DNA of 64,000 bases from Tribonema minus. Its lineage: Eukaryota; Sar; Xanthophyceae; Tribonematales; Tribonemataceae. Positions 1 to 64,000 of this stretch are shown here, in pieces. The stretch covers positions 524,654 to 588,653 of the forward strand of contig JAFCMP010000553.1 in assembly GCA_017506865.1 (NCBI GenBank). Direction: 5' to 3'. How positions within the stretch are numbered: the stretch's first letter is position 1; each line of letters begins with the position of its first letter. Under the pieces are notes generated by a model, which saw nothing but the letters and a program-made list of their open reading frames with translations, did not search any database and was not told the origin of the DNA. The translations under genes and the position numbers were made by a program.

Positions 1-21
1 CCACCAGGCGATAGCGGTACC

Positions 22-669
22 ATGGCGCACGAGCAGGACTCGGCGCGTGCTGCATCAGGAGTAAACTCTCGCGCAACGCGGAGCTCTGGAGTTGTGTTGG
101 CCAAGCTGCCCTATGGCCACAACCCGGAGCCGAGGCGTGTGCAGAGGTCACGGAGTTTGTCCGTAGGACGCGCAGCATCACTGGCAGGTGCTGTTGCGAT
201 CAAGGCTGGAGGCGCTGCTGGTGGAGCAGTCGTACCAGCCCAGGATGCGAACGAGCTAGCAAGCGGCAGCGCAGTGAGAACAGAGCCTGTGCCAGGGCCT
301 GCAACTGACGCTGCTGCGGCGGCTCCGCACCACTTGTCCACCATCGGGAGCAGCGACAGCACTTCAGGTCCAGTGTCTGTCGCTGACCACGCTTTGATGG
401 AGTGGGCAGACAGTGCTGCTGCCGACTGGGGGCACGAGTCTGGCGGCAAGCCTTCTGGACCCACAGGACTTCTTGGCGCCCTCGCCGACAACCCGAAGCA
501 CCTAGTCATCCGCCCGATGGGATCTGGGCCTGCAATGGACGCGGTGCCGGCCCCACCATCGCAGGCGGTGCAGCATCACACGCGACATGGACGCGCTGGT
601 ACAGGATGTGATTCCTGTCATACAAGGAGACATGGCGGCCATCGCGGAGAGCATTGCGGAGGTCGGTGA
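22..669 (+). CDS. Uncharacterised ORF at the 5' end of the Ty3 element
   Basis: 215 codons from an ATG to a stop, rich in Ala, Ser and Gly, with no domain that I recognise. Its last 80 bases overlap the next ORF, which is in another frame. It may be the N-terminal part of a gag polyprotein broken by a frameshift near 590-600, or not be translated at all. Placement directly before the coiled-coil ORF and gag is the only support. The antisense ORFs over it look like compositional shadows. Confidence 0.3.
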   Translation: MAHEQDSARAASGVNSRATRSSGVVLAKLPYGHNPEPRRVQRSRSLSVGRAASLAGAVAIKAGGAAGGAVVPAQDANELASGSAVRTEPVPGPATDAAAAAPHHLSTIGSSDSTSGPVSVADHALMEWADSAAADWGHESGGKPSGPTGLLGALADNPKHLVIRPMGSGPAMDAVPAPPSQAVQHHTRHGRAGTGCDSCHTRRHGGHRGEHCGGR

Positions 670-1249
670 GAGGGTCGCGACTGCGGAGTTGCGGCTGATC
701 CACATGGGTGAGCGCCTGTCAGGAGTGGCAGCGGAGGTTGCGCAGGGGCAAAAGCGCATGGAGGAGGTGATCGCGCGGCAAGAGGATCTGCTGCGGCGGC
801 ACAACAACGCTGCAGAGGGCATGGGGGACATGCGGCGCCAGCTATTTGAGGTGGGCACTAAAGTTGCGATGCTTGATGCGCAGCGTCGTACCACAGCGGC
901 GTATGAGACATCCTTCCACTCAGTGGGTAGCAACTTTGGCAGCGCAGCACCCAGTGTGGCTCCCGAGGACAGCGTGTCAGTAGCAGACTTCAGCACCAGC
1001 GGCCCGGCAGTGCCACTTAGTACGATCCGCAGCAGCAGCGTGGCACGACCGCCTATTGCGCCATACGCTGCACCATTGGCTGGGCCTGGAACGCGCGTGT
1101 CCCCGAGCGCATCGGCGGCGCCGACCATTCCTGCTGGCGGCGCTGACGCCCGGCCACTGCGTCAACAACTGCCAGTGGAACGTGTAACAACCAGCTACGC
1201 TGCTAACTCTTGGAAGCGACTTTGGCACCCACAACGCAGCCTACTATGA
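587..1249 (+). CDS. Coiled-coil ORF upstream of gag in the Ty3 element
   Basis: About 220 codons. Residues from roughly 10 to 110 show a heptad-like spacing of Val, Ala, Leu and Met with charged residues between, which reads as a coiled coil. This is followed by a Ser/Pro/Ala-rich linker. Coiled coils are common in the N-terminal part of gag proteins and help them to assemble. It overlaps the following gag ORF by 40 bases in a different frame, so it is probably the N-terminal section of the same original polyprotein, now frameshifted. The start is uncertain; the first in-frame ATG was taken. Confidence 0.4.
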   Translation: MDALVQDVIPVIQGDMAAIAESIAEVGERVATAELRLIHMGERLSGVAAEVAQGQKRMEEVIARQEDLLRRHNNAAEGMGDMRRQLFEVGTKVAMLDAQRRTTAAYETSFHSVGSNFGSAAPSVAPEDSVSVADFSTSGPAVPLSTIRSSSVARPPIAPYAAPLAGPGTRVSPSASAAPTIPAGGADARPLRQQLPVERVTTSYAANSWKRLWHPQRSLL

Positions 1250-2592
1250 AGCCCGACGCTCAGCTGCAGCTGCAGCATGCGGCGTACCAGAGCCACCTCC
1301 ATCAGGCTCTGGTGACACTTACTATGCAGCGCGATGCAGCTACGGCAGAGGCTCAGCAGCTACGGAGGGCCAACGCTGCCCTATCGGCGGCGCCAGCGGC
1401 CGCAATGGCGGCCGCCCCTGGTACTATGCAAACAGCGGCTACCCAGCAGAGGGCCTCGACGGCAGTTGCGCCAACTACCATGCCTGCTGCCACCCTCGCG
1501 AACGGCGGCAGCAGCGACATTGGCGCCGCAGCACGCGGCGCCGGCGGCAGCGGCGGCGCCGGCAGCAGCAGCAGCGCTGGTGGCAGCGGCGGCGGCGGCA
1601 GCGGCGGCGCCGGCAGCAGCGGCGGCGCTGCAGGCAGTGGCGGCGCCGGAGGCGGCGGCGGCGGCGATGGTGGTGGCGGCAGCGGCGGCGGAGGCGGCAG
1701 CGGCCCCTCTAGATCGCCCCGGGGCACTGTACCGGTTGGCGCAGCCTCTGGCGGCAGCAGCGGCGGCGGCGGTGGAGGCGGCGGTGGTGCAGGTGACGCT
1801 GGTGGTGGCGGCAGTGGAGGCAGCCGCGACGACAACTTTGATCGTGATGGCTGGGCTCTGCGCCGTGTGCCGGCAGACTTGGACAAGCTGTTCCATGGCC
1901 TCACGCCTGTAAACCGTGGCGACGAGTATGTCGTGTGGCAGATTGGCAGTCAACTGCTGGTGCACCTGCGCCACGCCTGCTCACTCGCGCGTCAGAAGGC
2001 CAAGCTGCCGCAGGTGCTCAACAGGGAGGACGACTTTGGTTGCAAATGGCTGGCCCCCTTCACCATGGGCCTGTGCGTCGCCTTACGGGGCTCGCACCCT
2101 GCAGCAGCAACGGTGCGCGAGCAGGCAGAACAGTGGATCGCGGAGGGCGCACGGGGAGTGGCGGCTGGCACGAGAGACCTGCAGCTCTACAAGTGGCTCA
2201 TGGAACAACTGGGTGAGCACTTTCAGCAAGGTCAGCCTTCTCGCATTGCAGCGGACCTGTTACGCGTGGCGGTGCGCAAGGACACGCCATTCCGTGATGC
2301 GCTCAACTACATGCAGTCCAAGTGCAACCTGTCTGCAATGATCGACCCGACAAACGACAACCTACGCGTCCAAGCTCTTACGGGCTTGGTGAACAGGCAG
2401 TACCCAACGATTGCCCCCAGGACAACATTCGGGACATCATCAACTGCCACACACGCTACAGCATGCACCAGGCGCTTGAGGCGCTCAAGGCGCACCGTTC
2501 CGTGCAGCATCTCGCCAGCGGCGCACCCGCCGGCTATCCGATATACCCGGAGACACTCAGCACGGGCTCAGGCGGCGGCGCCAGCGGCCTAA
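1210..2592 (+). CDS. Gag-like capsid ORF with glycine-rich linker
   Basis: A low-complexity Gly/Ser/Ala tract (about residues 90-205) precedes a folded helical region (about 215-395) containing short segments such as LYKWLMEQLGEHF and PFRDALNYMQSK. The length and helical character fit a retrotransposon capsid, although the primary sequence is not a clear family match. After about position 2415 the sensible protein continues in the next frame, beside a run of five C. The tail of this ORF in its own frame (Arg/Thr-rich) is therefore probably frameshift junk. The capsid assignment rests on the downstream zinc knuckle and protease. Confidence 0.6.
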   Translation: MEATLAPTTQPTMKPDAQLQLQHAAYQSHLHQALVTLTMQRDAATAEAQQLRRANAALSAAPAAAMAAAPGTMQTAATQQRASTAVAPTTMPAATLANGGSSDIGAAARGAGGSGGAGSSSSAGGSGGGGSGGAGSSGGAAGSGGAGGGGGGDGGGGSGGGGGSGPSRSPRGTVPVGAASGGSSGGGGGGGGGAGDAGGGGSGGSRDDNFDRDGWALRRVPADLDKLFHGLTPVNRGDEYVVWQIGSQLLVHLRHACSLARQKAKLPQVLNREDDFGCKWLAPFTMGLCVALRGSHPAAATVREQAEQWIAEGARGVAAGTRDLQLYKWLMEQLGEHFQQGQPSRIAADLLRVAVRKDTPFRDALNYMQSKCNLSAMIDPTNDNLRVQALTGLVNRQYPTIAPRTTFGTSSTATHATACTRRLRRSRRTVPCSISPAAHPPAIRYTRRHSARAQAAAPAA

Positions 2593-3065
2593 GTGGCGGC
2601 AATGGTGGCGGTGGCACCAATGATTACGCGCTGGGCGACAGGAGGCGCAGGCAGCAGCGTGAATCAGTGACACTGAACTCCATGGCTCTGTTGGCAGTGG
2701 TGGATGAGAAATTCACCAGCTCGGAGCGGGCGCGTGGTAACGCGCTGGGGTGCTACAACTGCGGCGGTGATCACCTGTTCAGCGCATGCTCGGAGGCATT
2801 CAACCACGCAGGTTGGGCAGCGGCAGCAGTACAACGCCCACAGGTGCAGAAATTTTCGCCTACGAACCAGACGACGTGGCAGGCACTCCGGTCGCGCGTA
2901 CGCGCTTTCAACAGCGGCGATGCCTCCTCGCTTCAGGGCCCGCGCGGCAGAGATTCTGCAGATGGTGGGAGTGGAACTGGCGCTGGCGGTGGCAGGAGTT
3001 ACAACCGCTGTGGGGGCGGGTACGGCCGCGGCGGCCGTGGCAACAGTGGTAACAGGGGCGCCTAG
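2322..3065 (+). CDS. Gag C-terminal part with CCHC-like zinc knuckle
   Basis: This frame continues the capsid after the shift near 2415 (segment DNIRDIINCHTRYSMHQALE). Around 2750-2790 it encodes CYNCGGDHLFSAC, a C-x2-C-x3-H-x4-C knuckle one residue shorter than the usual CX2CX4HX4C. Gag knuckles bind the element's RNA. A Gly/Arg-rich RGG-like tail follows (about 2960-3060), also suited to RNA binding, and then a TAG stop. It belongs to the same broken polyprotein as the preceding ORF. Confidence 0.65.
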   Translation: MQPVCNDRPDKRQPTRPSSYGLGEQAVPNDCPQDNIRDIINCHTRYSMHQALEALKAHRSVQHLASGAPAGYPIYPETLSTGSGGGASGLSGGNGGGGTNDYALGDRRRRQQRESVTLNSMALLAVVDEKFTSSERARGNALGCYNCGGDHLFSACSEAFNHAGWAAAAVQRPQVQKFSPTNQTTWQALRSRVRAFNSGDASSLQGPRGRDSADGGSGTGAGGGRSYNRCGGGYGRGGRGNSGNRGA

Positions 3066-3159
3066 GGGTGCGACCCCCAGCCCACTCCTGGCTGGGGGGG
3101 AGCACTTGGAGCCTCTAGTGTCACTGGGGGGGGGAGTGACGCCCTCCCCCCGACGACAG

Positions 3160-3944
3160 TCAGAGACGCTGCAGCAGCAGCGGCGCCTGCGGGCGTCGCG
3201 CAAGCTGCAGTGCGCGCAGCGTCTGCGGGGGCGACGGCGAGCGCCGCCCAAGCGGCTGACGCGCAGCGGAGCGCTGCGATGGCAGCGGCGCCCTCGGGCG
3301 CCGCGCCAGTCGCGGCGCGTGCTTCTGGTGTGGCGGCGCCGCAGCGCGCCGCGCACGCACCAGAGGCACTATGGAGTGCTGCGGCAGCAGCGGCGCCTAC
3401 TGATGTCGCGCAAGCTGCAGCACGCGCGGCTTCTGCGGGGGCGCCGGCGAGCGCCGCCCAAACGGATGACGCGCAGCAAAGCGCTGCGATGGCAGCGGTG
3501 CCCTCGGGCACCGCGCCAGTCGCGGCGCGTGCTGCTGGTGTGGCGGCGACGGCGCGCGCCGCGCACGCACCAGCAGCACCACGGAGGGCTGCGGCAGCAG
3601 CGGCGTCTATGGACGTCGCGCCAGCTGCGGCGCCCGCAGCTTCTTCAGTGGCGCCGGCGAGCGCCGCTCAAGAGGATGACGCGCAGCGGAGCACTGCGAT
3701 GGCAGCAGCGCCTCGGGCGCCGCGCCAGTCGCGGCGCGTGCTTCTGGTGTGGCGGCGCCGCGACGCGCCGCAATCGCACCAGCAGCACCACGGAGTGCTG
3801 CAGCAGCAGCGGCACCTTTGGGCGCTGCGCTGTCTGCAGTGCATGCGGCTTCTGCAGCAGCGGCGAGCGCCGCCTATGCAGCAGCCGCGCAGCAGAACGT
3901 TACGACGGCAGCAGCACCAGCGGGCGCGGCGCAGCTTCCGTTGA
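3160..3944 (+). repeat. About 210-bp tandem repeats encoding an Ala-rich block
   Basis: Three related units recur about every 210 bp; the landmark GCTGCGATGGCAGC recurs near 3270, 3480 and 3693. In the frame open at 3210-3944 they encode repeats of roughly 70 residues rich in Ala with Arg/Gln/Ser. The frame is different from that of the zinc-knuckle ORF and is followed by further Ala/Pro/Thr-rich ORFs to 4726. A spacer between gag and protease, or internal expansion of a low-complexity segment, are the likely explanations. No catalytic domain is visible. Confidence 0.6.
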
Positions 3945-4216
3945 GCGCTGCTGCTGAGGAGGCGCCCACGAATGCTGCTCAAGCAGCAACGGCGCGATGG
4001 AGACCGGCGGCATTGGCGGCGCCTGGTGGTGCTGCACAGTCGCCGGCGACAACAACTACGACTGTACAGCGATGGCCTATTTTGGGGCGACGTGAGTCCA
4101 GCGGCGCGCGGCTACGACGCGCGCGCGCGGAGCACCTGCAGCAGGAGCAGCGCGCTCGACAGCCGGTGGCGCCCCTCGGCCCTATTTAGGAGCTTGGTAC
4201 TCCAGCGCGGAGACCC

Positions 4217-4726
4217 GTGCACGCTGCGGCGGGTCATGGAGTTGGCGCGCACGCGCCATCGCAAGGGGGGGTGAGGATACCACCAGCACCACCAGTGAGT
4301 AGCTGCAGCACGGCTACAACTGCAACTTCTGCGCCGGCAACGGCGCCACATTTGGCGACTGCAGCAGCTGCTGCGGCGCGACACACGACAACTCCATGTT
4401 CTACACCAACCTCAACTCCGACATCAACTGCGACTCCCACACAAACCTCAAGCTCGCCTTCAGCACCACTCAGCGGCGGCGACGCTGCTGCGGCGGCGCA
4501 CGCCGCCGCCGACGCCGCCTTTGCAGCGGAGCAGCAGCGCAGGCTGATAGCTCTGCAGCGGCTTCATGCTTTCAAGGTGGATGGCATGGCTCAACCTGAG
4601 CCGCAGCGGCGGATGCGCAGCTGGGCGCCGGCGGCAGAGACCCTTGGCGCCATCGACGAGGTGCTGGACGGCGAGGCGGGCCTGACAGGTGGAGATAGCC
4701 ATGGCAGAGGAGGCGCGCACTGTTGA
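4217..4726 (+). CDS. Low-complexity Ala/Thr/Pro-rich ORF between gag and protease
   Basis: 169 codons, dominated by Ala, Thr, Ser and Pro, with a more ordinary C-terminal third (segment AAEQQRRLIALQRLHAFKVDG) that may be helical. It lies in the same frame as the protease ORF and stops 25 bases before that ORF opens. It may therefore be the N-terminal extension of the protease polyprotein separated by a single stop codon. No family is recognised. Confidence 0.4.
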   Translation: MHAAAGHGVGAHAPSQGGVRIPPAPPVSSCSTATTATSAPATAPHLATAAAAAARHTTTPCSTPTSTPTSTATPTQTSSSPSAPLSGGDAAAAAHAAADAAFAAEQQRRLIALQRLHAFKVDGMAQPEPQRRMRSWAPAAETLGAIDEVLDGEAGLTGGDSHGRGGAHC

Positions 4727-4750
4727 GCGCTGCTTCGAGATACTGGCCAT

Positions 4751-5640
4751 GTGGCGCCGGAGGACGGAATTGATGACGGGGCGGTCTTGGCATACTACGC
4801 TGAGGTGGCAGCGATGGAGGCCGCAGTACTACCTGTACCACAGCAGGCAAGCATGCCCAACGTAAGGGGCAAACTCTATACTGACGTGCACTCTAGGTTC
4901 AAGGCCCGTTTACGCTCTGCGCGCGCACTACGTTGCAAGTATTCTAGGGACATTCTCTGGGACACTGGGGCCTCAGTTACTGCCATCAGGGAGCAAGCAT
5001 TCCGCAAATTAGTTACATCAGGAGCCATAGAGCAGCGGGATGTTCACCAACTCAGCAAACCTAGGGCAGTAGGTGTTGACACATCCAAGAAGCCACAGCT
5101 CGTCACCCATGCTGTAGCGCTTCACTTTGAGGCTGACGGCCCAGACGGGGTAGCTTTCACTCAGCTGGCGCTCATTGTACCACACCTGCCACACGACATT
5201 ATCATTGGGCGTGACCACAACAGCAGACATAAGTGGCATGCAAGTCATAGTGGCAGTGGGCCCACATACGTGTATGGCGAGCCATCAGCAGAGCCCACTC
5301 CCAGCTTCAGTCCCAAAGTCCCAGTGTACACCTACGCGGAGGAACGCGATTGGGTGGCAGTAGTGCGCGTCGCAACAGAGCTAGATGGCCTTGAACATGG
5401 TGTGCAGACAGTTTGGGTTCCAGTGATGGAGTCTGATGGGATCACACCTGTCGTCTCCTGCCCGGGAGAACTGGACACAGCACATGTGACCATTGCGGAG
5501 GAATTCCTGAATCACATGTACACACGCGAGCTGACGGTTGGGCTGCATGCCAAGCCGGTCAAGCTCGAGCAGCGGGGGGAGCCCCTCTCGCTGCCACTTG
5601 GCACCGTGCTGGGCAAGGCGCGGCCGCTACGTGAGGTACC
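4751..5640 (+). CDS. Retropepsin (aspartic protease) of the Ty3 element
   Basis: The translated product contains ILWDTGASVTAIR around residue 75, the D-T-G-A active site of retroviral-type aspartic proteases, and PHDIIIGRDH about 80 residues later, matching the conserved hydrophobic-ILGxD motif near the end of the fold. The domain would act as a dimer and cleave the gag-pol polyprotein. A later stretch (PLSLPLGTVLGKA, about 5580-5620) resembles the beta-strand linker that normally sits between protease and reverse transcriptase. The frame then runs into Arg-rich nonsense to a stop at 5926, because the deletion junction near 5630 changes frame. Confidence 0.8.
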
Positions 5641-7800
5641 CGACAGCGCGCTGGAGCGAGTTCCTCAGCGCCTTCAACATCACCATCCGCTACAAGAAGG
5701 GCGCGTCACACGGCAACGCCGACGGGCCAAGCCGCAATCCTGTCCCTGCTACACCACAAGATGCAGAGGAGAGCGAGCGCGAGCGGCTGCTCAAGGCGTA
5801 CTGCCTGCAGGCCCACGAGTGGGAGCGGCTGGACGCACTTGCAACAGCAGAGTACATCAACATCTGCACGGAGGTGGTAGCAGCGCTTCAAGGAGGGGGA
5901 GAGGAGCAGATTTCCGCGCTTGCTGAGGCGGCAGACGCTGAGGCGGGTGCATGGGAGTGCTTCGCTGAGCATCCTCAACTGGGCGTCCTGACGCCTGGTG
6001 ACTGGCAGCGGGAGCAGTGCGCAGATGCTCAGCTGGGGCCAATTTGCAACATGCTGCTTGGAGCAGGACTGCCAGCAGACGCGGCGCTTGCAGGCCAGGT
6101 ACAGAAATGGGCTTTGCAGTGCAGCCTTGTCGTCTGCGGCAACGCTCAGCTCTTGGTGCACAACACCCCCGAATCCCCGCTTCCACAGCTTGCCATTCCC
6201 CGGTCCATTAGGGATCAAGTTCTTGAGGCGATGCACGGCTCAGCTTGGGCAGGCCACCAGGGCATTAAACGCACATTGGAGCGCACCCGCGCGCACTGCT
6301 GGTGGCCCTCTTGGACCCTTGACGTCAACTACTGGGTTAGTCATTGCTGGCCCTGCCAAGCGTTCAAGCACACCGACAAGTTGTCTCGCTGGCCCACTAT
6401 ATGGCGCGAGAGGCCCCCCTACGCCTTTCATAGCCTAGCGCTTGATCACTTCGGCCCCCTACCCCTCAGCGCTGGCGGCTTCATGTACATACTGGTGGTG
6501 ATGTGCCTGTTTTCGGGCTGGGTGTGGTGCTATCCCATCAAGCCTGGGGACTACAGTGCTGCTGGCACAGCTGAAGTTTTAGTCAACCAGCACAGCACTC
6601 GTCACGGTCCCCCTTCTAAGCTCCTCAGCGACCGCGGCAGCCTCTTCATGGCAGAGCTCTCTCAAGCTGTCTACAAGCAGATGGGCATCAAGAAGCTTTC
6701 CACTACCGCATACCACCCTGAGTGCAACGGCAAGTGCGAGCGTTTCATGCAGAAGCTAGCCCAGATGCTCGCCATGTTAGTTGATAGTGCCAAGAACAGT
6801 TGGGCGTACTGGCTACCTCATATCAGTTTTGCCCACAACACCGCCTACAACCGCGCAACCGGCGCGACTCCCTTCCTTCTGGCTACTGGTCGCGAGGCCC
6901 GCGTCGCACTACACCTCATACTGGGCAAGCTTCAACAGCCCTTGGTCAAGCCTGGCACACATCCTTCAGTGTCACAGCTAGAGTACGACATCCTCGAGCG
7001 TCAGCGCTCAGCAAACACCATTGCCAACCAACGCCATGCGCTGCGACGGGCTAAGGTGCTCCGCGAGAACACCAAGATTGCGGAGGCATTTGGACTACGT
7101 CAGTCGTTCAGCGCTGGTGAGCGAGTGTGGTACTACCATGTGCCGCGCACGCATACGGCATCTGCAGACACGGAGCCGGCACCAGTGGCGGGGGAGTTCA
7201 ACAAGGCGAAGCGCACACTCTTTAGCAAGAAGCTCTTGGATAGATGGCATGGGCCCTATAGCATAATATTAGCGGGCCCGGCGGAGAGCGGCGGGGAGCG
7301 TGTGCAGGCCGGGTGTCTTCTGGTGGACATCAACGGACGGCCTACGCGCATATCAATGCGCCTCACCAAGAAGTGTCGCGACCCTAGCGACATGCGTCAG
7401 CAGCCGGAGACGTTGCCTGCGGGCTTCTCTCGTTACCTGCTGGCGAAGCACTGGAGCGGGCATTCACCTGGCTCGCTCACTACTGACGACGTTGCTGCTC
7501 ACAACTTCCAGCGGCACGGTGTAGAGGCGATACTTCAACATCGTGTAGCGGCGGCAGCTCGCGGGCGGGGGCACCGCCTACAGTACCTAATACGCTGGGA
7601 GGGTGCAACCAGCGGGGGGATAGTTGACTCGTGGGAGGACTCCGAGCAGCTAGATGAGTGCCCCCAAGTACTCGAGGAGTACTGGTCTACATTAAACAAG
7701 GCCATTGCCTGGCGCGACATCACAGTGGCGGGCTCAAACACTCAGGTGGTCAAGCGCCAGTTGCGACGCGCCGTCAAGGCGCGGGGCGTTGGCGGCGTTC
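5640..7800 (+). CDS. RNase H tail, HHCC-DDE integrase and chromodomain-like region
   Basis: The open frame runs 5538-7985. It first resembles the end of RNase H (SAFNITIRYKKG...GNADGPSR, the usual Gx-NxADxLSR end). Next comes the integrase zinc domain with HxG near 6230-6260 and CWPCQ near 6350. The catalytic core follows, with D in LALDHFGPL, D in LSDRGSLF and E in HPECNGKCERF. Near 7520-7680 the segment LQYLIRWEG...DSWEDSEQL has the aromatic and W-x-x-S-W-E pattern of a chromodomain, which in chromoviruses steers integration to marked chromatin. The catalytic triad appears intact although the element lacks its polymerase. Confidence 0.85.
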
Positions 7801-8161
7801 TGGCCCAATGCGGTGCGGCTCGTATGAGCTTGCGCCCCTGGCGGAGGCGTTACTCCAGCCACCTGCGACATCGGTGTTGCAGAGTGCAGCTATCAGCGGA
7901 CTGCAGCTTATGGCTGTTTTCAAGTTCACGGAGCCAAGCGGCGAAGAGCACCTTACTTGGTGTGAGGGCGAGCTCACGGGCGTAGTCTCAAAGGGGAAGA
8001 CAAGGCGTACACAGATAGCTCATAGGGTGTTCTGGATTGTTAAAGGGGTGTATCAGACCCTAGTACTGGACCCTAGCTTGTACAACACGCGCCCAGATGC
8101 AGCAAATGGTTCTTGGTTCCTAGTTGGCACACAAGCCCAGCTGGAATCATTGCATGTGTAG
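7800..8161 (+). CDS. C-terminal domain of the Ty3 polyprotein, frameshifted
   Basis: After about 7800 the plausible protein continues in the next frame (open 7658-8161) to a TAG. It holds an aromatic-rich segment with LTWCEGELTGVV and IAHRVFWIVKGVYQTL. The layout of W-x-E-G followed by a beta-rich stretch is loosely Tudor-like, but I would not assign a family. It probably formed the end of the integrase polyprotein downstream of the chromodomain. Confidence 0.45.
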
Positions 8162-9129
8162 TCACTCGGTCATGTGCTATTGCAATTGGTAGAGACCCCG
8201 GCGTGTGAGAGGCGTCTTGTGCGGCATGCCTTTGCATATTGACTGTGTGTGCACAGGGGTCATTGCACTGTGTAGCATCGGCTTGCGAGTCATGTTGCAT
8301 ATGTGTAGTTGGTGCCCCTTGCAGTACCCTTTCCAATTCGGGGTGACTGTGGTGACACTGGATGTTGGAGTGGCACCTGTAACTGTTACGGTTGGCAGTT
8401 ACGAGTTTTTCGTTGTTGGTTGTTTGGCTCAGACAAGAGCAGCAGCCCCAGAATACACATAGCACAGTCCGGTCAGCTGTGTTGTGTGTGGGTGTCTTCT
8501 CTGCCTTGTTCCCTGCACTTGCTGAAGTGTAGTACGGAGGCTAGTTGTTTCATCAAGTGCATTATGCACGCAATTATTATGCCACTACACTGTTGCGTCC
8601 GCTGCGCGCCTGTCCGGCACATTGACCCTTAGGCTAATGATCCATCATGTGGCACTTGTCATTTATTGCTGCAGCGGGTGTTGAGGGCAATGGCTGCCCG
8701 TGCTGTGTGGGTTGTTTCACATGCAGGCACTATTACTCAATGGCGCGAAGTCATGAAGAGCCGGCACGGCTGAGCTAGTGGCGTTAGGGTTAAGGTCAGA
8801 CCCGCTTACAGGCACGTCATTCAAGATGGCGTCAGCGCAAGGAAGTCGCACATCGTCCGAAGGCTAGCGAGACCGTTCGGCCACACGAGCGGTTCTTTCG
8901 AATAAGGCTACTGCGCCGTGCGCATCGCGCAAAAACGCGGGCAATGGCATCCAGTGGTCCAACACGATGAACACTCGGCAGGTGCCTCTGACACGAGGCA
9001 TGCGGAGCCTGACGCCGCTCATCAGACGCCAGCGTCTGTCAATGTGGCAGCAGCACAAGCCATAGCGCACCGGCCGCAAATGCCGCGGACCCAAGTCGCA
9101 GTGAGATTGTGAGGCGCATCAACGAGAAG
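8162..9129 (+). other. Non-coding stretch, nothing recognised
   Basis: About 970 bases between the Ty3 element and the truncated non-LTR copy. Only short ORFs without protein character are present. It may contain the 3' end or LTR of the Ty3 element, but no matching upstream repeat is available in the window to test this. Confidence 0.4.
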
Positions 9130-9664
9130 CGGTAGCGGCAAAGCGGTGCACTAACCTGCGCGGCGGCTTTGGAGTAGCTTGTTGCATAAACGTCACCATA
9201 TGCGACAGCTCTTGCCCTTCCCGCCTCCGTCAGGCTCAGGGGGGCGCGCGCGATGTGCAGCGCGCACTTGAATTGGCTTCGCAGGAAAAGATAGACAAAT
9301 ACGTAGTTTCAGGGGCCTTGGACTCGACTACACACACCCTATTTTCCGCAGCCTTCGACCATAATGATTTCGGCGCTATGTCACGCGACACCCAGGCGCT
9401 GCTTCACGCACTCGCCGAGCAGAGCTCGCAGGGCAGCTACAATCTTGCGCAGCGCGTTGCCTTTGGCTTCGCCGCACCTCCTGGCGTGGCGCTGGCATGG
9501 CGGCGCTGCGTGCGCTGCTGCGCTACAGCGCGCGCACGCACACGTGTCGTGATTGACAACTGGAACGCAGTCATCGCCCGTGATGGCGACGTCAGCGCCA
9601 ACCGCCGCATCGCACTTTTGCAGGTGCCGCGGCCCTCGCCGGTCAGCGCCACGCCCCGTAGATA
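9130..9664 (+). pseudogene. 5'-truncated non-LTR retrotransposon copy (endonuclease end of ORF2)
   Basis: The translation aligns with the last part of the ORF2 at 40078-44244 on the other strand, beginning just before the segment CTNLRGGFGVACC and ending at the terminal VPRPSP region. Loss of the 5' end with retention of the 3' end is the hallmark of target-primed reverse transcription. This copy reads EKIDKY where the longer copy reads EKIDTY, thus keeping the K-x2-K-Y form seen in restriction-like endonucleases. It has INVTI where the long copy has IDVTI, which removes the presumed catalytic Asp. It also has an insertion of two codons (FDHNDFG against FDHFG) and a longer insertion near 9470-9530. 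It is a dead fragment. Confidence 0.85.
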
Positions 9665-10421
9665 AGTACGCAAGTTACCGTTACCGGAGACCCCACTTGC
9701 CCCCCGTTGTTTTTGAAGTTGTAATTATGTCCAAACAAAAAACTTGAAGAGGAAAGGCAGAGCACGCAAGCGCATCGCATCTGGAGCAGCTGCGCGAAGG
9801 GCTTGGGAAGAGCGTTGTCCGAGACTGCAGAGGGGGGCCGTGCTGTGAGTCAAACTTACATAAATGCCTGAAGAACATTTGTCGCGGCGAATTTCCTGCG
9901 TCGAATGGCCACGATGCCCTCACGAGCACGTGGACGCAGCGACCAAGCGAGTCTTACTTCAGATATTCTTTCAAAGACAGTTGGGGGGGCATCATCAACA
10001 CTCCACAACGATCGGGTGACTCTTTCGAGTGCGAGTCTTGTAAGCGTGATCATGTAGATTTCATGTAAAGTGCTGTGCTGTTCACTCCAAGATTTCAATG
10101 CTTCCAGTATTCAGCACTGTCGAGTATTTAAAACTAGTATGCTCAGTAGCTTTTGCGCACAAAAGCACGTCTCCGCATGGAAATCCAGAGCCTTGGGTCA
10201 GTCCGCCCACATGAGTTGCAGCTGCATGCAGCGCTGACAGCACTGATTGAGACCGCCACTGTTCTCTACTGATCTTTCTCGCCTTTGTTCTCGGTTGCCG
10301 CTGCTGTGAACCCCGCTGCATCAGGATTCAGCAAAGTGGAAGCTGCAGCTGCTGCGAAACGCGCACAGTGCAAAAGGCGGCTTGCAGGCAACATTGAGTT
10401 TGCGAGCGGACCTTCAGCCTT
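9665..10421 (+). other. Non-coding stretch before the Cys/His-repeat gene
   Basis: No protein-like ORF or RNA gene is recognised. The 100 bases before 10422 could be the promoter and 5' leader of the downstream ORF, but no clear core element is visible. TGCAG immediately before its GTC codon at 10428 could also be a splice acceptor. Confidence 0.3.
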
Positions 10422-11186
10422 ATGCAGGTCTCTCCTACTCCACTGCTGGTAGTGCCGTGGGCGATTTCCATTGAGTCAACATCGACCAGCGGCGACGACA
10501 GCGCCGCTGCAGCAGCACCGCAAGCAACAGCAGCAGAGCGCTCTTTTCGCCGGCTGCAAGCCTCTCCTGTGCTTGTAGTGCCGTGGGCAAACATTGATGC
10601 CACCGTGTCCGACAGCGACAGCGGTGGCACCATCGAAGCACCACCAGCAGCGGCAGCAAATGCTGCCAACAGCACCAGACCTCGCGTCTGTGCGCAAAGG
10701 CGGCAGCGCCAACAGCCCAGCGCACATGGGCTACAACCCAAACGCAGCGGCAAAGGCTTTTGCGTGCATGAACGGGAGCACGCAAAGCGCACGGAGTGTG
10801 GCGGCGTTAGCATGTGCGAGCATAAGCGGGAGCGCCGGCGTTGCAAGCAGTGCGGGGGCGCCAGCTTCTGCATGCATGGGCGGCAGCGTCCAACGTGCAG
10901 GGAGTGCGGCGGCGCAGGTAGATGCGCGCATGACCGGCTGCGCACGCAGTGCAGGGAGTGCGGCCGCAGTAGCTTCTGCGAGCACGATGTTCGGCGCTCC
11001 CGCTGCAAGGAGTGCGGCGGCAAAAGCCTCTGCATGCACAAGCTGCAGCCAGCGCAGTGCACGAAGCGCAATTCGGTGCTGACGGTGAAGTGCGCGCACG
11101 GGCACACACACCGGTGCAAGGCATGTGGTGGCAGGCCCATCAAGGGCGCTGCCACACGGGAGCAGAGCAGCACTATCACTACATAG
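10422..11186 (+). CDS. Tandem Cys/His-repeat protein (C-x-H ... C-x2-C-G-G)
   Basis: 254 codons from an ATG. The N-terminal 110 residues are disordered and contain a short motif twice, LLVVPWA and VLVVPWA (10445-10475 and 10568-10592), each followed by an acidic Ser stretch. From about residue 110, units of about 18 residues repeat six or seven times. In each, CxH is followed by seven basic or polar residues, then C-x2-C-G-G (for example CKQCGGASFCMHGRQRPT). Each unit offers three Cys and one His, so the array probably binds zinc. Similar Cys/His repeats occur in algal predicted proteins of unknown role. A DNA- or RNA-binding role would be inference. The final GCKACGG-like unit is degenerate. 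An upstream exon cannot be excluded. Confidence 0.7.
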   Translation: MQVSPTPLLVVPWAISIESTSTSGDDSAAAAAPQATAAERSFRRLQASPVLVVPWANIDATVSDSDSGGTIEAPPAAAANAANSTRPRVCAQRRQRQQPSAHGLQPKRSGKGFCVHEREHAKRTECGGVSMCEHKRERRRCKQCGGASFCMHGRQRPTCRECGGAGRCAHDRLRTQCRECGRSSFCEHDVRRSRCKECGGKSLCMHKLQPAQCTKRNSVLTVKCAHGHTHRCKACGGRPIKGAATREQSSTITT

Positions 11187-12917
11187 CTTGAGGGTGACGC
11201 ACCAGCAGCTGGAGTTGCGATGACTATGACGGCTGATGCCCCTAGCTATCAGATGTGGACGGCAGCAGTTTATGTTGGCAGACACTGCAAGCCAGAAGGG
11301 GGTGACTGGTATTTGGATTTAATTTAGCAATTCTTATGAGCGATGCAGTGGCTACGAGTAGTCTGAGCCTTGACAGCCATGGCTTGTCTCTGGCGGAAGG
11401 AAGGATTCCTGCGTCATGTTTTCGGTAGAGCTTGACCACATGCTTTTCAATACAGTTGCACACATGCATGCTAACTGAACGTCGAGGAGGTCTCGCATGC
11501 ACCTTAGCTTTTCATTGATGATGGTTGAAAGTGTTGGATGTGAGAGATTGTGGACACCATACACTCCCCAGCGCATGTCGAGCGTCGTTGAACTGCGCTC
11601 TGGAATGCTGGGTGACAACCGGGCAGGATATGTCTGTAAACTGCTTTAAAAGCAGTCGCGCTGTCGCACCGCTGGCAGTATTGTCTTGATGTTACCCTCA
11701 TCCTGCCACTGTGACAGTGACTCAAGTGCAGCTACTGTGCATTGGCGCACTGTGTGAGGCATGTAGAATTGACGTGCTGCATTCTGCATCTATCCTCAGT
11801 AAGGTGTACCGCACCCGCTCACCCCAAGCGGCGACATTTTGTTTGAAAAGAGCGACTTGCAGGCGAACGATTACATGTATGTAAAACATTGAGCATTTTT
11901 GTGCGCAGGATAATAAAAAATCCAATGACTGTCATGATTGTTGCAGCTGCGATGCGGAGCCATGGATGTGTTGCTTTTGACTGGCTGTTACTAACCATCA
12001 TGGGCAAAATGAATCTCGCACAACTTGAAGGCAAAGACCAACACAGTTGCACCAAAGAAAAAACTTTGGGGGCGCGCTAGCGTCAAAGCTGCTCAGGGTT
12101 TTTGTGATTTTAATCAGAGTCATGTGGAAGGTACGCGCTTGACGCTCATGTATTGCATGGCAGCTGATGTGCACCTGAAGCACATTTGAATGCTGCATTT
12201 GAAGCATGTTGTTGGAGTGTATACTTGGGGTGTATTAGGTTCAGCTCACGCATTGCGTGGCAACTGCTGTGCACCTGAAGCACATTTGAATGCTGCATTT
12301 AAAGTATGTTGTTGGAGTGTATACTTGGGGTGCATTAGGTTCAGCTCACGCATTGCGTGGCAACTGATGTGCACCTGAAGCACATTCAAAGTTTGAATGC
12401 TGGGTTTGATGTATGTTCTTTGAGTGTAGACTTGAATTTAGGGTTGGGTGCAGCATGTGCATATCTGTTGTGCAGGCCATGGGTGCACACTTGCCATGAT
12501 TGTCCGCGATCGGAGCTGTTGTTGTCCTTTTGCGTGTCATGACGAAGCTTTAAGTTGATCACAATTGCGACCAAGAGGACATCAATGCCGATGTATGCAT
12601 TGATTGCGCAATATATTGGATAAGCAATGAATGTAACATGCGCCGCACGAAGGCAGGTGTGTAGCTTTTTGTGTGCATCATGTGCGCGAATCACGGATGG
12701 ACTTGTGTCACAGGCATTGATCATGTGTTTTTCGCACAAGGGTGGCACACCTGCACACCTGATCCGTCAAGGTCAAACTTTTTTATTTAAAAAAAAAACT
12801 CAAAAACTTCAAATGACTACTTGAAGTGTGTTGAAAAAACTTCAGAGAAGAGAAGCAGACACGAAAGCCACTCGAGATGGCGGCTGACTGACGCCAGTTC
12901 GACGCCATACTGCTGTG
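11187..12917 (+). other. Intergenic region upstream of the USP48-like gene
   Basis: About 1.7 kb without a convincing ORF. It contains a three-copy tandem repeat (about 12150-12430) and the presumed promoter and 5' leader of the gene that starts at 12918. An A-rich stretch (12780-12800) and an ACTTGAAGT motif (12819-12827) lie just before the start codon. Confidence 0.4.
12150..12430 (+). repeat. About 102-bp tandem repeat, three copies
   Basis: The landmark GATGTGCACCTGAAGCACAT or close variants recurs near 12167, 12268 and 12368. Each copy is followed by a TTGAATGC segment and a conserved TTGGAGTGTATACTTGGGG in the first two copies. The third copy is more diverged and has a short insertion. 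There is no coding potential. It is probably a local tandem duplication. Confidence 0.7.
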
Positions 12918-14391
12918 ATGAGCCGCAACACTCGAGCGGGGGCGCGGCGGGGCAAGGCGAAGGCGGGTCCTGTAAGACACGCACCGGAAGAAGCGGATGT
13001 TGGCGGGGATCCATACAGGCTGCTGGGGCATAGCTGTTGTACGATGGCCGATCATGCTGCTACGAAAGGGAGGAAGCAGAAACGCAACTGCAGCGACAAC
13101 CCTCGGTGCCTGTACGGCCTGGGCGAAGGCAAGATTTCAGGATTTGCCGCCAAGCAGGATTCAAATTCTACCCAGACAGTGTGCTCTATGCTCGGTGTCA
13201 TTGTAGCATTGCAAAGAGTTTGCAACAAGTCCATCATCAAATCGACCAACAGCATATTCCTCGAACTGCAAAGTGGCGGATTGTAAGTGCAGCTTTGACA
13301 CAGACATCGTCAATGTTTATACAAATGACGAATGATTGATCACCCGTATTGAATTTATTCAAATGCCACTTCTGCAGCAGTTTGCATGCGAGCTGATGGC
13401 CTCGTGATGTTGTTCTCCTGATGCGCAACACCCGCGTACGGAGAAAGTTTACATGGTGTTGTGGACATGACTCATTGGGGAGCAGGCCACCTGTTGCCCG
13501 CAGTAGCACCCTCACAGCATGTAGTCAGCGGCAACATGGCAGACTTAACATGGACCATGATGTCGCTTACAAGTACACCCTTGGGCAGCAGTGTTTGGTC
13601 ATGCGCATTGAGACACTCTCAAGGTGTTCACAAAGCCTCATGTAGAGTCTGGTCGCAAGTCCATGAACATCCACCATCAGGGCTTTTTCGCGCCCTGAGC
13701 GAGAATTAATGAAAAGGACACCCTTGGTGGTGGTCAGATTGAACCCTGCGCTGAACCATGTGGACCATGTTGCCATAGGTGACACCTGTCACTTTCCTAC
13801 CACTTCGCGTACCTACAACGAGGTCCGGGACTGAATGAGCAGTACAGACGCTCATCGTACTTAGGAAGACAACAATTCATTTTTTCAATCATGGCCGTGG
13901 AAGTCACTCCCACATGCTGTTTTGCCAGCACTGAGGACTATGACGCGGCGTTCTTCTGTGGCAATTCTTGTAGCTAGCTTGATGCATCCCTGCATGATGA
14001 CAATTGCGGCAGCTGCAAGCAGCATCACGCTTGTACGGGCGAGCTAACCCTGCAAGACTGCATCAACAATCAAGGTCAAGACATTGGAACAATGGATTGA
14101 CCTGGTTGTTATGCACTGCTTCAGGCTCTTTCCCGCCTGCTTTCAAAGAGCGTCAGTTCTCAGCTGTGAATTTGTCGCTGCATTGCGCTGCTAGGGCCGC
14201 CATTTCTCACTTGTGATGTTGTCACTGCACTGTTTTGCACTTGTCCAGGCAAGGAAGGCATCTGGGCGAAGAAGCCCTCACTGCTGACATCTCTGGGGCC
14301 AGACCCGGCTCGGGCGCGGCGCAAGCCATTGGCTGCACTGAAGGGGGAAACAGGGGAAGCGGCGGGGGTGGACGACAAGGGGGACCAGGAG
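12918..14391 (+). other. USP48: USP48-like gene: N-terminal exons 1-2
   Basis: Exon 1 opens with MSRNTRAGARRG and ends in KRNCSDNPRCLYGLGEG, the Cys-rich N-terminal signature of this family (C...NP.CL.GLG). Exon 2 carries GIWAKKPSLLTSLGPDPARA, resembling the G-x-W-x-K ... LGPDP segment before the catalytic domain in plant homologues. The junction is GAAG|GC...CCAG|GC, so a Gly codon is split and the intron has a GC donor at 13129. No nearby upstream start is more convincing than 12918. A decayed copy of the end of exon 2 lies at about 14505-14540. Confidence 0.75.
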
Positions 14392-17300
14392 GTAGGTACC
14401 TATCAAATTATACCTTTTTACAATGCTGAATGGGGGTTTGTGGCCAAGGCAATAACAAATGTTCTGATAACTGCACAATATACACCGCAGTCATTATCTG
14501 CGCTCAAGGGGGAAGCAGGGGAAGCGGCGGCAGGGTAGGAGGAGGGAAAGCAAGACTTAGGCATGTATTTCACATCCCACTTGAGGTGTAGCTCACGGAG
14601 TGTGCTCTGCAGCATTGAGGTGGTGATGTCATGTATGCAGGCTGAAGCGTACAGAAAGGCAGCGAGAAGCGGCGAGCAAGGCAGCCAGCATTGACGATTC
14701 ACTAGATGGCGGCGAGTTTATTATCTCACTGCAGCATGCCATCGCCACTGCAGATAAAACCTTGTGAGGGACACCACCGCTGCATGGTAATCGTCGCTGC
14801 AAATTTCAGACAGTGCTCAGCAGTGAGCAGAGCGCTGATGCCTGTTGAGCTGTGACGCGCGCTAGCCGCCGCTGCGTGCACTGCTGCTCCTTCGCCATGC
14901 ACTTGACGTCTGTTTGTGTAGTTGAAGTACGTGTGCACTCATCGCCGCACGCCATACCAGCTTCAGGTGAAAGCCGGTGGTGAACCACAGTAACGAGAGA
15001 GGGGAGGCGCGCTGCCTACTAGCAAAGCACTGATGCCTGCTTAACTTCAACCAGCCACAGCTGCGCATCCACATCTATCCACGATTGATTATACTGTTCA
15101 TACTTGCGCACTGCTGTGTGTCATAGCGGCTGCAGAACAAAGCCGACGGTGAACGACAGACACAAGAGCTGCGAGAGAGCTGCGAGGCATGCCTGTTAGC
15201 GCAGTGCTGATGCCTGTAGGTCTTCAACTAACTACCTGCCACTTGTGTGTCCATTCACTGCTGCTCCATCCTGTACGCAAGTATACATCACCCAGATCTA
15301 CTCACTGCACCGCGTTATTGCTCCTGCTGAAGCAGGAGAGCGGCGGCGTGCTGCCTAACGGAGCACTGATGCCAGTAGGGCTTCAACTACTACCTGCCAC
15401 TTGTGTGTCGATTGTTTGCTGCTGCTTCATCAAGTACGCAAATATTACGTTCGTACAGATCTACTCACTGCACCGCGATATTGCCCCTGCTGCAGCAGGA
15501 GAGCGGCGGCGTGCTGCCTGCCAGCGGAGCGCTGATGCCTGTAGGGCTCCGCAACCTGGGCGCGACGTGCTACCTCAACGCTCAGCTGCAGTGCTGGTTC
15601 CACCTCATACCATTCCGGCGCCGCATCTACAACTGCTCCACAGAGGCCATTGCGGATGAGAGAAACAGGTGCGCACTGCCATACTTCAAGTATGCAACTT
15701 GAAGTTTATGAGTAGATTTGAAGTTTGAATTGGCCTGCCTCACGGAGGCCATCACGGATGAGAGAAACAGGTACGCTTGCGATACTTCAATATACGTACA
15801 TCACCTGTTGACGTAACCACCGTAGTTCAAAACTACTGGTTTTGAAGTTTGGACTAAACTGCAGCCTCGACGAGGTGCATATAGAACTGCTCCATGGAGG
15901 ACATTGTGGATGAGAGGAATAGGTGCACTGCATACCTCAAGTATGCAAGCTTGAACTTTATGGGTAGATTTGAAGTTTGAACTGACAGCTCCAGCCCTTA
16001 TCTGACAACTGCTCCACGGTGGCCATTGCGGATGGGAGAAACGGGTACGCAGCCATACTTAGGATATATGTGTACATCAGCTTTAAAGAGGCATCGTAGT
16101 TATTTACTACTACTTAAGTAGTTTTGAAGTTTGGACTAAATTGCTGCAGTCTATCAGGTGCATCTACAACTGCCCCACGGAGGCCATTGCGGATGAGAGA
16201 AGCAGCACTGCAAGCTGTTGAATGTATTAGTGGATTTGAAGATTGAATTGAACTGCTCCACGGAGGCTATCGCAAATGAGATAAACAGGTGGACTGCCGT
16301 ACTTCAAGTACCTACATTCAAACATGCGCTACAAAAGTAAATGCTGTAGTTTTAAAGTTCGAACCGCTGCAGCCTCCATCAGTTGCGTTGACAACTCCTC
16401 AGTGGAAGCATTGGATGAGAGAAATGCGTGCGCTGCCAGGCCATACTTCGAAGTATTCTTGAAGTTTCTGCGTATAATGTCTCGAACTTCGGGCCGTCGC
16501 CACCAGGTTTAGTGTCACCTGCTTCGCAAAAGCCATTGTGGTCGAGAGAAACAGGTGCACTGCACTCACGAATTACTTCAAGTACATGAAGTTCACAGCG
16601 CCCCGCAATATAATCTCATGTGCAAGTCCAGCTCCGCGGTGAGCGGCAGTAGCTTCACTCAGGTTTGCTGTGAACTTGACTGCGAGGATTTTCAGGGATG
16701 AGTTGATTTGCTGAAACTTCCGAATGCAATACGTACCATGTACTCCATACGGTACAGTGAAGACTACGTGTTGCATGAAATTTCCCAATGTCGGCACTCT
16801 CGAGGCTCGTATGTGCCTCATGTCGATCATGCATTGCGCGACATGGTGTGCAACCTGCTTTGAAGTCATTCGTGACATAATTCAGTAAGTAATCACGAGA
16901 TGACAACTATTCCCTCCTTCACATCCCTCATAGTGTTGCTGGCAGGTCGTTCATTCGCCGCAGGCGGTGTTCGGCTACCTCTAGTGCACGACGCTGCTTT
17001 GAGGTGTTGCCACCATACGTGGAAGAAGTATCAGCACTCGCAGGTGATTCTAAGGGAACATCAAGTGACATCAAGTGACATTCTTTGCCTCTCCTATTCT
17101 GTCACCTTGCATGTAACAGGCATGTCGCTCACGCCTTTCAGGCGGTGTCATGCTACGTGCAGTTCGGTGCCGCCTCCGTGCGCAATGTCGCTGCGCAGGT
17201 TTGCCATTATACCAGCACTCACATTTCTTCTCAATGAACCATTTCACGACATTCTTTCCCTCTCCTGTTCTTTCCACCTTGCATTCAACAGGCAGGTCGT

Positions 17301-20300
17301 TCACGCGCTGCAGGCAGTCTTTGGCCACCTACAGTGCGGCGACGCCTCGGTCCACGACGCGGCTGTAAAGTATCGCCATAATCAGCAGTCTTTTAATACG
17401 GCTCTCATGGATCACCAAATGACATACTTTCTCTCTCCTCTCTTTTTACCTTGCACATGACAGGCAGGTCGTTCACGCGCTGCAGGCAGTCTTTGGCCAC
17501 CTACAGTGCGGCGACGCCTCGGTCCACGACGTGGCTGTAAAGTATCGCCATAATCAGCAGTGGTAACCTTTTAATACGGCTCTCATGGATCACCAAATGA
17601 CATACTTTCTCTCTCCTCTCTTTTTACCTTGCACATGACAGGCAGGTCGTTCACGCGCTGCAGGCAGTCTTTGGCCACCTACAGTGCGGCGACGCCTCGG
17701 TGCACGATGCCACTTCCAAGTACCAACATCATAATCAGCAGTGTGAGCACCTCGTGATAAAATAACGGTAATGAATCACCAAACAACATTCTTTCCCTCT
17801 CCTCTTTTCGTACCTTGCACATGACAGGCAGGTCGTTCACGCACTTCAAGCGGTGTTTGGCCACCTCCAATGCGGCGACGCATCGGTCCATGACGTTGCA
17901 CCCCTGGCCAGCCTGCTCGAGCTCAACACCGCCGAGCAGCAGGACCCCTCGGAGTTCAACGTCCTCTTCGCGCAGCTGCTCGCGCGCTGCCTCAGTAACG
18001 GCCGATCCGACGCGCCGGGGGTACAGGGCGGCAGCAGCAGCGGCAGCGGCAGCAGCGGCGGCGGCGGCGGCAGCGGCAGCGCGAGCGAGATTGAGGATCT
18101 GTTCAGGATAGACGCGGAGATGACAACGCGGTGCTGCAAGTGTGGCTACGTGTCACGGCGGCCGGACCCTTCCATTGAGCTGCGACTGCCCATCAAGGCA
18201 AGCCTGTTGTCGTGAACCCCCTACCGTGCCAAAGTAAACCCTGTGCGGCTGCTGCTGAGGGTATAAGGAACACCCCCCTGTCTAAAGCGTCTGCTATCAC
18301 AAAACCCTCTTGAACGATCGGGCTGCGGCTGCCCATCAAGGCAAGCCCCCTTTGGCGCAAAACCCCTCGAAACGGTGATCGGAACATGACATGCACGTGT
18401 TGAGTATGGATCCTTCCATCAAGGCAAGCTTAGCCCAAAAAAACCCTCAAACAGTGCTCTGAGTGTACTTTGAGATGCGGCTGCCCATCAAGGCAAGCCC
18501 CCGTTTAGCGCAACAACCCCTTGAAATGGTGATCAGAGGCTAAAATGCACGTGTTGAGTATGGCCAATAGCCATCAGTGCCCCAGTGACAGCAACCGCTC
18601 CATGCGCAGCCCAATCGCGGCTGGCCCATCAATGCAAGCCCCCTTTTGTGCAAAATCCCCCTGAACAGTGACCAGAGCCCAAAATGCACGTGTTGAGTAT
18701 GTATGGCCAGTGGCCATCGCTGTCCCAGTGATGAGACGGTGGCAGCAACCGCTCCATGCACAGCCCAGCTGCGGCCGCCCATCACGGCAAGCGTCTGCTA
18801 GCACGAAACCCCCTCAACGGTGACCACAACCCTCTGCTGCTGTTGAGGAAAATAACCTCCCCGGCCCCAAACAGGGGGGCAACAAACATGGCATCATACA
18901 CAGCCAGCTTGGATGTATGCTTCAAAGTGTGGCTTTTCTGCAGTCGGCAAAGCATCGTTGATGCAGGTGGTGTGCTTCCACATTCAGCGGGCGCCTGGCA
19001 TGCTGCAGCAGACATGTCACCACCATCATGCGCATACAAAGCTGATATTAATATCAGCAAGTGCTTGGACTAAGAGCACTACTGGACGATAGCAACAGCT
19101 ACATGCTATGTGAGGCTGCACATGGAAGCAGCAGTTGTGTCACAGTAAACTATAACGCCAATATAGTCGTCCTTGATTATGGCCATTGTCCTTGCCCATA
19201 TCAATGGCGATTGTGGCCAATGGGCTTGATGGCTAATGAACATTGTCAATGGCAATTTGCGCCAATGGCCATCATGGACGAGGACCATTAGTGTCTCAAT
19301 CAGGAGACGGCGACAGCAATGACTCCATGCGCAGCCGCCATGCGAAAGCACCAGTCATCCAACATACCACCCGTTTGTCCTTGACACACAAACAACACCC
19401 TCTCAATTGCGCCTCCCCCCCCCCCCCCCCCACTCAGGGCCCAGACAGCAGTTGACACACAACCCTCAGCATCTCAGCGCTGGCCGCCCCCCCCCCCCCC
19501 CCTCCCCTCCCCCCCCCCCACAGGGCCCAGACGGCAGCACCCTCCCTTCAGTCGCGCAGTGCCTGGACAAGTACCTGGAGGGAGAGTCACTCACTGGGGA
19601 CAACCGCTACATGTGCGGCCGCTGCGAGGGCAAGCGCGACGCCGTACGGGAGCTGGCGCTGCGCAAGCTGCCGCCGCTGCTGACTGTGCAGCTGGTGCGC
19701 TTTGAGTACGACCCGGAGGCCATGGCCCGCCGCAAAGTGCGCGCGCGCGTGCACGTGAGTTCATATATACACTTTACTAGATGAAACGCACTTGAAGTAG
19801 AACTTGAAGTTCATGTGCGAGAGCTGGCGCTGTGCAAGCTGCCGCCTCTGCTGACCGTGCGCTCGTGCGCTTTGAGTACGATTCGGAGGCCATGGCGCGC
19901 CGCAAAGTGCGCGCGCGCATGCACGTGAGTATGAATATATGCATGAAAACCACTTGAAGTAGTTCTTGAAGTTTATGTGAAAAGTTGTCGCCTCTGCTCG
20001 CCGTTAACTCCTGCGCTTCGAGTTCGACTTAGAGGCGATGGCGAGGCGCAGGTGTCTGTCCTCTTACAGGCCTACTTGTGAACCATCTTGCAGAAAGTAG
20101 TACTTCTTAAAGTATCTGGAAATGCAATACTCCTTGTAGTATACATAAAAGTACATACAGATGCAGTAGTGATGAACTTTGGGGATCTGATGGCGATGTC
20201 ACGTCCCCAGGTTGCTGTGCAGTTGAAGGTACAACTTTGTGAGCACTACTTGCAGCACTTCTTCTGCGCTGATCCTCGGAACCGTGCCTTGTGAGGCAGC

Positions 20301-23300
20301 ATCTATCAGCAAGCGCCATTCACACCAAACGCGCCCATCTCATTATGCCTTTCACTCATTTCACACTGCGTTTCGACCAGTTGGACCCGGTACTGATGGT
20401 GCCGGATCGGCCCGCGCCGGGTGCCGCGGCATCAGTGCTCAGCACAGATGGCTTTTGAGGCAATTCATCGGATGAATTCACATCAGACGCGATCACTGTT
20501 CATGCTGTTCTTCGACCATTTGGACCCTGCACTGATGGTGCCGGAAGCCCCCCGGTGATCCTTGTGAAACCATACTGTGCCAGGCCGCATTCATCATCGA
20601 ACGACACATTCACACTAGACTTGCCCATGTATCTCACTCTGCCTTTCACTCATATCACACTGCGTTTCAACCAGTTGGACCCCGTGCTGATGGTGCCGGA
20701 GCGACCCGTGCCAAGTGCCGCTGCATCAGCGCTCAGCAACGACAGCAGCGAGCAGCGCGCGGAGTACCACCTGCACGCGGTGCTGCACCACAAGGGCACG
20801 GGCGCAACGAGCGGGCACTACGTCGCGGAGGTTTTGGACCCTGTCACTGGGCGTTGGTGAGCACTACCATCAGTTACTGGTGATCACCAATGTTTTGTAT
20901 GCATTCGTATCATGTACTGCCCTGCACTGTAACAGAAGCACGTATTCCACCAAGGGCGTGTGAGCTCTACGTCGGCTGAGGGTTTGGACCCTGTCACGGG
21001 GCGGTGGTGAGCACTGCCACCACCGGCTACTGTGTAATTATGTTGTTTTGTAGTCATGCTTCAAGCTGAAGTGTGCGCCCGTTATGTACTTGGCCGTGGT
21101 CCTGGACCCTGTCACAGGGCGCTGCTGAGCACTGCGGTCATAAGTACGATGGCAACAAATCAAAAGATCGTAGAGCTCTAGGTTACAAGGTGTGGTTAGC
21201 CGCAGATGCCTTCCACCAATAACCGTGGTCGCCGCTGCTATGATACCATGTGCGCGCTGCCGTCAACAGGGTGATTGCAGTACACGCTTTGTGATGAGTG
21301 GCGTGTTGTAGTCATGCGGGCATCATTTCATAAAACCCCATTGCATTCTCACCATCTATTAGGCCGAGGACCAGGACCCTGTCACAGGGCGCTGCTGAGC
21401 ACTGCAATCGCATTTATTCTGTCCACTGGGCGCTGCCATCAACAGTGTGGCTGCACATGCTCTATGATGAGTGGCGTGTTGTAGTCATGCGGGCAATATC
21501 TCATGAAGCCTTGGCTCCAGACTGGTTGTGCATCATGCATGGTTACCACAGCATGCATTTCCTTCCTGTTCATAACAATTGTCGTTTTGCTGTAGGCCAA
21601 AGTTACGTGCAATGGACTGACCTAAAGGGCTCATAGTTTATTCACTTGTGCTTCATGTGGGACTTGTCGTTATTTCAAGCTTTTTACTACTCTGTGTGTT
21701 TGGAAACGGTGCCCCCTTGATGGTTTCAGCTAACATTGTGTGCTACACGCTTTGCGCATTACTACAGTGCTGAGGTGAGATGCAGTGCACATCTCTACTT
21801 TCGTCCCCTGGGCAGGTGGTCCGTGCTATTGAAGTTTTCACTTGAGGTTATGTCGTTCATGTTCTGCGCATACCTGCGACGCTGAGGTCAGATAAGCTTA
21901 CACCAACAGCTCTTTCCTGTGCCTGATCGTCAATGCAGGTTCATGTTTGACGACGAATCGGTCGCGTGCATCAAAGGTCGCAGCAGCAGCGGCAGCAGCA
22001 GCGATGGTGGTGCATCAGCTGCCAGCGACGGAGGCGGCGGCAATGGCGCAACAGAGGACATGGCGGTGAGTCCCATGGCTAACCGTAAGGTTAGGGTTCG
22101 GGTTAGGGTCAGGATGAGATGAGGGTTAGGGTTACAGTTAGGGTTAGGGATGGGGTCATGGTCAGGGTTAGGGTAAGGGTCAGTTTAGGGTTAGAGTTAG
22201 GACCGTGACGACAGCACTCTCCAATTACAGCACCGCATGTCAGTGACGCTGAGGCGTAAGGGTCAGGAACAACTTGAACTTCAACTTTGCTCTCACACAC
22301 ATTGCTGGTCAATGAAGCAATTTTGGCTGCGCGCAACCAATGAACCAGCACTGAATGCCGTCGACCATGAGTATCGACGGCAGCCGTGGCTCAAACTGTC
22401 ACTGCCAGGCACACAAACACAGGAATGCTTCAGCATCGATGCCACCGCTTGTTTGTGGCCCTACATGGTCTTCACAGTACTAGACTGTTGATGAGCACAG
22501 CTGGCTACTGTGGCCGCGTTTCTGCTATGCACTGTCTCCATGCATTGCACAATAGAGGTTGTACCTGTCAACTACAGGCATCGACCCACTGCAAATTTGC
22601 ATTGACGATGACTTGGGCACTTCATTCGAGATTGAGGAGTAGTATCAGCATTGGCAAAGACATAACATGGCCAGCATCATGTTCTGCCATCCTGCATCGA
22701 ATGAAAATGAGATACTCCACGTGTGATGACAGTTTCGCCATTTGCGTTTGGATGACGATCATCGCAGGTGGATCTCAGCAACGACGTCGAATATGTGCCT
22801 CCAAAAGACAAGCCAAAAGGCGGCAGAAAGCCTGCGGCAAAACCGCGCGGCGGAAAGGCGAAGGCACCCGCTGGAGGCAGCAAGGGCACCAGCGGTGCAT
22901 CAGAAAATGCAACTTCAAATGCAACGTCAGAGGCGATGGCGGCAGCGGAGGGGGAAGAGGGGGATAAGGTGGTCAGGGGGGCGGTGCAGAAGCGCTTGGG
23001 GGAGGAGGATGCGTACATGCTGGTGTACTGCCGCAAGGGGTACCTCGACGAGGAGGGGACGGAGGTGCGAAATGAAGTAGTAGTGTCACCTCTTGAATTT
23101 ATACGCAGTAAGAAATGACGCGTGCATGCTGGTGTACTGCCGCAAGGGGTACCGCGAAGAGTAGGGGACGGAGGTGCGTCCTCACTTGAAGTAGTAGTGT
23201 CACCTCTTGAAGATCTGCGCAGTAGGTGTGCCCTCACAAAAATGACACCGTACATGCTGTTGCTGCCGCAAGGGGTGCCTCAATGAGGAGGGGAAGTGGG

Positions 23301-26300
23301 TGCTCATGAAGTATCAGTGTCACCTTCTGAAGTTCTGTGCGGTTGGCGTGGCTGGAAGAACAGGTTGTGCAGATGCTCATGTGCTGGACAACAGGCACCT
23401 GGATCGTTCAGAGGACCGGCTGCGCGGTCAGTTAAAATTTGGTGAAGTGTATGTTGAAGTCATCAATGGAGTTGAGCACGTGGCATCATCGTCATCATGG
23501 CCAGCACACTTGTGCAGTTCCCCTCCCTGGTAAACGTTGTCTTCCAAGTATTCTGTAGAGAGTTTTAGGCACGCAGAGATTCAGGCACCATCTATACGAT
23601 TGAGTTTCCGGCGCGGTTGCCGTCCTGATAGGGTTAGACTGCGCTGCCACCTCACCTCCCCATCGCACCTTGATCATTCATATCGAGTGAATAGTTTCAA
23701 ATCAGGCTTTGGCATTGTCGTTTCTGATAGCACTGCGCCTCCCGCCCTCTCATCGCCCCATCCACCAAGTATATACATATCACTCAGGTGCACTCCGTGC
23801 AGTGTGATTCCTGGTGTACTCATGTGCCCCCCCCCCACCCCACACACCCCATCGTCACCTGTTACAGACCCCCCTGCCAGACGCCATCAAGGAGCACGTC
23901 ACGGCCTCCTCCATAGCCTCGGCCGCGGCCGCAGAGACTTACGCACAGCAACGCTCAGCGCTGGAAACGCGCATGCAAGAGCGCCGCAACACCTACCAGG
24001 CCCACTTCGGCCACATACCCGCCGCCGCCGCCACACCCGCTGCCGCTGCTGCTGCCGCCGCCCCTGCCGCCGCGGCGCCCCTTGCCAAGCGAACGCTCGC
24101 GGAGTTTGCGCAGCAGGAGCCATACGCACCAGCAGCGCCGCCGCTGCCGCTGCTGCCGGCGGCAGATGCGCTGCGCGCCGCACCGTCGGATGCTGAAGTT
24201 TGCGGCGGCGCTTTCGCACTGGTGGATGCGCACTGGCTGCGGCAGTGGGTGGTGGGGCACGCGCTGCCGACGCCGGTGGAGGTGGCGGTGGCGGCGGCGG
24301 CGCGGCGGCGGCGCGCGCAGCTGCGGCGGAGCGGCGGCATTGGCGGCGCGGCGGCAGTGGCCGTGCGTGCTGATTCTGTGCTTGCCCCTGCTTTTGTGCG
24401 CTAGTGACGGGACTTTGTTTGATCATGACATTGGCAAGATGGACACAGTGTAGTTCGTTTGGCTGTTGAAAGAAGTGGTGGCGGTGGCGATCTTGGCTGT
24501 GCGCAGCAGCAGGGGGGGCGCCGTGATAGCAGAGCATACATACGTACATACTGGCGCAGCCACGCATCCCTGCTTGCATGCGTGATGAACTGAGCTGAGG
24601 TTGCATTCACGGAGCAGCAAATGCAGAGGGTATTTTGCGGCCTCCTTGGATGCGGGGTAGGGTTAGAACAGGGCTAGGGCTACTGCTGCAGTACCACAGT
24701 GCTCAGCACTGACCGCACTTGGCAGATATGATTGGAGTTGGGGCTAGGGCGGCAGCAGCACTGCTCAACACATATCTCCCCTGGCAACCAGCAAAAGCAG
24801 TAGAAGTACTTTCAAGTATGCATCAGAGCATTGTGAAGGCTGGGTGGCATGCTGAGTTCTGCTGCAGAAAGCTGTGTTCGCTTTCGCAGTGTGTGCGCAG
24901 GGGAGGGGGGCGGGGGGGGCAGGTGGCATGCTGGAACATTTTTTCGATGCCATGTGACGTGAAGTGTTGAAGTTCCAACGAGTTCATGTGTGCGCTGCGG
25001 CGCATCAAGCGGCAGCTCAAACGCCATACACGACAGCACAACGCTGTGCTCATCAGCGATGCCAGGTGGTTCTGCCTAAGAAAAGGGGAGGGCACAAAAT
25101 ACCTGACCATATGTCGAGTCTCTCACTGACGGCCACGGTCCTCTGTTCGCACACCAGCACAACGCTTAGTAGACTATGCCAGTCAGCAATGTCACTCCGT
25201 TCTGCATCAAACAATGGTAGCAACAACATCATCTGTGCAACTGACCACATCTTGTTCCCAACGGCTATGTCGTTCTTCTGCGTGCACATCGTCTCTGGTA
25301 CCACTATCAGGCGGCGGATGCTGTTGAAGTCATCAGCGACGGCGAAACCCCCGTGCAGGACAAGCAGGGGGGCGACGCTAGTCCTGACCCTAGGGTTAGC
25401 CCTGTCGTCAACGTGGACTCCGATGATGACGAAAAGCCGGAAGCGGGCAGCGACGAAGGGGATGACGGAGGCACTGCAGGTGACAATATTAATTGTGACG
25501 TCAGTGTGTATGTACGTCTTTATTTCTAGTAAAAGGTACATACCTACATAAGTGTTTGGGGCCCTGTTGTCACTGTGGATTCCGATGATGGCGAAAAGCC
25601 GGAGGCGGGCAGCGACGAAGGCGAGGACAGAGGCGCTGCAGGTGATGATATGAAGTATTTCGCAGTATGTGTACTTCTAGAAGTAATGTTGATAGAAGTG
25701 TGTGAAGCTCTGTTCGGTTTTCTGCGATTGCTGTTTCGAGATGCACGAAGTTTGTTGCGACGCCTGAGTATATTCACCTTGGCGACTTACCATTCCACCG
25801 CATGCGCGGCATCATGTTAGCGCCGTCGCAGCGCTGCCAGTGCTCTATGCTCTGTCAATCTGCGAGTGAGCGCTGCTGCAATGTCGTGTGGCATCACCCC
25901 CCCCCCCAACGTGACTCGTGCCCCCGTGCTGTTGTGATGCTTGAGAATGCCTTAGAGCCCTACTGTGCCACCGCATGCACGGCATCATATCAGCGCTATC
26001 GCTGCTGCACGATGCACAGTGATCGCTGGCTCCGAGCGGATGATCACTGCTTGCGTTGCTGGCCAAAGGATTCTTCAATTTGTCCACTGGTGGCGCAGTC
26101 AAACCACAAGCAAGCATCTGCTATAGCATCGCTCAACCCCCCCCCCCCCCCCTGACTCGTGCTTCCATGCCGCAGACGCCTCTCCCGACGCATCCGATTG
26201 GACGCAGCGCACCAATCCCACGGCACCAGCAGCAAACGGGAGCACTGCAGCGGGAAGTAAGGGGCTGTTCTGCGACCCCCTGCCGAATGCCAGGCACCGC

Positions 26301-29300
26301 TGCCCGCACGGCCGCGTGCGCCCTGCCGCAATCCGTGACTTGAAGTTGGTGACGCAAGAGTTGTACTTTGCGCTCGAGAATGTGAGTGCCAGGCTAAGCT
26401 CTATGGTTGGGGTTAAGGTTGGCAGTAGGGTTAGGATCAGGTGTGCACTCCGCGGCCATCCGCAACTTGAAGTTGGTGATGCAGGAGCTGTACTTTGCGC
26501 TCGAAAATGTAAGTGCCGGGGTGAGTTTAGGGTTAGGGTTAGGGTTAGGGTAAGGCGCACACCCCGCGGCCGAGTGCCAGGGTAAGGCGAGGGTCAGGGT
26601 AAGGGTTGGGGTCAGGGTAAAGCGTACTTAGGGTTAGGGTTAGGGTTAAAATACGGCCATCCGCAACTTGAGTTGGTGAGGCAGCAGCTGCACTTCGCAC
26701 TCGAGAACGTGAGTGAGAGGCTGCAGTTGAACGACTGCATTCAGTGCGTGCATTGCTGCGCTGCAGCACTGCAATGTCAATCTGACCCTTCACCTAAGAC
26801 TGCTTTGTTCAAAGTTGCAGTGATGGTCTTGGCACTGCCCCGCACATGCCTGTTGAGCCTCAACTTGTTGAAGTTGGTGACGCACCAGCATCGCGTTTGC
26901 GTGTATCCACGCGCCCCAGCGGTTCAGGGTCTTTGAGCGTAACTATCAACCAGCGTGTATGACACATTTGTCAAAACTTTTAAAATTTATGTGTAAACTT
27001 GAAGTTATTGAATTGCGCTCGACGCCATGCGGTTGACTGCTGGTGCCGCCATGGGTCACCGAGCGAAGTTCTCATTGGCGAGAGATCTGAGACGCTGTGT
27101 GTGAGCATCATCAACTTCGGTTTTTTCCGTTGAGCAAGAAGGCAATGAGGCTAAGGAGAGCCATGAACGTGGTATCATAGGCTGTAATCAATTTGCACAT
27201 GACTGCTTGACCATACTCCCAGCTTTTGCACTCAGAATCTTTTTCTTCATAACCTTACGGGGACATAGGGCGGCGCATGTGCGGCCGAAGTGACTTCATT
27301 CAGTGTTGCACGTGTACTCTAGCACCTGTTAGCGCTGAACTCCTTGCCTTGTGAAAAAAGCAAGAATTGGTCAGTGTGCTTCACATATATTGAAGTACAC
27401 GATCCACAACCCTTGCTTTGATAGGATTGTGGCATCACTCCGGCTTTTTCCAACCCTAACCCTAACCCTTTTCTGCGATCTGTTTTGCTGAGCAGGGCTG
27501 CGGAGAGGACGGCCTAGCCATCACCGGACAAAACTACCGGTGCGAAGACTGCATCGTCGACCACTTGAAAAGCGAGGGCTCCGCCAAGGAGGTCAGTGCA
27601 CTCCCACGCTTTCTGTGACGGCACATTTCTCAATCTGTGTGTGCGCAAAGTGCTTTGAATTTTCAGCAAGTACAGCTTGAGAGTCTTCAACATGTTTAGG
27701 GTTAGGGTTAGGGTTAGGGTTAGGGTCAGGGTTAGTAACCACACGCAACAGCGCACGGTGAAGGAGCGAGGGCTCCGTAAAGGAGGTCAGTGCACCCCAA
27801 AGTCACAATGATCAAAACCATACATGGACGGCATATGCTTTGTGCCATGTCAGGCGCAACCCAGCACACACGCTGCCTTCAACCAGGGATGTAACAGAAG
27901 CAGCTGCGGAGCACATACGGCGGTAGCGCTTTCAACAAATGTCCTGCACACAAGGCGTACTGAGCAATGAATCACTTTGAAACACTGTGTGATTAGCCGA
28001 AATGAGAGTGTAAAGTGGCAGTGAAACAAGCGCCGGCAAGGCACGTGCCAAATCAGACTTGCAGGGCTGCACCAATTGGATTAAATTGGTAGGCACTCCA
28101 ACCAATTGTTCCGCGCGCGCGCAACGCGAGAGGCAGCCATCACTCGAGCGTCCATTGTCACCGTGCACTTGTTCTGCTCAATGACGGAGCGATGCGCTAA
28201 AACAATAAACTCCGAGAACATCATCTTATGTGTATGAATGAATTGTCTTCGGTTTCTTGGATTAAATAATTTGAGGCATGCTGGGCGGTGCCTTTGTTGC
28301 GAGGCGCGGCCGACCCCACCTACGACTGTAGAAGTTCATTCCCACTGTTGAAGCTCAGTCCCACACCCCCTGAGTGCTGCCACAAACTGCTGAACGCTGC
28401 CTTCACAAACTGCTGAGCTGCTGCCACTCTAGACGGCTGAGCGCTGCCATTGCAGAACTGCTGAGCGCTGCCTGCTGAGCGCTGCCGTTTCCGAACTGCT
28501 GAGCGCTGACTTAAAAAAGCTATGCGCCGTCTGTACAGAACTGCTGAGCTGTTGTGACAGAACATCTGTGCGCCGCCCGCAAGCAACTGCTGCGTGCTGC
28601 AAGAAACACAACTCTTACTCATCCTCATGCAAATTCCCCCACTGCCCCTGACTCTTCCTCATGCACATTCCCCCGTCCCCCCCCCCTCCCCCTATACCTG
28701 TGCCTGACAGAAGCAAGAGCAAGTGGACCGTGTGCAGCTGGCACTGTGCCTGCCTGACTACCAGGGCGCGGATTTGAGTAATGCCTTCGCACTGAGTCGT
28801 CAGTGGGAGAGGGACTTCAAGGCGCGCTACACCAAGGCAAGTCACTCTTTAAAACTTCTAGTTGCAAACCTCAGCACAATTTCGTTGCGTGACTTGAGCG
28901 ATGCCTTTGCGCTCAGTCGCGCTACACCAAGGCAAGTCATTCTTTGAAACTCCTCCGAGCTGAGAACCTCAGCACAGTTTTTCTGAGTGATGATCGACTT
29001 CTAGGGCCCCTCCCCCCCCCTCCCCGCCCTCCCGTGCTCGTCTGTGCATGCTGATGTGTTGGCATAACTGTCGTAACTGTCGCTTTGACACCCGCACTCA
29101 TCCCCTCTGCATCAAAGCAAGCTGTCTTTGAACCTTCAATGCACGTGTCGATAACTCCCCCCCCCTCCCCCCCCCCCCCCCCCCCGCCCCTCATTCGTCT
29201 TCGTCTCTGCTGCTGCGTGAAGTTGCGTTCATGTCACAGCGGCACCCGTACTGATCCCGCCTGTGTATAGGCATCAAAGTTTTCACAAGCACTCAGCCTA

Positions 29301-32300
29301 TATTTTCATATCACCCTTTTGCTCTCAGAACGCCCCCCCCCCCCCCCCCCCCCCCCCATACATATATATGATGTGCATGTGCATACATTCGGTGCGTGAC
29401 CTGCGACGCCACTCAGACTGCGTGGTTTGCCAACCAAAATAGTGTTTGAGCACATGACTTTCTATATGATCCTGCACATGACGTACTGCGACATATCTCT
29501 AAGAGTTTAAAGTCACATCTTTCAAAAGCCGCTGTAGCCCACTCTATCACTCTTTCACTGCCCTCTACACCATCCAAGCCTCCAAAGCGGCGGGCTTGCC
29601 AGCAGCAGCTGCGGCAGTGCTCCACCATTGGCGGCCGAGCTTGGCGCCATTACGCTTATTTGAGGCAACCGCCCTGTCCTCATCCATATTGTCAACATTG
29701 TCAGCAGTGCCATGAATGAATCTCCTCCCTCCATCCCTTCACCGCCGCGCCCTCTCTGCCGAGTCTAACCCTAACCCTAACCCTAACCCTAAAAACTCGT
29801 CACCGCATGCTCGTGTCTGGTCATCAACAGTGGCAGCATTGCCAAAAAGCAATCTTCTCCCTCTATCCCCAACCCTGTCCCAAACCGTATGGTGCGCCAT
29901 CGCGGGTAATTTGCTCTCTCCATGTTCTCGTTGTTATTAATGTCAGCAGTGCCATGAATGAATCTCCTCCTGAATCCCTTCACCGTGCTGTAAACCATTC
30001 CTCTCTCTCAACCCTAACCCTAACCCTACGAAGCGCCTTCCCACTGCGCAGGCCCTTAAGGCCGGTCAGCCGTCACTGGACAGCTGGCTCGCCGGCAGCA
30101 GCAGCAGCAGCGGCGGCGGCAGCAGCGGCGGCGCAGCCGACAGCAGCAGTGCTGCGCCACTTGACCCAGCCATCAACACCGCCGCGCGCTGCGAACACGG
30201 CAGTCTGGCGCCGCGATCGCGCAAGCTGTGGCGCGCTATTAGCGCGGAGGGGTGGGCGATACTCAGGGACGTGTTCCCGGGAGCACTGGAGCTGCCGCTG
30301 CGGGACGGCGTGTGTCAGCAGTGCTCCGAAAAGGTAAGTTTTCTAGGGTTAGGGTTAGGGCTTGGGGTCAGGGTTACGGTTCGGGTTGTTACCGTGGTCG
30401 CGCAAGCTGTGGCGCGCTATCAGCGCAGAGGGGTGGGCGTTTCTTGAAGACGTGTTTCCGGGAGCACTGGAGCTGCCGCTGCGGGGCGGCGTATGTCAGC
30501 AGTGCTCCGAGAAGGTGCGGTTTCAGGGCTAGGGTAAGGGTCAAGAGTCAGGGTTAGGGTCAGGCGGGCGCTGAGCTGCGGAGCTGTCGGATAAAGGCGC
30601 GGTTTCTAGGGTTAGGATTAGGGTCTGAAGTGAGGGTTTGGGTTAGGGTTGCCGCTGCACTGCGGAGCTGCCGGAGAAGGTGCGGTTTCTAGATTAGGAT
30701 TAGGGTTTGGGTCAGGGATAGGGTTAGTATTGGTGCTGTGCTGGGGAGCTGCCGCTGCGGGACAGCATGCGTCAGCAGTGTGCTGAGAACGTAAGGTTTC
30801 TAGAGTTAGGGTTAGGGTCAGGATTGAGAATGGCGACTGGCTGTCGCAGGAGCATCACGCTCTGCAGCAGCTCTACTTGGCGTCGCGTGTCAATCAGGGT
30901 ATTGCCACCATTGTTGCCAACTTGTTAGTGTCCAAAGTAGGCTCTCCACATCTGAAGTTGGCCCGGAATCAGCGACTGAAGGAGCCGTTACAGGGCTCCT
31001 ACTTTCATCAATTCCCGCAGTTTCCAATCACAACTCGATCTACATCATGTGCAGATTATGTACGGATTTGCAGTTGGCGAGTGCATCTGACACTGGGAGC
31101 AATGCTGCAAAGCAGCTGCTCACAGTAAATCCAAGTCAAAATTGTAACCCTAGATGAGCACACTGCCATGGTGGCGCACGCAGGTGCAATCTCCTGCAGG
31201 TACTCCAAAAACAGATTTGAAACCATTGACAGTGCTGGCTTTGAAACAAGCTCATGTGTCGGCACAGACACCGATGCCATGACTAAGATGCAGCTCAAAA
31301 ATCTATGTTGCGAAACAAGCTGATTTATCCACACACATTGTCGTGCCGGCGTTTAGGAGCACACAACGGCGGAAGTGCGGACGGCGGTGAAGGGGCGCAA
31401 GGCGCAGGAGCACGACACTCATACTTGAGTTACCACAAGAACCATTTTTTTATTCACTTTTGACATTTTTCAATTGTGGTCGCTCTTTTATTTGCACATG
31501 GGTTCTGAATATTTCATGGTGCAATGGCTGCTTTCGCCTCTTTTTGTCGACGTTAAGGAGCACACAGCGGCGGAAGTACGGGCGGCGGTGAAGGGACGCA
31601 AGGAACAGGAGCTCGACACTCACTTCCTGAAGGACCTTCTTAAGCGCAAGCGCACGCACCCCAAGGAGTGGCTCGTGGATGAGAATGGGGCGCTCACCAC
31701 GGTGTACCTTGTGGCAGGGGGGTGGCTGCAGCGGTGGCGGCGGTGGCACCTTGACAAGCACGACACGTTTTCGGAGTGAGTGATATATATATACATTTAT
31801 ACCATATATATAGGGGTAGGGTTAGGGTTGACGGCACCTCGACAAGCACGAGATGCTCGCGGAGTGAGTGATGTAGGGTTCGGGTCTGGGTCAGGGTCAG
31901 AGCTGATGGCATTGTGTGTGGCGGTACTGTGACGGACAAAGTCTCTTTGGCTGTAGACACTTCAGCTCTTTTTCTGCTTGAAGTGCATTGCAACCACGCA
32001 ATAACTGTTTGGCGATGTCCGATGAGAGGTACTGCAGCATACAGTCAGGCGTATCAGCAGATGAGCCCAAAGATACCTATCATACTGCACATACTTCATA
32101 CAGTGCCTTGCCTTACCAAAGTGTGGGGGCGGTGGCTGCAGCAACGGTAGCGTTTAGACAAGCACGACGTGTTCTCAGACCGAGTGATATGATGTTCTCT
32201 GCGTATGCAGGCGCGCTCGTTAGTGTGTTGCATGATGTATTCAGGTCGTGCACTGTAGGCCATCTGGTTGGTTCACGGCTTACAGGGTACAAGCGGATAT

Positions 32301-35300
32301 ATGCTGCTGAACTGCTGTTGTAACATGACTCTTGATCAGCGACTAACGCGAAGTGCTCGATAAAGGATTAACACAAAGTATGATTCGAATTGTATCGGCG
32401 TGTTACTTGCCGCAGAGCGTAGGCACACACTTCTGCAGTCACATGACTAGAGGTTGAGCAACTGATGCCAGCAAAGATGTACCTAATGTGCGCATTCTCA
32501 TTCCAGATGAGCTGACAATACCACGGCCAATGACAATGTCTTTGCGATTGCTGCATGCCACGCACAGGACTGGGCTTGTTGGCCACACCTCCTCTTCTGC
32601 CCCCTCTCACTCATGAATTCTGTGACTCGGTGTGTGTCAGGCAGGTATGTACTTCAACATGAAACATGCACTTGAGTCGTATGCACACGCCATGTGCCTG
32701 AATGACTGCGCTCACCACACACACGCCGCGCACTGCACCGGTGCCATACTCACTCGCTGACTCACTCACTCACCCACTTACTCACTCAACCTTCACGCAG
32801 GCCCGCTACACACGCTGCACACTTCAGCAGTGTCATACTCACTCACTGACTCACTCACTCACTCACTCACTCACTCACCTTCACGCAGGCCGGCCCGTGG
32901 ACAACTTCCCCCTCTTCTGCGCGCACAACCTGCTGATCATCTCGGTGGTCCATACCCACTCACTGACTGATTCGCTGACTCACTCACTCACTCATTTGCT
33001 GACTCACTCACTCACTCACTTAACCTTCACGCAGGCCCGGCCCCGTGGACAACTCCTCCCTCTTCTGCGCGCACAACCTCCTGATCATCACCCCGGATAC
33101 CATGGACATGTGCATGAGGGTCTGCCAGGACCGGCAGAATATCCCCCTATCGGCAGACGCTGCGCCGCAGGTGGAGATCGTGACAGCGGCCGAGTGGCAG
33201 GGGCTGTGCGCTCAGTACGGGGAGGGGGAGGGGGGGGCGGTGAGGATTGTGGGGGGGAAGACTATTCTCCCGCTCTCGTGTGAGGCGTGCTTGGAGGGGC
33301 GGCAGGCGCGCGAGGAAGCCGACAAGTGCACGTTCAAGGTACTTCAAGTAGATGTTGAAGTGTTTTAAGTGGATACTTTATTTTTTGAAGTACATTTCAT
33401 CTTATTGTGTTTATTTCGAATTGATTGTGCGAGGCGTGCTTGGAGGGGTGGCCGGCGCGCGAGGAAGCTGACAAGTGCACATTCAAGGTGCGCTCACTTC
33501 AACTTGCTGTAGAAGTTCATTACGACATTTTGGTTGTGAAGAATATGTACGAGGCGTGCTGGAGGGGCGTCAGGCACGTGAGGAAGCCGACGAGTGCACG
33601 TTCAAGGTGATGCACACTTGAACTTACTTCAAGTAGATACTCGAAGTAGACATAACATATGTACATGCTGACGTAATCACCTCAAAACTTTGCTGGCCCA
33701 GCGCGAGCTCACTATTGGCGGTGCGCCTGTTAAGCCGCGCTCTGTCGGCGAGACATAACATATGTACATGCTGACGTAATCACCTCAAAACTTTGCTGGC
33801 CCAGCGCGAGCTCACTATTGGCGGCGCGCCTGTTAAGCCGCGCTCTGTCGGCGAGGCGGAGATTGTATCACTCGCGCGAGGCAGCCGCGGCGCAGGTGTA
33901 GGTGCTAAGCCAGGTGAGGTAGACGCCTACCCTGCGGTACGACTTCATGCTCAAAACGTGCAGGCTGACCCTGAGAGCTTTGATTTGACATACGGGCTCG
34001 CGAACGAGTCGGCCGCGCATGCGTCGGGCGCTCTTGTTGACCGCTAACATTGCTGAAACGAAAAAACATGATCAACACGCCAAAAGAGCATGCGAAGTAC
34101 CCCAAGTTGTAGTAGTGCACGGTCATCGCCTGAGCGTTGAACTGGCTGCACGCCTGAAGTTTGAAGTTGAAGTTGAGGAGCAGGCTTCTGCGCCGTGCCG
34201 GATTCGAGGCGGGCAGTAGCCTCCGCCATAGCCTCCTCGCGAGGATGCCCCTGCTCCAAAAGCTGTGCGAGCATCTCCTCATACGGCCCGCCCAGACTGC
34301 TTGAGCGTAGCGAGGCGTGTCGCACTGCTACTCCTCTTTAATTCTCCAGCGCCACCGGCTGCCTGCAGTATACCTTCAAGTTGAGTCACAGCCTGGCAGT
34401 GCTTGCACTGCTTGAACTGAGCAACTTGAAGGCGCGCACTACTCCTACTAGTAGGACTCATCTCAGTGAGCTAACCACCTGCTACCTGCGGCTCTCATGG
34501 CTCGCTCGGGCACCTGTTTGAACATCAGCGACGTGCGAGCATCGGTCATTTTTAAGTGGCGAGGCAAAGCGCTGCATGTCAGACCGCGCGCGCGTCACCA
34601 TCTCCACATCTCGCTCGAGCGAATCACCAGACTCGTCCTCGTGCACCATTGCATCTTTGAGTGCTGGGGTGAGCCCCCTGAGCAGAAGTAAACTTTGAAA
34701 TTTCATGCACAAGTCGGCAGCGCTCAGCGGAAGGGTCATTCAGCGCGCGGCACTGGTTCCACAAGGACATTAAGCGCATGGCAAACATGTCCGGCGCCTC
34801 GTCCCTGGTCATGCGGCTCTCAGACAGCTTCTTGCGCGTGGCTTCTTAGGGTTAGGGTTAGGGTTAGGTTGGGTTACGGACTCAGTCAGGAGCAGGCGGA
34901 AGAGCACATTGCGTTGTTCACCGTAGGTAAGCTCCGCAAAAGGCACCCTCACCTGCCTCCCCTCGCGCACTACAACTTCTGGCACTTCGCATACTCTCTT
35001 GGCCTGCTGGTCATGGTTTTTTGCCTTAGCAATTTTAGCAGCCAACAAGAGCGCCCGCCGCATGCGCGGCCAACTCGTTCGCGAGTTCACATGTGAAATC
35101 AAAGCTCTCAGGGTCAGCCTGCACGTTTTGAGCATCAAGTCGTACCGCAGGATAAGCGTCTACCTCACCTGACTTTACGCCTACAGCTGTGCCGCGGCTG
35201 CCTCGGGCGAGTGACAACATCTCCGCCTCGAGCTCGCTGACAGAGCGCGGCTTAACAGGCGCACCGTAAATAGTGAACTCGCGCTGGGCCAGCGAAGGTA

Positions 35301-38300
35301 GGGTTACGGGTAGGGTTAGGGCTAGTTGCAGGCCGCGCACGAGCACGCCGGGGAATGCAGGGAGCCCCTCATTGCAAAGGTTGCTCATTACGAAGCCCCA
35401 CTAGATCGTCGCCAAGTTTTTAAAGGTCACGTAGAGTTTTGTTGCGTAGAGTCCTCCTTCGTACCGACTAGAAACGGGGTGGGCGAGCGCCAACATATGC
35501 GGACCCATTTTTGAAGCGCCTCATCTGAGGGTTGCCCGCTAGGGTACCTGGCGCTTCCCGTCGTGCGAACGCGGCGCATAAACTCGTTCGTGCGGTGCAG
35601 CAGTGTCTCATGAAAACGAATCACAAGATCGTAGAGCTCTACTAGGTGACAAGGGATGGTCAGCCGCAAGTGCATGACCGTTGTCGCCGCTGCTGCAGCA
35701 GTTGTCCACGAGTCAAACAGGACCACCATATCCACTTGGTCAGAAAGACTTCTGTGTGCAAGCTTCTAGCGTTTGAGGCATGGGTGTTCAGCATTGGAAA
35801 GGTCCCACGTGATGCCGACATGCGCGTCCGTGCGGACAACGCGTCAACTTCAACTCGTGACGCAGCGTCCGCCCCTAGAACTTGCACGTCAACTGGCATG
35901 GTGCAAGAGTTTTGTTCAAGCTGCTTCCCTGGAGTTATGGGGAACTGCGCACTCTGCAATGCTAGTATAGCAGGGACTATTTGCCACCAATCGAGTCCTG
36001 GGGGGGATATTTTGATGAAAAAAGAAGATTGAATATTTTGATGAAAAAAGAAGATTGAATATCATGTCTGCCAGAAGTTACAGAACTGCAGGGCTTCCAG
36101 GCGCTTTTGGGCACCAACCATCGTCTATGTTACTTGGTTGCCTCCGCTTCCACATCGAGTGGTGCACCAAGCCTTTTCTATGCACTGCTCGCTTTGAAAA
36201 CCTTCACGTGCCTGACGTCTGCTGCTTCTCCGTGGCAGCTGAACCCCCTATCACACTTGTGATAGCCTTCACCTGTGCAGCGCGTGCTGCGCCACAATTC
36301 AATGCGTTGGCAGCACGCGCCGTGTACTGAAGCTGGAACAGCAGTGCTCTCAAATCTGAGTACCTATGCGTGAGAATTTATGTGAATGCCCAAGTATGCA
36401 CGTACGGCACGTTGTGGCGTGTATACTTAAAATAGTCCTTCGGCAAAGAAGTTGAAGTAGTGTCATCACCACCCAGACGCGCCGTGTAACTGTTGCCGCT
36501 GCAGGGACGCACCATCACCGTCGTGCTGCTGCGTAGCGGACAGCTGCCGCCGGAGCCGGAGAGCGCCGCTGCGGATGGGCGGCCACAGCGCCGCACGCGC
36601 AAGTCGCGCGAGGTGCAGATCTTGTGCAACAGCGACGATGCCGTGCAACAGCTGCAGGTACGCATCAAATGCAACATTGAAGTTTGTAATCGGCCACTAG
36701 AGGCCCAGCGCCGCACGCGCAAATCGCGTGAGGTGCAGATCGAGTGCAACAGCAACGACGCCGTGCAACAGCTGCAGGTATGCATCAATTTCATCTTTGA
36801 AGTTAGTGATTGGCCACAAGAGGCCTGGCGCCGCACGCGCAAGGCTCGTGAGGTGCAGATTGTGTGCAACAGCGACGACGCCGTGCAGCTGCATTTTGTA
36901 TAAACTTCAACTTTGAAGTTTGGCGGCCGTGGTTGAGCGCGACTGCGGCTACGCGTGCTGTTTTGCAGCAACTTTGAGTAGCTTTGTATGTGGTTTGCTG
37001 GCCGCTTTCTGCTGCTGGTTTGCTACGTCGCATGCTTTGCATGTGTGCATGGGGCTTGGTGAATGATGATGTGTGATATAGATGATATGCTGAAACAAGT
37101 TTGAACGCAACAGCAACAACGTATTCGCCATGCTGCTGCTGCTGGCTCACAATGCTCAGTCCCTTCTGAATGAGGGCAAGGGTTGAAAGATGTCTTGGTT
37201 GCGGGATTCACCTAGGGTTGGGGTCAATTGACGACTTGCTGTTTGTTAGGGTCTGCGCCCGAGTACAATGCCATGCGCATGATACACCGGTAGATGCAGT
37301 CATGAAAACGATTCAAAAGATCGTAGAGCTCCAGGTGACAAGGAGTGGTTAGCCGCAAGTGCCTTCCACCAACGTGGTCTCCGCTGCTGCAGTCATTGGC
37401 CACGAGTCAAACAGTGCCATACCATATGGCTCACGGCCATCTCCTGCGTCCTCTGTGTTTTGCAGGTCAGCATCTATCTGGAGCTGGAGGTATCACTGAG
37501 CGCGCAGGTGCTCACGCACTTCAACACCGTGCGGCGCGCCAATGTGCGCATTGCGGCCGATCAACGCGAACTGCCGCTCAGTGCGCTGGACATTCGTGCC
37601 GGGGACACAATCTACTGCGGCGTCGACACCGCTGCCGACTGCACCGACGACCCTCAGGTTCGTTGCGCTGCAAGTGCGGCATTCGCTTCAGTGGTTTGTG
37701 TCTTGCATGGGCTACACTGAGCCAGTGCACCGACAACACTTTGATTCATAAACCATGATCATATTCATTTCCTTTGACATAGGATTTAATTCAAATATGA
37801 AACGGGACCATCACAACGGAAGCATTTTCTGTCAGCATGTGAAACTAGTTTCTACTAGTTTCAGAATGAGGTGAAGGTACGCGGTGCAATGTTCATGCCA
37901 CTACAAAGGGACTTGGCGGATGCAATTTACTGCTGCTGTCAATCATGACTAGAAATCTGGCCAGCTTCGCTTATATGAGGTCACAACAGCAACTTCTCTG
38001 CGTGCTTCCTCGTAGCACTCCACATGAGTACATTGACGCTGCCTGCCCAACTACAAGTGTGCACTGAAGCAACACTCACCGGACGCCATTGCCATCCGCG
38101 CCTGCTTATGCAGGCAATGGCTGCGGCGCTGGAGTTTGCATCGGGCAAGCCGACACCCAAAGAACGCGGTTTCTACGGCAGCGCTCTGATGGGCACTCGC
38201 GGCTTGCCATCTGCTGCTGCCGCTGCCACCACCACTACCAGCGGTGTCGGTAACGGAGGCGGCAGTAGCAGTAGCGCCGTTGCTGGCAGCATTAACGGAT

Positions 38301-39262
38301 ACGATGCCCGCATGCTGCCTTCCATTGCTGCTGCCGAAAGCGGTGGCGGCGGCGGCGGCAGCGGTGGCGGTGGCGGTGGCGGCAGTGTTGGCAGCACCAG
38401 CACTGGCACCAATGGCTCACCCCTTACCGCTGTCGTCGAGACCAGTGGCAGCTGTGGTCGCCGCAGCCCTGGCACTGAGAGCGGCAGCGCCAACGCGGGC
38501 AACAGCACTCAAGATCTGGCGCCTACTGCTGCTGCCCACATCGGCAGCGGTCGCAGCGGTGGCGACAACACGAGCATCAGCATCAGCAGCATCAGCGGCA
38601 ACGCCGGCGGTGGCCGCAATCTCAACGGCAGCATGCGCGGCGGCAGCGGCGGCGGCAGCGCCGGTAGCGGTGGTGGCGGCGAAGACGTTGCTATTAACGT
38701 CAGCGGCACAGCTCACATGGATGTGTGCGCAGCAGAGCTCGATGGCGACAGTGACTGCGACAATGGCGGCGACAGCAGTGGAGGCAGCAGCGGCGCCATC
38801 AGCGACGTGGTCTGCGGTTTCCATGCTGACGTGATTGGAAGTATATACGGCAGAGCAGGCGCCAACAACGGCGGTGCCCAGGTGGAAGTCGACGCCGGCA
38901 GCAGCAGCGGTGGCGGTGACAGCGAAAGCGTCAGCGAGGCTCGCAGTGGTGGCAGGAACCCTGCACTCAAGCGGCCACTTACTTCAATACTTCCGGCGCA
39001 GGTTCAACCCTGTGCTGACAATGCGGAAGCAGAGGAAGCTCACAATGGGCCGGAACATGGTGAACACGCAGCGCTACCACTGACCAGCAAGCACTTTGCA
39101 ACGGCGTTGCCGGCTGTTGAAGGGCGGTCAAAGCGCGCCAGGGCCGAGGCGGGCAACAACTGTCCGCTAAAGTGTATTCATTGCTCGTTTGAAAACCTCA
39201 TTACTGAGCGGAATGCGTCGATATGCGCCAAGTGCAAACAGAGCCTGTTCACAGAGCGATGA
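12918..39262 (+). CDS. USP48: USP48-like ubiquitin-specific protease, 20-exon gene
   Basis: The product should be a cysteine protease that removes ubiquitin. Model: 12918-13128, 14249-14391, 15499-15668, 17828-18197, 19524-19754, 20675-20856, 21939-22065, 22768-23064, 23868-24275, 25311-25479, 26176-26381, 27496-27591, 28711-28836, 30052-30333, 30850-30888, 31558-31775, 33035-33338, 36505-36657, 37466-37657, 38114-39262. All phases match, giving about 1690 residues. Order: N-terminal KRNCSDNPRCLYGLG, Cys box NLGATCYLN, CxxC pairs, His box TSGHYV with following FMFDD, three DUSP-like modules, a ubiquitin-like domain, KERGFYGSALMG, a Gly/Ser-rich extension and a zinc finger. Domain order matches animal USP48 and plant UBP26. 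Introns 1, 4 and 13 use GC donors. Least certain: the 5' edge of exon 6, the 3' edge of exon 9, exon 15 and the 5' edge of exon 16. Confidence 0.85.
13129..13130 (+). other. GC splice donor, USP48-like intron 1
   Basis: The exon ends GAAG and the intron begins GCAAGA; no GT at this point would join in frame to exon 2 at 14249. Joining 13128 to 14249 restores a Gly codon and the family-like sequence GLGEGKEGIW. Confidence 0.7.
15004..15390 (+). repeat. Decayed copies of the 5' edge of USP48-like exon 3
   Basis: Three segments (about 15004-15050, 15183-15230 and 15327-15390) resemble the acceptor and first 50 bases of exon 3 (15490-15550), with shared landmarks such as GAGCGGCGGCGTGCTGCCT and GCTGATGCCTGTAGG. 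They lie upstream of the functional exon at intervals of about 150-180 bp and diverge with distance from it. None keeps the NLGATCYLN coding sequence. A fainter fourth copy may sit near 14812-14855. Confidence 0.7.
15741..16557 (+). repeat. Seven decayed copies of the 3' edge of USP48-like exon 3 with its donor
   Basis: The exon end CACAGAGGCCATTGCGGATG followed by AGAGAAACAG|GTGCGC recurs in altered form near 15741, 15890, 16013, 16178, 16255, 16395 and 16527. Most copies keep a GT at the donor position. Several are followed by an ACTTCAAGT-like motif and a TTTGAAGTTTG segment that the true intron start also has. Spacing is roughly 80-165 bp. They are intronic and carry in-frame stops or frame changes. 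Confidence 0.8.
16943..17827 (+). repeat. About 175-bp tandem copies of the 5' edge of USP48-like exon 4
   Basis: The acceptor and first 70 bases of exon 4 (GGCAGGTCGTTCACGC and GGCCACCT landmarks) recur near 16943, 17119, 17291, 17463 and 17641 before the functional copy at 17828. The period is 171-186 bp, including the CCTTGCACATGACAG acceptor tract. The copies nearest the exon are almost identical to one another. Only the last runs on into the QQDPSEF coding sequence. Confidence 0.85.
18198..18199 (+). other. GC splice donor, USP48-like intron 4
   Basis: The exon ends ATCAAG and the intron begins GCAAGC. The next exon starts GGCCCAGAC after a poly-C tract and CACAG. Joining 18197 to 19524 is in phase and gives RLPIKGPDG. 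Decayed copies downstream keep the same CATCAAGGCAAGC core. Confidence 0.7.
18320..18795 (+). repeat. Five decayed copies of the 3' edge of USP48-like exon 4
   Basis: GCTGCCCATCAAGGCAAGCC, spanning the exon end and GC donor, recurs with changes near 18330, 18407, 18483, 18620 and 18772. Several copies are followed by a shared ACCCCC/CAACAGTGATCAG-like segment that also follows the real donor. Confidence 0.8.
19418..19523 (+). repeat. Poly-C tracts with duplicated acceptor of USP48-like exon 5
   Basis: Two long C runs each end in an acceptor-like CAG followed by GGCCCAGAC. The first (about 19418-19450) is a decayed copy; the second (about 19485-19523) is the acceptor of exon 5. The C run serves as an extreme polypyrimidine tract. 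Homopolymer length in such runs may be inaccurate. Confidence 0.65.
19800..20065 (+). repeat. Decayed copies of the 3' half of USP48-like exon 5
   Basis: About 19815-19932 repeats the end of exon 5 (GAGCTGGCGCTG...GCCATGGCGCGCCGCAAAG) including the CACGTGAGT donor. About 19978-20055 is a second, more diverged copy. Each is preceded by a TTGAAGTTTATGTG-like segment. Neither keeps an open frame compatible with splicing. Confidence 0.8.
20330..20560 (+). repeat. Decayed copies of the 5' edge of USP48-like exon 6
   Basis: Segments near 20340-20455 and 20475-20555 match the region around the start of exon 6 (20620-20730), sharing CCAGTTGGACCC and CTGATGGTGCCGGA landmarks. The first extends about 110 bp. 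The homology reaches upstream of the chosen acceptor at 20674, so the true 5' edge of the exon might be earlier than 20675. Confidence 0.75.
20950..21405 (+). repeat. Decayed copies of the 3' edge of USP48-like exon 6
   Basis: TTTGGACCCTGTCACTGGGC followed by G-TGGTGAGCACT, the end of exon 6 and its donor, recurs near 20973-21012, 21098-21135 and 21362-21400. All three copies keep the TGAGCACTG context. They lie in intron 6. Confidence 0.8.
21155..21250 (+). repeat. Fragment of a dispersed gag-like element in intron 6
   Basis: AAAAGATCGTAGAGCTCTAG and the following 70 bases resemble 35618-35722 and 37308-37412. In the 35.6-kb copy the complementary strand encodes a gag-like protein (segment HLVELYDLVIRFHETLL). 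This is a short intronic remnant of that family. Confidence 0.65.
22080..22205 (+). repeat. Interstitial TTAGGG telomere-like repeats, intron 7
   Basis: Degenerate GGGTTAGGGTTA arrays, with TCAGGG and TACAGTTAGGG variants, start about 15 bases after the donor of exon 7 and continue for some 120 bp. Confidence 0.85.
23110..23345 (+). repeat. Decayed copies of the 3' edge of USP48-like exon 8
   Basis: Two segments (about 23118-23215 and 23246-23335) repeat the exon end GCTGGTGTACTGCCGCAAGG plus the donor and the GAAGTAGTAGTGTCACCTCT segment that follows it. Stops and indels break both. Confidence 0.8.
24276..25310 (+). other. USP48-like intron 9, little recognisable content
   Basis: About 1 kb. 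The first 130 bases stay open and Ala/Arg-rich, and several in-frame GTG sites could serve as the donor, so the exon 9 end may shift by tens of bases. A short GGGTTAG stretch lies near 24658, and G-rich runs lie near 24900. No exon copies were noticed here. Confidence 0.45.
25556..25655 (+). repeat. Decayed copy of USP48-like exon 10 3' edge
   Basis: TGTGGATTCCGATGATGGCG and the following segment through GGCGCTGCAG|GTGAT repeat the acidic end of exon 10 (25410-25480) with its donor. It stays open and could encode VDSDDGEKPEAGSDEGEDRG, so it is one of the better preserved copies. Confidence 0.8.
26440..26905 (+). repeat. Exon 11 3'-edge copies interleaved with TTAGGG repeats
   Basis: GCAACTTGAAGTTGGTGATG and the following bases through the GAAAAT|GTAAGTG donor repeat the end of exon 11 near 26457-26515. 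Diverged copies lie near 26658-26715 and 26860-26890. GGGTTAGGGTTAGGG arrays sit at 26525-26550 and 26625-26650, between the copies. Confidence 0.8.
27452..27800 (+). repeat. Telomere-like repeats and an exon 12 edge copy around USP48-like exon 12
   Basis: CCCTAACCCTAACCC lies at about 27456-27470, just before exon 12. GGGTTAGGG repeats lie at about 27699-27735, after it. At about 27760-27795, GAGCGAGGGCTCCGTAAAGG with AGGTCAGTGCAC repeats the end of exon 12 and its donor. Orientation of the telomere repeats differs on the two sides of the exon. Confidence 0.8.
28837..28838 (+). other. GC splice donor, USP48-like intron 13
   Basis: ACCAAG|GCAAGTCAC matches the AG|GCAAGT consensus of GC-AG introns. 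Joining 28836 to 30052 is in phase. The copy near 28925-28945 keeps the same ACACCAAGGCAAGTCA core. Confidence 0.75.
28878..29400 (+). repeat. Exon 13 edge copy and poly-C runs in intron 13
   Basis: About 28895-28945 repeats GCGATGCCTTTGCGCTCAGT and the end of exon 13 with its GC donor. Poly-C tracts follow at about 29005-29030, 29157-29187 and 29332-29358. The rest of the intron (to 30051) has CCCTAA arrays near 29764-29792 and 30009-30028. Confidence 0.75.
30334..30849 (+). repeat. Exon 14 3'-edge copies interleaved with TTAGGG repeats
   Basis: About 30398-30517 repeats the last 120 bases of exon 14 (CGCAAGCTGTGGCGCGCTAT to GTGCTCCGAGAAG|GTGCGG) at high identity. Shorter copies of the CTGCCGCTGCGGGAC/GAGAAGGT core lie near 30568-30605, 30650-30695 and 30735-30795. 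Each copy is followed by TTTCTAGGGTTAGGGTTAGG-like sequence, so the repeated unit includes the intronic telomere-like tract. Confidence 0.85.
31335..31430 (+). repeat. Decayed copy of the 5' edge of USP48-like exon 16
   Basis: AGGAGCACACAACGGCGGAA and the next 60 bases repeat the start of exon 16 (31555-31620), including the acceptor-like AG. A stop soon follows. Confidence 0.75.
31800..32200 (+). repeat. Exon 16 3'-edge copies with telomere-like repeats
   Basis: About 31832-31875 (GGCACCTCGACAAGCACGAG through GGAGTGAGTGAT) and about 32104-32195 (GTGTGGGGGCGGTGGCTGCA onward) repeat the end of exon 16 and its donor. A short GGGTTAGGGTT tract lies at 31816-31828. Confidence 0.75.
32745..33034 (+). 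repeat. (ACTC)n microsatellite with duplicated 5' edge of exon 17
   Basis: ACTCACTCACTGACTCACTC arrays occur three times (about 32745-32785, 32840-32878 and 32955-33022). They alternate with CCTTCACGCAGGCC acceptor copies. The middle acceptor (near 32890) leads into a good copy of the exon 17 start (GACAACTTCCCCCTCTTCTG to about 32945). The third leads into functional exon 17. Confidence 0.85.
33420..33610 (+). repeat. Two copies of the 3' edge of USP48-like exon 17
   Basis: GCGAGGCGTGCTTGGAGGGG and onward to ACATTCAAG|GTGCGC (about 33427-33492) and a second copy to ACGTTCAAG|GTGATG (about 33549-33608) repeat the exon end encoding CEAC-LEG-R with its donor. Each is followed by TTCAA/TTGAAGT motifs. 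Confidence 0.85.
33651..35960 (-). mobile_element. Gag-like retroelement remnant with inverted arms, inside intron 17
   Basis: On the minus strand, broken frames at 35427-35735, 35035-35388, 34809-35138, 34482-34812 and 34044-34325 give gag-like protein (segments HLVELYDLVIRFHETLL, VDAYPAVRLDAQNVQADPES, DMFAMRLMSLWNQCRALND, LLRGLTPALKDAMVHEDES). On the plus strand, 33690-34135 encodes a close match to part of it (VDAYPAVRLHAQNVQADPES). The two arms (about 33690-34135 and 34935-35310) are therefore inverted relative to each other and flank about 800 bp. Within the left arm a unit of about 101 bp is tandemly duplicated (33651 and 33752). The minus strand looks like a degenerate capsid gene. No polymerase or LTR is seen. 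Confidence 0.6.
35618..35722 (-). repeat. Conserved core of the dispersed gag-like fragment
   Basis: This 100-bp segment has relatives at about 21155-21250 and 37308-37412, all in introns of the USP48-like gene and in the same orientation. On the minus strand it encodes LRLTIPCHLVELYDLVIRF. Confidence 0.65.
36007..36058 (+). repeat. 26-bp direct tandem repeat, two copies
   Basis: ATATTTTGATGAAAAAAGAA plus GATTGA is present twice in direct succession, in AT-rich intron sequence just past the gag-like remnant. Confidence 0.85.
36690..36900 (+). repeat. Two copies of the 3' edge of USP48-like exon 18
   Basis: CGCCGCACGCGCAAATCGCG and onward to CAGCTGCAG|GTATGC (about 36710-36780), and a second, less complete copy (about 36828-36898) repeat the end of exon 18. 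The first retains an open frame and donor. The intervening TTGAAGTTTGTAATCGGCCA segment is also repeated. Confidence 0.85.
37300..37415 (+). repeat. Fragment of the dispersed gag-like element in intron 18
   Basis: Matches 35618-35722 over about 100 bp (AAAAGATCGTAGAGCTCCAG through GGCCACGAGTCAAACAG), with small deletions. It lies 50 bp before exon 19. Confidence 0.65.
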
Positions 39263-40077
39263 CACGCATTTGAAGTGTCATATGGGCACTGCTTGTGTCT
39301 CTGGTGTCAATTGTCGGACACCCTTGCTCAGACCGCCGTGATCCCTCCAGGAGTTGCTGAAAAGCAGCAGCGGTGCGGCAGCAACAGAAACGCGTCACAT
39401 TTGCCATGCTCAATGCAATTGATAGTCCACTCGCCATTGTGCTCTGCGTTTGCTGCTGGCACTGCTTTGAAAACGTGCTTTGATCTGGATGTCCATTCAG
39501 TAGCGCCACTTTGTCATTACCTCAGGCATGGTGTTCAGCGCTTGTGCTGCCACTTGAGACATGGAAATGTGCTTGCTTCATCAGCAGATGCACAGTGCAC
39601 GATGACTTGGTCGGCTTGCAACAGGAACTGCTGGCTTCATGTAATCGTGACTATGCGCCTTTCATACAGGTGACAAATGTGCAATGGGCGTGATCTTTTG
39701 AAGAGTGCAGTAACGTATCCCCCGTGTCACACGGTCGTGACTTTTTTTTGCCAAGTCACACTGTTGTACAGCAGAGCACTGCACTCATGCTGAAAAGTGA
39801 CATTTCTTGGTAGGGGAGAGAAGTGGTCATGAGCCATCCACTCTGCCCACTTGATGAACCAATGGAAATGTCACCGATGTGTATCTTCTCAATTCAATGT
39901 GTGTGCTCACAGCTTTGTGTGTGTTGTGTAACGCGATCCCAGTGTGGCCGGGTCAGCAGGAACTGAGCTTTCTAGGTGTAAATCATCAGAGTGTTCTATT
40001 TCCTAGTTGAAGTTGTATATTATGTCCTGGACCGCATGGGCTGCGCGCACGATAAATCGGGCTTGCAATAACTAAAT
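39263..40077 (+). other. Intergenic stretch between convergent USP48-like gene and non-LTR element
   Basis: The 3' UTR of the USP48-like gene and the 3' UTR of the minus-strand retrotransposon must both lie here. No clear poly(A) signal, stem-loop or ORF is recognised. A T-rich run lies near 39747. Confidence 0.4.
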
Positions 40078-43000
40078 CTACGGAGGAGCCGGCGGTTCGG
40101 CGCTGGCCGGCGAGGGCCGCGGCACTTGCAACAGTGCGATGCGGCGGTAAGCGCTGACGTCGCCATCAGGGGCAATGACTGCGTTCCAGTTGTCGATCAC
40201 GACACGTGTGAGCGCGCGCTGTAGCGCGAGGGAGGTGCGGCGGCGCCAGAAGGCAACGCGCTGCGCGAGATTGTAGCTGCCCTGCGAGCTCTGCTCGGCG
40301 AGTGCGTGTAGCAGCGCTTGGGTGTCGCGTGACATAGCGCCGAAGTGGTCAAAGGCTGCGGAAAATAGGGTGTGTGTAGTGGGGTCCAGGGCCCCTGAGA
40401 CTACGTATGTGTCTATCTTTTCCTGCGAAGCCGATTCAAGCACGCGCTGCACATCGCGCGCGCCCCCCTGAGCCTGACGGAGGCGGGAGGGGCATGAGCT
40501 GTCACGTATGGTGACGTCTATGCAACAAGCTACTTCAAAGCCGCCGCGCAGTTTAGTGCACCGGCCTGCTGCTACCGCGTCGGCGCTCGGCTGCACTTTA
40601 GGGACTGGAAGGCAGACCTGGTTGCTGCCAAAGACGATGTCCATGAACTTGTTGAACCCGTGGCGCGCCGCGTAGCGGCGGAAGGGGGCAAGGGTGTCCC
40701 GGTCGAGACCGCGGAGGTGGGCCACCTGCTTGAGCAGCTGAAAGAGCGCGTCTGCGAGCAAGTTGTGTCGCGTGACGTTAAGCCCTTGTGTGCAGCGGCG
40801 CAGGTGGGCACCCGAGTCCACTGGTCTATGGCACTTGGGGCACCGCGCCGCAGCGGGGGCGGGGCGCTCCACGCCCAGGTGGCGCCGCAGCGTCTCGCGG
40901 AATTCCGGCGGGGACATGGTCTCCGCTGGGTCAGTGCTCGGCAATTGCGCCAAGAAACCCATGGCCCCCTTAGAGGCGCCGCTGCGCCACGCCGCGACTG
41001 CTTCCAACGCATTTGCTGCTTCAAGCCGACGCAGCTGCGTGGCGGCGAGCGCTGCGTCTAGCACCCGTGATAGCGCCGCTTGACGCCGCGGCAGCACGGC
41101 GGCCGGCGGGGCCTGGGCAGAGCCTGGCTCGCGCGCCACCGCTGGCGCAGCAGCGCGGCGCGCGCCGGCGCGAGTCCGCATGCCCGGCCCCGCAGCTCCG
41201 CCTGCCCGTTGCAGCAGATCGCGCAGCGCCCGCCATGCGCCGTCGTCCTGGCGCCAGTCCTGGTACCAGACCGTGGGCAGGAGCAGTGCGAGGGCCGCTG
41301 CAGCCTCATCGCTGCCGCTGCGCAGCTGCTGCAGGCAGGTAGCTATCTGGGTGAAGGTGAAGCCATAGCGGGCATGCTCTAGGACGCGGCTGCGTGCCGC
41401 GACTGGAAATGCCGCCAGTGCCGGCCCCATGCACTCGAGGGAACGTGCAGCAAATGCGGCACATGCACGGGGCGCCGCGCCCAGCACGCCAAAGCCACCA
41501 CTCCCCAGCCGCAGATGCACGCGTACCTGCTGATGTGCTGGTAGCGTCACTGGGGCCTCGCCACCCCAGTCGGCGCCGCGTACCCATGCCACTGCCGCCG
41601 CCCACAGAGAGGGCGGCGCCGCCGCCGCCGAAACCGCCGGCGGGCCGCGGCAATCGTCACCCGCCGCCGGCGCGCGCTGGTGGGCCGGCGGCGTAAGACC
41701 CGCCGATGGCTCCTGCGCCAGCGCGGCCACGGCCGCTAGCGTGATGGCGTCGAAGCGCCGTAGCTCCTCGTGCGTGAGGGATGGCGCTGTATTGCGCGAG
41801 ACATGCCCTGCGCGGGCGGGGACGGCAAGACGCAGAATGGAGAAGGCAGCCTGCACATCCTCCATCTGCACAAGCTCCGCAACCAGGCGGTCGGTGCCGG
41901 GGGCACGAAGGGTCGCCGCCACTTGCGCGCGCACGAAGCCCTCGGTGCCGACCGGCACCCCCATCAGCGTGATGCCGTCGTCACATACTGGTACGGGGAC
42001 ATTGGCGGCGGCAAAGACGGCGGCGGCGCGCTCGCGGGCGCCGCCTGAGGCCGGCACCACCGCCGCGCATTTCGTGACGTTGACCTGAATGTTGAGCTCG
42101 CTCAGCGCCTGTTGTATGAAGCAGAACGCGCGGCCAACGTGGTCGAGCACCGGCGCGTCACAGCTGGGCGTCATGATGGTGAGGTCATCGAGGTAGCCCG
42201 GAAGCGCCAGTTGCGGGAACTTGGCGCGGGCAGCCACCATGGTGCCGCGCAGTGCCAGCGCGAACAGCAGCGGCCCCAATGGGTCGCCCTGCTGCACGCC
42301 CTGTTGGGAGAGGATGATGGCGGCGTCGGCGTGCCCATCTAGGCCAAATTGTAGCCAAGGGGCCCGGCCGGGGCCGTAGATGTGCTCGACGTAGCCGTAC
42401 AGGCCAGGCAGATGCTCGGCCACCGCGGTGAGGACTGCCGAGCGCGACAGCGCGTTGAAGGCATTACTGCCGTCAATGGCAAGGAGCACGCCGCCGCACT
42501 CATGCGTGAGCTGCGCCATGAGCGCCACTCTCTCTGCGCCCCCCCGCGCGCCGACCCCAAACTGGCCAATTGGTTCCAGCAGCGCGGAGACGCGGTCCCG
42601 GGTGTCCGTGCAGAAGGTGCGGGCGAACAGGCGGCGGATGGTGTCGCCGCACGCGATGGGGCGCGCCTTCTCGCCCACAGCGCTGAGGCGCGCGGCCGCG
42701 TGAAGGCGCCAAAAGGGGGCGGGCAGCGCGGCGGGGGTGGAGTACACCGCGGTACCCAGCCACGCCAGCAGCTCAAGGAGCCAGTCAACCGTGCGCCCCG
42801 ACGTGTGCGCCGTGTGCCGGACGCACTGCTGGAGGTGGGAGTTGCGCAGCCCAGAGGGACCGGCGGCCGAGCCAGGGTTGGCGGCGAGGATGGCCTCGCG
42901 TAGCCCGTCCGCCGTGAATGAAGCGCAGTTGAGTGGTGCCGGCGCCGCCAGCGCCGCCGCCGCCACCAAGCTGCGCGCCCGCGATGCCGCGGCATCCAGC

Positions 43001-44244
43001 TTCGCAGACGCATCGCCAGCTGGGTGTTTAGCCTGCAGTTTATGCAAGGTAGCAGAGTCGCGGGGGGCAGATGTGTCAGCACCCTCCGCCAGCAGCCGCG
43101 CGGCGCGCCCGACGCCGCCCGGCTGCCGCGCCGTCGCCGCCGCGCGTTCCCGCACTGCCGCCGCCGCCTCCGTCATAGACCTAGCGCGGCGCGTGCACGC
43201 ACGGGCGGCGCCGCGGCGGCAGAAGGCCAGCGCTGTGCGCGTGAGCAGGTCCAGGTCGCCTGCCACGAAGGCCGCAAAACGGTGCGCCCGCGGCAGGGAG
43301 CCGTCGGGTACAAGCAGCAGGCACGGCAGCAGATGCAGCAGCTTGCACCATGCACCGGCTGTGGCGGACGCCTGTGCCGCTGCCTCAACCCCGTGTGCCT
43401 GCGCTACCGCCGTCTGCGCTTCCCGGAGGCCCGCCAGCGTGGCCGTCAAGGCGGCTGTGAAGTCCGAGCGGTGCTCCAGGCGAATGCGGCGGCCGACCAC
43501 CAGTTGCTGCTGCAGAACATAGTCAAAGGAGAGGTCGTCAAGCGCTGCGCGCGCGGGCGAGAGCGGCGCCAGCGTCCAGAGCGGAAGCGCGCTGCGCCAT
43601 GTTGGCCCTGCCGCAGCCACAGCGGCAGCTGCGCGGGCGCCGGGGCCGCGCGCGCCGCCGCTGGCTGTAGAGAGGGGGAGGATGGGGGGCAGAGGCGCGA
43701 CGCGGGGCCCGTGTGGCCGCTGCGTTGCGGCCGCCCCCCGGGACTTGTACAGGTGGTCGCGCTGGTGCAATTTCGTGCGCACGCACCCTGGCTCGCCGCA
43801 CGAGGCGCATGCGCAGAGTAGCAGCTCGGGTTCCACGGCGTAGTAGGTGCCCGCGCCGGCTCGGTGGAGAGTCAAACACTCATCGTCGACCGCCTGCATA
43901 CGCGCGAGAAAGTCGGCAGGCACATTCGGATGCTCGCGGCGCTGGTGATCCGCCAGCGTCGTGGCGATGCGGCGCGCCAGCGCCAGCGACGCCGACGTCT
44001 GCGCCGTGAGCGTGTTCGCCTCCCCGTTCCGGCGGAGGCGCGGTTTGGGCACTGGCACCCGAAAGAGGCAGCCAGTGTCATATAAAGGGCAGCGCGGATA
44101 GATGGCAGCTGTTGCAGGCTGAGCGGGCGCCTGCACTGCCTCAGGCTGCGCAGGGTCTATGCCCGCCGCGGCAGCCGCTGCTGCAGCAGCAGCTGCCGCA
44201 ATGGCCGCCGGTGCGGCTCCCCCTGAAGTAGAGTCAGACATCAT
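40078..44244 (-). CDS. Non-LTR retrotransposon ORF2: reverse transcriptase and endonuclease
   Basis: 1388 codons. The N-terminal 60 residues are Ala-rich, then a Cys-rich zone (about 140-175, ACASCGEPGC) may bind zinc or DNA. The reverse transcriptase spans about residues 480-760, with LLAIDGSNAFNAL (motif A), QQGVQQGDPLGPLLFALAL (motif B) and YLDDLTI (motif C, about 683). Near 1132 lies CPKCHRPVDSGAHLRRC, then RHN (about 1158), FMDIVF (about 1201), CCIDVTIRD (about 1245) and EKIDTY (about 1276). This order of zinc motif, RHN, D, D and K-x2-(K)Y follows the restriction-like endonuclease of R2-type elements; the endonuclease assignment is motif-based inference. It starts 33 bases after the ORF1 stop, so it is probably translated by reinitiation or coupling. 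Confidence 0.85.
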   Translation of the reverse strand: MMSDSTSGGAAPAAIAAAAAAAAAAAAGIDPAQPEAVQAPAQPATAAIYPRCPLYDTGCLFRVPVPKPRLRRNGEANTLTAQTSASLALARRIATTLADHQRREHPNVPADFLARMQAVDDECLTLHRAGAGTYYAVEPELLLCACASCGEPGCVRTKLHQRDHLYKSRGAAATQRPHGPRVAPLPPILPLSTASGGARGPGARAAAAVAAAGPTWRSALPLWTLAPLSPARAALDDLSFDYVLQQQLVVGRRIRLEHRSDFTAALTATLAGLREAQTAVAQAHGVEAAAQASATAGAWCKLLHLLPCLLLVPDGSLPRAHRFAAFVAGDLDLLTRTALAFCRRGAARACTRRARSMTEAAAAVRERAAATARQPGGVGRAARLLAEGADTSAPRDSATLHKLQAKHPAGDASAKLDAAASRARSLVAAAALAAPAPLNCASFTADGLREAILAANPGSAAGPSGLRNSHLQQCVRHTAHTSGRTVDWLLELLAWLGTAVYSTPAALPAPFWRLHAAARLSAVGEKARPIACGDTIRRLFARTFCTDTRDRVSALLEPIGQFGVGARGGAERVALMAQLTHECGGVLLAIDGSNAFNALSRSAVLTAVAEHLPGLYGYVEHIYGPGRAPWLQFGLDGHADAAIILSQQGVQQGDPLGPLLFALALRGTMVAARAKFPQLALPGYLDDLTIMTPSCDAPVLDHVGRAFCFIQQALSELNIQVNVTKCAAVVPASGGARERAAAVFAAANVPVPVCDDGITLMGVPVGTEGFVRAQVAATLRAPGTDRLVAELVQMEDVQAAFSILRLAVPARAGHVSRNTAPSLTHEELRRFDAITLAAVAALAQEPSAGLTPPAHQRAPAAGDDCRGPPAVSAAAAPPSLWAAAVAWVRGADWGGEAPVTLPAHQQVRVHLRLGSGGFGVLGAAPRACAAFAARSLECMGPALAAFPVAARSRVLEHARYGFTFTQIATCLQQLRSGSDEAAAALALLLPTVWYQDWRQDDGAWRALRDLLQRAGGAAGPGMRTRAGARRAAAPAVAREPGSAQAPPAAVLPRRQAALSRVLDAALAATQLRRLEAANALEAVAAWRSGASKGAMGFLAQLPSTDPAETMSPPEFRETLRRHLGVERPAPAAARCPKCHRPVDSGAHLRRCTQGLNVTRHNLLADALFQLLKQVAHLRGLDRDTLAPFRRYAARHGFNKFMDIVFGSNQVCLPVPKVQPSADAVAAGRCTKLRGGFEVACCIDVTIRDSSCPSRLRQAQGGARDVQRVLESASQEKIDTYVVSGALDPTTHTLFSAAFDHFGAMSRDTQALLHALAEQSSQGSYNLAQRVAFWRRRTSLALQRALTRVVIDNWNAVIAPDGDVSAYRRIALLQVPRPSPASAEPPAPP

Positions 44245-44277
44245 TACGGTGGATGAGGGGAGCGCCGCACCGGCGGC

Positions 44278-46770
44278 TTACAGGCCCGAGGCGCCGCCGC
44301 CTCCCTCCGATGCCGGCGGCTGGGCCGTCGAGGTGGAGAGGAAGCGGTCGGCGGCGGACTGACCTTGGGGCAGCCCGCGCGCGGGGCGTGCAGCGGGGGG
44401 TTCCGCCGCCGAGCCCGGCGTGCGCTCAGCAGCCGTGCGCTTGCGGCTGGCGCGGGGTGTGCCACTGTCGGACATAAGCGCGCTGCTGTCACTGGCAGGC
44501 ATGGGGGGCTGCCTACTGCGCGAGGGGGAGGCGCTGCAGTCGCTGCCGTGCCGAGCCGCTGGCGACGATGCGCGCCGACACCGCGAGCGCCCGCGTGAGC
44601 AAGAGCGCGGCGGCTGCCGCGGCGCCGCCGCTGCCTCCAGTGCCACCGCGGGGTCCGCTGCCGCGCTTGCGGCCGCTGCCGCTGCCGCGCTGGCAGCGCC
44701 TACAGCAGGCGGCGGCGCGCCCGCCGCCGCCGCGCCTGCCGCCGCCGCGCCCGCCGCCGTTGCCCCGTCCGCCGCCACCGCCGCCGCAGCGCCAGCCGCT
44801 GCAGAGCTAGCCTCAAGGTCTCCCGCCACGGGCGTGGTGGCCACCGCGCCGGCGGCGTCCGCCGCCGGCACCGCCACGCTCGCAGCGCGCGCCGCTTCCG
44901 CTGTCAGCTGCGCCTCGAGTCGAGCGGTCGCCGCAGCGTTGCGCACCTGCTCTCCTTCGCGCAGGCTCCGTTGCTGCGCCGCCAGCCGCTCCGCACGAAC
45001 TTGCTCTGCCAGAGACCGGTCGCGATCGGCCTCAGCAGCCCGCTTTCCCGCCTCGGAGGCTGCCAGCAGCTTTGTCAGTGCCTTGACCTGCTGCTGCAGC
45101 CCCTTCCGCGCGGTCCTCCCCTCCAGGATGCCCCCCTGCAGCTGCTGAATGCGCTGCTCCTGGCCCAGCTGCGCAGGGTCCGCGTCGGCCGCCGGCGGCG
45201 GCGGCGAGGCGCCCGGCGACGCGCTCGCCAGCGCGGGCGTCGAGGCGGCGGCAGCGTCCGTCGCGGCGGCGCCGGTCGCCGCCGGCGCTGGGGGGTGCGA
45301 GGCGGCGGCGCCGGTGGGCGCACGCTGCGTCGCGGCGGCTGCCGCCGCGGCGGCTGCAGCCGTGGCTACCGCAGGGGCACCGGCGGCTGTGCCAGTGGCG
45401 GCGGCTGGCGTGGTGCAGGCCGCGGGGAGCGTGGTGTGCGCGCAGCGCGTTGCCCGGCACTGCTGACCCGGGCGCGTGAAGTGCCGTCGCAAGCAGGACG
45501 GGCACGCTGTCAGATTGTCAGGGCCCAGCAGCCGCAGCGCTACTTCCGTGCCGTCCACCGCGCATAGGACCGAGTGCGCGAGTCGCCGCGCAACGCCGCG
45601 GACCACTGTTAGCTCCCAAACACCCGCGGCGCCTGGCGATGCCGCCGACGCCGGCGCCGCGGATGAGGCCGCACCGTTAATGCCTACGCCGCAGGTCTTC
45701 AGAGCGCTGGCCAGCAGCAGAAAGGCGGCGGAAGTGCCGCCGCCGCCCGCCCGCAAGCGCACCGGCGCGATGGGCATGCCAGGAGCTGCGAGTGCGGGCG
45801 CAAGCAGCATTGCAAGCTGCGCTGCAGACCACGCCGCCGGCGCGCCGCGCACGGTGACCGTGACCGGGGCGCTCATGTCACCAGCGCGGGTGATGCGCAG
45901 GCGGAAGCCGCTGAAGCTGAAGTCAGCGGAGTCGCCGACCGTTCCGAGCGCCGCGTCAACGAGCGCGGCCGGCGCCCGCAAGCATAGCGTGCGGAAGTCA
46001 TCGCGAGGCGACAGAGGCCCCAGCGTCTCTGCACCCTTGAATAGGGACGCAAGTGAGGCAGCGTCTCCAGCGCCGGCCCTCGCCGCGTCGTGCATGTGCG
46101 TGAGCGCCGCCGCTAGCAGCTGCTGGCGCCCCCGCGTGAGTCGGGCGCGGCGCTGTGCAGCCGCCGCAGGGGTGCTGCGCTCGCGCTCGTGAGGCTGACG
46201 GGCCGGCGCGAGCTCTGCTAACAGTGCGCGGACGCTGGCCGGCAAGGCAGCCAAGTGCTCCTGGGTGTAGCAGGTGACTGGATCCACCGTAAACGAGACT
46301 AGGTCTGTGCCGGCTGCCGCCGCCGGCGGCACAAATGGCTGTCCCTCCGCTGTCGGACGGCCCTGCACGCGCGCCGCCATCGCCATGAGGCGGCCCGCAG
46401 CGGCTCCACCCTGGCGCCCCACCGCCGCGACAGCGGGGGGCACGAAGAAGTACTGCTCCTGTTCCGCGGCGTGGAACATCTCGCTCGCCTGTTGGTATAG
46501 CTGCCCTGGAGTGAGGGCGGATGGGGCTGGGGTTGGCGTGTAGCTGCCTCGGGGAGTGAAGTAGGCTCCATCGTGGCCGTGCAGCAGCCGTGCCTCCTCC
46601 CGAAGCAGGTTGCTCTTCGCTGTAAGCGACGGGGGTGTTGTCGCAGTTTTGGCGGCTTTGGCCGCCCACGAGGCAGCAGCAGCAGGAGGGGTGGCCGCGC
46701 GACCATTTGGGCCAGCTGGCGTGTCGCCAGTCGCCGCTGGCAGCACCACCTCCATCGCTTCGGATGGCAT
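44278..46770 (-). CDS. Non-LTR retrotransposon ORF1: nucleic-acid-binding, coiled-coil protein
   Basis: 830 residues if started at ATG 46770; the frame stays open upstream to 47043, but that sequence looks non-protein-like. A folded region (about residues 130-460) is followed by CPSCLRRHFTRPGQQCRATRC-type Cys motif (45450-45500), an Ala/Thr/Pro linker, and a coiled coil rich in Gln, Glu, Arg and Leu (about 44920-45160). Then comes a Ser/Arg-rich tail ending in polyglycine. ORF1 proteins of non-LTR elements coat the RNA, and the Cys motif plus coiled coil suit this. No named family is recognised. Confidence 0.7.
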   Translation of the reverse strand: MPSEAMEVVLPAATGDTPAGPNGRAATPPAAAASWAAKAAKTATTPPSLTAKSNLLREEARLLHGHDGAYFTPRGSYTPTPAPSALTPGQLYQQASEMFHAAEQEQYFFVPPAVAAVGRQGGAAAGRLMAMAARVQGRPTAEGQPFVPPAAAAGTDLVSFTVDPVTCYTQEHLAALPASVRALLAELAPARQPHERERSTPAAAAQRRARLTRGRQQLLAAALTHMHDAARAGAGDAASLASLFKGAETLGPLSPRDDFRTLCLRAPAALVDAALGTVGDSADFSFSGFRLRITRAGDMSAPVTVTVRGAPAAWSAAQLAMLLAPALAAPGMPIAPVRLRAGGGGTSAAFLLLASALKTCGVGINGAASSAAPASAASPGAAGVWELTVVRGVARRLAHSVLCAVDGTEVALRLLGPDNLTACPSCLRRHFTRPGQQCRATRCAHTTLPAACTTPAAATGTAAGAPAVATAAAAAAAAAATQRAPTGAAASHPPAPAATGAAATDAAAASTPALASASPGASPPPPAADADPAQLGQEQRIQQLQGGILEGRTARKGLQQQVKALTKLLAASEAGKRAAEADRDRSLAEQVRAERLAAQQRSLREGEQVRNAAATARLEAQLTAEAARAASVAVPAADAAGAVATTPVAGDLEASSAAAGAAAAVAADGATAAGAAAAGAAAAGAPPPAVGAASAAAAAAASAAADPAVALEAAAAPRQPPRSCSRGRSRCRRASSPAARHGSDCSASPSRSRQPPMPASDSSALMSDSGTPRASRKRTAAERTPGSAAEPPAARPARGLPQGQSAADRFLSTSTAQPPASEGGGGASGL

Positions 46771-47274
46771 GAAACGACTTGAAGTTGAAATGGGGCGGGC
46801 CCTGCCCCGCCCCTGGGACACGGTGGCGGCTGCCCCTCGTGGAGGGTGCCGAGCGTTGGCTGAACAGCAGGCACACAGGGTGGGAGTCACCAACGTGGCG
46901 CCAGCAAAATCCACCCAGAAACGTTTTGTCTTTTGAAGTTGAAGTTGACCAACTTGAGTTGCGGAAATCTGTTCTCTTGCTCGAGGATCTGCGCCGATGT
47001 TCAGGATGAGACAGACCGCAGTCGCTGGCCTCATCTTTCTCACAGCGCCAATGACGCTTCATTCTATGAGTGTCAACAGCAATGGAGACCTCTCCAGGTT
47101 TGTTTGACGAAGTCGCATCCTGTCGTACTGCCTTTCCCTGTGTGAAGCCGCTTCTTCAAGCCCGAAGCATACAAGGTTCATGACTAAACACATGTTTTTG
47201 CACGAAAGCTGAGCTTTCTGCTGGTCTGTGATGCTGCCGTTCGCAGCAGTAGCGGCGTGCAGCGTCGTCCGAGG

Positions 47275-49255
47275 ATGCTGCCAGCGCACGAGCTACAACC
47301 CCACGCTCCGGTAACTCGTGACGAGCTTCTGTGGGCTCGCGGCGTTCACGGCCCTGTGGACGCCGCACTCGTGGCCGAAGATGAAGGGCCTTGGACGTGC
47401 TACACCTGCGCTGGCAGCCTGCGCCATACACGATCGCACATTCGCAACGTCAACGGCCTCGTGGTGCCACTCCGTGCCTTCTTCTCCCATTTCAGGAGGG
47501 CGAACTGTGAAGGGGGAGAGAGCGCACTGCACCTAGCATCCAACGCCGTACGGGGAGTGCAGTACTACGATGTCTGCAACGACTGCAAGACAGAGTTTGA
47601 TGTACGTGTGACACGTCGTGCGTGCAAATGCTTTGCATGGTCTGCACTGCACTGGCCGGGCAGTTCATGGCATGTCATTGACAAGCCAACATACTAAAGC
47701 AGCTGCTCGTGAACGACTTAGAAAACGCATGTGCACTATTAATGAAAAGTCAACTTTGGTCCAATGTTTTCTTGGTAACACGTCACTCTGATGCTGTTTC
47801 CTCGAGCGACCGGGCTGACCGTGCACTCGCTCCTGTTCAACTTGTGCAGATTGTCATTCCCGGCACGCCGTACAAAGGCGAGCGCGCAGTGCAGCTGGAG
47901 GGCCGCACCTACAGACCAGACGTCAGCTACATCGACGCCAGTGGCGCGCTGGTTGGCTGCGTCGAGATATGCGCCCTGCACGCCATCAGCAATGAAAAGG
48001 CCATGGCCTACACGGCCGCAGGCCTGGCGTGGTGCGAAGTGGAAGTACGACTTCACCTGGAGGCATATTTGGCAACAGCAGCTGCTGCGGGCGGTGACAG
48101 CAGCAGCCAAAGCAGCAGCGCTCAACCGCAGCGGCTGCGCGTTCTGCGTTCAGCACTAGGTGGCGGCACTTTTGCAAGCTGCCCCTCATGCAGCGCAGAG
48201 CGGGAGCGCAAAGAGGAAGCGGCGGCGGCGGCGAAGGCGGCTGCCAACGCTGTCAAGTGCGCTGCACACCTGCAGCGCATGCACACGATGGCACCGGCGC
48301 TGGGCATCAGCAACATTGTAAATGAGTTTACGGCCTTCTATACACAAAAAATGGGGCACCGTCCATCAGTCGTCATCTCTCTGGCTGTTGGCGACCCAGC
48401 GGGCGTAGTGCCATTCGGCAGGCAAGTGATCAGGTGCCTGAATTGCCATTGCTGAGCATTACATAGGTCGCACCAAATGATGATGAAGGTCGTCATGACC
48501 CTGGGGCATTGCGCTCTAGTCACTAGTAGCATGCATTGCATCAGCGGCCATCGAAATGAACATCTATAAGTGCGCATTCAAGTTGAGACACTTGCCAGTT
48601 AAATGTTGCGAGATACATGTGCACTCACGTAGTATGACGTCATCTGGGCTGTTTCATGCCCTGAGCGAGGATGGATAAAAGTAGATCTGGGACCTTCAAG
48701 CTGTAACAGGCACAACGTTCAGCAGCATATGAATGCTATCTGATGGTGTTACTGCCCAGTGCGTACCAATTTTGTCATGCCTGTATCACGTGTGCAAGCA
48801 GTTACTAGCAGCAGCCGCAGACAATGCATGAACAGTTAAATTGATACATCTATAGCAGCCTTCAGGGTTTGAACTCTGCGCGGTGCGGGATGGCATGCTG
48901 ATGCTGGTATACCTACCCCTGTCATGGTGTAACTGTTCACAGGTTCAAAGGGCAGCACCTGGACGCCATAATTGAAGATAATCCCAGCTTTGTGCAGTGG
49001 CTGCGAGATGATTGCAGAGCGGCATTGTATGCACTCCGCAAGCGTGCAAAGGAGATGCTGCAGCACAGGTGCAGAAGGTGTTACGGGGAGCTCGAAGAGG
49101 ACTGGCATTCCTTGTGCAGCAGCTGTCGGGTGGAGGAGCAATGCGAAGGTGAATCAGATGGTGGGGGAACGTGTGAATGCTGCGATGAAGAGGTTGAGAA
49201 AGACTGGCAAACTCTGTGCAAGAGGTGTTGGCGGCTGCAGCAGGGCTGGAACTGA
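47275..49255 (+). CDS. CoiA-like nuclease-fold protein with PFG-x2-KG domain and two zinc ribbons, three exons
   Basis: Exons 47275-47601, 47850-48421 and 48943-49255 join in phase to about 403 residues. Exon 1 has WTCYTC (zinc pair) and FFSHFRRAN...GESALHLASN, like the C-x2-C, H-F and E-S-x-x-H-x3-K region at the start of CoiA-like proteins. Exon 2 has TYRPDVSYIDASGALVGCVE, then HAISNEKAMAYTAAGL, matching the RPD-x-E-I nuclease core of CoiA. The second junction splits an Arg and makes VVPFGRFKGQHLDAI, matching the (M)PFGKYKG domain seen in phage, giant-virus and bacterial exonuclease-linked proteins. Two ribbons follow, C-x2-C-x11-C-x2-C, each with DWxxLC. Intron 2 has a GC donor. Divergent from the retrotransposon ORF1, about 500 bp away. 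A nuclease acting on DNA is inferred; the substrate is unknown. Confidence 0.75.
48422..48423 (+). other. GC splice donor, CoiA-like gene intron 2
   Basis: CGGCAG|GCAAGTGATC is a consensus GC-AG donor. Joining 48421 to 48943 (after TTCACAG) completes an Arg codon and yields PFGRFKGQHL. Without splicing, the frame ends within 35 bases. Confidence 0.75.
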
Positions 49256-49393
49256 GGTTTGTCAGTCCGCAATGATGTCATGGCATGTCGTGGCCCACTG
49301 TAGGCAGCTGCACATTGTGTAACTAAGTACACATTACATGTGCCTCAACTGTCATATGCTTGCAACTCAGTGACTGTGACACTTGCTCATGTA

Positions 49394-49685
49394 AGAAAAT
49401 CACGCGTGCAGGCTAGCACGCCACACCGCACCAATGCGTAGCGCAGAGGCAGACGGAGGCAGCCACAAGGTGACACACACACTCGGTGGTGTTGCCGGAA
49501 AGGAAACCGGTGAAGGAAGTGATATTACTATCAATAGCAAACCTGCGCGTGCCAGCTCAGGCTTGCTGAGTCACCTACACCATTGATCTGGAGCTGATCT
49601 CGAACAGCTCTCGAACAAACTGCAACGTCAAGTGCACAACTTCAAGTGCAACCTGACTGCTACAAAACAGTGCTCATTTCAACAC
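49394..49685 (+). repeat. 292-bp direct repeat, left copy
   Basis: Identical to 50263-50554 except for one base noticed (CCGGTGAAGG here against CCGGCGAAGG). The first 90 bases contain copia-type coding sequence on the minus strand that is continuous with the RNase H fragment only in the right copy. Confidence 0.9.
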
Positions 49686-49790
49686 CCTCCCCCAGTCAAG
49701 ACTCCCATGAGCTTGACTGTCAAAACTGAAATGACAACTGTGACAGAGCCTGGTGCCTTACTCTGCGCTGCCACTAAACAACAACTGCAA

Positions 49791-50351
49791 TCATGCGCTG
49801 CCCAAAAGCACCGCTGTGTGGAAGTGGTGCTGAACTGCGCCTAGCACTTTGGTCAGCACATCTGCATGCTGCTCCTGTGTGCGCACTGACTCTACTGATA
49901 CTAGTCCGTTCTGCACTTGCTCGCGCGCATAATGGTACTTTACATCAATGTGCTTAGTGTGCTGCGAGACACCTGCGTCCGCAGCTAAATGGATCGCCGC
50001 TGCATTGTCCTCCATAATGCGCACCACCCCCTGCTCCGCGCCAAGAAACTCCAGCAGCTGCGCCAAAGGCCGCACCTCCTTGCTAGCGTCGCAAAGCGCC
50101 ACGTACTCCGCCTCCGTTGAAGAAAGCGTGACGCAAGGCTGCAGTTTCGAGCGCCAAACTACCGCCGCTCCGCAGAGCAGAAACGCGTAGCCGGTCTGAC
50201 TGCGCCGCGTAGAGCTGTCGCTGGCGAACGACGCGTCCGCATAGCCGACCAGCTGCAGCTGCAGAAAATCACGCGTGCAGGCTAGCACGCCACACCGCAC
50301 CAATGCGTAGCGCAGAGGCAGACGGAGGCAGCCACAAGGTGACACACACAC
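49791..50351 (-). pseudogene. Ty1/copia RNase H fragment
   Basis: The minus strand encodes LVGYADASFASDSSTRRSQT, then LSSTEAEYVAL, then VRIMEDNAAAIHLA and HTKHIDVKYHYARE, the classic end of a Ty1/copia polyprotein RNase H (catalytic D in YADA, E in STEAEY, D in EDNAA). The segment before it (LRYALVRCGVLACTRDF) corresponds to the usual LRYL-x-GT-x-DL region and lies in the right-hand 292-bp repeat. Protease, integrase and reverse transcriptase are absent. The catalytic residues are intact, but the fragment is isolated. Confidence 0.85.
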
Positions 50352-50554
50352 TCGGTGGTGTTGCCGGAAAGGAAACCGGCGAAGGAAGTGATATTACTAT
50401 CAATAGCAAACCTGCGCGTGCCAGCTCAGGCTTGCTGAGTCACCTACACCATTGATCTGGAGCTGATCTCGAACAGCTCTCGAACAAACTGCAACGTCAA
50501 GTGCACAACTTCAAGTGCAACCTGACTGCTACAAAACAGTGCTCATTTCAACAC
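50263..50554 (+). repeat. 292-bp direct repeat, right copy
   Basis: Second copy, 577 bp after the left one. Because part of it is coding sequence continuous with the copia fragment, the pair looks like a recent tandem duplication or insertion of the element end with its flank rather than a pair of LTRs. Confidence 0.9.
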
Positions 50555-50581
50555 TCATTCAATTTGCCCCACTGTCAGCTG

Positions 50582-50665
50582 CCAGACTGAGTGCATATGT
50601 ATGTCAGCTTCGGATGCGCATTACGTTGACTTTTTGCATTGTGCGACAAAACGCACTCAGTCTGG
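50582..50665 (+). repeat. 84-bp inverted-repeat element with 13-bp perfect arms
   Basis: CCAGACTGAGTGC (50582-50594) and GCACTCAGTCTGG (50653-50665) are exact reverse complements separated by 58 bases. The same 13-mer occurs again at 51810-51822. It could be a hairpin or a tiny terminal-inverted-repeat element; no target duplication is seen. Confidence 0.7.
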
Positions 50666-53133
50666 TATGAAGGTTGATGTACAAGGATACCACGATTGTC
50701 CGTTGCACGGGAAGATGCTGTGGGAGCATGCACTGAGCCTGGCAACTCAGTCGTCACCATCACGCTCGTTGTCATTCCCATTGCGTGCCTCAACTTGGTG
50801 AACCTTTAAAGTTTAGTGCAACCTTATCGCGTGCACTTGACCTGGCTATGTGTGTCATTTTTTTAAAGTTCCTCCAGAAAGTGTTATCATCATTGTAGTG
50901 CGCAACTGCCAGCCTGGCCAAGGCTTCTCTGCTCGAATTGACGTATAGACGAAGGACTTACCTGCAATTGCATTAATGAAAACAGAGGAGATATCTCACA
51001 AGCAGATCACATGGGGTCCTGTCCTCTTGTCCGTGGATGCACTGATCCGCAGATGAATCAGCCAGCTTCATCACCCATATTTTAGGACTTTGCCTTTAAG
51101 CCAATTTGAAATTGAATGCATACATGCATATTTGTCCATTGGCAAGTTGCAAGAATGTTGTGTGGGCCAGGGCTCGCAATTTGAAACTGGAAGATTGGTT
51201 GAGCACAGAAGCGCTTCAAAAGCTAATTTCGAGGTGTACCCGGTCCGTTTTTAGAGCTGTTCGCTATAGCATTGCCATTGCACCTGGTGTGCAAGCTTGC
51301 TAGCCCAGCTGTGCTTCTGCAGTGCGTTCTTGGTATATTGCAATGGCATACCATTACAGTGGTCAATCAGAACAACTTGAAGTTGATCAGAGAAACCACA
51401 GGCCACCACCCCCGCATGACCTGTACGCTCAAGCACGATAATCATCATATTATATCAATAGTGTGCAGCAAGCGGCGGTATACCACAAGATAATATAGTA
51501 CCTGAATCTGCTGCTACATAAAGCACACTAAAGCACTTTGACGGGGCAATGCTCGTCACGCGTGCGCTCATGAGCACGCAAAGGTGCCACAGTGCCATGC
51601 AGCCTCACAGGCTCAGAAGCTCAATCAGAATGACCCTGACGTCAGGTAGTACCTGCTGTGACTGTTCTCCCTGACCGCAACGGCTGCCGCACCAGGCACA
51701 GAGCATCGCGCGTGCGCCATGGATGAGCGCTGACTCGAGCAATTTCAGTTTACACATGGAGGCTGCCAGTGGTGAAGGCCCGGGCAGGCCTCACTGACAG
51801 GCCCTGCTGCCAGACTGAGTGCCACTGGGCAGGCACAGGGTGGAACTTCCGCTTGAAGGCTATCGTGCCATGCCGAGCGGTGACAGGCAACGATCGTGAC
51901 GTTGGGCGCTGCCGCTTGCACTTTGCACGGTGAAGCGAAATTTGAATCGCTGAATGAAGCGAATGAAGCATGCATGTTCAAGTTGCCGCATATGCAACGG
52001 GCGGGGAAGAAGAAATTATTTGGGAGTCGGATTTCATCCGATGAGTCTACTAGTATAACTTCGTGCAAATGTGAGACTTGCAGCGGTGGTGCTGTCGTAA
52101 AGCGGCCCCCTTATCTGGCTAGTTCAACCTAAAAAGAGGGTTTCCCCTTGGGTCGTACTTCAACTGTGTGCGGGAACGCTGTAGGGCTTAGTAATCAGAC
52201 ACGACTTTAACCTTCAACATGGCACAGCTTCTTCTGCTTCTACCTGTTTAGCCACGCTTGCATATCAGGGTGATATTGCACTTGGGGAGGGCGCTCCGGT
52301 CCACCTCCCACGGCACCAGGCAGTGGGCATTTCCGGCTGTTTCAAGTCAAGGTTGAGACTGAGTCTCACACACTTTCACCCTCTGTGGTTGGCACACCAC
52401 CACAATGGCTGATCTCGGCAGGTGCTGACCTGTCACGTACAAGTTCGCGTAGTGCTCGGGGCACTGCACGCACGGGAGTGTTCGCTGTTTCCGTCGGCAC
52501 CTCTGCTGCACGCAACTGAGGTGGCGGCTGGGGTTCGGGTTTCTGCACCATAAGCTGTGCTGTCTACTGGCGTTCTTTCGGGAGCGGCACTTACAGCACT
52601 CGTGAGTCCAGGACTTGGGGGCCAGTCACACACGGAGTGCCGGGCAGACAGCAGCTGTAAGCGGCGACAACGCCATCTCCGTTTTTCGGGCGGATATTTT
52701 GCTTGGGTAAGTTGCTGCCGCGCCTGCGCAGGGCACAGCAGTTGTTTACCTCTTTTGTTTGCGATACCTATCGCCTGTGTTGGTTCACGAGTCTCTGGCT
52801 CGGGTGAACGGCGTGTGCGTGCGTCAGACTGCACGCCGTGACCGTATCTTTTTATTGCGGGCGGAGCAAATCTTTCCGTATTTGCGTAAGTTTGACACAT
52901 ACTGCTCTTCACGTTCGCGTAGCTTTGCGTTCTTGCTACATTACTCTCTACGGGCTCGTTCACTTCGTTTGGGTGTGCTACTTCTGCTGTTTCGTCTAGC
53001 GTCAAATTACATTGACGCTGGGGGGGAGAACTCGAACAGCAGTCGGCACTGAACAAGCAGGGTTCAGCAAGTAAGGAGTGATACTGAATATTTCTCAATT
53101 AATTTTTCAAATGATTTTCATGAAGTAGTCAAT
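50666..53133 (+). other. Non-coding region before the methyltransferase-bearing Ty3 element
   Basis: About 2.4 kb. An ORF at 51896-52132 (+) encodes CKCETCSGGAVVKRPPYLAS, faintly like the C-x2-C-x-GK end of a copia integrase zinc domain, but too short to assign. The part from about 52140 to 53133 is presumably the 5' LTR/leader of the next element. It could not be matched to 63318-64000, so no LTR is called. Confidence 0.35.
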
Positions 53134-56082
53134 ATGTCAGACAGCGGAACTAGCTCTCAGACCAGCACGGCTCATGGAGTGCATAGGGCACCTGAGAGTG
53201 TGGGCTCGTTCACCACATCTGTGAATTCAAGCCGTAAGGCAAAAATTGAGGCGCTGGTGGAAACAGTACCTCTGCAAGGCAGGACCATTCATAAGGGAGG
53301 TGACCCACTGACGGTAGCACTGACGCAGGTTGAGAAGCGCAATGTGGCAGCTCTTTGGCACCGCTACCCAGAGGGGTTCTTGCAGGCGCGCAGCGCACTT
53401 AAGCGTATGCGCGAGGAAGATGTCTGGCTGGTTAACCAGAGATCCGAAGTCCGGGCAGATGAGGAGCCCCACACCGGTGAGCTAGTTTTGGTGTGGTTGG
53501 AGCGTGATGAAAAACGCATTGCCCGTGTAGGGGTGGTGGTCAAGCATGATGACAAAACGTTTGCGACGCGGCTGCAGCGTGACTATGCGCGCGGAGATGA
53601 TGAGCCCGCGCAATGGGAAGTTGAGTTGGTGGGGGGTATAGAGCCAAACTATGTGAGGTGGAGGCCGTCTGGGTATGAGTTGGCCATTCTACACCCAGTG
53701 AATCCGAAGGGTGCAGGTGTGAATAGGGAAGGACGACCGGACCAAGCCGTGATTGTGCAGGTTGCGCCGGCCTGGTGCCAGCCGTTGGGCCGTTTCCCTA
53801 GAGCTCATGCCATCACTGACCGCATTGTTGTACGGACACTGGTGAACCCTACAGCGATGCAGGTCGCGGCGCACACTCTGACTCCTTGCATTCTCCCACA
53901 GGGTACCCCTATGAGGGCCAAAATAGGCAGGGCATGGCGCACATGTGTCATGGTGCAGGATTTTGTGGGCACTGACACTCATGTGCTTGACAGGAATGTG
54001 TTTGACCCCTTGTTGCTTGTGCGGGGCGATGACACGGGAGAAGACTTTTATTTGCCTGCGTCGTGCACCAGATTGCAAGTTGCTAGACCCTACTGGGTGC
54101 AGCCGTTGGCCCCTGCGGAGCCGCTGGCTGACGCTGCCGACTGGGCGCGCGTAGAGGGCCCATTGGCTGCTGACTGGCTTGATCCTGACAAGGGCCCTGT
54201 ACTGACAGTGCCTCCCTCGGTGCCAATCGCAGGCCTTGAGTTCACTATGCCAAGAGATGCCATAACTGACCGCTGTGTAGACCGCACTCTTGCTCAGCTC
54301 GTACACCAAATGAGGGGTAACCTCAATGACCCCATAGCTGTGAACGAGCTGCATACGTGGCGCGAGCAGGCTCACCAGTTGCAGCTGCAGCAACAGGGTT
54401 TGCCGCTGCAGCAGCACCAGCAGCAGCCGCAGCAGCAGCCGCAGCAGCAGCAACAGCAGCAGCCGCAGCAGCAGCAGCAGCATCAGCAGCAGCCGCCGCC
54501 GCCGCAGCAGCAGCAGCAGGCTGAGCCTCAGGGTCAATGGCAGTTGTCAGAGCGGTGGCAACAACACCGGCAGCAGCAGACGGAGGACGCACAGCCGCCG
54601 CCGCCGCAGCAGCAGCAGCAGCTGGCGCCATCGCCGCCGCCGCTGCAGCAGCTGCCAGTGGCGCCGTCGCCGCCGCAGCAGCAGCAGCAGCAACCGCCGC
54701 CGCCGCCTCCTCCGCCGCAGCAGCTGACGGAGAATGACGACCCGCAAGTGATCACCAGGCAAGAGGCAGCCCAGCAACGCACGGCTGCCTTGCGCGCGAT
54801 GGCTCCTCGGGCGCTCAAAGGTGTGTCACATGAAACGCTCTATTTTTTGGATGACCCCCCGGAGGCAGGTTTAGAGTACCGAGGGGTGGACAACAAGGCC
54901 ATCAGCCATGAGGTCATTACGTGCATGATGCAGGAGTGGTTGGACTCGCTTGCAGCGCGTGTGTCGTTTGAAGGGGTGCAGTCGATCCCCGATCCCAACT
55001 CGGACCTGCGCACTTGTCCGTCATATGTTGCTTTGATGCTGCAATACTGCTTGTCCGCCGAGCTGCGTAGGAGCATTAAGGCGTTCCTGCACGAACATAG
55101 GGGCGCTAATGGCGACCTGTCAGGCAGGCAAATCAGTGCGTTGCATGCTCACCTCGACCGCGAGTATAGTGAGTCAATGCAGCGTAGCAAGGCAGACACA
55201 AGGTTGGAGCAGCTGCGCCTGGAGCCGGGAGTGAGTATCCAGGTATTTTTATTGGACTTTGAGAAAGTGCTGCGATACACATTGCACGGATTGGAGTTGG
55301 GAGAGAAGGTGTTCAGAGACAGGTTTGTCAGAAGGCTCATTGACACTCTGGCAAGATCCAAAGATGTGAAGGCCCGAGTTGAAAAGTTCTTGGAGGCACT
55401 GGTAGAGTTCAGGGTGGTGCTCGAGCGCCAAGGGACGGATCAAGTGGACATGGCGTCGGTAAGGCTGAAACTGCAGCAGGCAGAGAGTGTAGTGGCTGCA
55501 ACGAAGGGCATGTCAGTGCGCGCATACTTGGCGGCAGAGGTGAGTAAGAAGTCTGAGAAGCGGGGGGGCTCGACATATGCATTTAGTGGTGGCGGGTCAG
55601 AATCTGAGTCGGAAAACTCTGAGGGCGGCGCTTCTGGGGCTGACGTTCTTGCCACGCAGGGCGGCAGCGGCGCTGTGCCTAACACCCGGGCTACTGACAC
55701 TAACGCTGAAACTCCGTGGAATGCAGCGCTGGACAGGTTCAGCTCCCATCTTCAACAGCATGCCAGTGACATGAACCAGCGTTTTGACTCACTTATCCGC
55801 GCAATGAGTCAACGTCACGGTGCTCCTCTGCAAACCGCTCCTCACAGGCAGCTATACTACCCTGCTGGCAACCGCCAGGGCCCGCCCAATTACGGCAGGC
55901 AGGGCTGGGGCGCCGCGCCCAACATCGGGGGCAACATCAACTCCAGGCCAAACGGGGGTTTGAACTCCAACACCGGGGGGGGGCTCGTGTCGCTAACAAC
56001 TTCCCCCTTGATCCCTCCAGTCTCTCCCCTGAGTTGGTGCAGGCTGTGCTGGCAATTGTACACGGCGAGAGGCCAGCAGTAG
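53134..56082 (+). CDS. Gag polyprotein of the methyltransferase-bearing Ty3 element
   Basis: 982 codons from ATG. The N-terminal half (to about residue 410) is a folded region of unknown type with segments LVLVWLERDEKRIARVGVVV and TPMRAKIGRAWRTC. Residues about 415-532 form a Gln/Pro-rich tract. About 590-775 is capsid-like: MMQEWLDSLAARVSFEGVQ, LRRSIKAFLHEHRG and VSIQVFLLDFEKVLRYTLHG match the helical retrotransposon gag style. A Ser/Glu-rich linker and a Gly/Asn/Arg-rich tail (GNRQGPPNYGRQGWG) follow and may bind RNA. No CCHC knuckle is seen. The ORF overlaps the protease frame by about 50 bases. Confidence 0.75.
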   Translation: MSDSGTSSQTSTAHGVHRAPESVGSFTTSVNSSRKAKIEALVETVPLQGRTIHKGGDPLTVALTQVEKRNVAALWHRYPEGFLQARSALKRMREEDVWLVNQRSEVRADEEPHTGELVLVWLERDEKRIARVGVVVKHDDKTFATRLQRDYARGDDEPAQWEVELVGGIEPNYVRWRPSGYELAILHPVNPKGAGVNREGRPDQAVIVQVAPAWCQPLGRFPRAHAITDRIVVRTLVNPTAMQVAAHTLTPCILPQGTPMRAKIGRAWRTCVMVQDFVGTDTHVLDRNVFDPLLLVRGDDTGEDFYLPASCTRLQVARPYWVQPLAPAEPLADAADWARVEGPLAADWLDPDKGPVLTVPPSVPIAGLEFTMPRDAITDRCVDRTLAQLVHQMRGNLNDPIAVNELHTWREQAHQLQLQQQGLPLQQHQQQPQQQPQQQQQQQPQQQQQHQQQPPPPQQQQQAEPQGQWQLSERWQQHRQQQTEDAQPPPPQQQQQLAPSPPPLQQLPVAPSPPQQQQQQPPPPPPPPQQLTENDDPQVITRQEAAQQRTAALRAMAPRALKGVSHETLYFLDDPPEAGLEYRGVDNKAISHEVITCMMQEWLDSLAARVSFEGVQSIPDPNSDLRTCPSYVALMLQYCLSAELRRSIKAFLHEHRGANGDLSGRQISALHAHLDREYSESMQRSKADTRLEQLRLEPGVSIQVFLLDFEKVLRYTLHGLELGEKVFRDRFVRRLIDTLARSKDVKARVEKFLEALVEFRVVLERQGTDQVDMASVRLKLQQAESVVAATKGMSVRAYLAAEVSKKSEKRGGSTYAFSGGGSESESENSEGGASGADVLATQGGSGAVPNTRATDTNAETPWNAALDRFSSHLQQHASDMNQRFDSLIRAMSQRHGAPLQTAPHRQLYYPAGNRQGPPNYGRQGWGAAPNIGGNINSRPNGGLNSNTGGGLVSLTTSPLIPPVSPLSWCRLCWQLYTARGQQ

Positions 56083-57416
56083 GCCCCACTGCGCCCACGT
56101 GGTCCACTGCGTTTGGCGTGGGGGCAGACAACGAAGCAGAGTACTTCTTCTCGGCGTGCACCTACTTCGCGTGGGATCCCTCGGCAGGCCGGGTGTGTCT
56201 GAGCTGCGACCCCGACAAGTTCGCTGAGTGCTGCTGCTTCATGGCAGATGATGAGGTAGCAGAGGTGAGTAGTCTGGTCTGCGTGGCAGGTGCTGATGCT
56301 GGTGGCCAAATTGGCAGGATGGCCCCAGTGGTGCTCATGGTAGAGGCGCAGATTCACAATGTCATGCCTGCAGTGGTTTATCTGGATTCGTGCGCAGGCT
56401 GCGATGTGATGCAGTTCAGGGCATACTGCCTTCTGTTGCGTAAGCTGAGAGACAGGGCAGAGACGGCGCAGCAGGCAGTGCGTTTGGAGCAATCCCAGCG
56501 CCAGCCCACATTTAAGGCGATTCGTGGGGTTGGCAGGCGCCTGGTAGCAGTGATGTTTATGGTGACTGTGCAGGTGGAGATTGCGGGCGTCTCAGCTCAA
56601 GTTGACTTTCATGTGAGCAACCAAATCGACCCTCAGTTCCTGCTCAGCTACAGCACCATTGCGCGTATGCGGTTGGACATGCTCACGAGTCGCTCGCCTG
56701 CTATGGTACAGCATCCTGACTTCCCTAACAAAGCAGTCAAGTCGCTGACCCCTGATGAGGTAGCAGCCAAGCGTGACCAATGGCGTAGCGCGCGCAATGC
56801 TGGCAACCAACAGGGAGTACAGTCGGCCGAAGTTGCAGTTGACCTAGGCTCGGTGTTGAAGTTTGAGTATGGGTCGCTGCCCGCGGAGCTGTTGGAGGAG
56901 CGTGCGGAGAATGGTGAGCCTGGCCCGAAGTTTGTGTTGAGCAAGGGCACGCAGCGAATGCAACCACCTATTGACCTTGACAGTGTTGATGATGAGAGGG
57001 TAATCAGGGTGGATGATCTGCCGAAAGCGGGATGGGAGGTAGACGTGCAGCACAGACGCTGGCACAACGGTGAGTTGAGTGAGGTAATGTCGGTCAGCTC
57101 AGAGTCGATTGACAGTGCCTCAGAGGACGGAGAGCCGGCTGACAGGTATGTGGAGGAGACAGACTGGACAAAGATGTCAGGTGAAGATTCAGCAGACGAC
57201 AGTGACATGGAGCTCGATGCTGCGCGCACTCAGTCTTGTGATGAGACAGTTGAAGTTGAAGTTGACGTGGCGCTTGCTGAGCTTGATGCAGATAGGCGCT
57301 CAGGGTGCTACGACAAAAAGGGGGGTCAACTTGGGCAGTGCAGGATTGCCACCCAGACAGGTGGGCAGCAATTTCACCAGTGGAGCGCGGTGAGTACCCA
57401 AACGTTGAGCACATGA
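56034..57416 (+). CDS. Protease region of the methyltransferase-bearing Ty3 element
   Basis: The frame is -1 to gag. Around 56380 it has VVYLDSCAGCDVMQF, in the position and context of a retropepsin active site (usually D-S/T-G-A), here D-S-C-A-G. FHVSNQIDPQFLLSYSTIAR near 56610-56670 takes the place of the late hydrophobic ILG-x-D motif. The second half is acidic and Ser/Asp-rich, probably an unstructured linker. The unusual Cys in the active-site loop may mean that the protease is diverged or inactive. It ends in a 112-base overlap with the methyltransferase frame. Confidence 0.6.
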   Translation: MVQAVLAIVHGERPAVGPTAPTWSTAFGVGADNEAEYFFSACTYFAWDPSAGRVCLSCDPDKFAECCCFMADDEVAEVSSLVCVAGADAGGQIGRMAPVVLMVEAQIHNVMPAVVYLDSCAGCDVMQFRAYCLLLRKLRDRAETAQQAVRLEQSQRQPTFKAIRGVGRRLVAVMFMVTVQVEIAGVSAQVDFHVSNQIDPQFLLSYSTIARMRLDMLTSRSPAMVQHPDFPNKAVKSLTPDEVAAKRDQWRSARNAGNQQGVQSAEVAVDLGSVLKFEYGSLPAELLEERAENGEPGPKFVLSKGTQRMQPPIDLDSVDDERVIRVDDLPKAGWEVDVQHRRWHNGELSEVMSVSSESIDSASEDGEPADRYVEETDWTKMSGEDSADDSDMELDAARTQSCDETVEVEVDVALAELDADRRSGCYDKKGGQLGQCRIATQTGGQQFHQWSAVSTQTLST

Positions 57417-59653
57417 CCGTGTCAAGCCTCACAGTGGTAGACTTGGGGGCGGGCATTGGCAGCTCCGTGAAAGGTGCGATTATGGGAGGGGCGCAGGTAG
57501 CATTGGCAGTGGAGATAGCTGATACATATGCTGCCATCTTTCGCGCATCTCACCCCAACGTGCCCTTGCTGGTGGCAGACTACACATCTGATGAGGTGTG
57601 GGACAGGATTATGGAGATAGACCCTGACCTAGTAACTGCCAGCACCCGTTGTGAAGGCGCCAGCAGACAGCGCTTCAAGCCAGCTGGGGAGATCAGAGTT
57701 GATGCAGAAGCAAATCAGGTAACCCCAAAGTTGGTGGACAAAGCCATTCAGCGAGGCGTGAAATGCCTGATGATTGAGAATGTGCCAGAGATCAGCGAGA
57801 CAATCAGCGGGCAGTTGGCGATTGCGCATGCGCACCAGGCAGGATACCATGTGTTGTCATTTGAGCTCTCAGGTGCAGACCTAGGGTTCCCTAACCTGCG
57901 CAATCGCGTGTTCTTCCTCATCACCAGGGGAGACCAAACTGTTGTAGACACCTTGCGTACAGTGGCAGGCAGGATTGAGGAGGCCAAGTATGGCGGTCAC
58001 AAGCAGGAGAGAGTGCAGATTAACCCTGGTGAAATGTGGGGCGTGTCTAACCCTGTGTATGTGCTGCCGCCGCGCAATGCCACAGCTCGCTGGACACATG
58101 ACGCCAAGCGCAGTGCTCCCACTCTCGTTTCACGCCACTTCCATGTGTTTCGCCAGCCTGCAGACGACCACATGCGTCGAGGTGACATTGAGTTCTCGCT
58201 CTCACAGCGGTATGTCCCCTCGCAGGCTGACGTGATGCGAGCCAACGGCTTGTGGTGGATCAAGGTGCCGCCGGGGGTCAGTCAGACTGCCCTGGCAAAA
58301 GGTTGTGGCCAGATCGTGCTGGCACCAGTCATGTCATTTATTGTGCGCATCTTGCGCACTGAGCCTGTGTTGTTTGACACGCAGCATCGCCTGCACCCAG
58401 CGGCGTCGCGTCTCATTGAGGATGGCATTTTTGTGCAGACACTTGGCCCGTATGCACTGCCTGAGGACCACCCTCAGGGTGGCACTCTCGTGGGGCCTGT
58501 ACTCATTGCCTCCTCTCTGCCTAGCACGCCATTTTTGCGCAAGCTACGGCACATGCACGGCTCGGTCAAGAGCGCTGGCAACAACAACCGTGAGCCAGGA
58601 CCACAGCCGACCTCTACCTCAACTTCAACTTCAAGCACCAGCACCACGGCAAGAAGCACCGACGCGGACAGCGGTGAAGACGCAAGCAACGGCGACGGCG
58701 ACGCCAGCGGTGAAGACGCTGAAGGCCATCGCAGCGGCGGGGCGCGCACGCCAGGTAAGATGACAATGTTGGAAGCATACAACCAAGTGATGGATGAGCT
58801 TGATGAGCGCTTGGGCAAGAATCACATGTCAGAAGACCCAGGCGTAGCCGCTACCGCCAATGCTAAATTGCCAGGGTGGGACGATATTCTGCTAGTTGCT
58901 GAGCAAGGCGCATCGGCGCACAAGCAAGCTACAGTACGCGTTGCCAAACAATACCCAGTAACTGAACCTACAACAGCAGGAGTTGCAGTGTTGGTGACGT
59001 GGACAGGGTGGGTGCCGCCGGGCAACTATGTGCTAGAAGGGGTAGTAGACCCAAAGGGGCACTGGGCAGTGCGGCGCCAGCGAGTGTTGGTGGAAGAAGG
59101 TAATCAAACCAGCACTATAAACATCACTATTGTGAAGCGTACCGGTAAGCTGAAACCGGGTGTTAAAGTGGGGCATCTACACTTGTTGGATGAGCGGATG
59201 TGGAAGAAGCAGGTACACCAACATGAAGTAGGCATTACACGCAGTTTGCTGAAGCTGTCCGCGGAGTCGTTGAGACAGTCTGATACACCTGCGCGTGACA
59301 GTAAATTGGCAGCGGTCAAAGCCAGGATAGCGAGTGTTGAACGCAATGATCGTTTGGCCACAGCCTGCTTCATGGTAGCGATGGGGTGTGTCACGCCTGC
59401 GGAAGCACGTGCACAGTCTGAAGGGGCCATAAATGGAACAGCTGCGGAGAATTTGTTTGCGCAGAGTAGTGCGCATGGTTGGGGGCGCCAAGTTGAAGTT
59501 GAGGGGATGAGCACTGCTGATGACAGAACAATCCCTGTAGCAGGCACGGTACCGGGGTACGACCGCCTGCAGAGCCCCCACCAGCGAAAACTTCTTGCAC
59601 TGCAGTCTCAGAAACTCACGCTGGAACTAAACAGGAAGCAAAGATTGATGTAG
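57305..59653 (+). CDS. Retrotransposon C5-cytosine DNA methyltransferase fused to pre-RT linker
   Basis: 782 codons in the frame -1 to the protease. It should transfer methyl from S-adenosylmethionine to cytosine C5. Motif I is VVDLGAGIGSS (residues 44-54) and motif II is AVEI (68-71). Motif IV is ASTRCEGASRQRF, giving catalytic Cys116 with Arg in place of the usual Pro. Motif VI is MIENVPE (Glu158), motif VIII is FPNLRNRVFF (195-204), and KGCGQIVLAPVMSFIVRIL fills the place of motif X. The target-recognition region between VIII and X is short. A Ser/Thr/Asp-rich linker (58610-58740) follows. Then comes a beta-rich segment with IVKRTGKLKPGVKVGHL, like the linker that precedes reverse transcriptase in Ty3 elements, so the enzyme sits between protease and polymerase. 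Comparable methyltransferase capture is reported in dinoflagellate and charophyte retrotransposons. Confidence 0.8.
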   Translation: MLRQKGGSTWAVQDCHPDRWAAISPVERGEYPNVEHMTVSSLTVVDLGAGIGSSVKGAIMGGAQVALAVEIADTYAAIFRASHPNVPLLVADYTSDEVWDRIMEIDPDLVTASTRCEGASRQRFKPAGEIRVDAEANQVTPKLVDKAIQRGVKCLMIENVPEISETISGQLAIAHAHQAGYHVLSFELSGADLGFPNLRNRVFFLITRGDQTVVDTLRTVAGRIEEAKYGGHKQERVQINPGEMWGVSNPVYVLPPRNATARWTHDAKRSAPTLVSRHFHVFRQPADDHMRRGDIEFSLSQRYVPSQADVMRANGLWWIKVPPGVSQTALAKGCGQIVLAPVMSFIVRILRTEPVLFDTQHRLHPAASRLIEDGIFVQTLGPYALPEDHPQGGTLVGPVLIASSLPSTPFLRKLRHMHGSVKSAGNNNREPGPQPTSTSTSTSSTSTTARSTDADSGEDASNGDGDASGEDAEGHRSGGARTPGKMTMLEAYNQVMDELDERLGKNHMSEDPGVAATANAKLPGWDDILLVAEQGASAHKQATVRVAKQYPVTEPTTAGVAVLVTWTGWVPPGNYVLEGVVDPKGHWAVRRQRVLVEEGNQTSTINITIVKRTGKLKPGVKVGHLHLLDERMWKKQVHQHEVGITRSLLKLSAESLRQSDTPARDSKLAAVKARIASVERNDRLATACFMVAMGCVTPAEARAQSEGAINGTAAENLFAQSSAHGWGRQVEVEGMSTADDRTIPVAGTVPGYDRLQSPHQRKLLALQSQKLTLELNRKQRLM

Positions 59654-59721
59654 AATCGCAACCTGGTGTTGACACTGGCGCAGGTACAGAACCTGTCAAT
59701 GAGTGTACGGACGAAGAAGCA

Positions 59722-62481
59722 GTGCAGCGAGCGCGGGAGTTGGAGTGGTTTGCCGCGTTCAAAATAGGGGAATTGGATCACCTTACAAACAAGCAGAAAG
59801 AAATTTTAACGGATTTGCTGCGTAGCATGGCCAGGAAAGGTATCTTCTCATTTGATGGCAGGCCCGGAAAGACGTCGTTGGTCCGTCACCATATTGATGT
59901 AGGGGATGCTAGACCAGTACGTGCAAGATTGCGCAAGTACAGCTTGAAGGAGCTTGAAGTGCTGTGGAAGGAGATAGATTTTTTGATTAAGAAAGGTGTG
60001 ATTGAACCGTCAAATTCGCCTTGGAACTCCCCTTTGATGATAATACCCAAGCCGGATGGGGGACTGCGAGTAGTGCAAGACTTGAGGGCGGTTAATCAAG
60101 CGGTCAAAGAAAAGGGCAGCGGCCAGGATGGTTTTCCGTTGCCACGCATTGATGAGGTGCATTCAGCGTTGAGTGGCTCTGAGTGGTTCAGCTCTATGGA
60201 CGCGGTAGCTGGATTCTGGCATGTTGAACTTGATAGAGAATCCAGGCCGCTAACAGCATTTCAGACCAAATGGGGGTGCTACCAATGGAAGGTTGGACCC
60301 ATGGGGCTCATGAATATGCCATCTACTTTTCAGCGTCTGATGCAGTTGGCCATGGGACATGATGCGTTGTGGGTGTATGCATTAGTGTATGTGGACGATA
60401 TTTTGGTTTTCAGCAAGACTTTCGAGGAACTCATGAAGCATTTGAAGGTAGTGCTGAGCCGCTTGCTCTCAGTTGGTATCAAGCTGAAGCCATCAAAGTG
60501 TCATTTCGCAATGAAAGAGGTCAAGTTTCTGGGCCACATAGTGGATGCGCGAGGTAAACGTGTGGACCCATCAAAAGTGGCAGCCATCGACAAAATACCA
60601 CTTCCCACTGACCTCCATGATGTGCGTTCCTTTTTGTGTATGGCAGCATATTATAGGCAGTACATTTCCAATTTTTCTACAATCACGGAGCCCCTGGTAA
60701 ACCTCACGCGCAAAGGTGTGCCGTTTGAGCTTTCTGATGATTGTGTAGCAACTTGGCAGGTTTTGAAGGAGGCGCTAAAAACGTCCCCTGTGCTGGCTCA
60801 TCCAGACTTGAAAGGGATCCTTAATGGTACAGTCAAGCTGGTATTGCAAACAGATGCTTCAGACTATGGAGTTGGAGCAGTGCTGACGCAAATTTGTCCT
60901 GTCAATGGTGAGAATCCCATAGCATATTATAGTAGGACTTTAAAAACTGCCGAGCGCAACTACGGCACCTATGATAGGGAAGCGCTAGCGGCCGTGGAAG
61001 GGGTTCACTACTTCAGGCAGTTTTTGCATAATGGCAACACGTTCACTCTACAAACTGATCACTCTGCGCTAGCGCATCTCATGGGTGGCTCAGAACCGCG
61101 AACTAAGCGGCAAGAACGTTACATATCAGAACTGCAAGAATACAACATGGATATAGTACATAGGCCTGGTAAAGAGAATGGTAATGCAGATGCTCTCTCT
61201 CGTATCAGGGACGGTGCTTATGTCATGATGTCTGCAGGTGTTGACCTCTCTGTGAATGCAGCGCAGACCTCGCTGCATGGGGGCGTGCAGAGGCCCACAC
61301 CTGACACCAAAGAAAGAATTGCAGTGCCTGTTCTTGCTTTTAGCGACGTTGAGAAGACAGGTGGAGTGCAGTGCTCGAGAGTGCAGGTCAGCATGACAGC
61401 GGTGGCGCAATTGTGGCCAGAGGGCGAAGATGATCACCTAGGAGAACCAACGCTGGACGATGGAGACGAGTTTGACAGTGACGAAGAAACAGGTGGTTCA
61501 TTAAAGTTTAAGAAGCGGCAGCGTCCAGTTTTTCAGTCGAGTGACTTAGCAGATTCTTTGGGCAGCGATCCAGTGCTTGGCAAGGTTGTGAAATACCTCC
61601 AAGCAAAAGCCAGTAGTAGAGCTCATGGTCTAACCCCAGTTGAAGTTGAAGAGGCGCGTGCTTTTGAACGTGCAGGTTATTATATGCGCGAAGCTAAGAT
61701 GTATATTGCTGCAGGGGGAAGGTCACACAGGGCAGGGACAGACTTGTTGGTTATACCAAAGGCTCTGCGCGAGCGCGTGTTGCTTGAGTGTCATGACGGT
61801 GCAATCGGGGGAGGCCACAGTGGTTTTGCTCGCACCTATGACAAGGTTAGGCGCAGGTACTTTTGGCCAGGCATGTATGCGGATGTTTTTCATTGGGTGC
61901 TTTCTTGCATGGCGTGTCAGAAGCGCAAGTCAAGGCGTGATGCACGAATTAGGGTACATGGCTTTGGAGATATTGATTTGCAACATGCATTCCAGTTGGT
62001 AGGGTTTGATATAGTAGGTCCTCTGCCAACATCAGACGATGGCAACCGTTTTATTTTGGTTTTCACGGACTACCTCACTAGGCGGCCGGAGGCCTTTGCA
62101 ATCCCTGATAAGTCAGCCCAGACGGTAGCGCGCATCATCGTTAGTGAAATAGTACCTAGGCATGGGTGCCCGCAGATGTTCCTGTGTGATAATGCGAAAG
62201 AATTCAGGGGAGCGTTGATGAAAGAGCTGACCAGATTGCTGGGCGTTGAGCAACGTTTCACTTCACCCTACCACCCCGCATGCAACGGTCTCACTGAGCG
62301 CACCAATGGCTCACTTGTGAACATTTTGTCCATGCTTGTAGAAGACAATCAACGCAACTGGGATCGTGTGCTCCCGCAGGCCTCTTCAATCACCGCGCTT
62401 GCACTAGCACCACCTATGGCATGTCATCTTTCCGCATGTTGTACGGTCGCGAGCCGTTGTTGCCGTTTGAGGCTATGCTAG
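59722..62481 (+). CDS. Pol: reverse transcriptase, RNase H and integrase of the methyltransferase-bearing element
   Basis: The frame is open from about 59522; residues here count from 59722. Reverse transcriptase: VIEPSNSPWNSPLMIIPKPDGG, then WFSSMDAVAGFWHVEL, FQRLMQ and YVDDILVFS (catalytic Asp pair near residue 223), KFLGHIV. RNase H: LQTDASDYGVGAVL (about 377), YDREALAAVEGV and TDHSAL, ending HRPGKENGNADALSR. Integrase: H-x3-H near 690 (CHDGAIGGGHSGF), CMACQKRK (about 729), then D in GFDIVGPL, D in LCDNAKEF and E in GLTERTNG. The best-conserved protein of the element, and apparently functional up to the frame change near 62385. Confidence 0.93.
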   Translation: MQRARELEWFAAFKIGELDHLTNKQKEILTDLLRSMARKGIFSFDGRPGKTSLVRHHIDVGDARPVRARLRKYSLKELEVLWKEIDFLIKKGVIEPSNSPWNSPLMIIPKPDGGLRVVQDLRAVNQAVKEKGSGQDGFPLPRIDEVHSALSGSEWFSSMDAVAGFWHVELDRESRPLTAFQTKWGCYQWKVGPMGLMNMPSTFQRLMQLAMGHDALWVYALVYVDDILVFSKTFEELMKHLKVVLSRLLSVGIKLKPSKCHFAMKEVKFLGHIVDARGKRVDPSKVAAIDKIPLPTDLHDVRSFLCMAAYYRQYISNFSTITEPLVNLTRKGVPFELSDDCVATWQVLKEALKTSPVLAHPDLKGILNGTVKLVLQTDASDYGVGAVLTQICPVNGENPIAYYSRTLKTAERNYGTYDREALAAVEGVHYFRQFLHNGNTFTLQTDHSALAHLMGGSEPRTKRQERYISELQEYNMDIVHRPGKENGNADALSRIRDGAYVMMSAGVDLSVNAAQTSLHGGVQRPTPDTKERIAVPVLAFSDVEKTGGVQCSRVQVSMTAVAQLWPEGEDDHLGEPTLDDGDEFDSDEETGGSLKFKKRQRPVFQSSDLADSLGSDPVLGKVVKYLQAKASSRAHGLTPVEVEEARAFERAGYYMREAKMYIAAGGRSHRAGTDLLVIPKALRERVLLECHDGAIGGGHSGFARTYDKVRRRYFWPGMYADVFHWVLSCMACQKRKSRRDARIRVHGFGDIDLQHAFQLVGFDIVGPLPTSDDGNRFILVFTDYLTRRPEAFAIPDKSAQTVARIIVSEIVPRHGCPQMFLCDNAKEFRGALMKELTRLLGVEQRFTSPYHPACNGLTERTNGSLVNILSMLVEDNQRNWDRVLPQASSITALALAPPMACHLSACCTVASRCCRLRLC

Positions 62482-63317
62482 GAGATATACGTGTGTCTAA
62501 GTTGTCCAACAGGTGGCGTACTGCCGCGGAGCACCTGGAGGCTTCCCATGACGCTATACGGGAGGGCTACCGCCTGGTCCAATCATCGCTTCAAGAGCAG
62601 GAGGAGAGGCTGCGCGAAGAAGCAGCAAAGGAGCAGGGCTATGCGCGGCGCTTCCAACCCGGTGATACAGTACTAGTCCATTATCCGCCTGTGCGCAAAG
62701 GTCTAAGCCGCAAGTTGAAGGCAGATCGGTGGCTGGGCCCTTTTGTAGTAGAGAGGCGTATACCGGGCTTAGACACTTATGTCTTGCGTGCAACGCATCA
62801 GGGTCAGGTGATGTTGAAGTACATCCACTGCAGTAGACTGAAGCTTGTGAAAGAGAGGCATGCAGTGGTGGAAACACCCCCTTTTACAAACGTTCCACAG
62901 GAAAAGCGAGTTACCTCCACCCGTGACGCAGCTGACAAGCCAGTAACGCCAGCAGCCTCAACGCTGCCACGCACTCCATGCCACTATGCCAAGGGTGATA
63001 TTGTGAAGGTGTCTCTGAAAGCTTGGAATGAGACATCAACTGACAGTTGCGATGGCTATGTGGTGCATGTACAGGCCAATGGTATGGTGGAGTTTATTTG
63101 CCCAGTTGACGCTCCCGAACCAGATGAGCTGATTGCGCAATTGCAGGATTTTGCCGGACGCTATCGAGGAAGGGCAGCAAGGGGCGACAAGCATTTCACC
63201 AATCTCATATACACGCTCCACCATACATCATCTTTCCTTACAGAGCGTGTAGGCACATTCTGGCACCCTCCTGCCGCTGCAGCGCGAGTGCTCACCTTCA
63301 TCGACGGGAGCTCGTGA
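62421..63317 (+). CDS. Integrase C-terminal part in the -1 frame
   Basis: The sensible sequence switches to this frame near 62385 (TYGMSSFRMLYGREPLLPFEAM is the usual helix after the integrase core, with the typical YGREP). It continues through QPGDTVLVHYPPV and KLKADRWLGPFVVERRI, the GPF/Y-type C-terminal DNA-binding fold, to SRLKLVKER. The last 150 residues are of unknown type (KGDIVKVSLKAW...DGYVVHV...NGMVEFI), beta-rich. There is no chromodomain. The stop is TGA at 63315-63317. Confidence 0.85.
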   Translation: MSSFRMLYGREPLLPFEAMLGDIRVSKLSNRWRTAAEHLEASHDAIREGYRLVQSSLQEQEERLREEAAKEQGYARRFQPGDTVLVHYPPVRKGLSRKLKADRWLGPFVVERRIPGLDTYVLRATHQGQVMLKYIHCSRLKLVKERHAVVETPPFTNVPQEKRVTSTRDAADKPVTPAASTLPRTPCHYAKGDIVKVSLKAWNETSTDSCDGYVVHVQANGMVEFICPVDAPEPDELIAQLQDFAGRYRGRAARGDKHFTNLIYTLHHTSSFLTERVGTFWHPPAAAARVLTFIDGSS

Positions 63318-64000
63318 TAACAAACTTGACAACTCACCTCACTGTTATTTTGAGACAGGATGACGCGCTCTCAACTCAAAACTTTCAATTGTACGGCGTG
63401 GGTCCCACATTGGTGCTTATCCCACAGCCCGTAAGGGCGCCTTTCCTGAATTGCATGCCTCAGATGTTGGATGAGTCAGGGCACAAGAACTTGAACTTCA
63501 AGATTCAAGGCGCGAGGCGGGCGGGCCAAGTTCGTTCAAGTTTCAAGAAATGCGGCAATGGCCGTTGCGGACGATGGGCATACCCGGGAGGAGGGCAAGC
63601 ATACTGGGAGTACCGCGTGCCCGCTGCGGCAGCTGGTGAGGCCATCAGGCCCTGGACGTGCGTATAGGCGCTAGCACAGTACACGCGAAGTTGAAGTGTC
63701 GCGTTGCCTGCGGACGTAATCAGGCCATCGCGGTATAGTAGAATTTCCGCAGTGTTCCCTATTGATTTGCTGCTGATCACATCAATGACGTAGCAGTAAC
63801 GATGTGGATGTGTAGCAGGCCACCTGGGTTCAAGTCCAGTCCTGTGAGGCGATACCTCTGCGTGGTAGGTGGGTCACATGTGGACATAGATGAACTGCCA
63901 GCCCCATACATAGACCAAAATGATTCAAGGTCGTCATAGTGCCACCCACTTGAAGTTCAAAAAAATTCCCTACCTACTCCAAACTACTCCAACCAAAATT
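63318..64000 (+). other. Region downstream of the methyltransferase-bearing element, nothing firm
   Basis: This should contain the 3' end of the element. An ORF at 63314-63667 has no protein character that I recognise. An ACTTGAAGT motif lies at 63948-63956. No polypurine tract or LTR could be matched to the region before 53134. Confidence 0.35.

Follow-up and report, generated by a model that had tools for sequence, protein, structure and literature searches.

A C5-cytosine methyltransferase domain within a Ty3/Gypsy element of Tribonema minus

Cytosine methylation is a usual means by which hosts silence transposons, so one may ask what elements gain by carrying a methyltransferase of their own. 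DNMT-carrying retrotransposons are already known, in a few algal lineages only. According to the available text of PMC5890265, DNMTs are found in LINE and DIRS elements of dinoflagellates and in a Gypsy element of the charophyte Klebsormidium nitens, the two groups that the initial annotation of the present locus had correctly named as precedents. In yeast, CG methylation was obtained with the DIRS enzymes, whereas those of the K. nitens Gypsy and of the LINEs displayed no activity, a result that the authors call inconclusive (PMC5890265, available text). Further associations, each taken from the accessible part of its source, comprise DNMT3 inside LTR Copia and DIRS elements (PMC12344493), ParB-methyltransferase proteins in algal DNA transposons (PMC12477816) and an orchid Ty3/Gypsy element with an m6A RNA demethylase domain, which likewise adds a nucleic-acid modifying enzyme to a Ty3 element, though a demethylase and not a cytosine methyltransferase (PMC9289625). 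In one transcriptome collection no DNMT3 was found among the green algae, as far as the accessible part of that source goes (PMC9998398). In the accessible portions of the open-licence literature outside bioRxiv, the K. nitens case is the only Gypsy element with a cytosine methyltransferase.

The element described here, a variant of these systems, lies in a stretch of 64,000 nucleotides of the Tribonema minus assembly GCA_017506865.1 (contig JAFCMP010000553.1, positions 524,654 to 588,653 of the forward strand), referred to below as the window. Its features are given in window coordinates, the conserved columns being those of an alignment (A4) of 27 sequences, namely the window domain and 26 other methyltransferases. 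The motif numbers and names follow the usual scheme.

53053..56079, plus strand: gag-like open frame with a Q-rich middle and a Gly-rich end (stop-to-stop frame; from position and by eye)
55788..57413, plus strand: putative protease frame with an LDSCAG motif (open frame; motif by eye)
57296..59650, plus strand: open frame with the methyltransferase domain, a low-complexity spacer and a putative pre-RT linker (stop-to-stop)
57419..58450 (approximate; Pfam match 57431-57952), plus strand: C5-cytosine methyltransferase domain (Pfam, PHROG, alignments, model, Foldseek)
57434..57460, plus strand: motif I, VVDLGAGIG (aligned with other C5-methyltransferases)
57650..57652, plus strand: catalytic Cys codon of motif IV, STRCEGAS (invariant column C88)
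57776..57784, plus strand: motif VI, ENV (invariant columns 130-132)
57899..57907, plus strand: motif VIII, RxR of LRNRVFF (invariant columns 171 and 173)
58730..59650, plus strand: putative pre-RT linker region (by eye and position)
59524..62478, plus strand: reverse transcriptase (RT), RNase H, and zinc and core domains of the integrase (Pfam; Ty3 Gag-Pol)
62298..63314, plus strand: integrase C-terminal part in another frame (open frame; continuation of the integrase by eye)

The assignment to Ty3/Gypsy is based on the RT frame, in which Pfam detects RVT_1 (1.4e-33), RT_RNaseH (5.2e-29), Integrase_H2C2 (1.3e-21) and rve (1.6e-10), and whose RT-RNase H-integrase ORF matches the Ty3 Gag-Pol chain at 6.3e-92; a Ty3-like RT with RNase H is thus followed by the integrase. 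The initial annotation had placed the methyltransferase ORF between the protease and RT and had described the usual pre-RT linker behind it. While the RT side of this description holds, the protease stays putative, with a DSCA motif read by eye in a frame for which neither Pfam nor the PDB gave a match at E ≤ 1. The linker is likewise putative, assigned by eye and position, and shows no meaningful homology to the second Ty3-like element of the window, which carries a chromodomain (4751-7985; best E 1.4). The gag-like frame matches none of the gag families in Pfam. LTRs were not found within the window, and the right one may lie beyond its end at 64000; the 64-kb window also contains no further copy of the element.

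The frames for gag, protease, methyltransferase, RT and integrase tail are each shifted by -1 relative to the preceding one, which amounts to four frame changes, the last of them inside the integrase core. Homopolymer runs (nine G in one case, A5G6 in the other) mark two of the four junctions. As there are four such changes, one of them within the integrase core, this copy of the element is either decayed or represented by a sequence with base errors, and, if read plainly, the breaks would keep it from making its full set of proteins. Programmed -1 frameshifting at the G runs of the gag/protease and protease/methyltransferase junctions is possible, but the shift in the integrase core is difficult to explain in this way, which makes decay or a sequence error no less likely.

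The methyltransferase ORF itself spans 57305-59653 (782 residues) within an enclosing stop-to-stop frame of 785 codons (57296-59650), as compared to a longest ORF of 361 codons in 200 dinucleotide simulations of the element. Its GTG start has little meaning in a eukaryotic element, as the limits of the ORF are set by the frame changes. To this ORF and its neighbours we applied a codon model trained on the element's RT, scoring all six frames per codon. The methyltransferase frame scores +0.143 per codon, while the other five frames are all negative; in blocks of 240 bases, nine out of ten are positive, and the block at 58496, which holds the low-complexity spacer, scores -0.09. The gag, protease, linker and integrase-tail stretches also score best in their own frames, with a single reverse frame of the tail reaching +0.02. 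Given the shared open frame and the codon style of the RT, the methyltransferase and the region preceding the RT appear to form a single coding unit that matches the rest of the element in style.

Profile searches support the presence of a C5-cytosine methyltransferase domain in this ORF. Pfam PF00145 matches residues 43-216 (E 2.2e-08; 34.4 bits against a curated cut-off of 22) and PHROG 116 (phrog_116, DNA methyltransferase) residues 32-292 (E 5.2e-16), so that the family first proposed from the motifs VVDLGAGIG, MIENV and LRNRVFF is borne out by HMMs, and in alignments with other C5-methyltransferases the three motifs fall on motifs I, VI and VIII. The NCBIfam dcm model matches weakly, under its cut-off (E 0.044). 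A PDB sequence search gave DNMT2 at 3.6e-4 and 5e-4 and the prophage methyltransferase 3g7u at 0.0089. A second one returned four sequences at E ≤ 10: DNMT2 as the best match (E 3.1e-4, 23.2 bits), a further DNMT2, the prophage methyltransferase and an unrelated LysM protein; DNMT3, DRM, DNMT1 and DNMT5 are absent from the matches within this limit. The LysM-like match (residues 264-296, E 0.094) is taken as chance, because these residues align where motifs IX and X are located.

To assess conservation within the domain, we considered the 42 columns of A4 that are at least 90% conserved among the 26 other methyltransferases. The window domain retains 26 of them, including D18, L19, G22 and G24 of motif I, C88, E130-N131-V132, P168, R171 and R173 of motif VIII, T245 and R263, and differs in 16 (F20G, G25S, P86T, Q89E and Q169N amongst others). 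Motif IV consequently reads STRCEGAS as opposed to the PPCQ of most of the compared methyltransferases: the Cys is retained while the complete PPCQ is missing (TRCE). In the best-scoring phage family motif IV is mostly SPCCQ, which indicates that the residue preceding the Cys is variable there too. The position of motif X (GNAVPP) depends on the alignment, falling on GCGQIVLAP in A3 and on IKVPPG in A1 and A4.

Structure prediction, which had been proposed as a check of the original assignment, yielded a model of the catalytic domain. The AlphaFold model computed on A4 (27 sequences) has a mean pLDDT of 66.4 with 111 residues at 90 or above; most of residues 11-182 are confident, with the catalytic part mostly above 80, while residues 183-277 stay below 50 and leave the target-recognition part without a confident model. 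A single-sequence model computed without an alignment was poor (mean pLDDT 40.3). A Foldseek search with the A4-based model found 843 matches in the PDB (E ≤ 0.001), the best 50 of which are all C5-methyltransferase entries (MET1/DNMT1, DNMT2, M.HhaI, M.HaeIII, the CMT ZMET2, EhMeth, a carboxymethyltransferase and the prophage enzyme); in these best 50 of 843, about half of the model is covered and TM-scores by query length are near 0.4.

In order to place the domain amongst its relatives, it was compared to phage, plasmid and PDB proteins, a set in which eukaryotic methyltransferases are represented by their PDB entries and which is without DNMT4, DNMT6 and the K. nitens element. Matches to phage methyltransferases reach 6e-8 (13 phage records) and those to plasmid enzymes 2e-8 (37 plasmid records), and among 668 ORFs from 91 loci, searched locally, the highest score was 49.2 bits, compared to 23.2 bits for DNMT2 in the PDB. 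The phage and prophage methyltransferases of the SPCCQ family (L001, L008-L087) align over the whole domain at 20-27% identity; together with other phage and plasmid C5-methyltransferases they provide the best local scores, but they are free-standing phage enzymes, unlike the window domain. A profile dominated by this phage family matched 52 PDB sequences, none of them named DNMT3, which speaks for the phage family and not for the window domain. Searches of IMG/VR with the methyltransferase, RT, gag and linker proteins returned no relative, single-protein queries of this kind reaching only close relatives, and megablast against phages found nothing.

Phylogenetic trees give the domain no supported placement. 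In a first tree, a starred branch (100/99) separates the window domain from a 19-row phage/plasmid group holding the SPCCQ family; in a second tree, calculated without L089, the domain joins the 19-row phage/plasmid group, but this position is unsupported (85/54). Its own branch is very long, with 5.46 changes per column in the first tree and 6.64 in the second, and constrained groupings with the narrow phage family (p-AU 0.206), DNMT2 (0.266) or DNMT1 (0.251) are not rejected. A phage origin is suggested by scores and alignment from this biased set of searches, whose eukaryotic proteins all come from the PDB, but as a common clade is unsupported in the trees we do not claim it.

The closest described system is KnitGypsy-Dnmt3, which is likewise a Ty3/Gypsy element with a cytosine methyltransferase in its Pol region (PMC5890265, available text). 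As described there, KnitGypsy-Dnmt3 is a DNMT3 by phylogeny, has a DIRS-like repeat order and occurs in many copies under purifying selection. The window domain, compared to it by description only, matches no DNMT3 or DRM in the PDB at E ≤ 10 and carries STRCEGAS as motif IV. SymbioLINE-Dnmt and SymbioDIRS-Dnmt3 of Symbiodinium also have a cytosine methyltransferase beside or inside the RT ORF, but they belong to LINE and DIRS, not to Ty3, and are present in hundreds of copies; the SymbioLINE enzymes form an orphan lineage, and the window domain may be likewise (PMC5890265, available text). It is plausible that the locus represents a further case of methyltransferase capture by a retrotransposon, seen in one copy with frame breaks; the gene arrangement is real and unusual, though weakened by this single broken copy. 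Somewhat doubtful, though worth stating, is the more specific proposal that a Ty3/Gypsy lineage independently captured a C5-methyltransferase of bacterial or phage type, not of the DNMT3 type, which would then have become a fast-changing enzyme with an unusual catalytic loop, TRC-E, that marks the element's own cDNA. If true, this Ty3 element would be the first in the literature searched whose cytosine methyltransferase is not a DNMT3, and it would represent the second capture in the superfamily. Such an unrelated second capture would make the arrangement a repeated solution rather than the oddity of one charophyte, and would offer an independent system for testing cDNA self-methylation.

As to function, we favour a reading to which we give about an even chance, namely that a Ty3/Gypsy Pol took up a C5-methyltransferase between the putative protease and RT and that an intact relative of this copy methylates its own cDNA. 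The initial annotation had suggested that methylation of the element's DNA copies or of host chromatin may serve to make insertions tolerable or to target integration. Produced within Pol, the domain of an intact relative would enter the virus-like particle along with RT and integrase and could there methylate cytosines in the double-stranded cDNA just synthesised. The new copy would arrive pre-marked, and might more easily escape treatment as foreign DNA or might settle in silent chromatin. We infer these steps by analogy with the elements in the available text of PMC5890265, and on the same analogy the most likely task of the domain is to methylate, inside the particle, the cDNA of its own element. 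The match to the methyltransferase family, the Ty3 RT downstream, the common frame and codon style, the retained catalytic Cys, ENV and RxR and the published retrotransposon DNMTs, those of DIRS elements being active on CG in yeast, argue for this reading; the restriction to one copy with four frame changes, the 16 changed columns out of 42 (P and Q of PPCQ included), the very long branch, a CpG depletion short of significance, the inactivity of the K. nitens Gypsy enzyme in yeast and the low model confidence in the target-recognition part argue against it.

The same sequence changes would suit a genuine domain, retained by the element, that has lost methyl transfer and instead binds nucleic acid or SAM within the particle. 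Motif IV without its P and Q (TRC-E), motif I without its F and one G, the changed columns and the branch length all point in this direction; however, the Cys, ENV and RxR that are held to be central are retained, and the phage family with the highest scores likewise lacks a P directly before the Cys (SPCCQ); we consider an inactive domain rather unlikely. That DNMT2, a tRNA methyltransferase, is the best PDB sequence match (E 3.1e-4), and that RNA methylation has been raised for the LINE enzymes (PMC5890265, available text), could mean that the domain methylates RNA, either the genomic RNA of the element or its primer tRNA, and not DNA. The DNMT2 match is weak, though, at 23 bits, a grouping with DNMT2 is neither supported nor rejected (p-AU 0.266) and phage and plasmid methyltransferases outscore it, so that methylation of RNA seems distinctly improbable.

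The remaining explanations concern the copy rather than the enzyme. Since a single copy is in view and its frames are broken, a methyltransferase piece might have landed in, or been retained by, this copy alone, with no benefit to the element. The 785-codon open frame that runs towards the RT and the matching codon style render a recent in-frame landing unlikely, and we regard such a one-off event as improbable. The frame changes at the nine-G run and at A5G6, which suggest base errors, might also raise the suspicion that the join between methyltransferase and RT is an artefact of assembly. Yet the methyltransferase and the pre-RT region share one frame and one codon style, and the frame changes look like the outcome of small gaps and not of chimeric joining, which leaves an artefact scarcely credible.

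If, as in our favoured reading, the element methylates its own copies, CpG depletion might be expected as a trace. The observed-to-expected CpG ratio is 0.73 in the element (11 bins of 1 kb) as compared to 0.81 in 37 GC-matched bins from the same window, which is not a significant difference (Mann-Whitney p = 0.12), although it points in the expected direction. Proteins encoded in the window contain long runs of Gln, Gly and Ala, and a GC-rich RT element is located at 40078-44244; together with the chromodomain-bearing second Ty3-like element, these traits are reminiscent of green algae. Across the window the GC content varies from 49 to 75% in bins of 2 kb. Rfam and tRNA scans of the window were empty.

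The main element, the Ty3/Gypsy retrotransposon carrying a C5-cytosine methyltransferase domain, contains an additional stretch beyond the end of its integrase (62421-63314 (+), HYAKGDIVKVSLKAW...). This stretch could constitute an extra C-terminal domain of Pol; a Pfam search of it returned just one weak match, at chance level. A second Ty3-like element is located in the window at 4751-7985 (+) and features an integrase as well as a chromodomain; a family scan of two of its ORFs yielded no match to a reverse transcriptase family and no methyltransferase.

The element at 40078-47043 (-) is rich in GC (71%), and its 1388-aa ORF holds a reverse transcriptase (Pfam family RVT_1, 1.4e-08). The ORF before it, of 921 aa, matched no family. 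At 49394-50554 we observed a direct repeat of 292 bp, the copies of which are 99.7% identical, together with an adjoining ORF (49791-50351) that, judged by eye, resembles the terminal RNase H portion of a Copia-type retrotransposon and for which the Pfam scan gave no match. An ORF at 10422-11186 (+), likewise unmatched when scanned against Pfam, is built with recurring Cys-rich units of the type HxRxRxxCKxCGG. Inverted repeats of approximately 350 and 130 bases with 90-92% identity occur at 9126-9650 and 40099-40581, spaced 31 kb apart.
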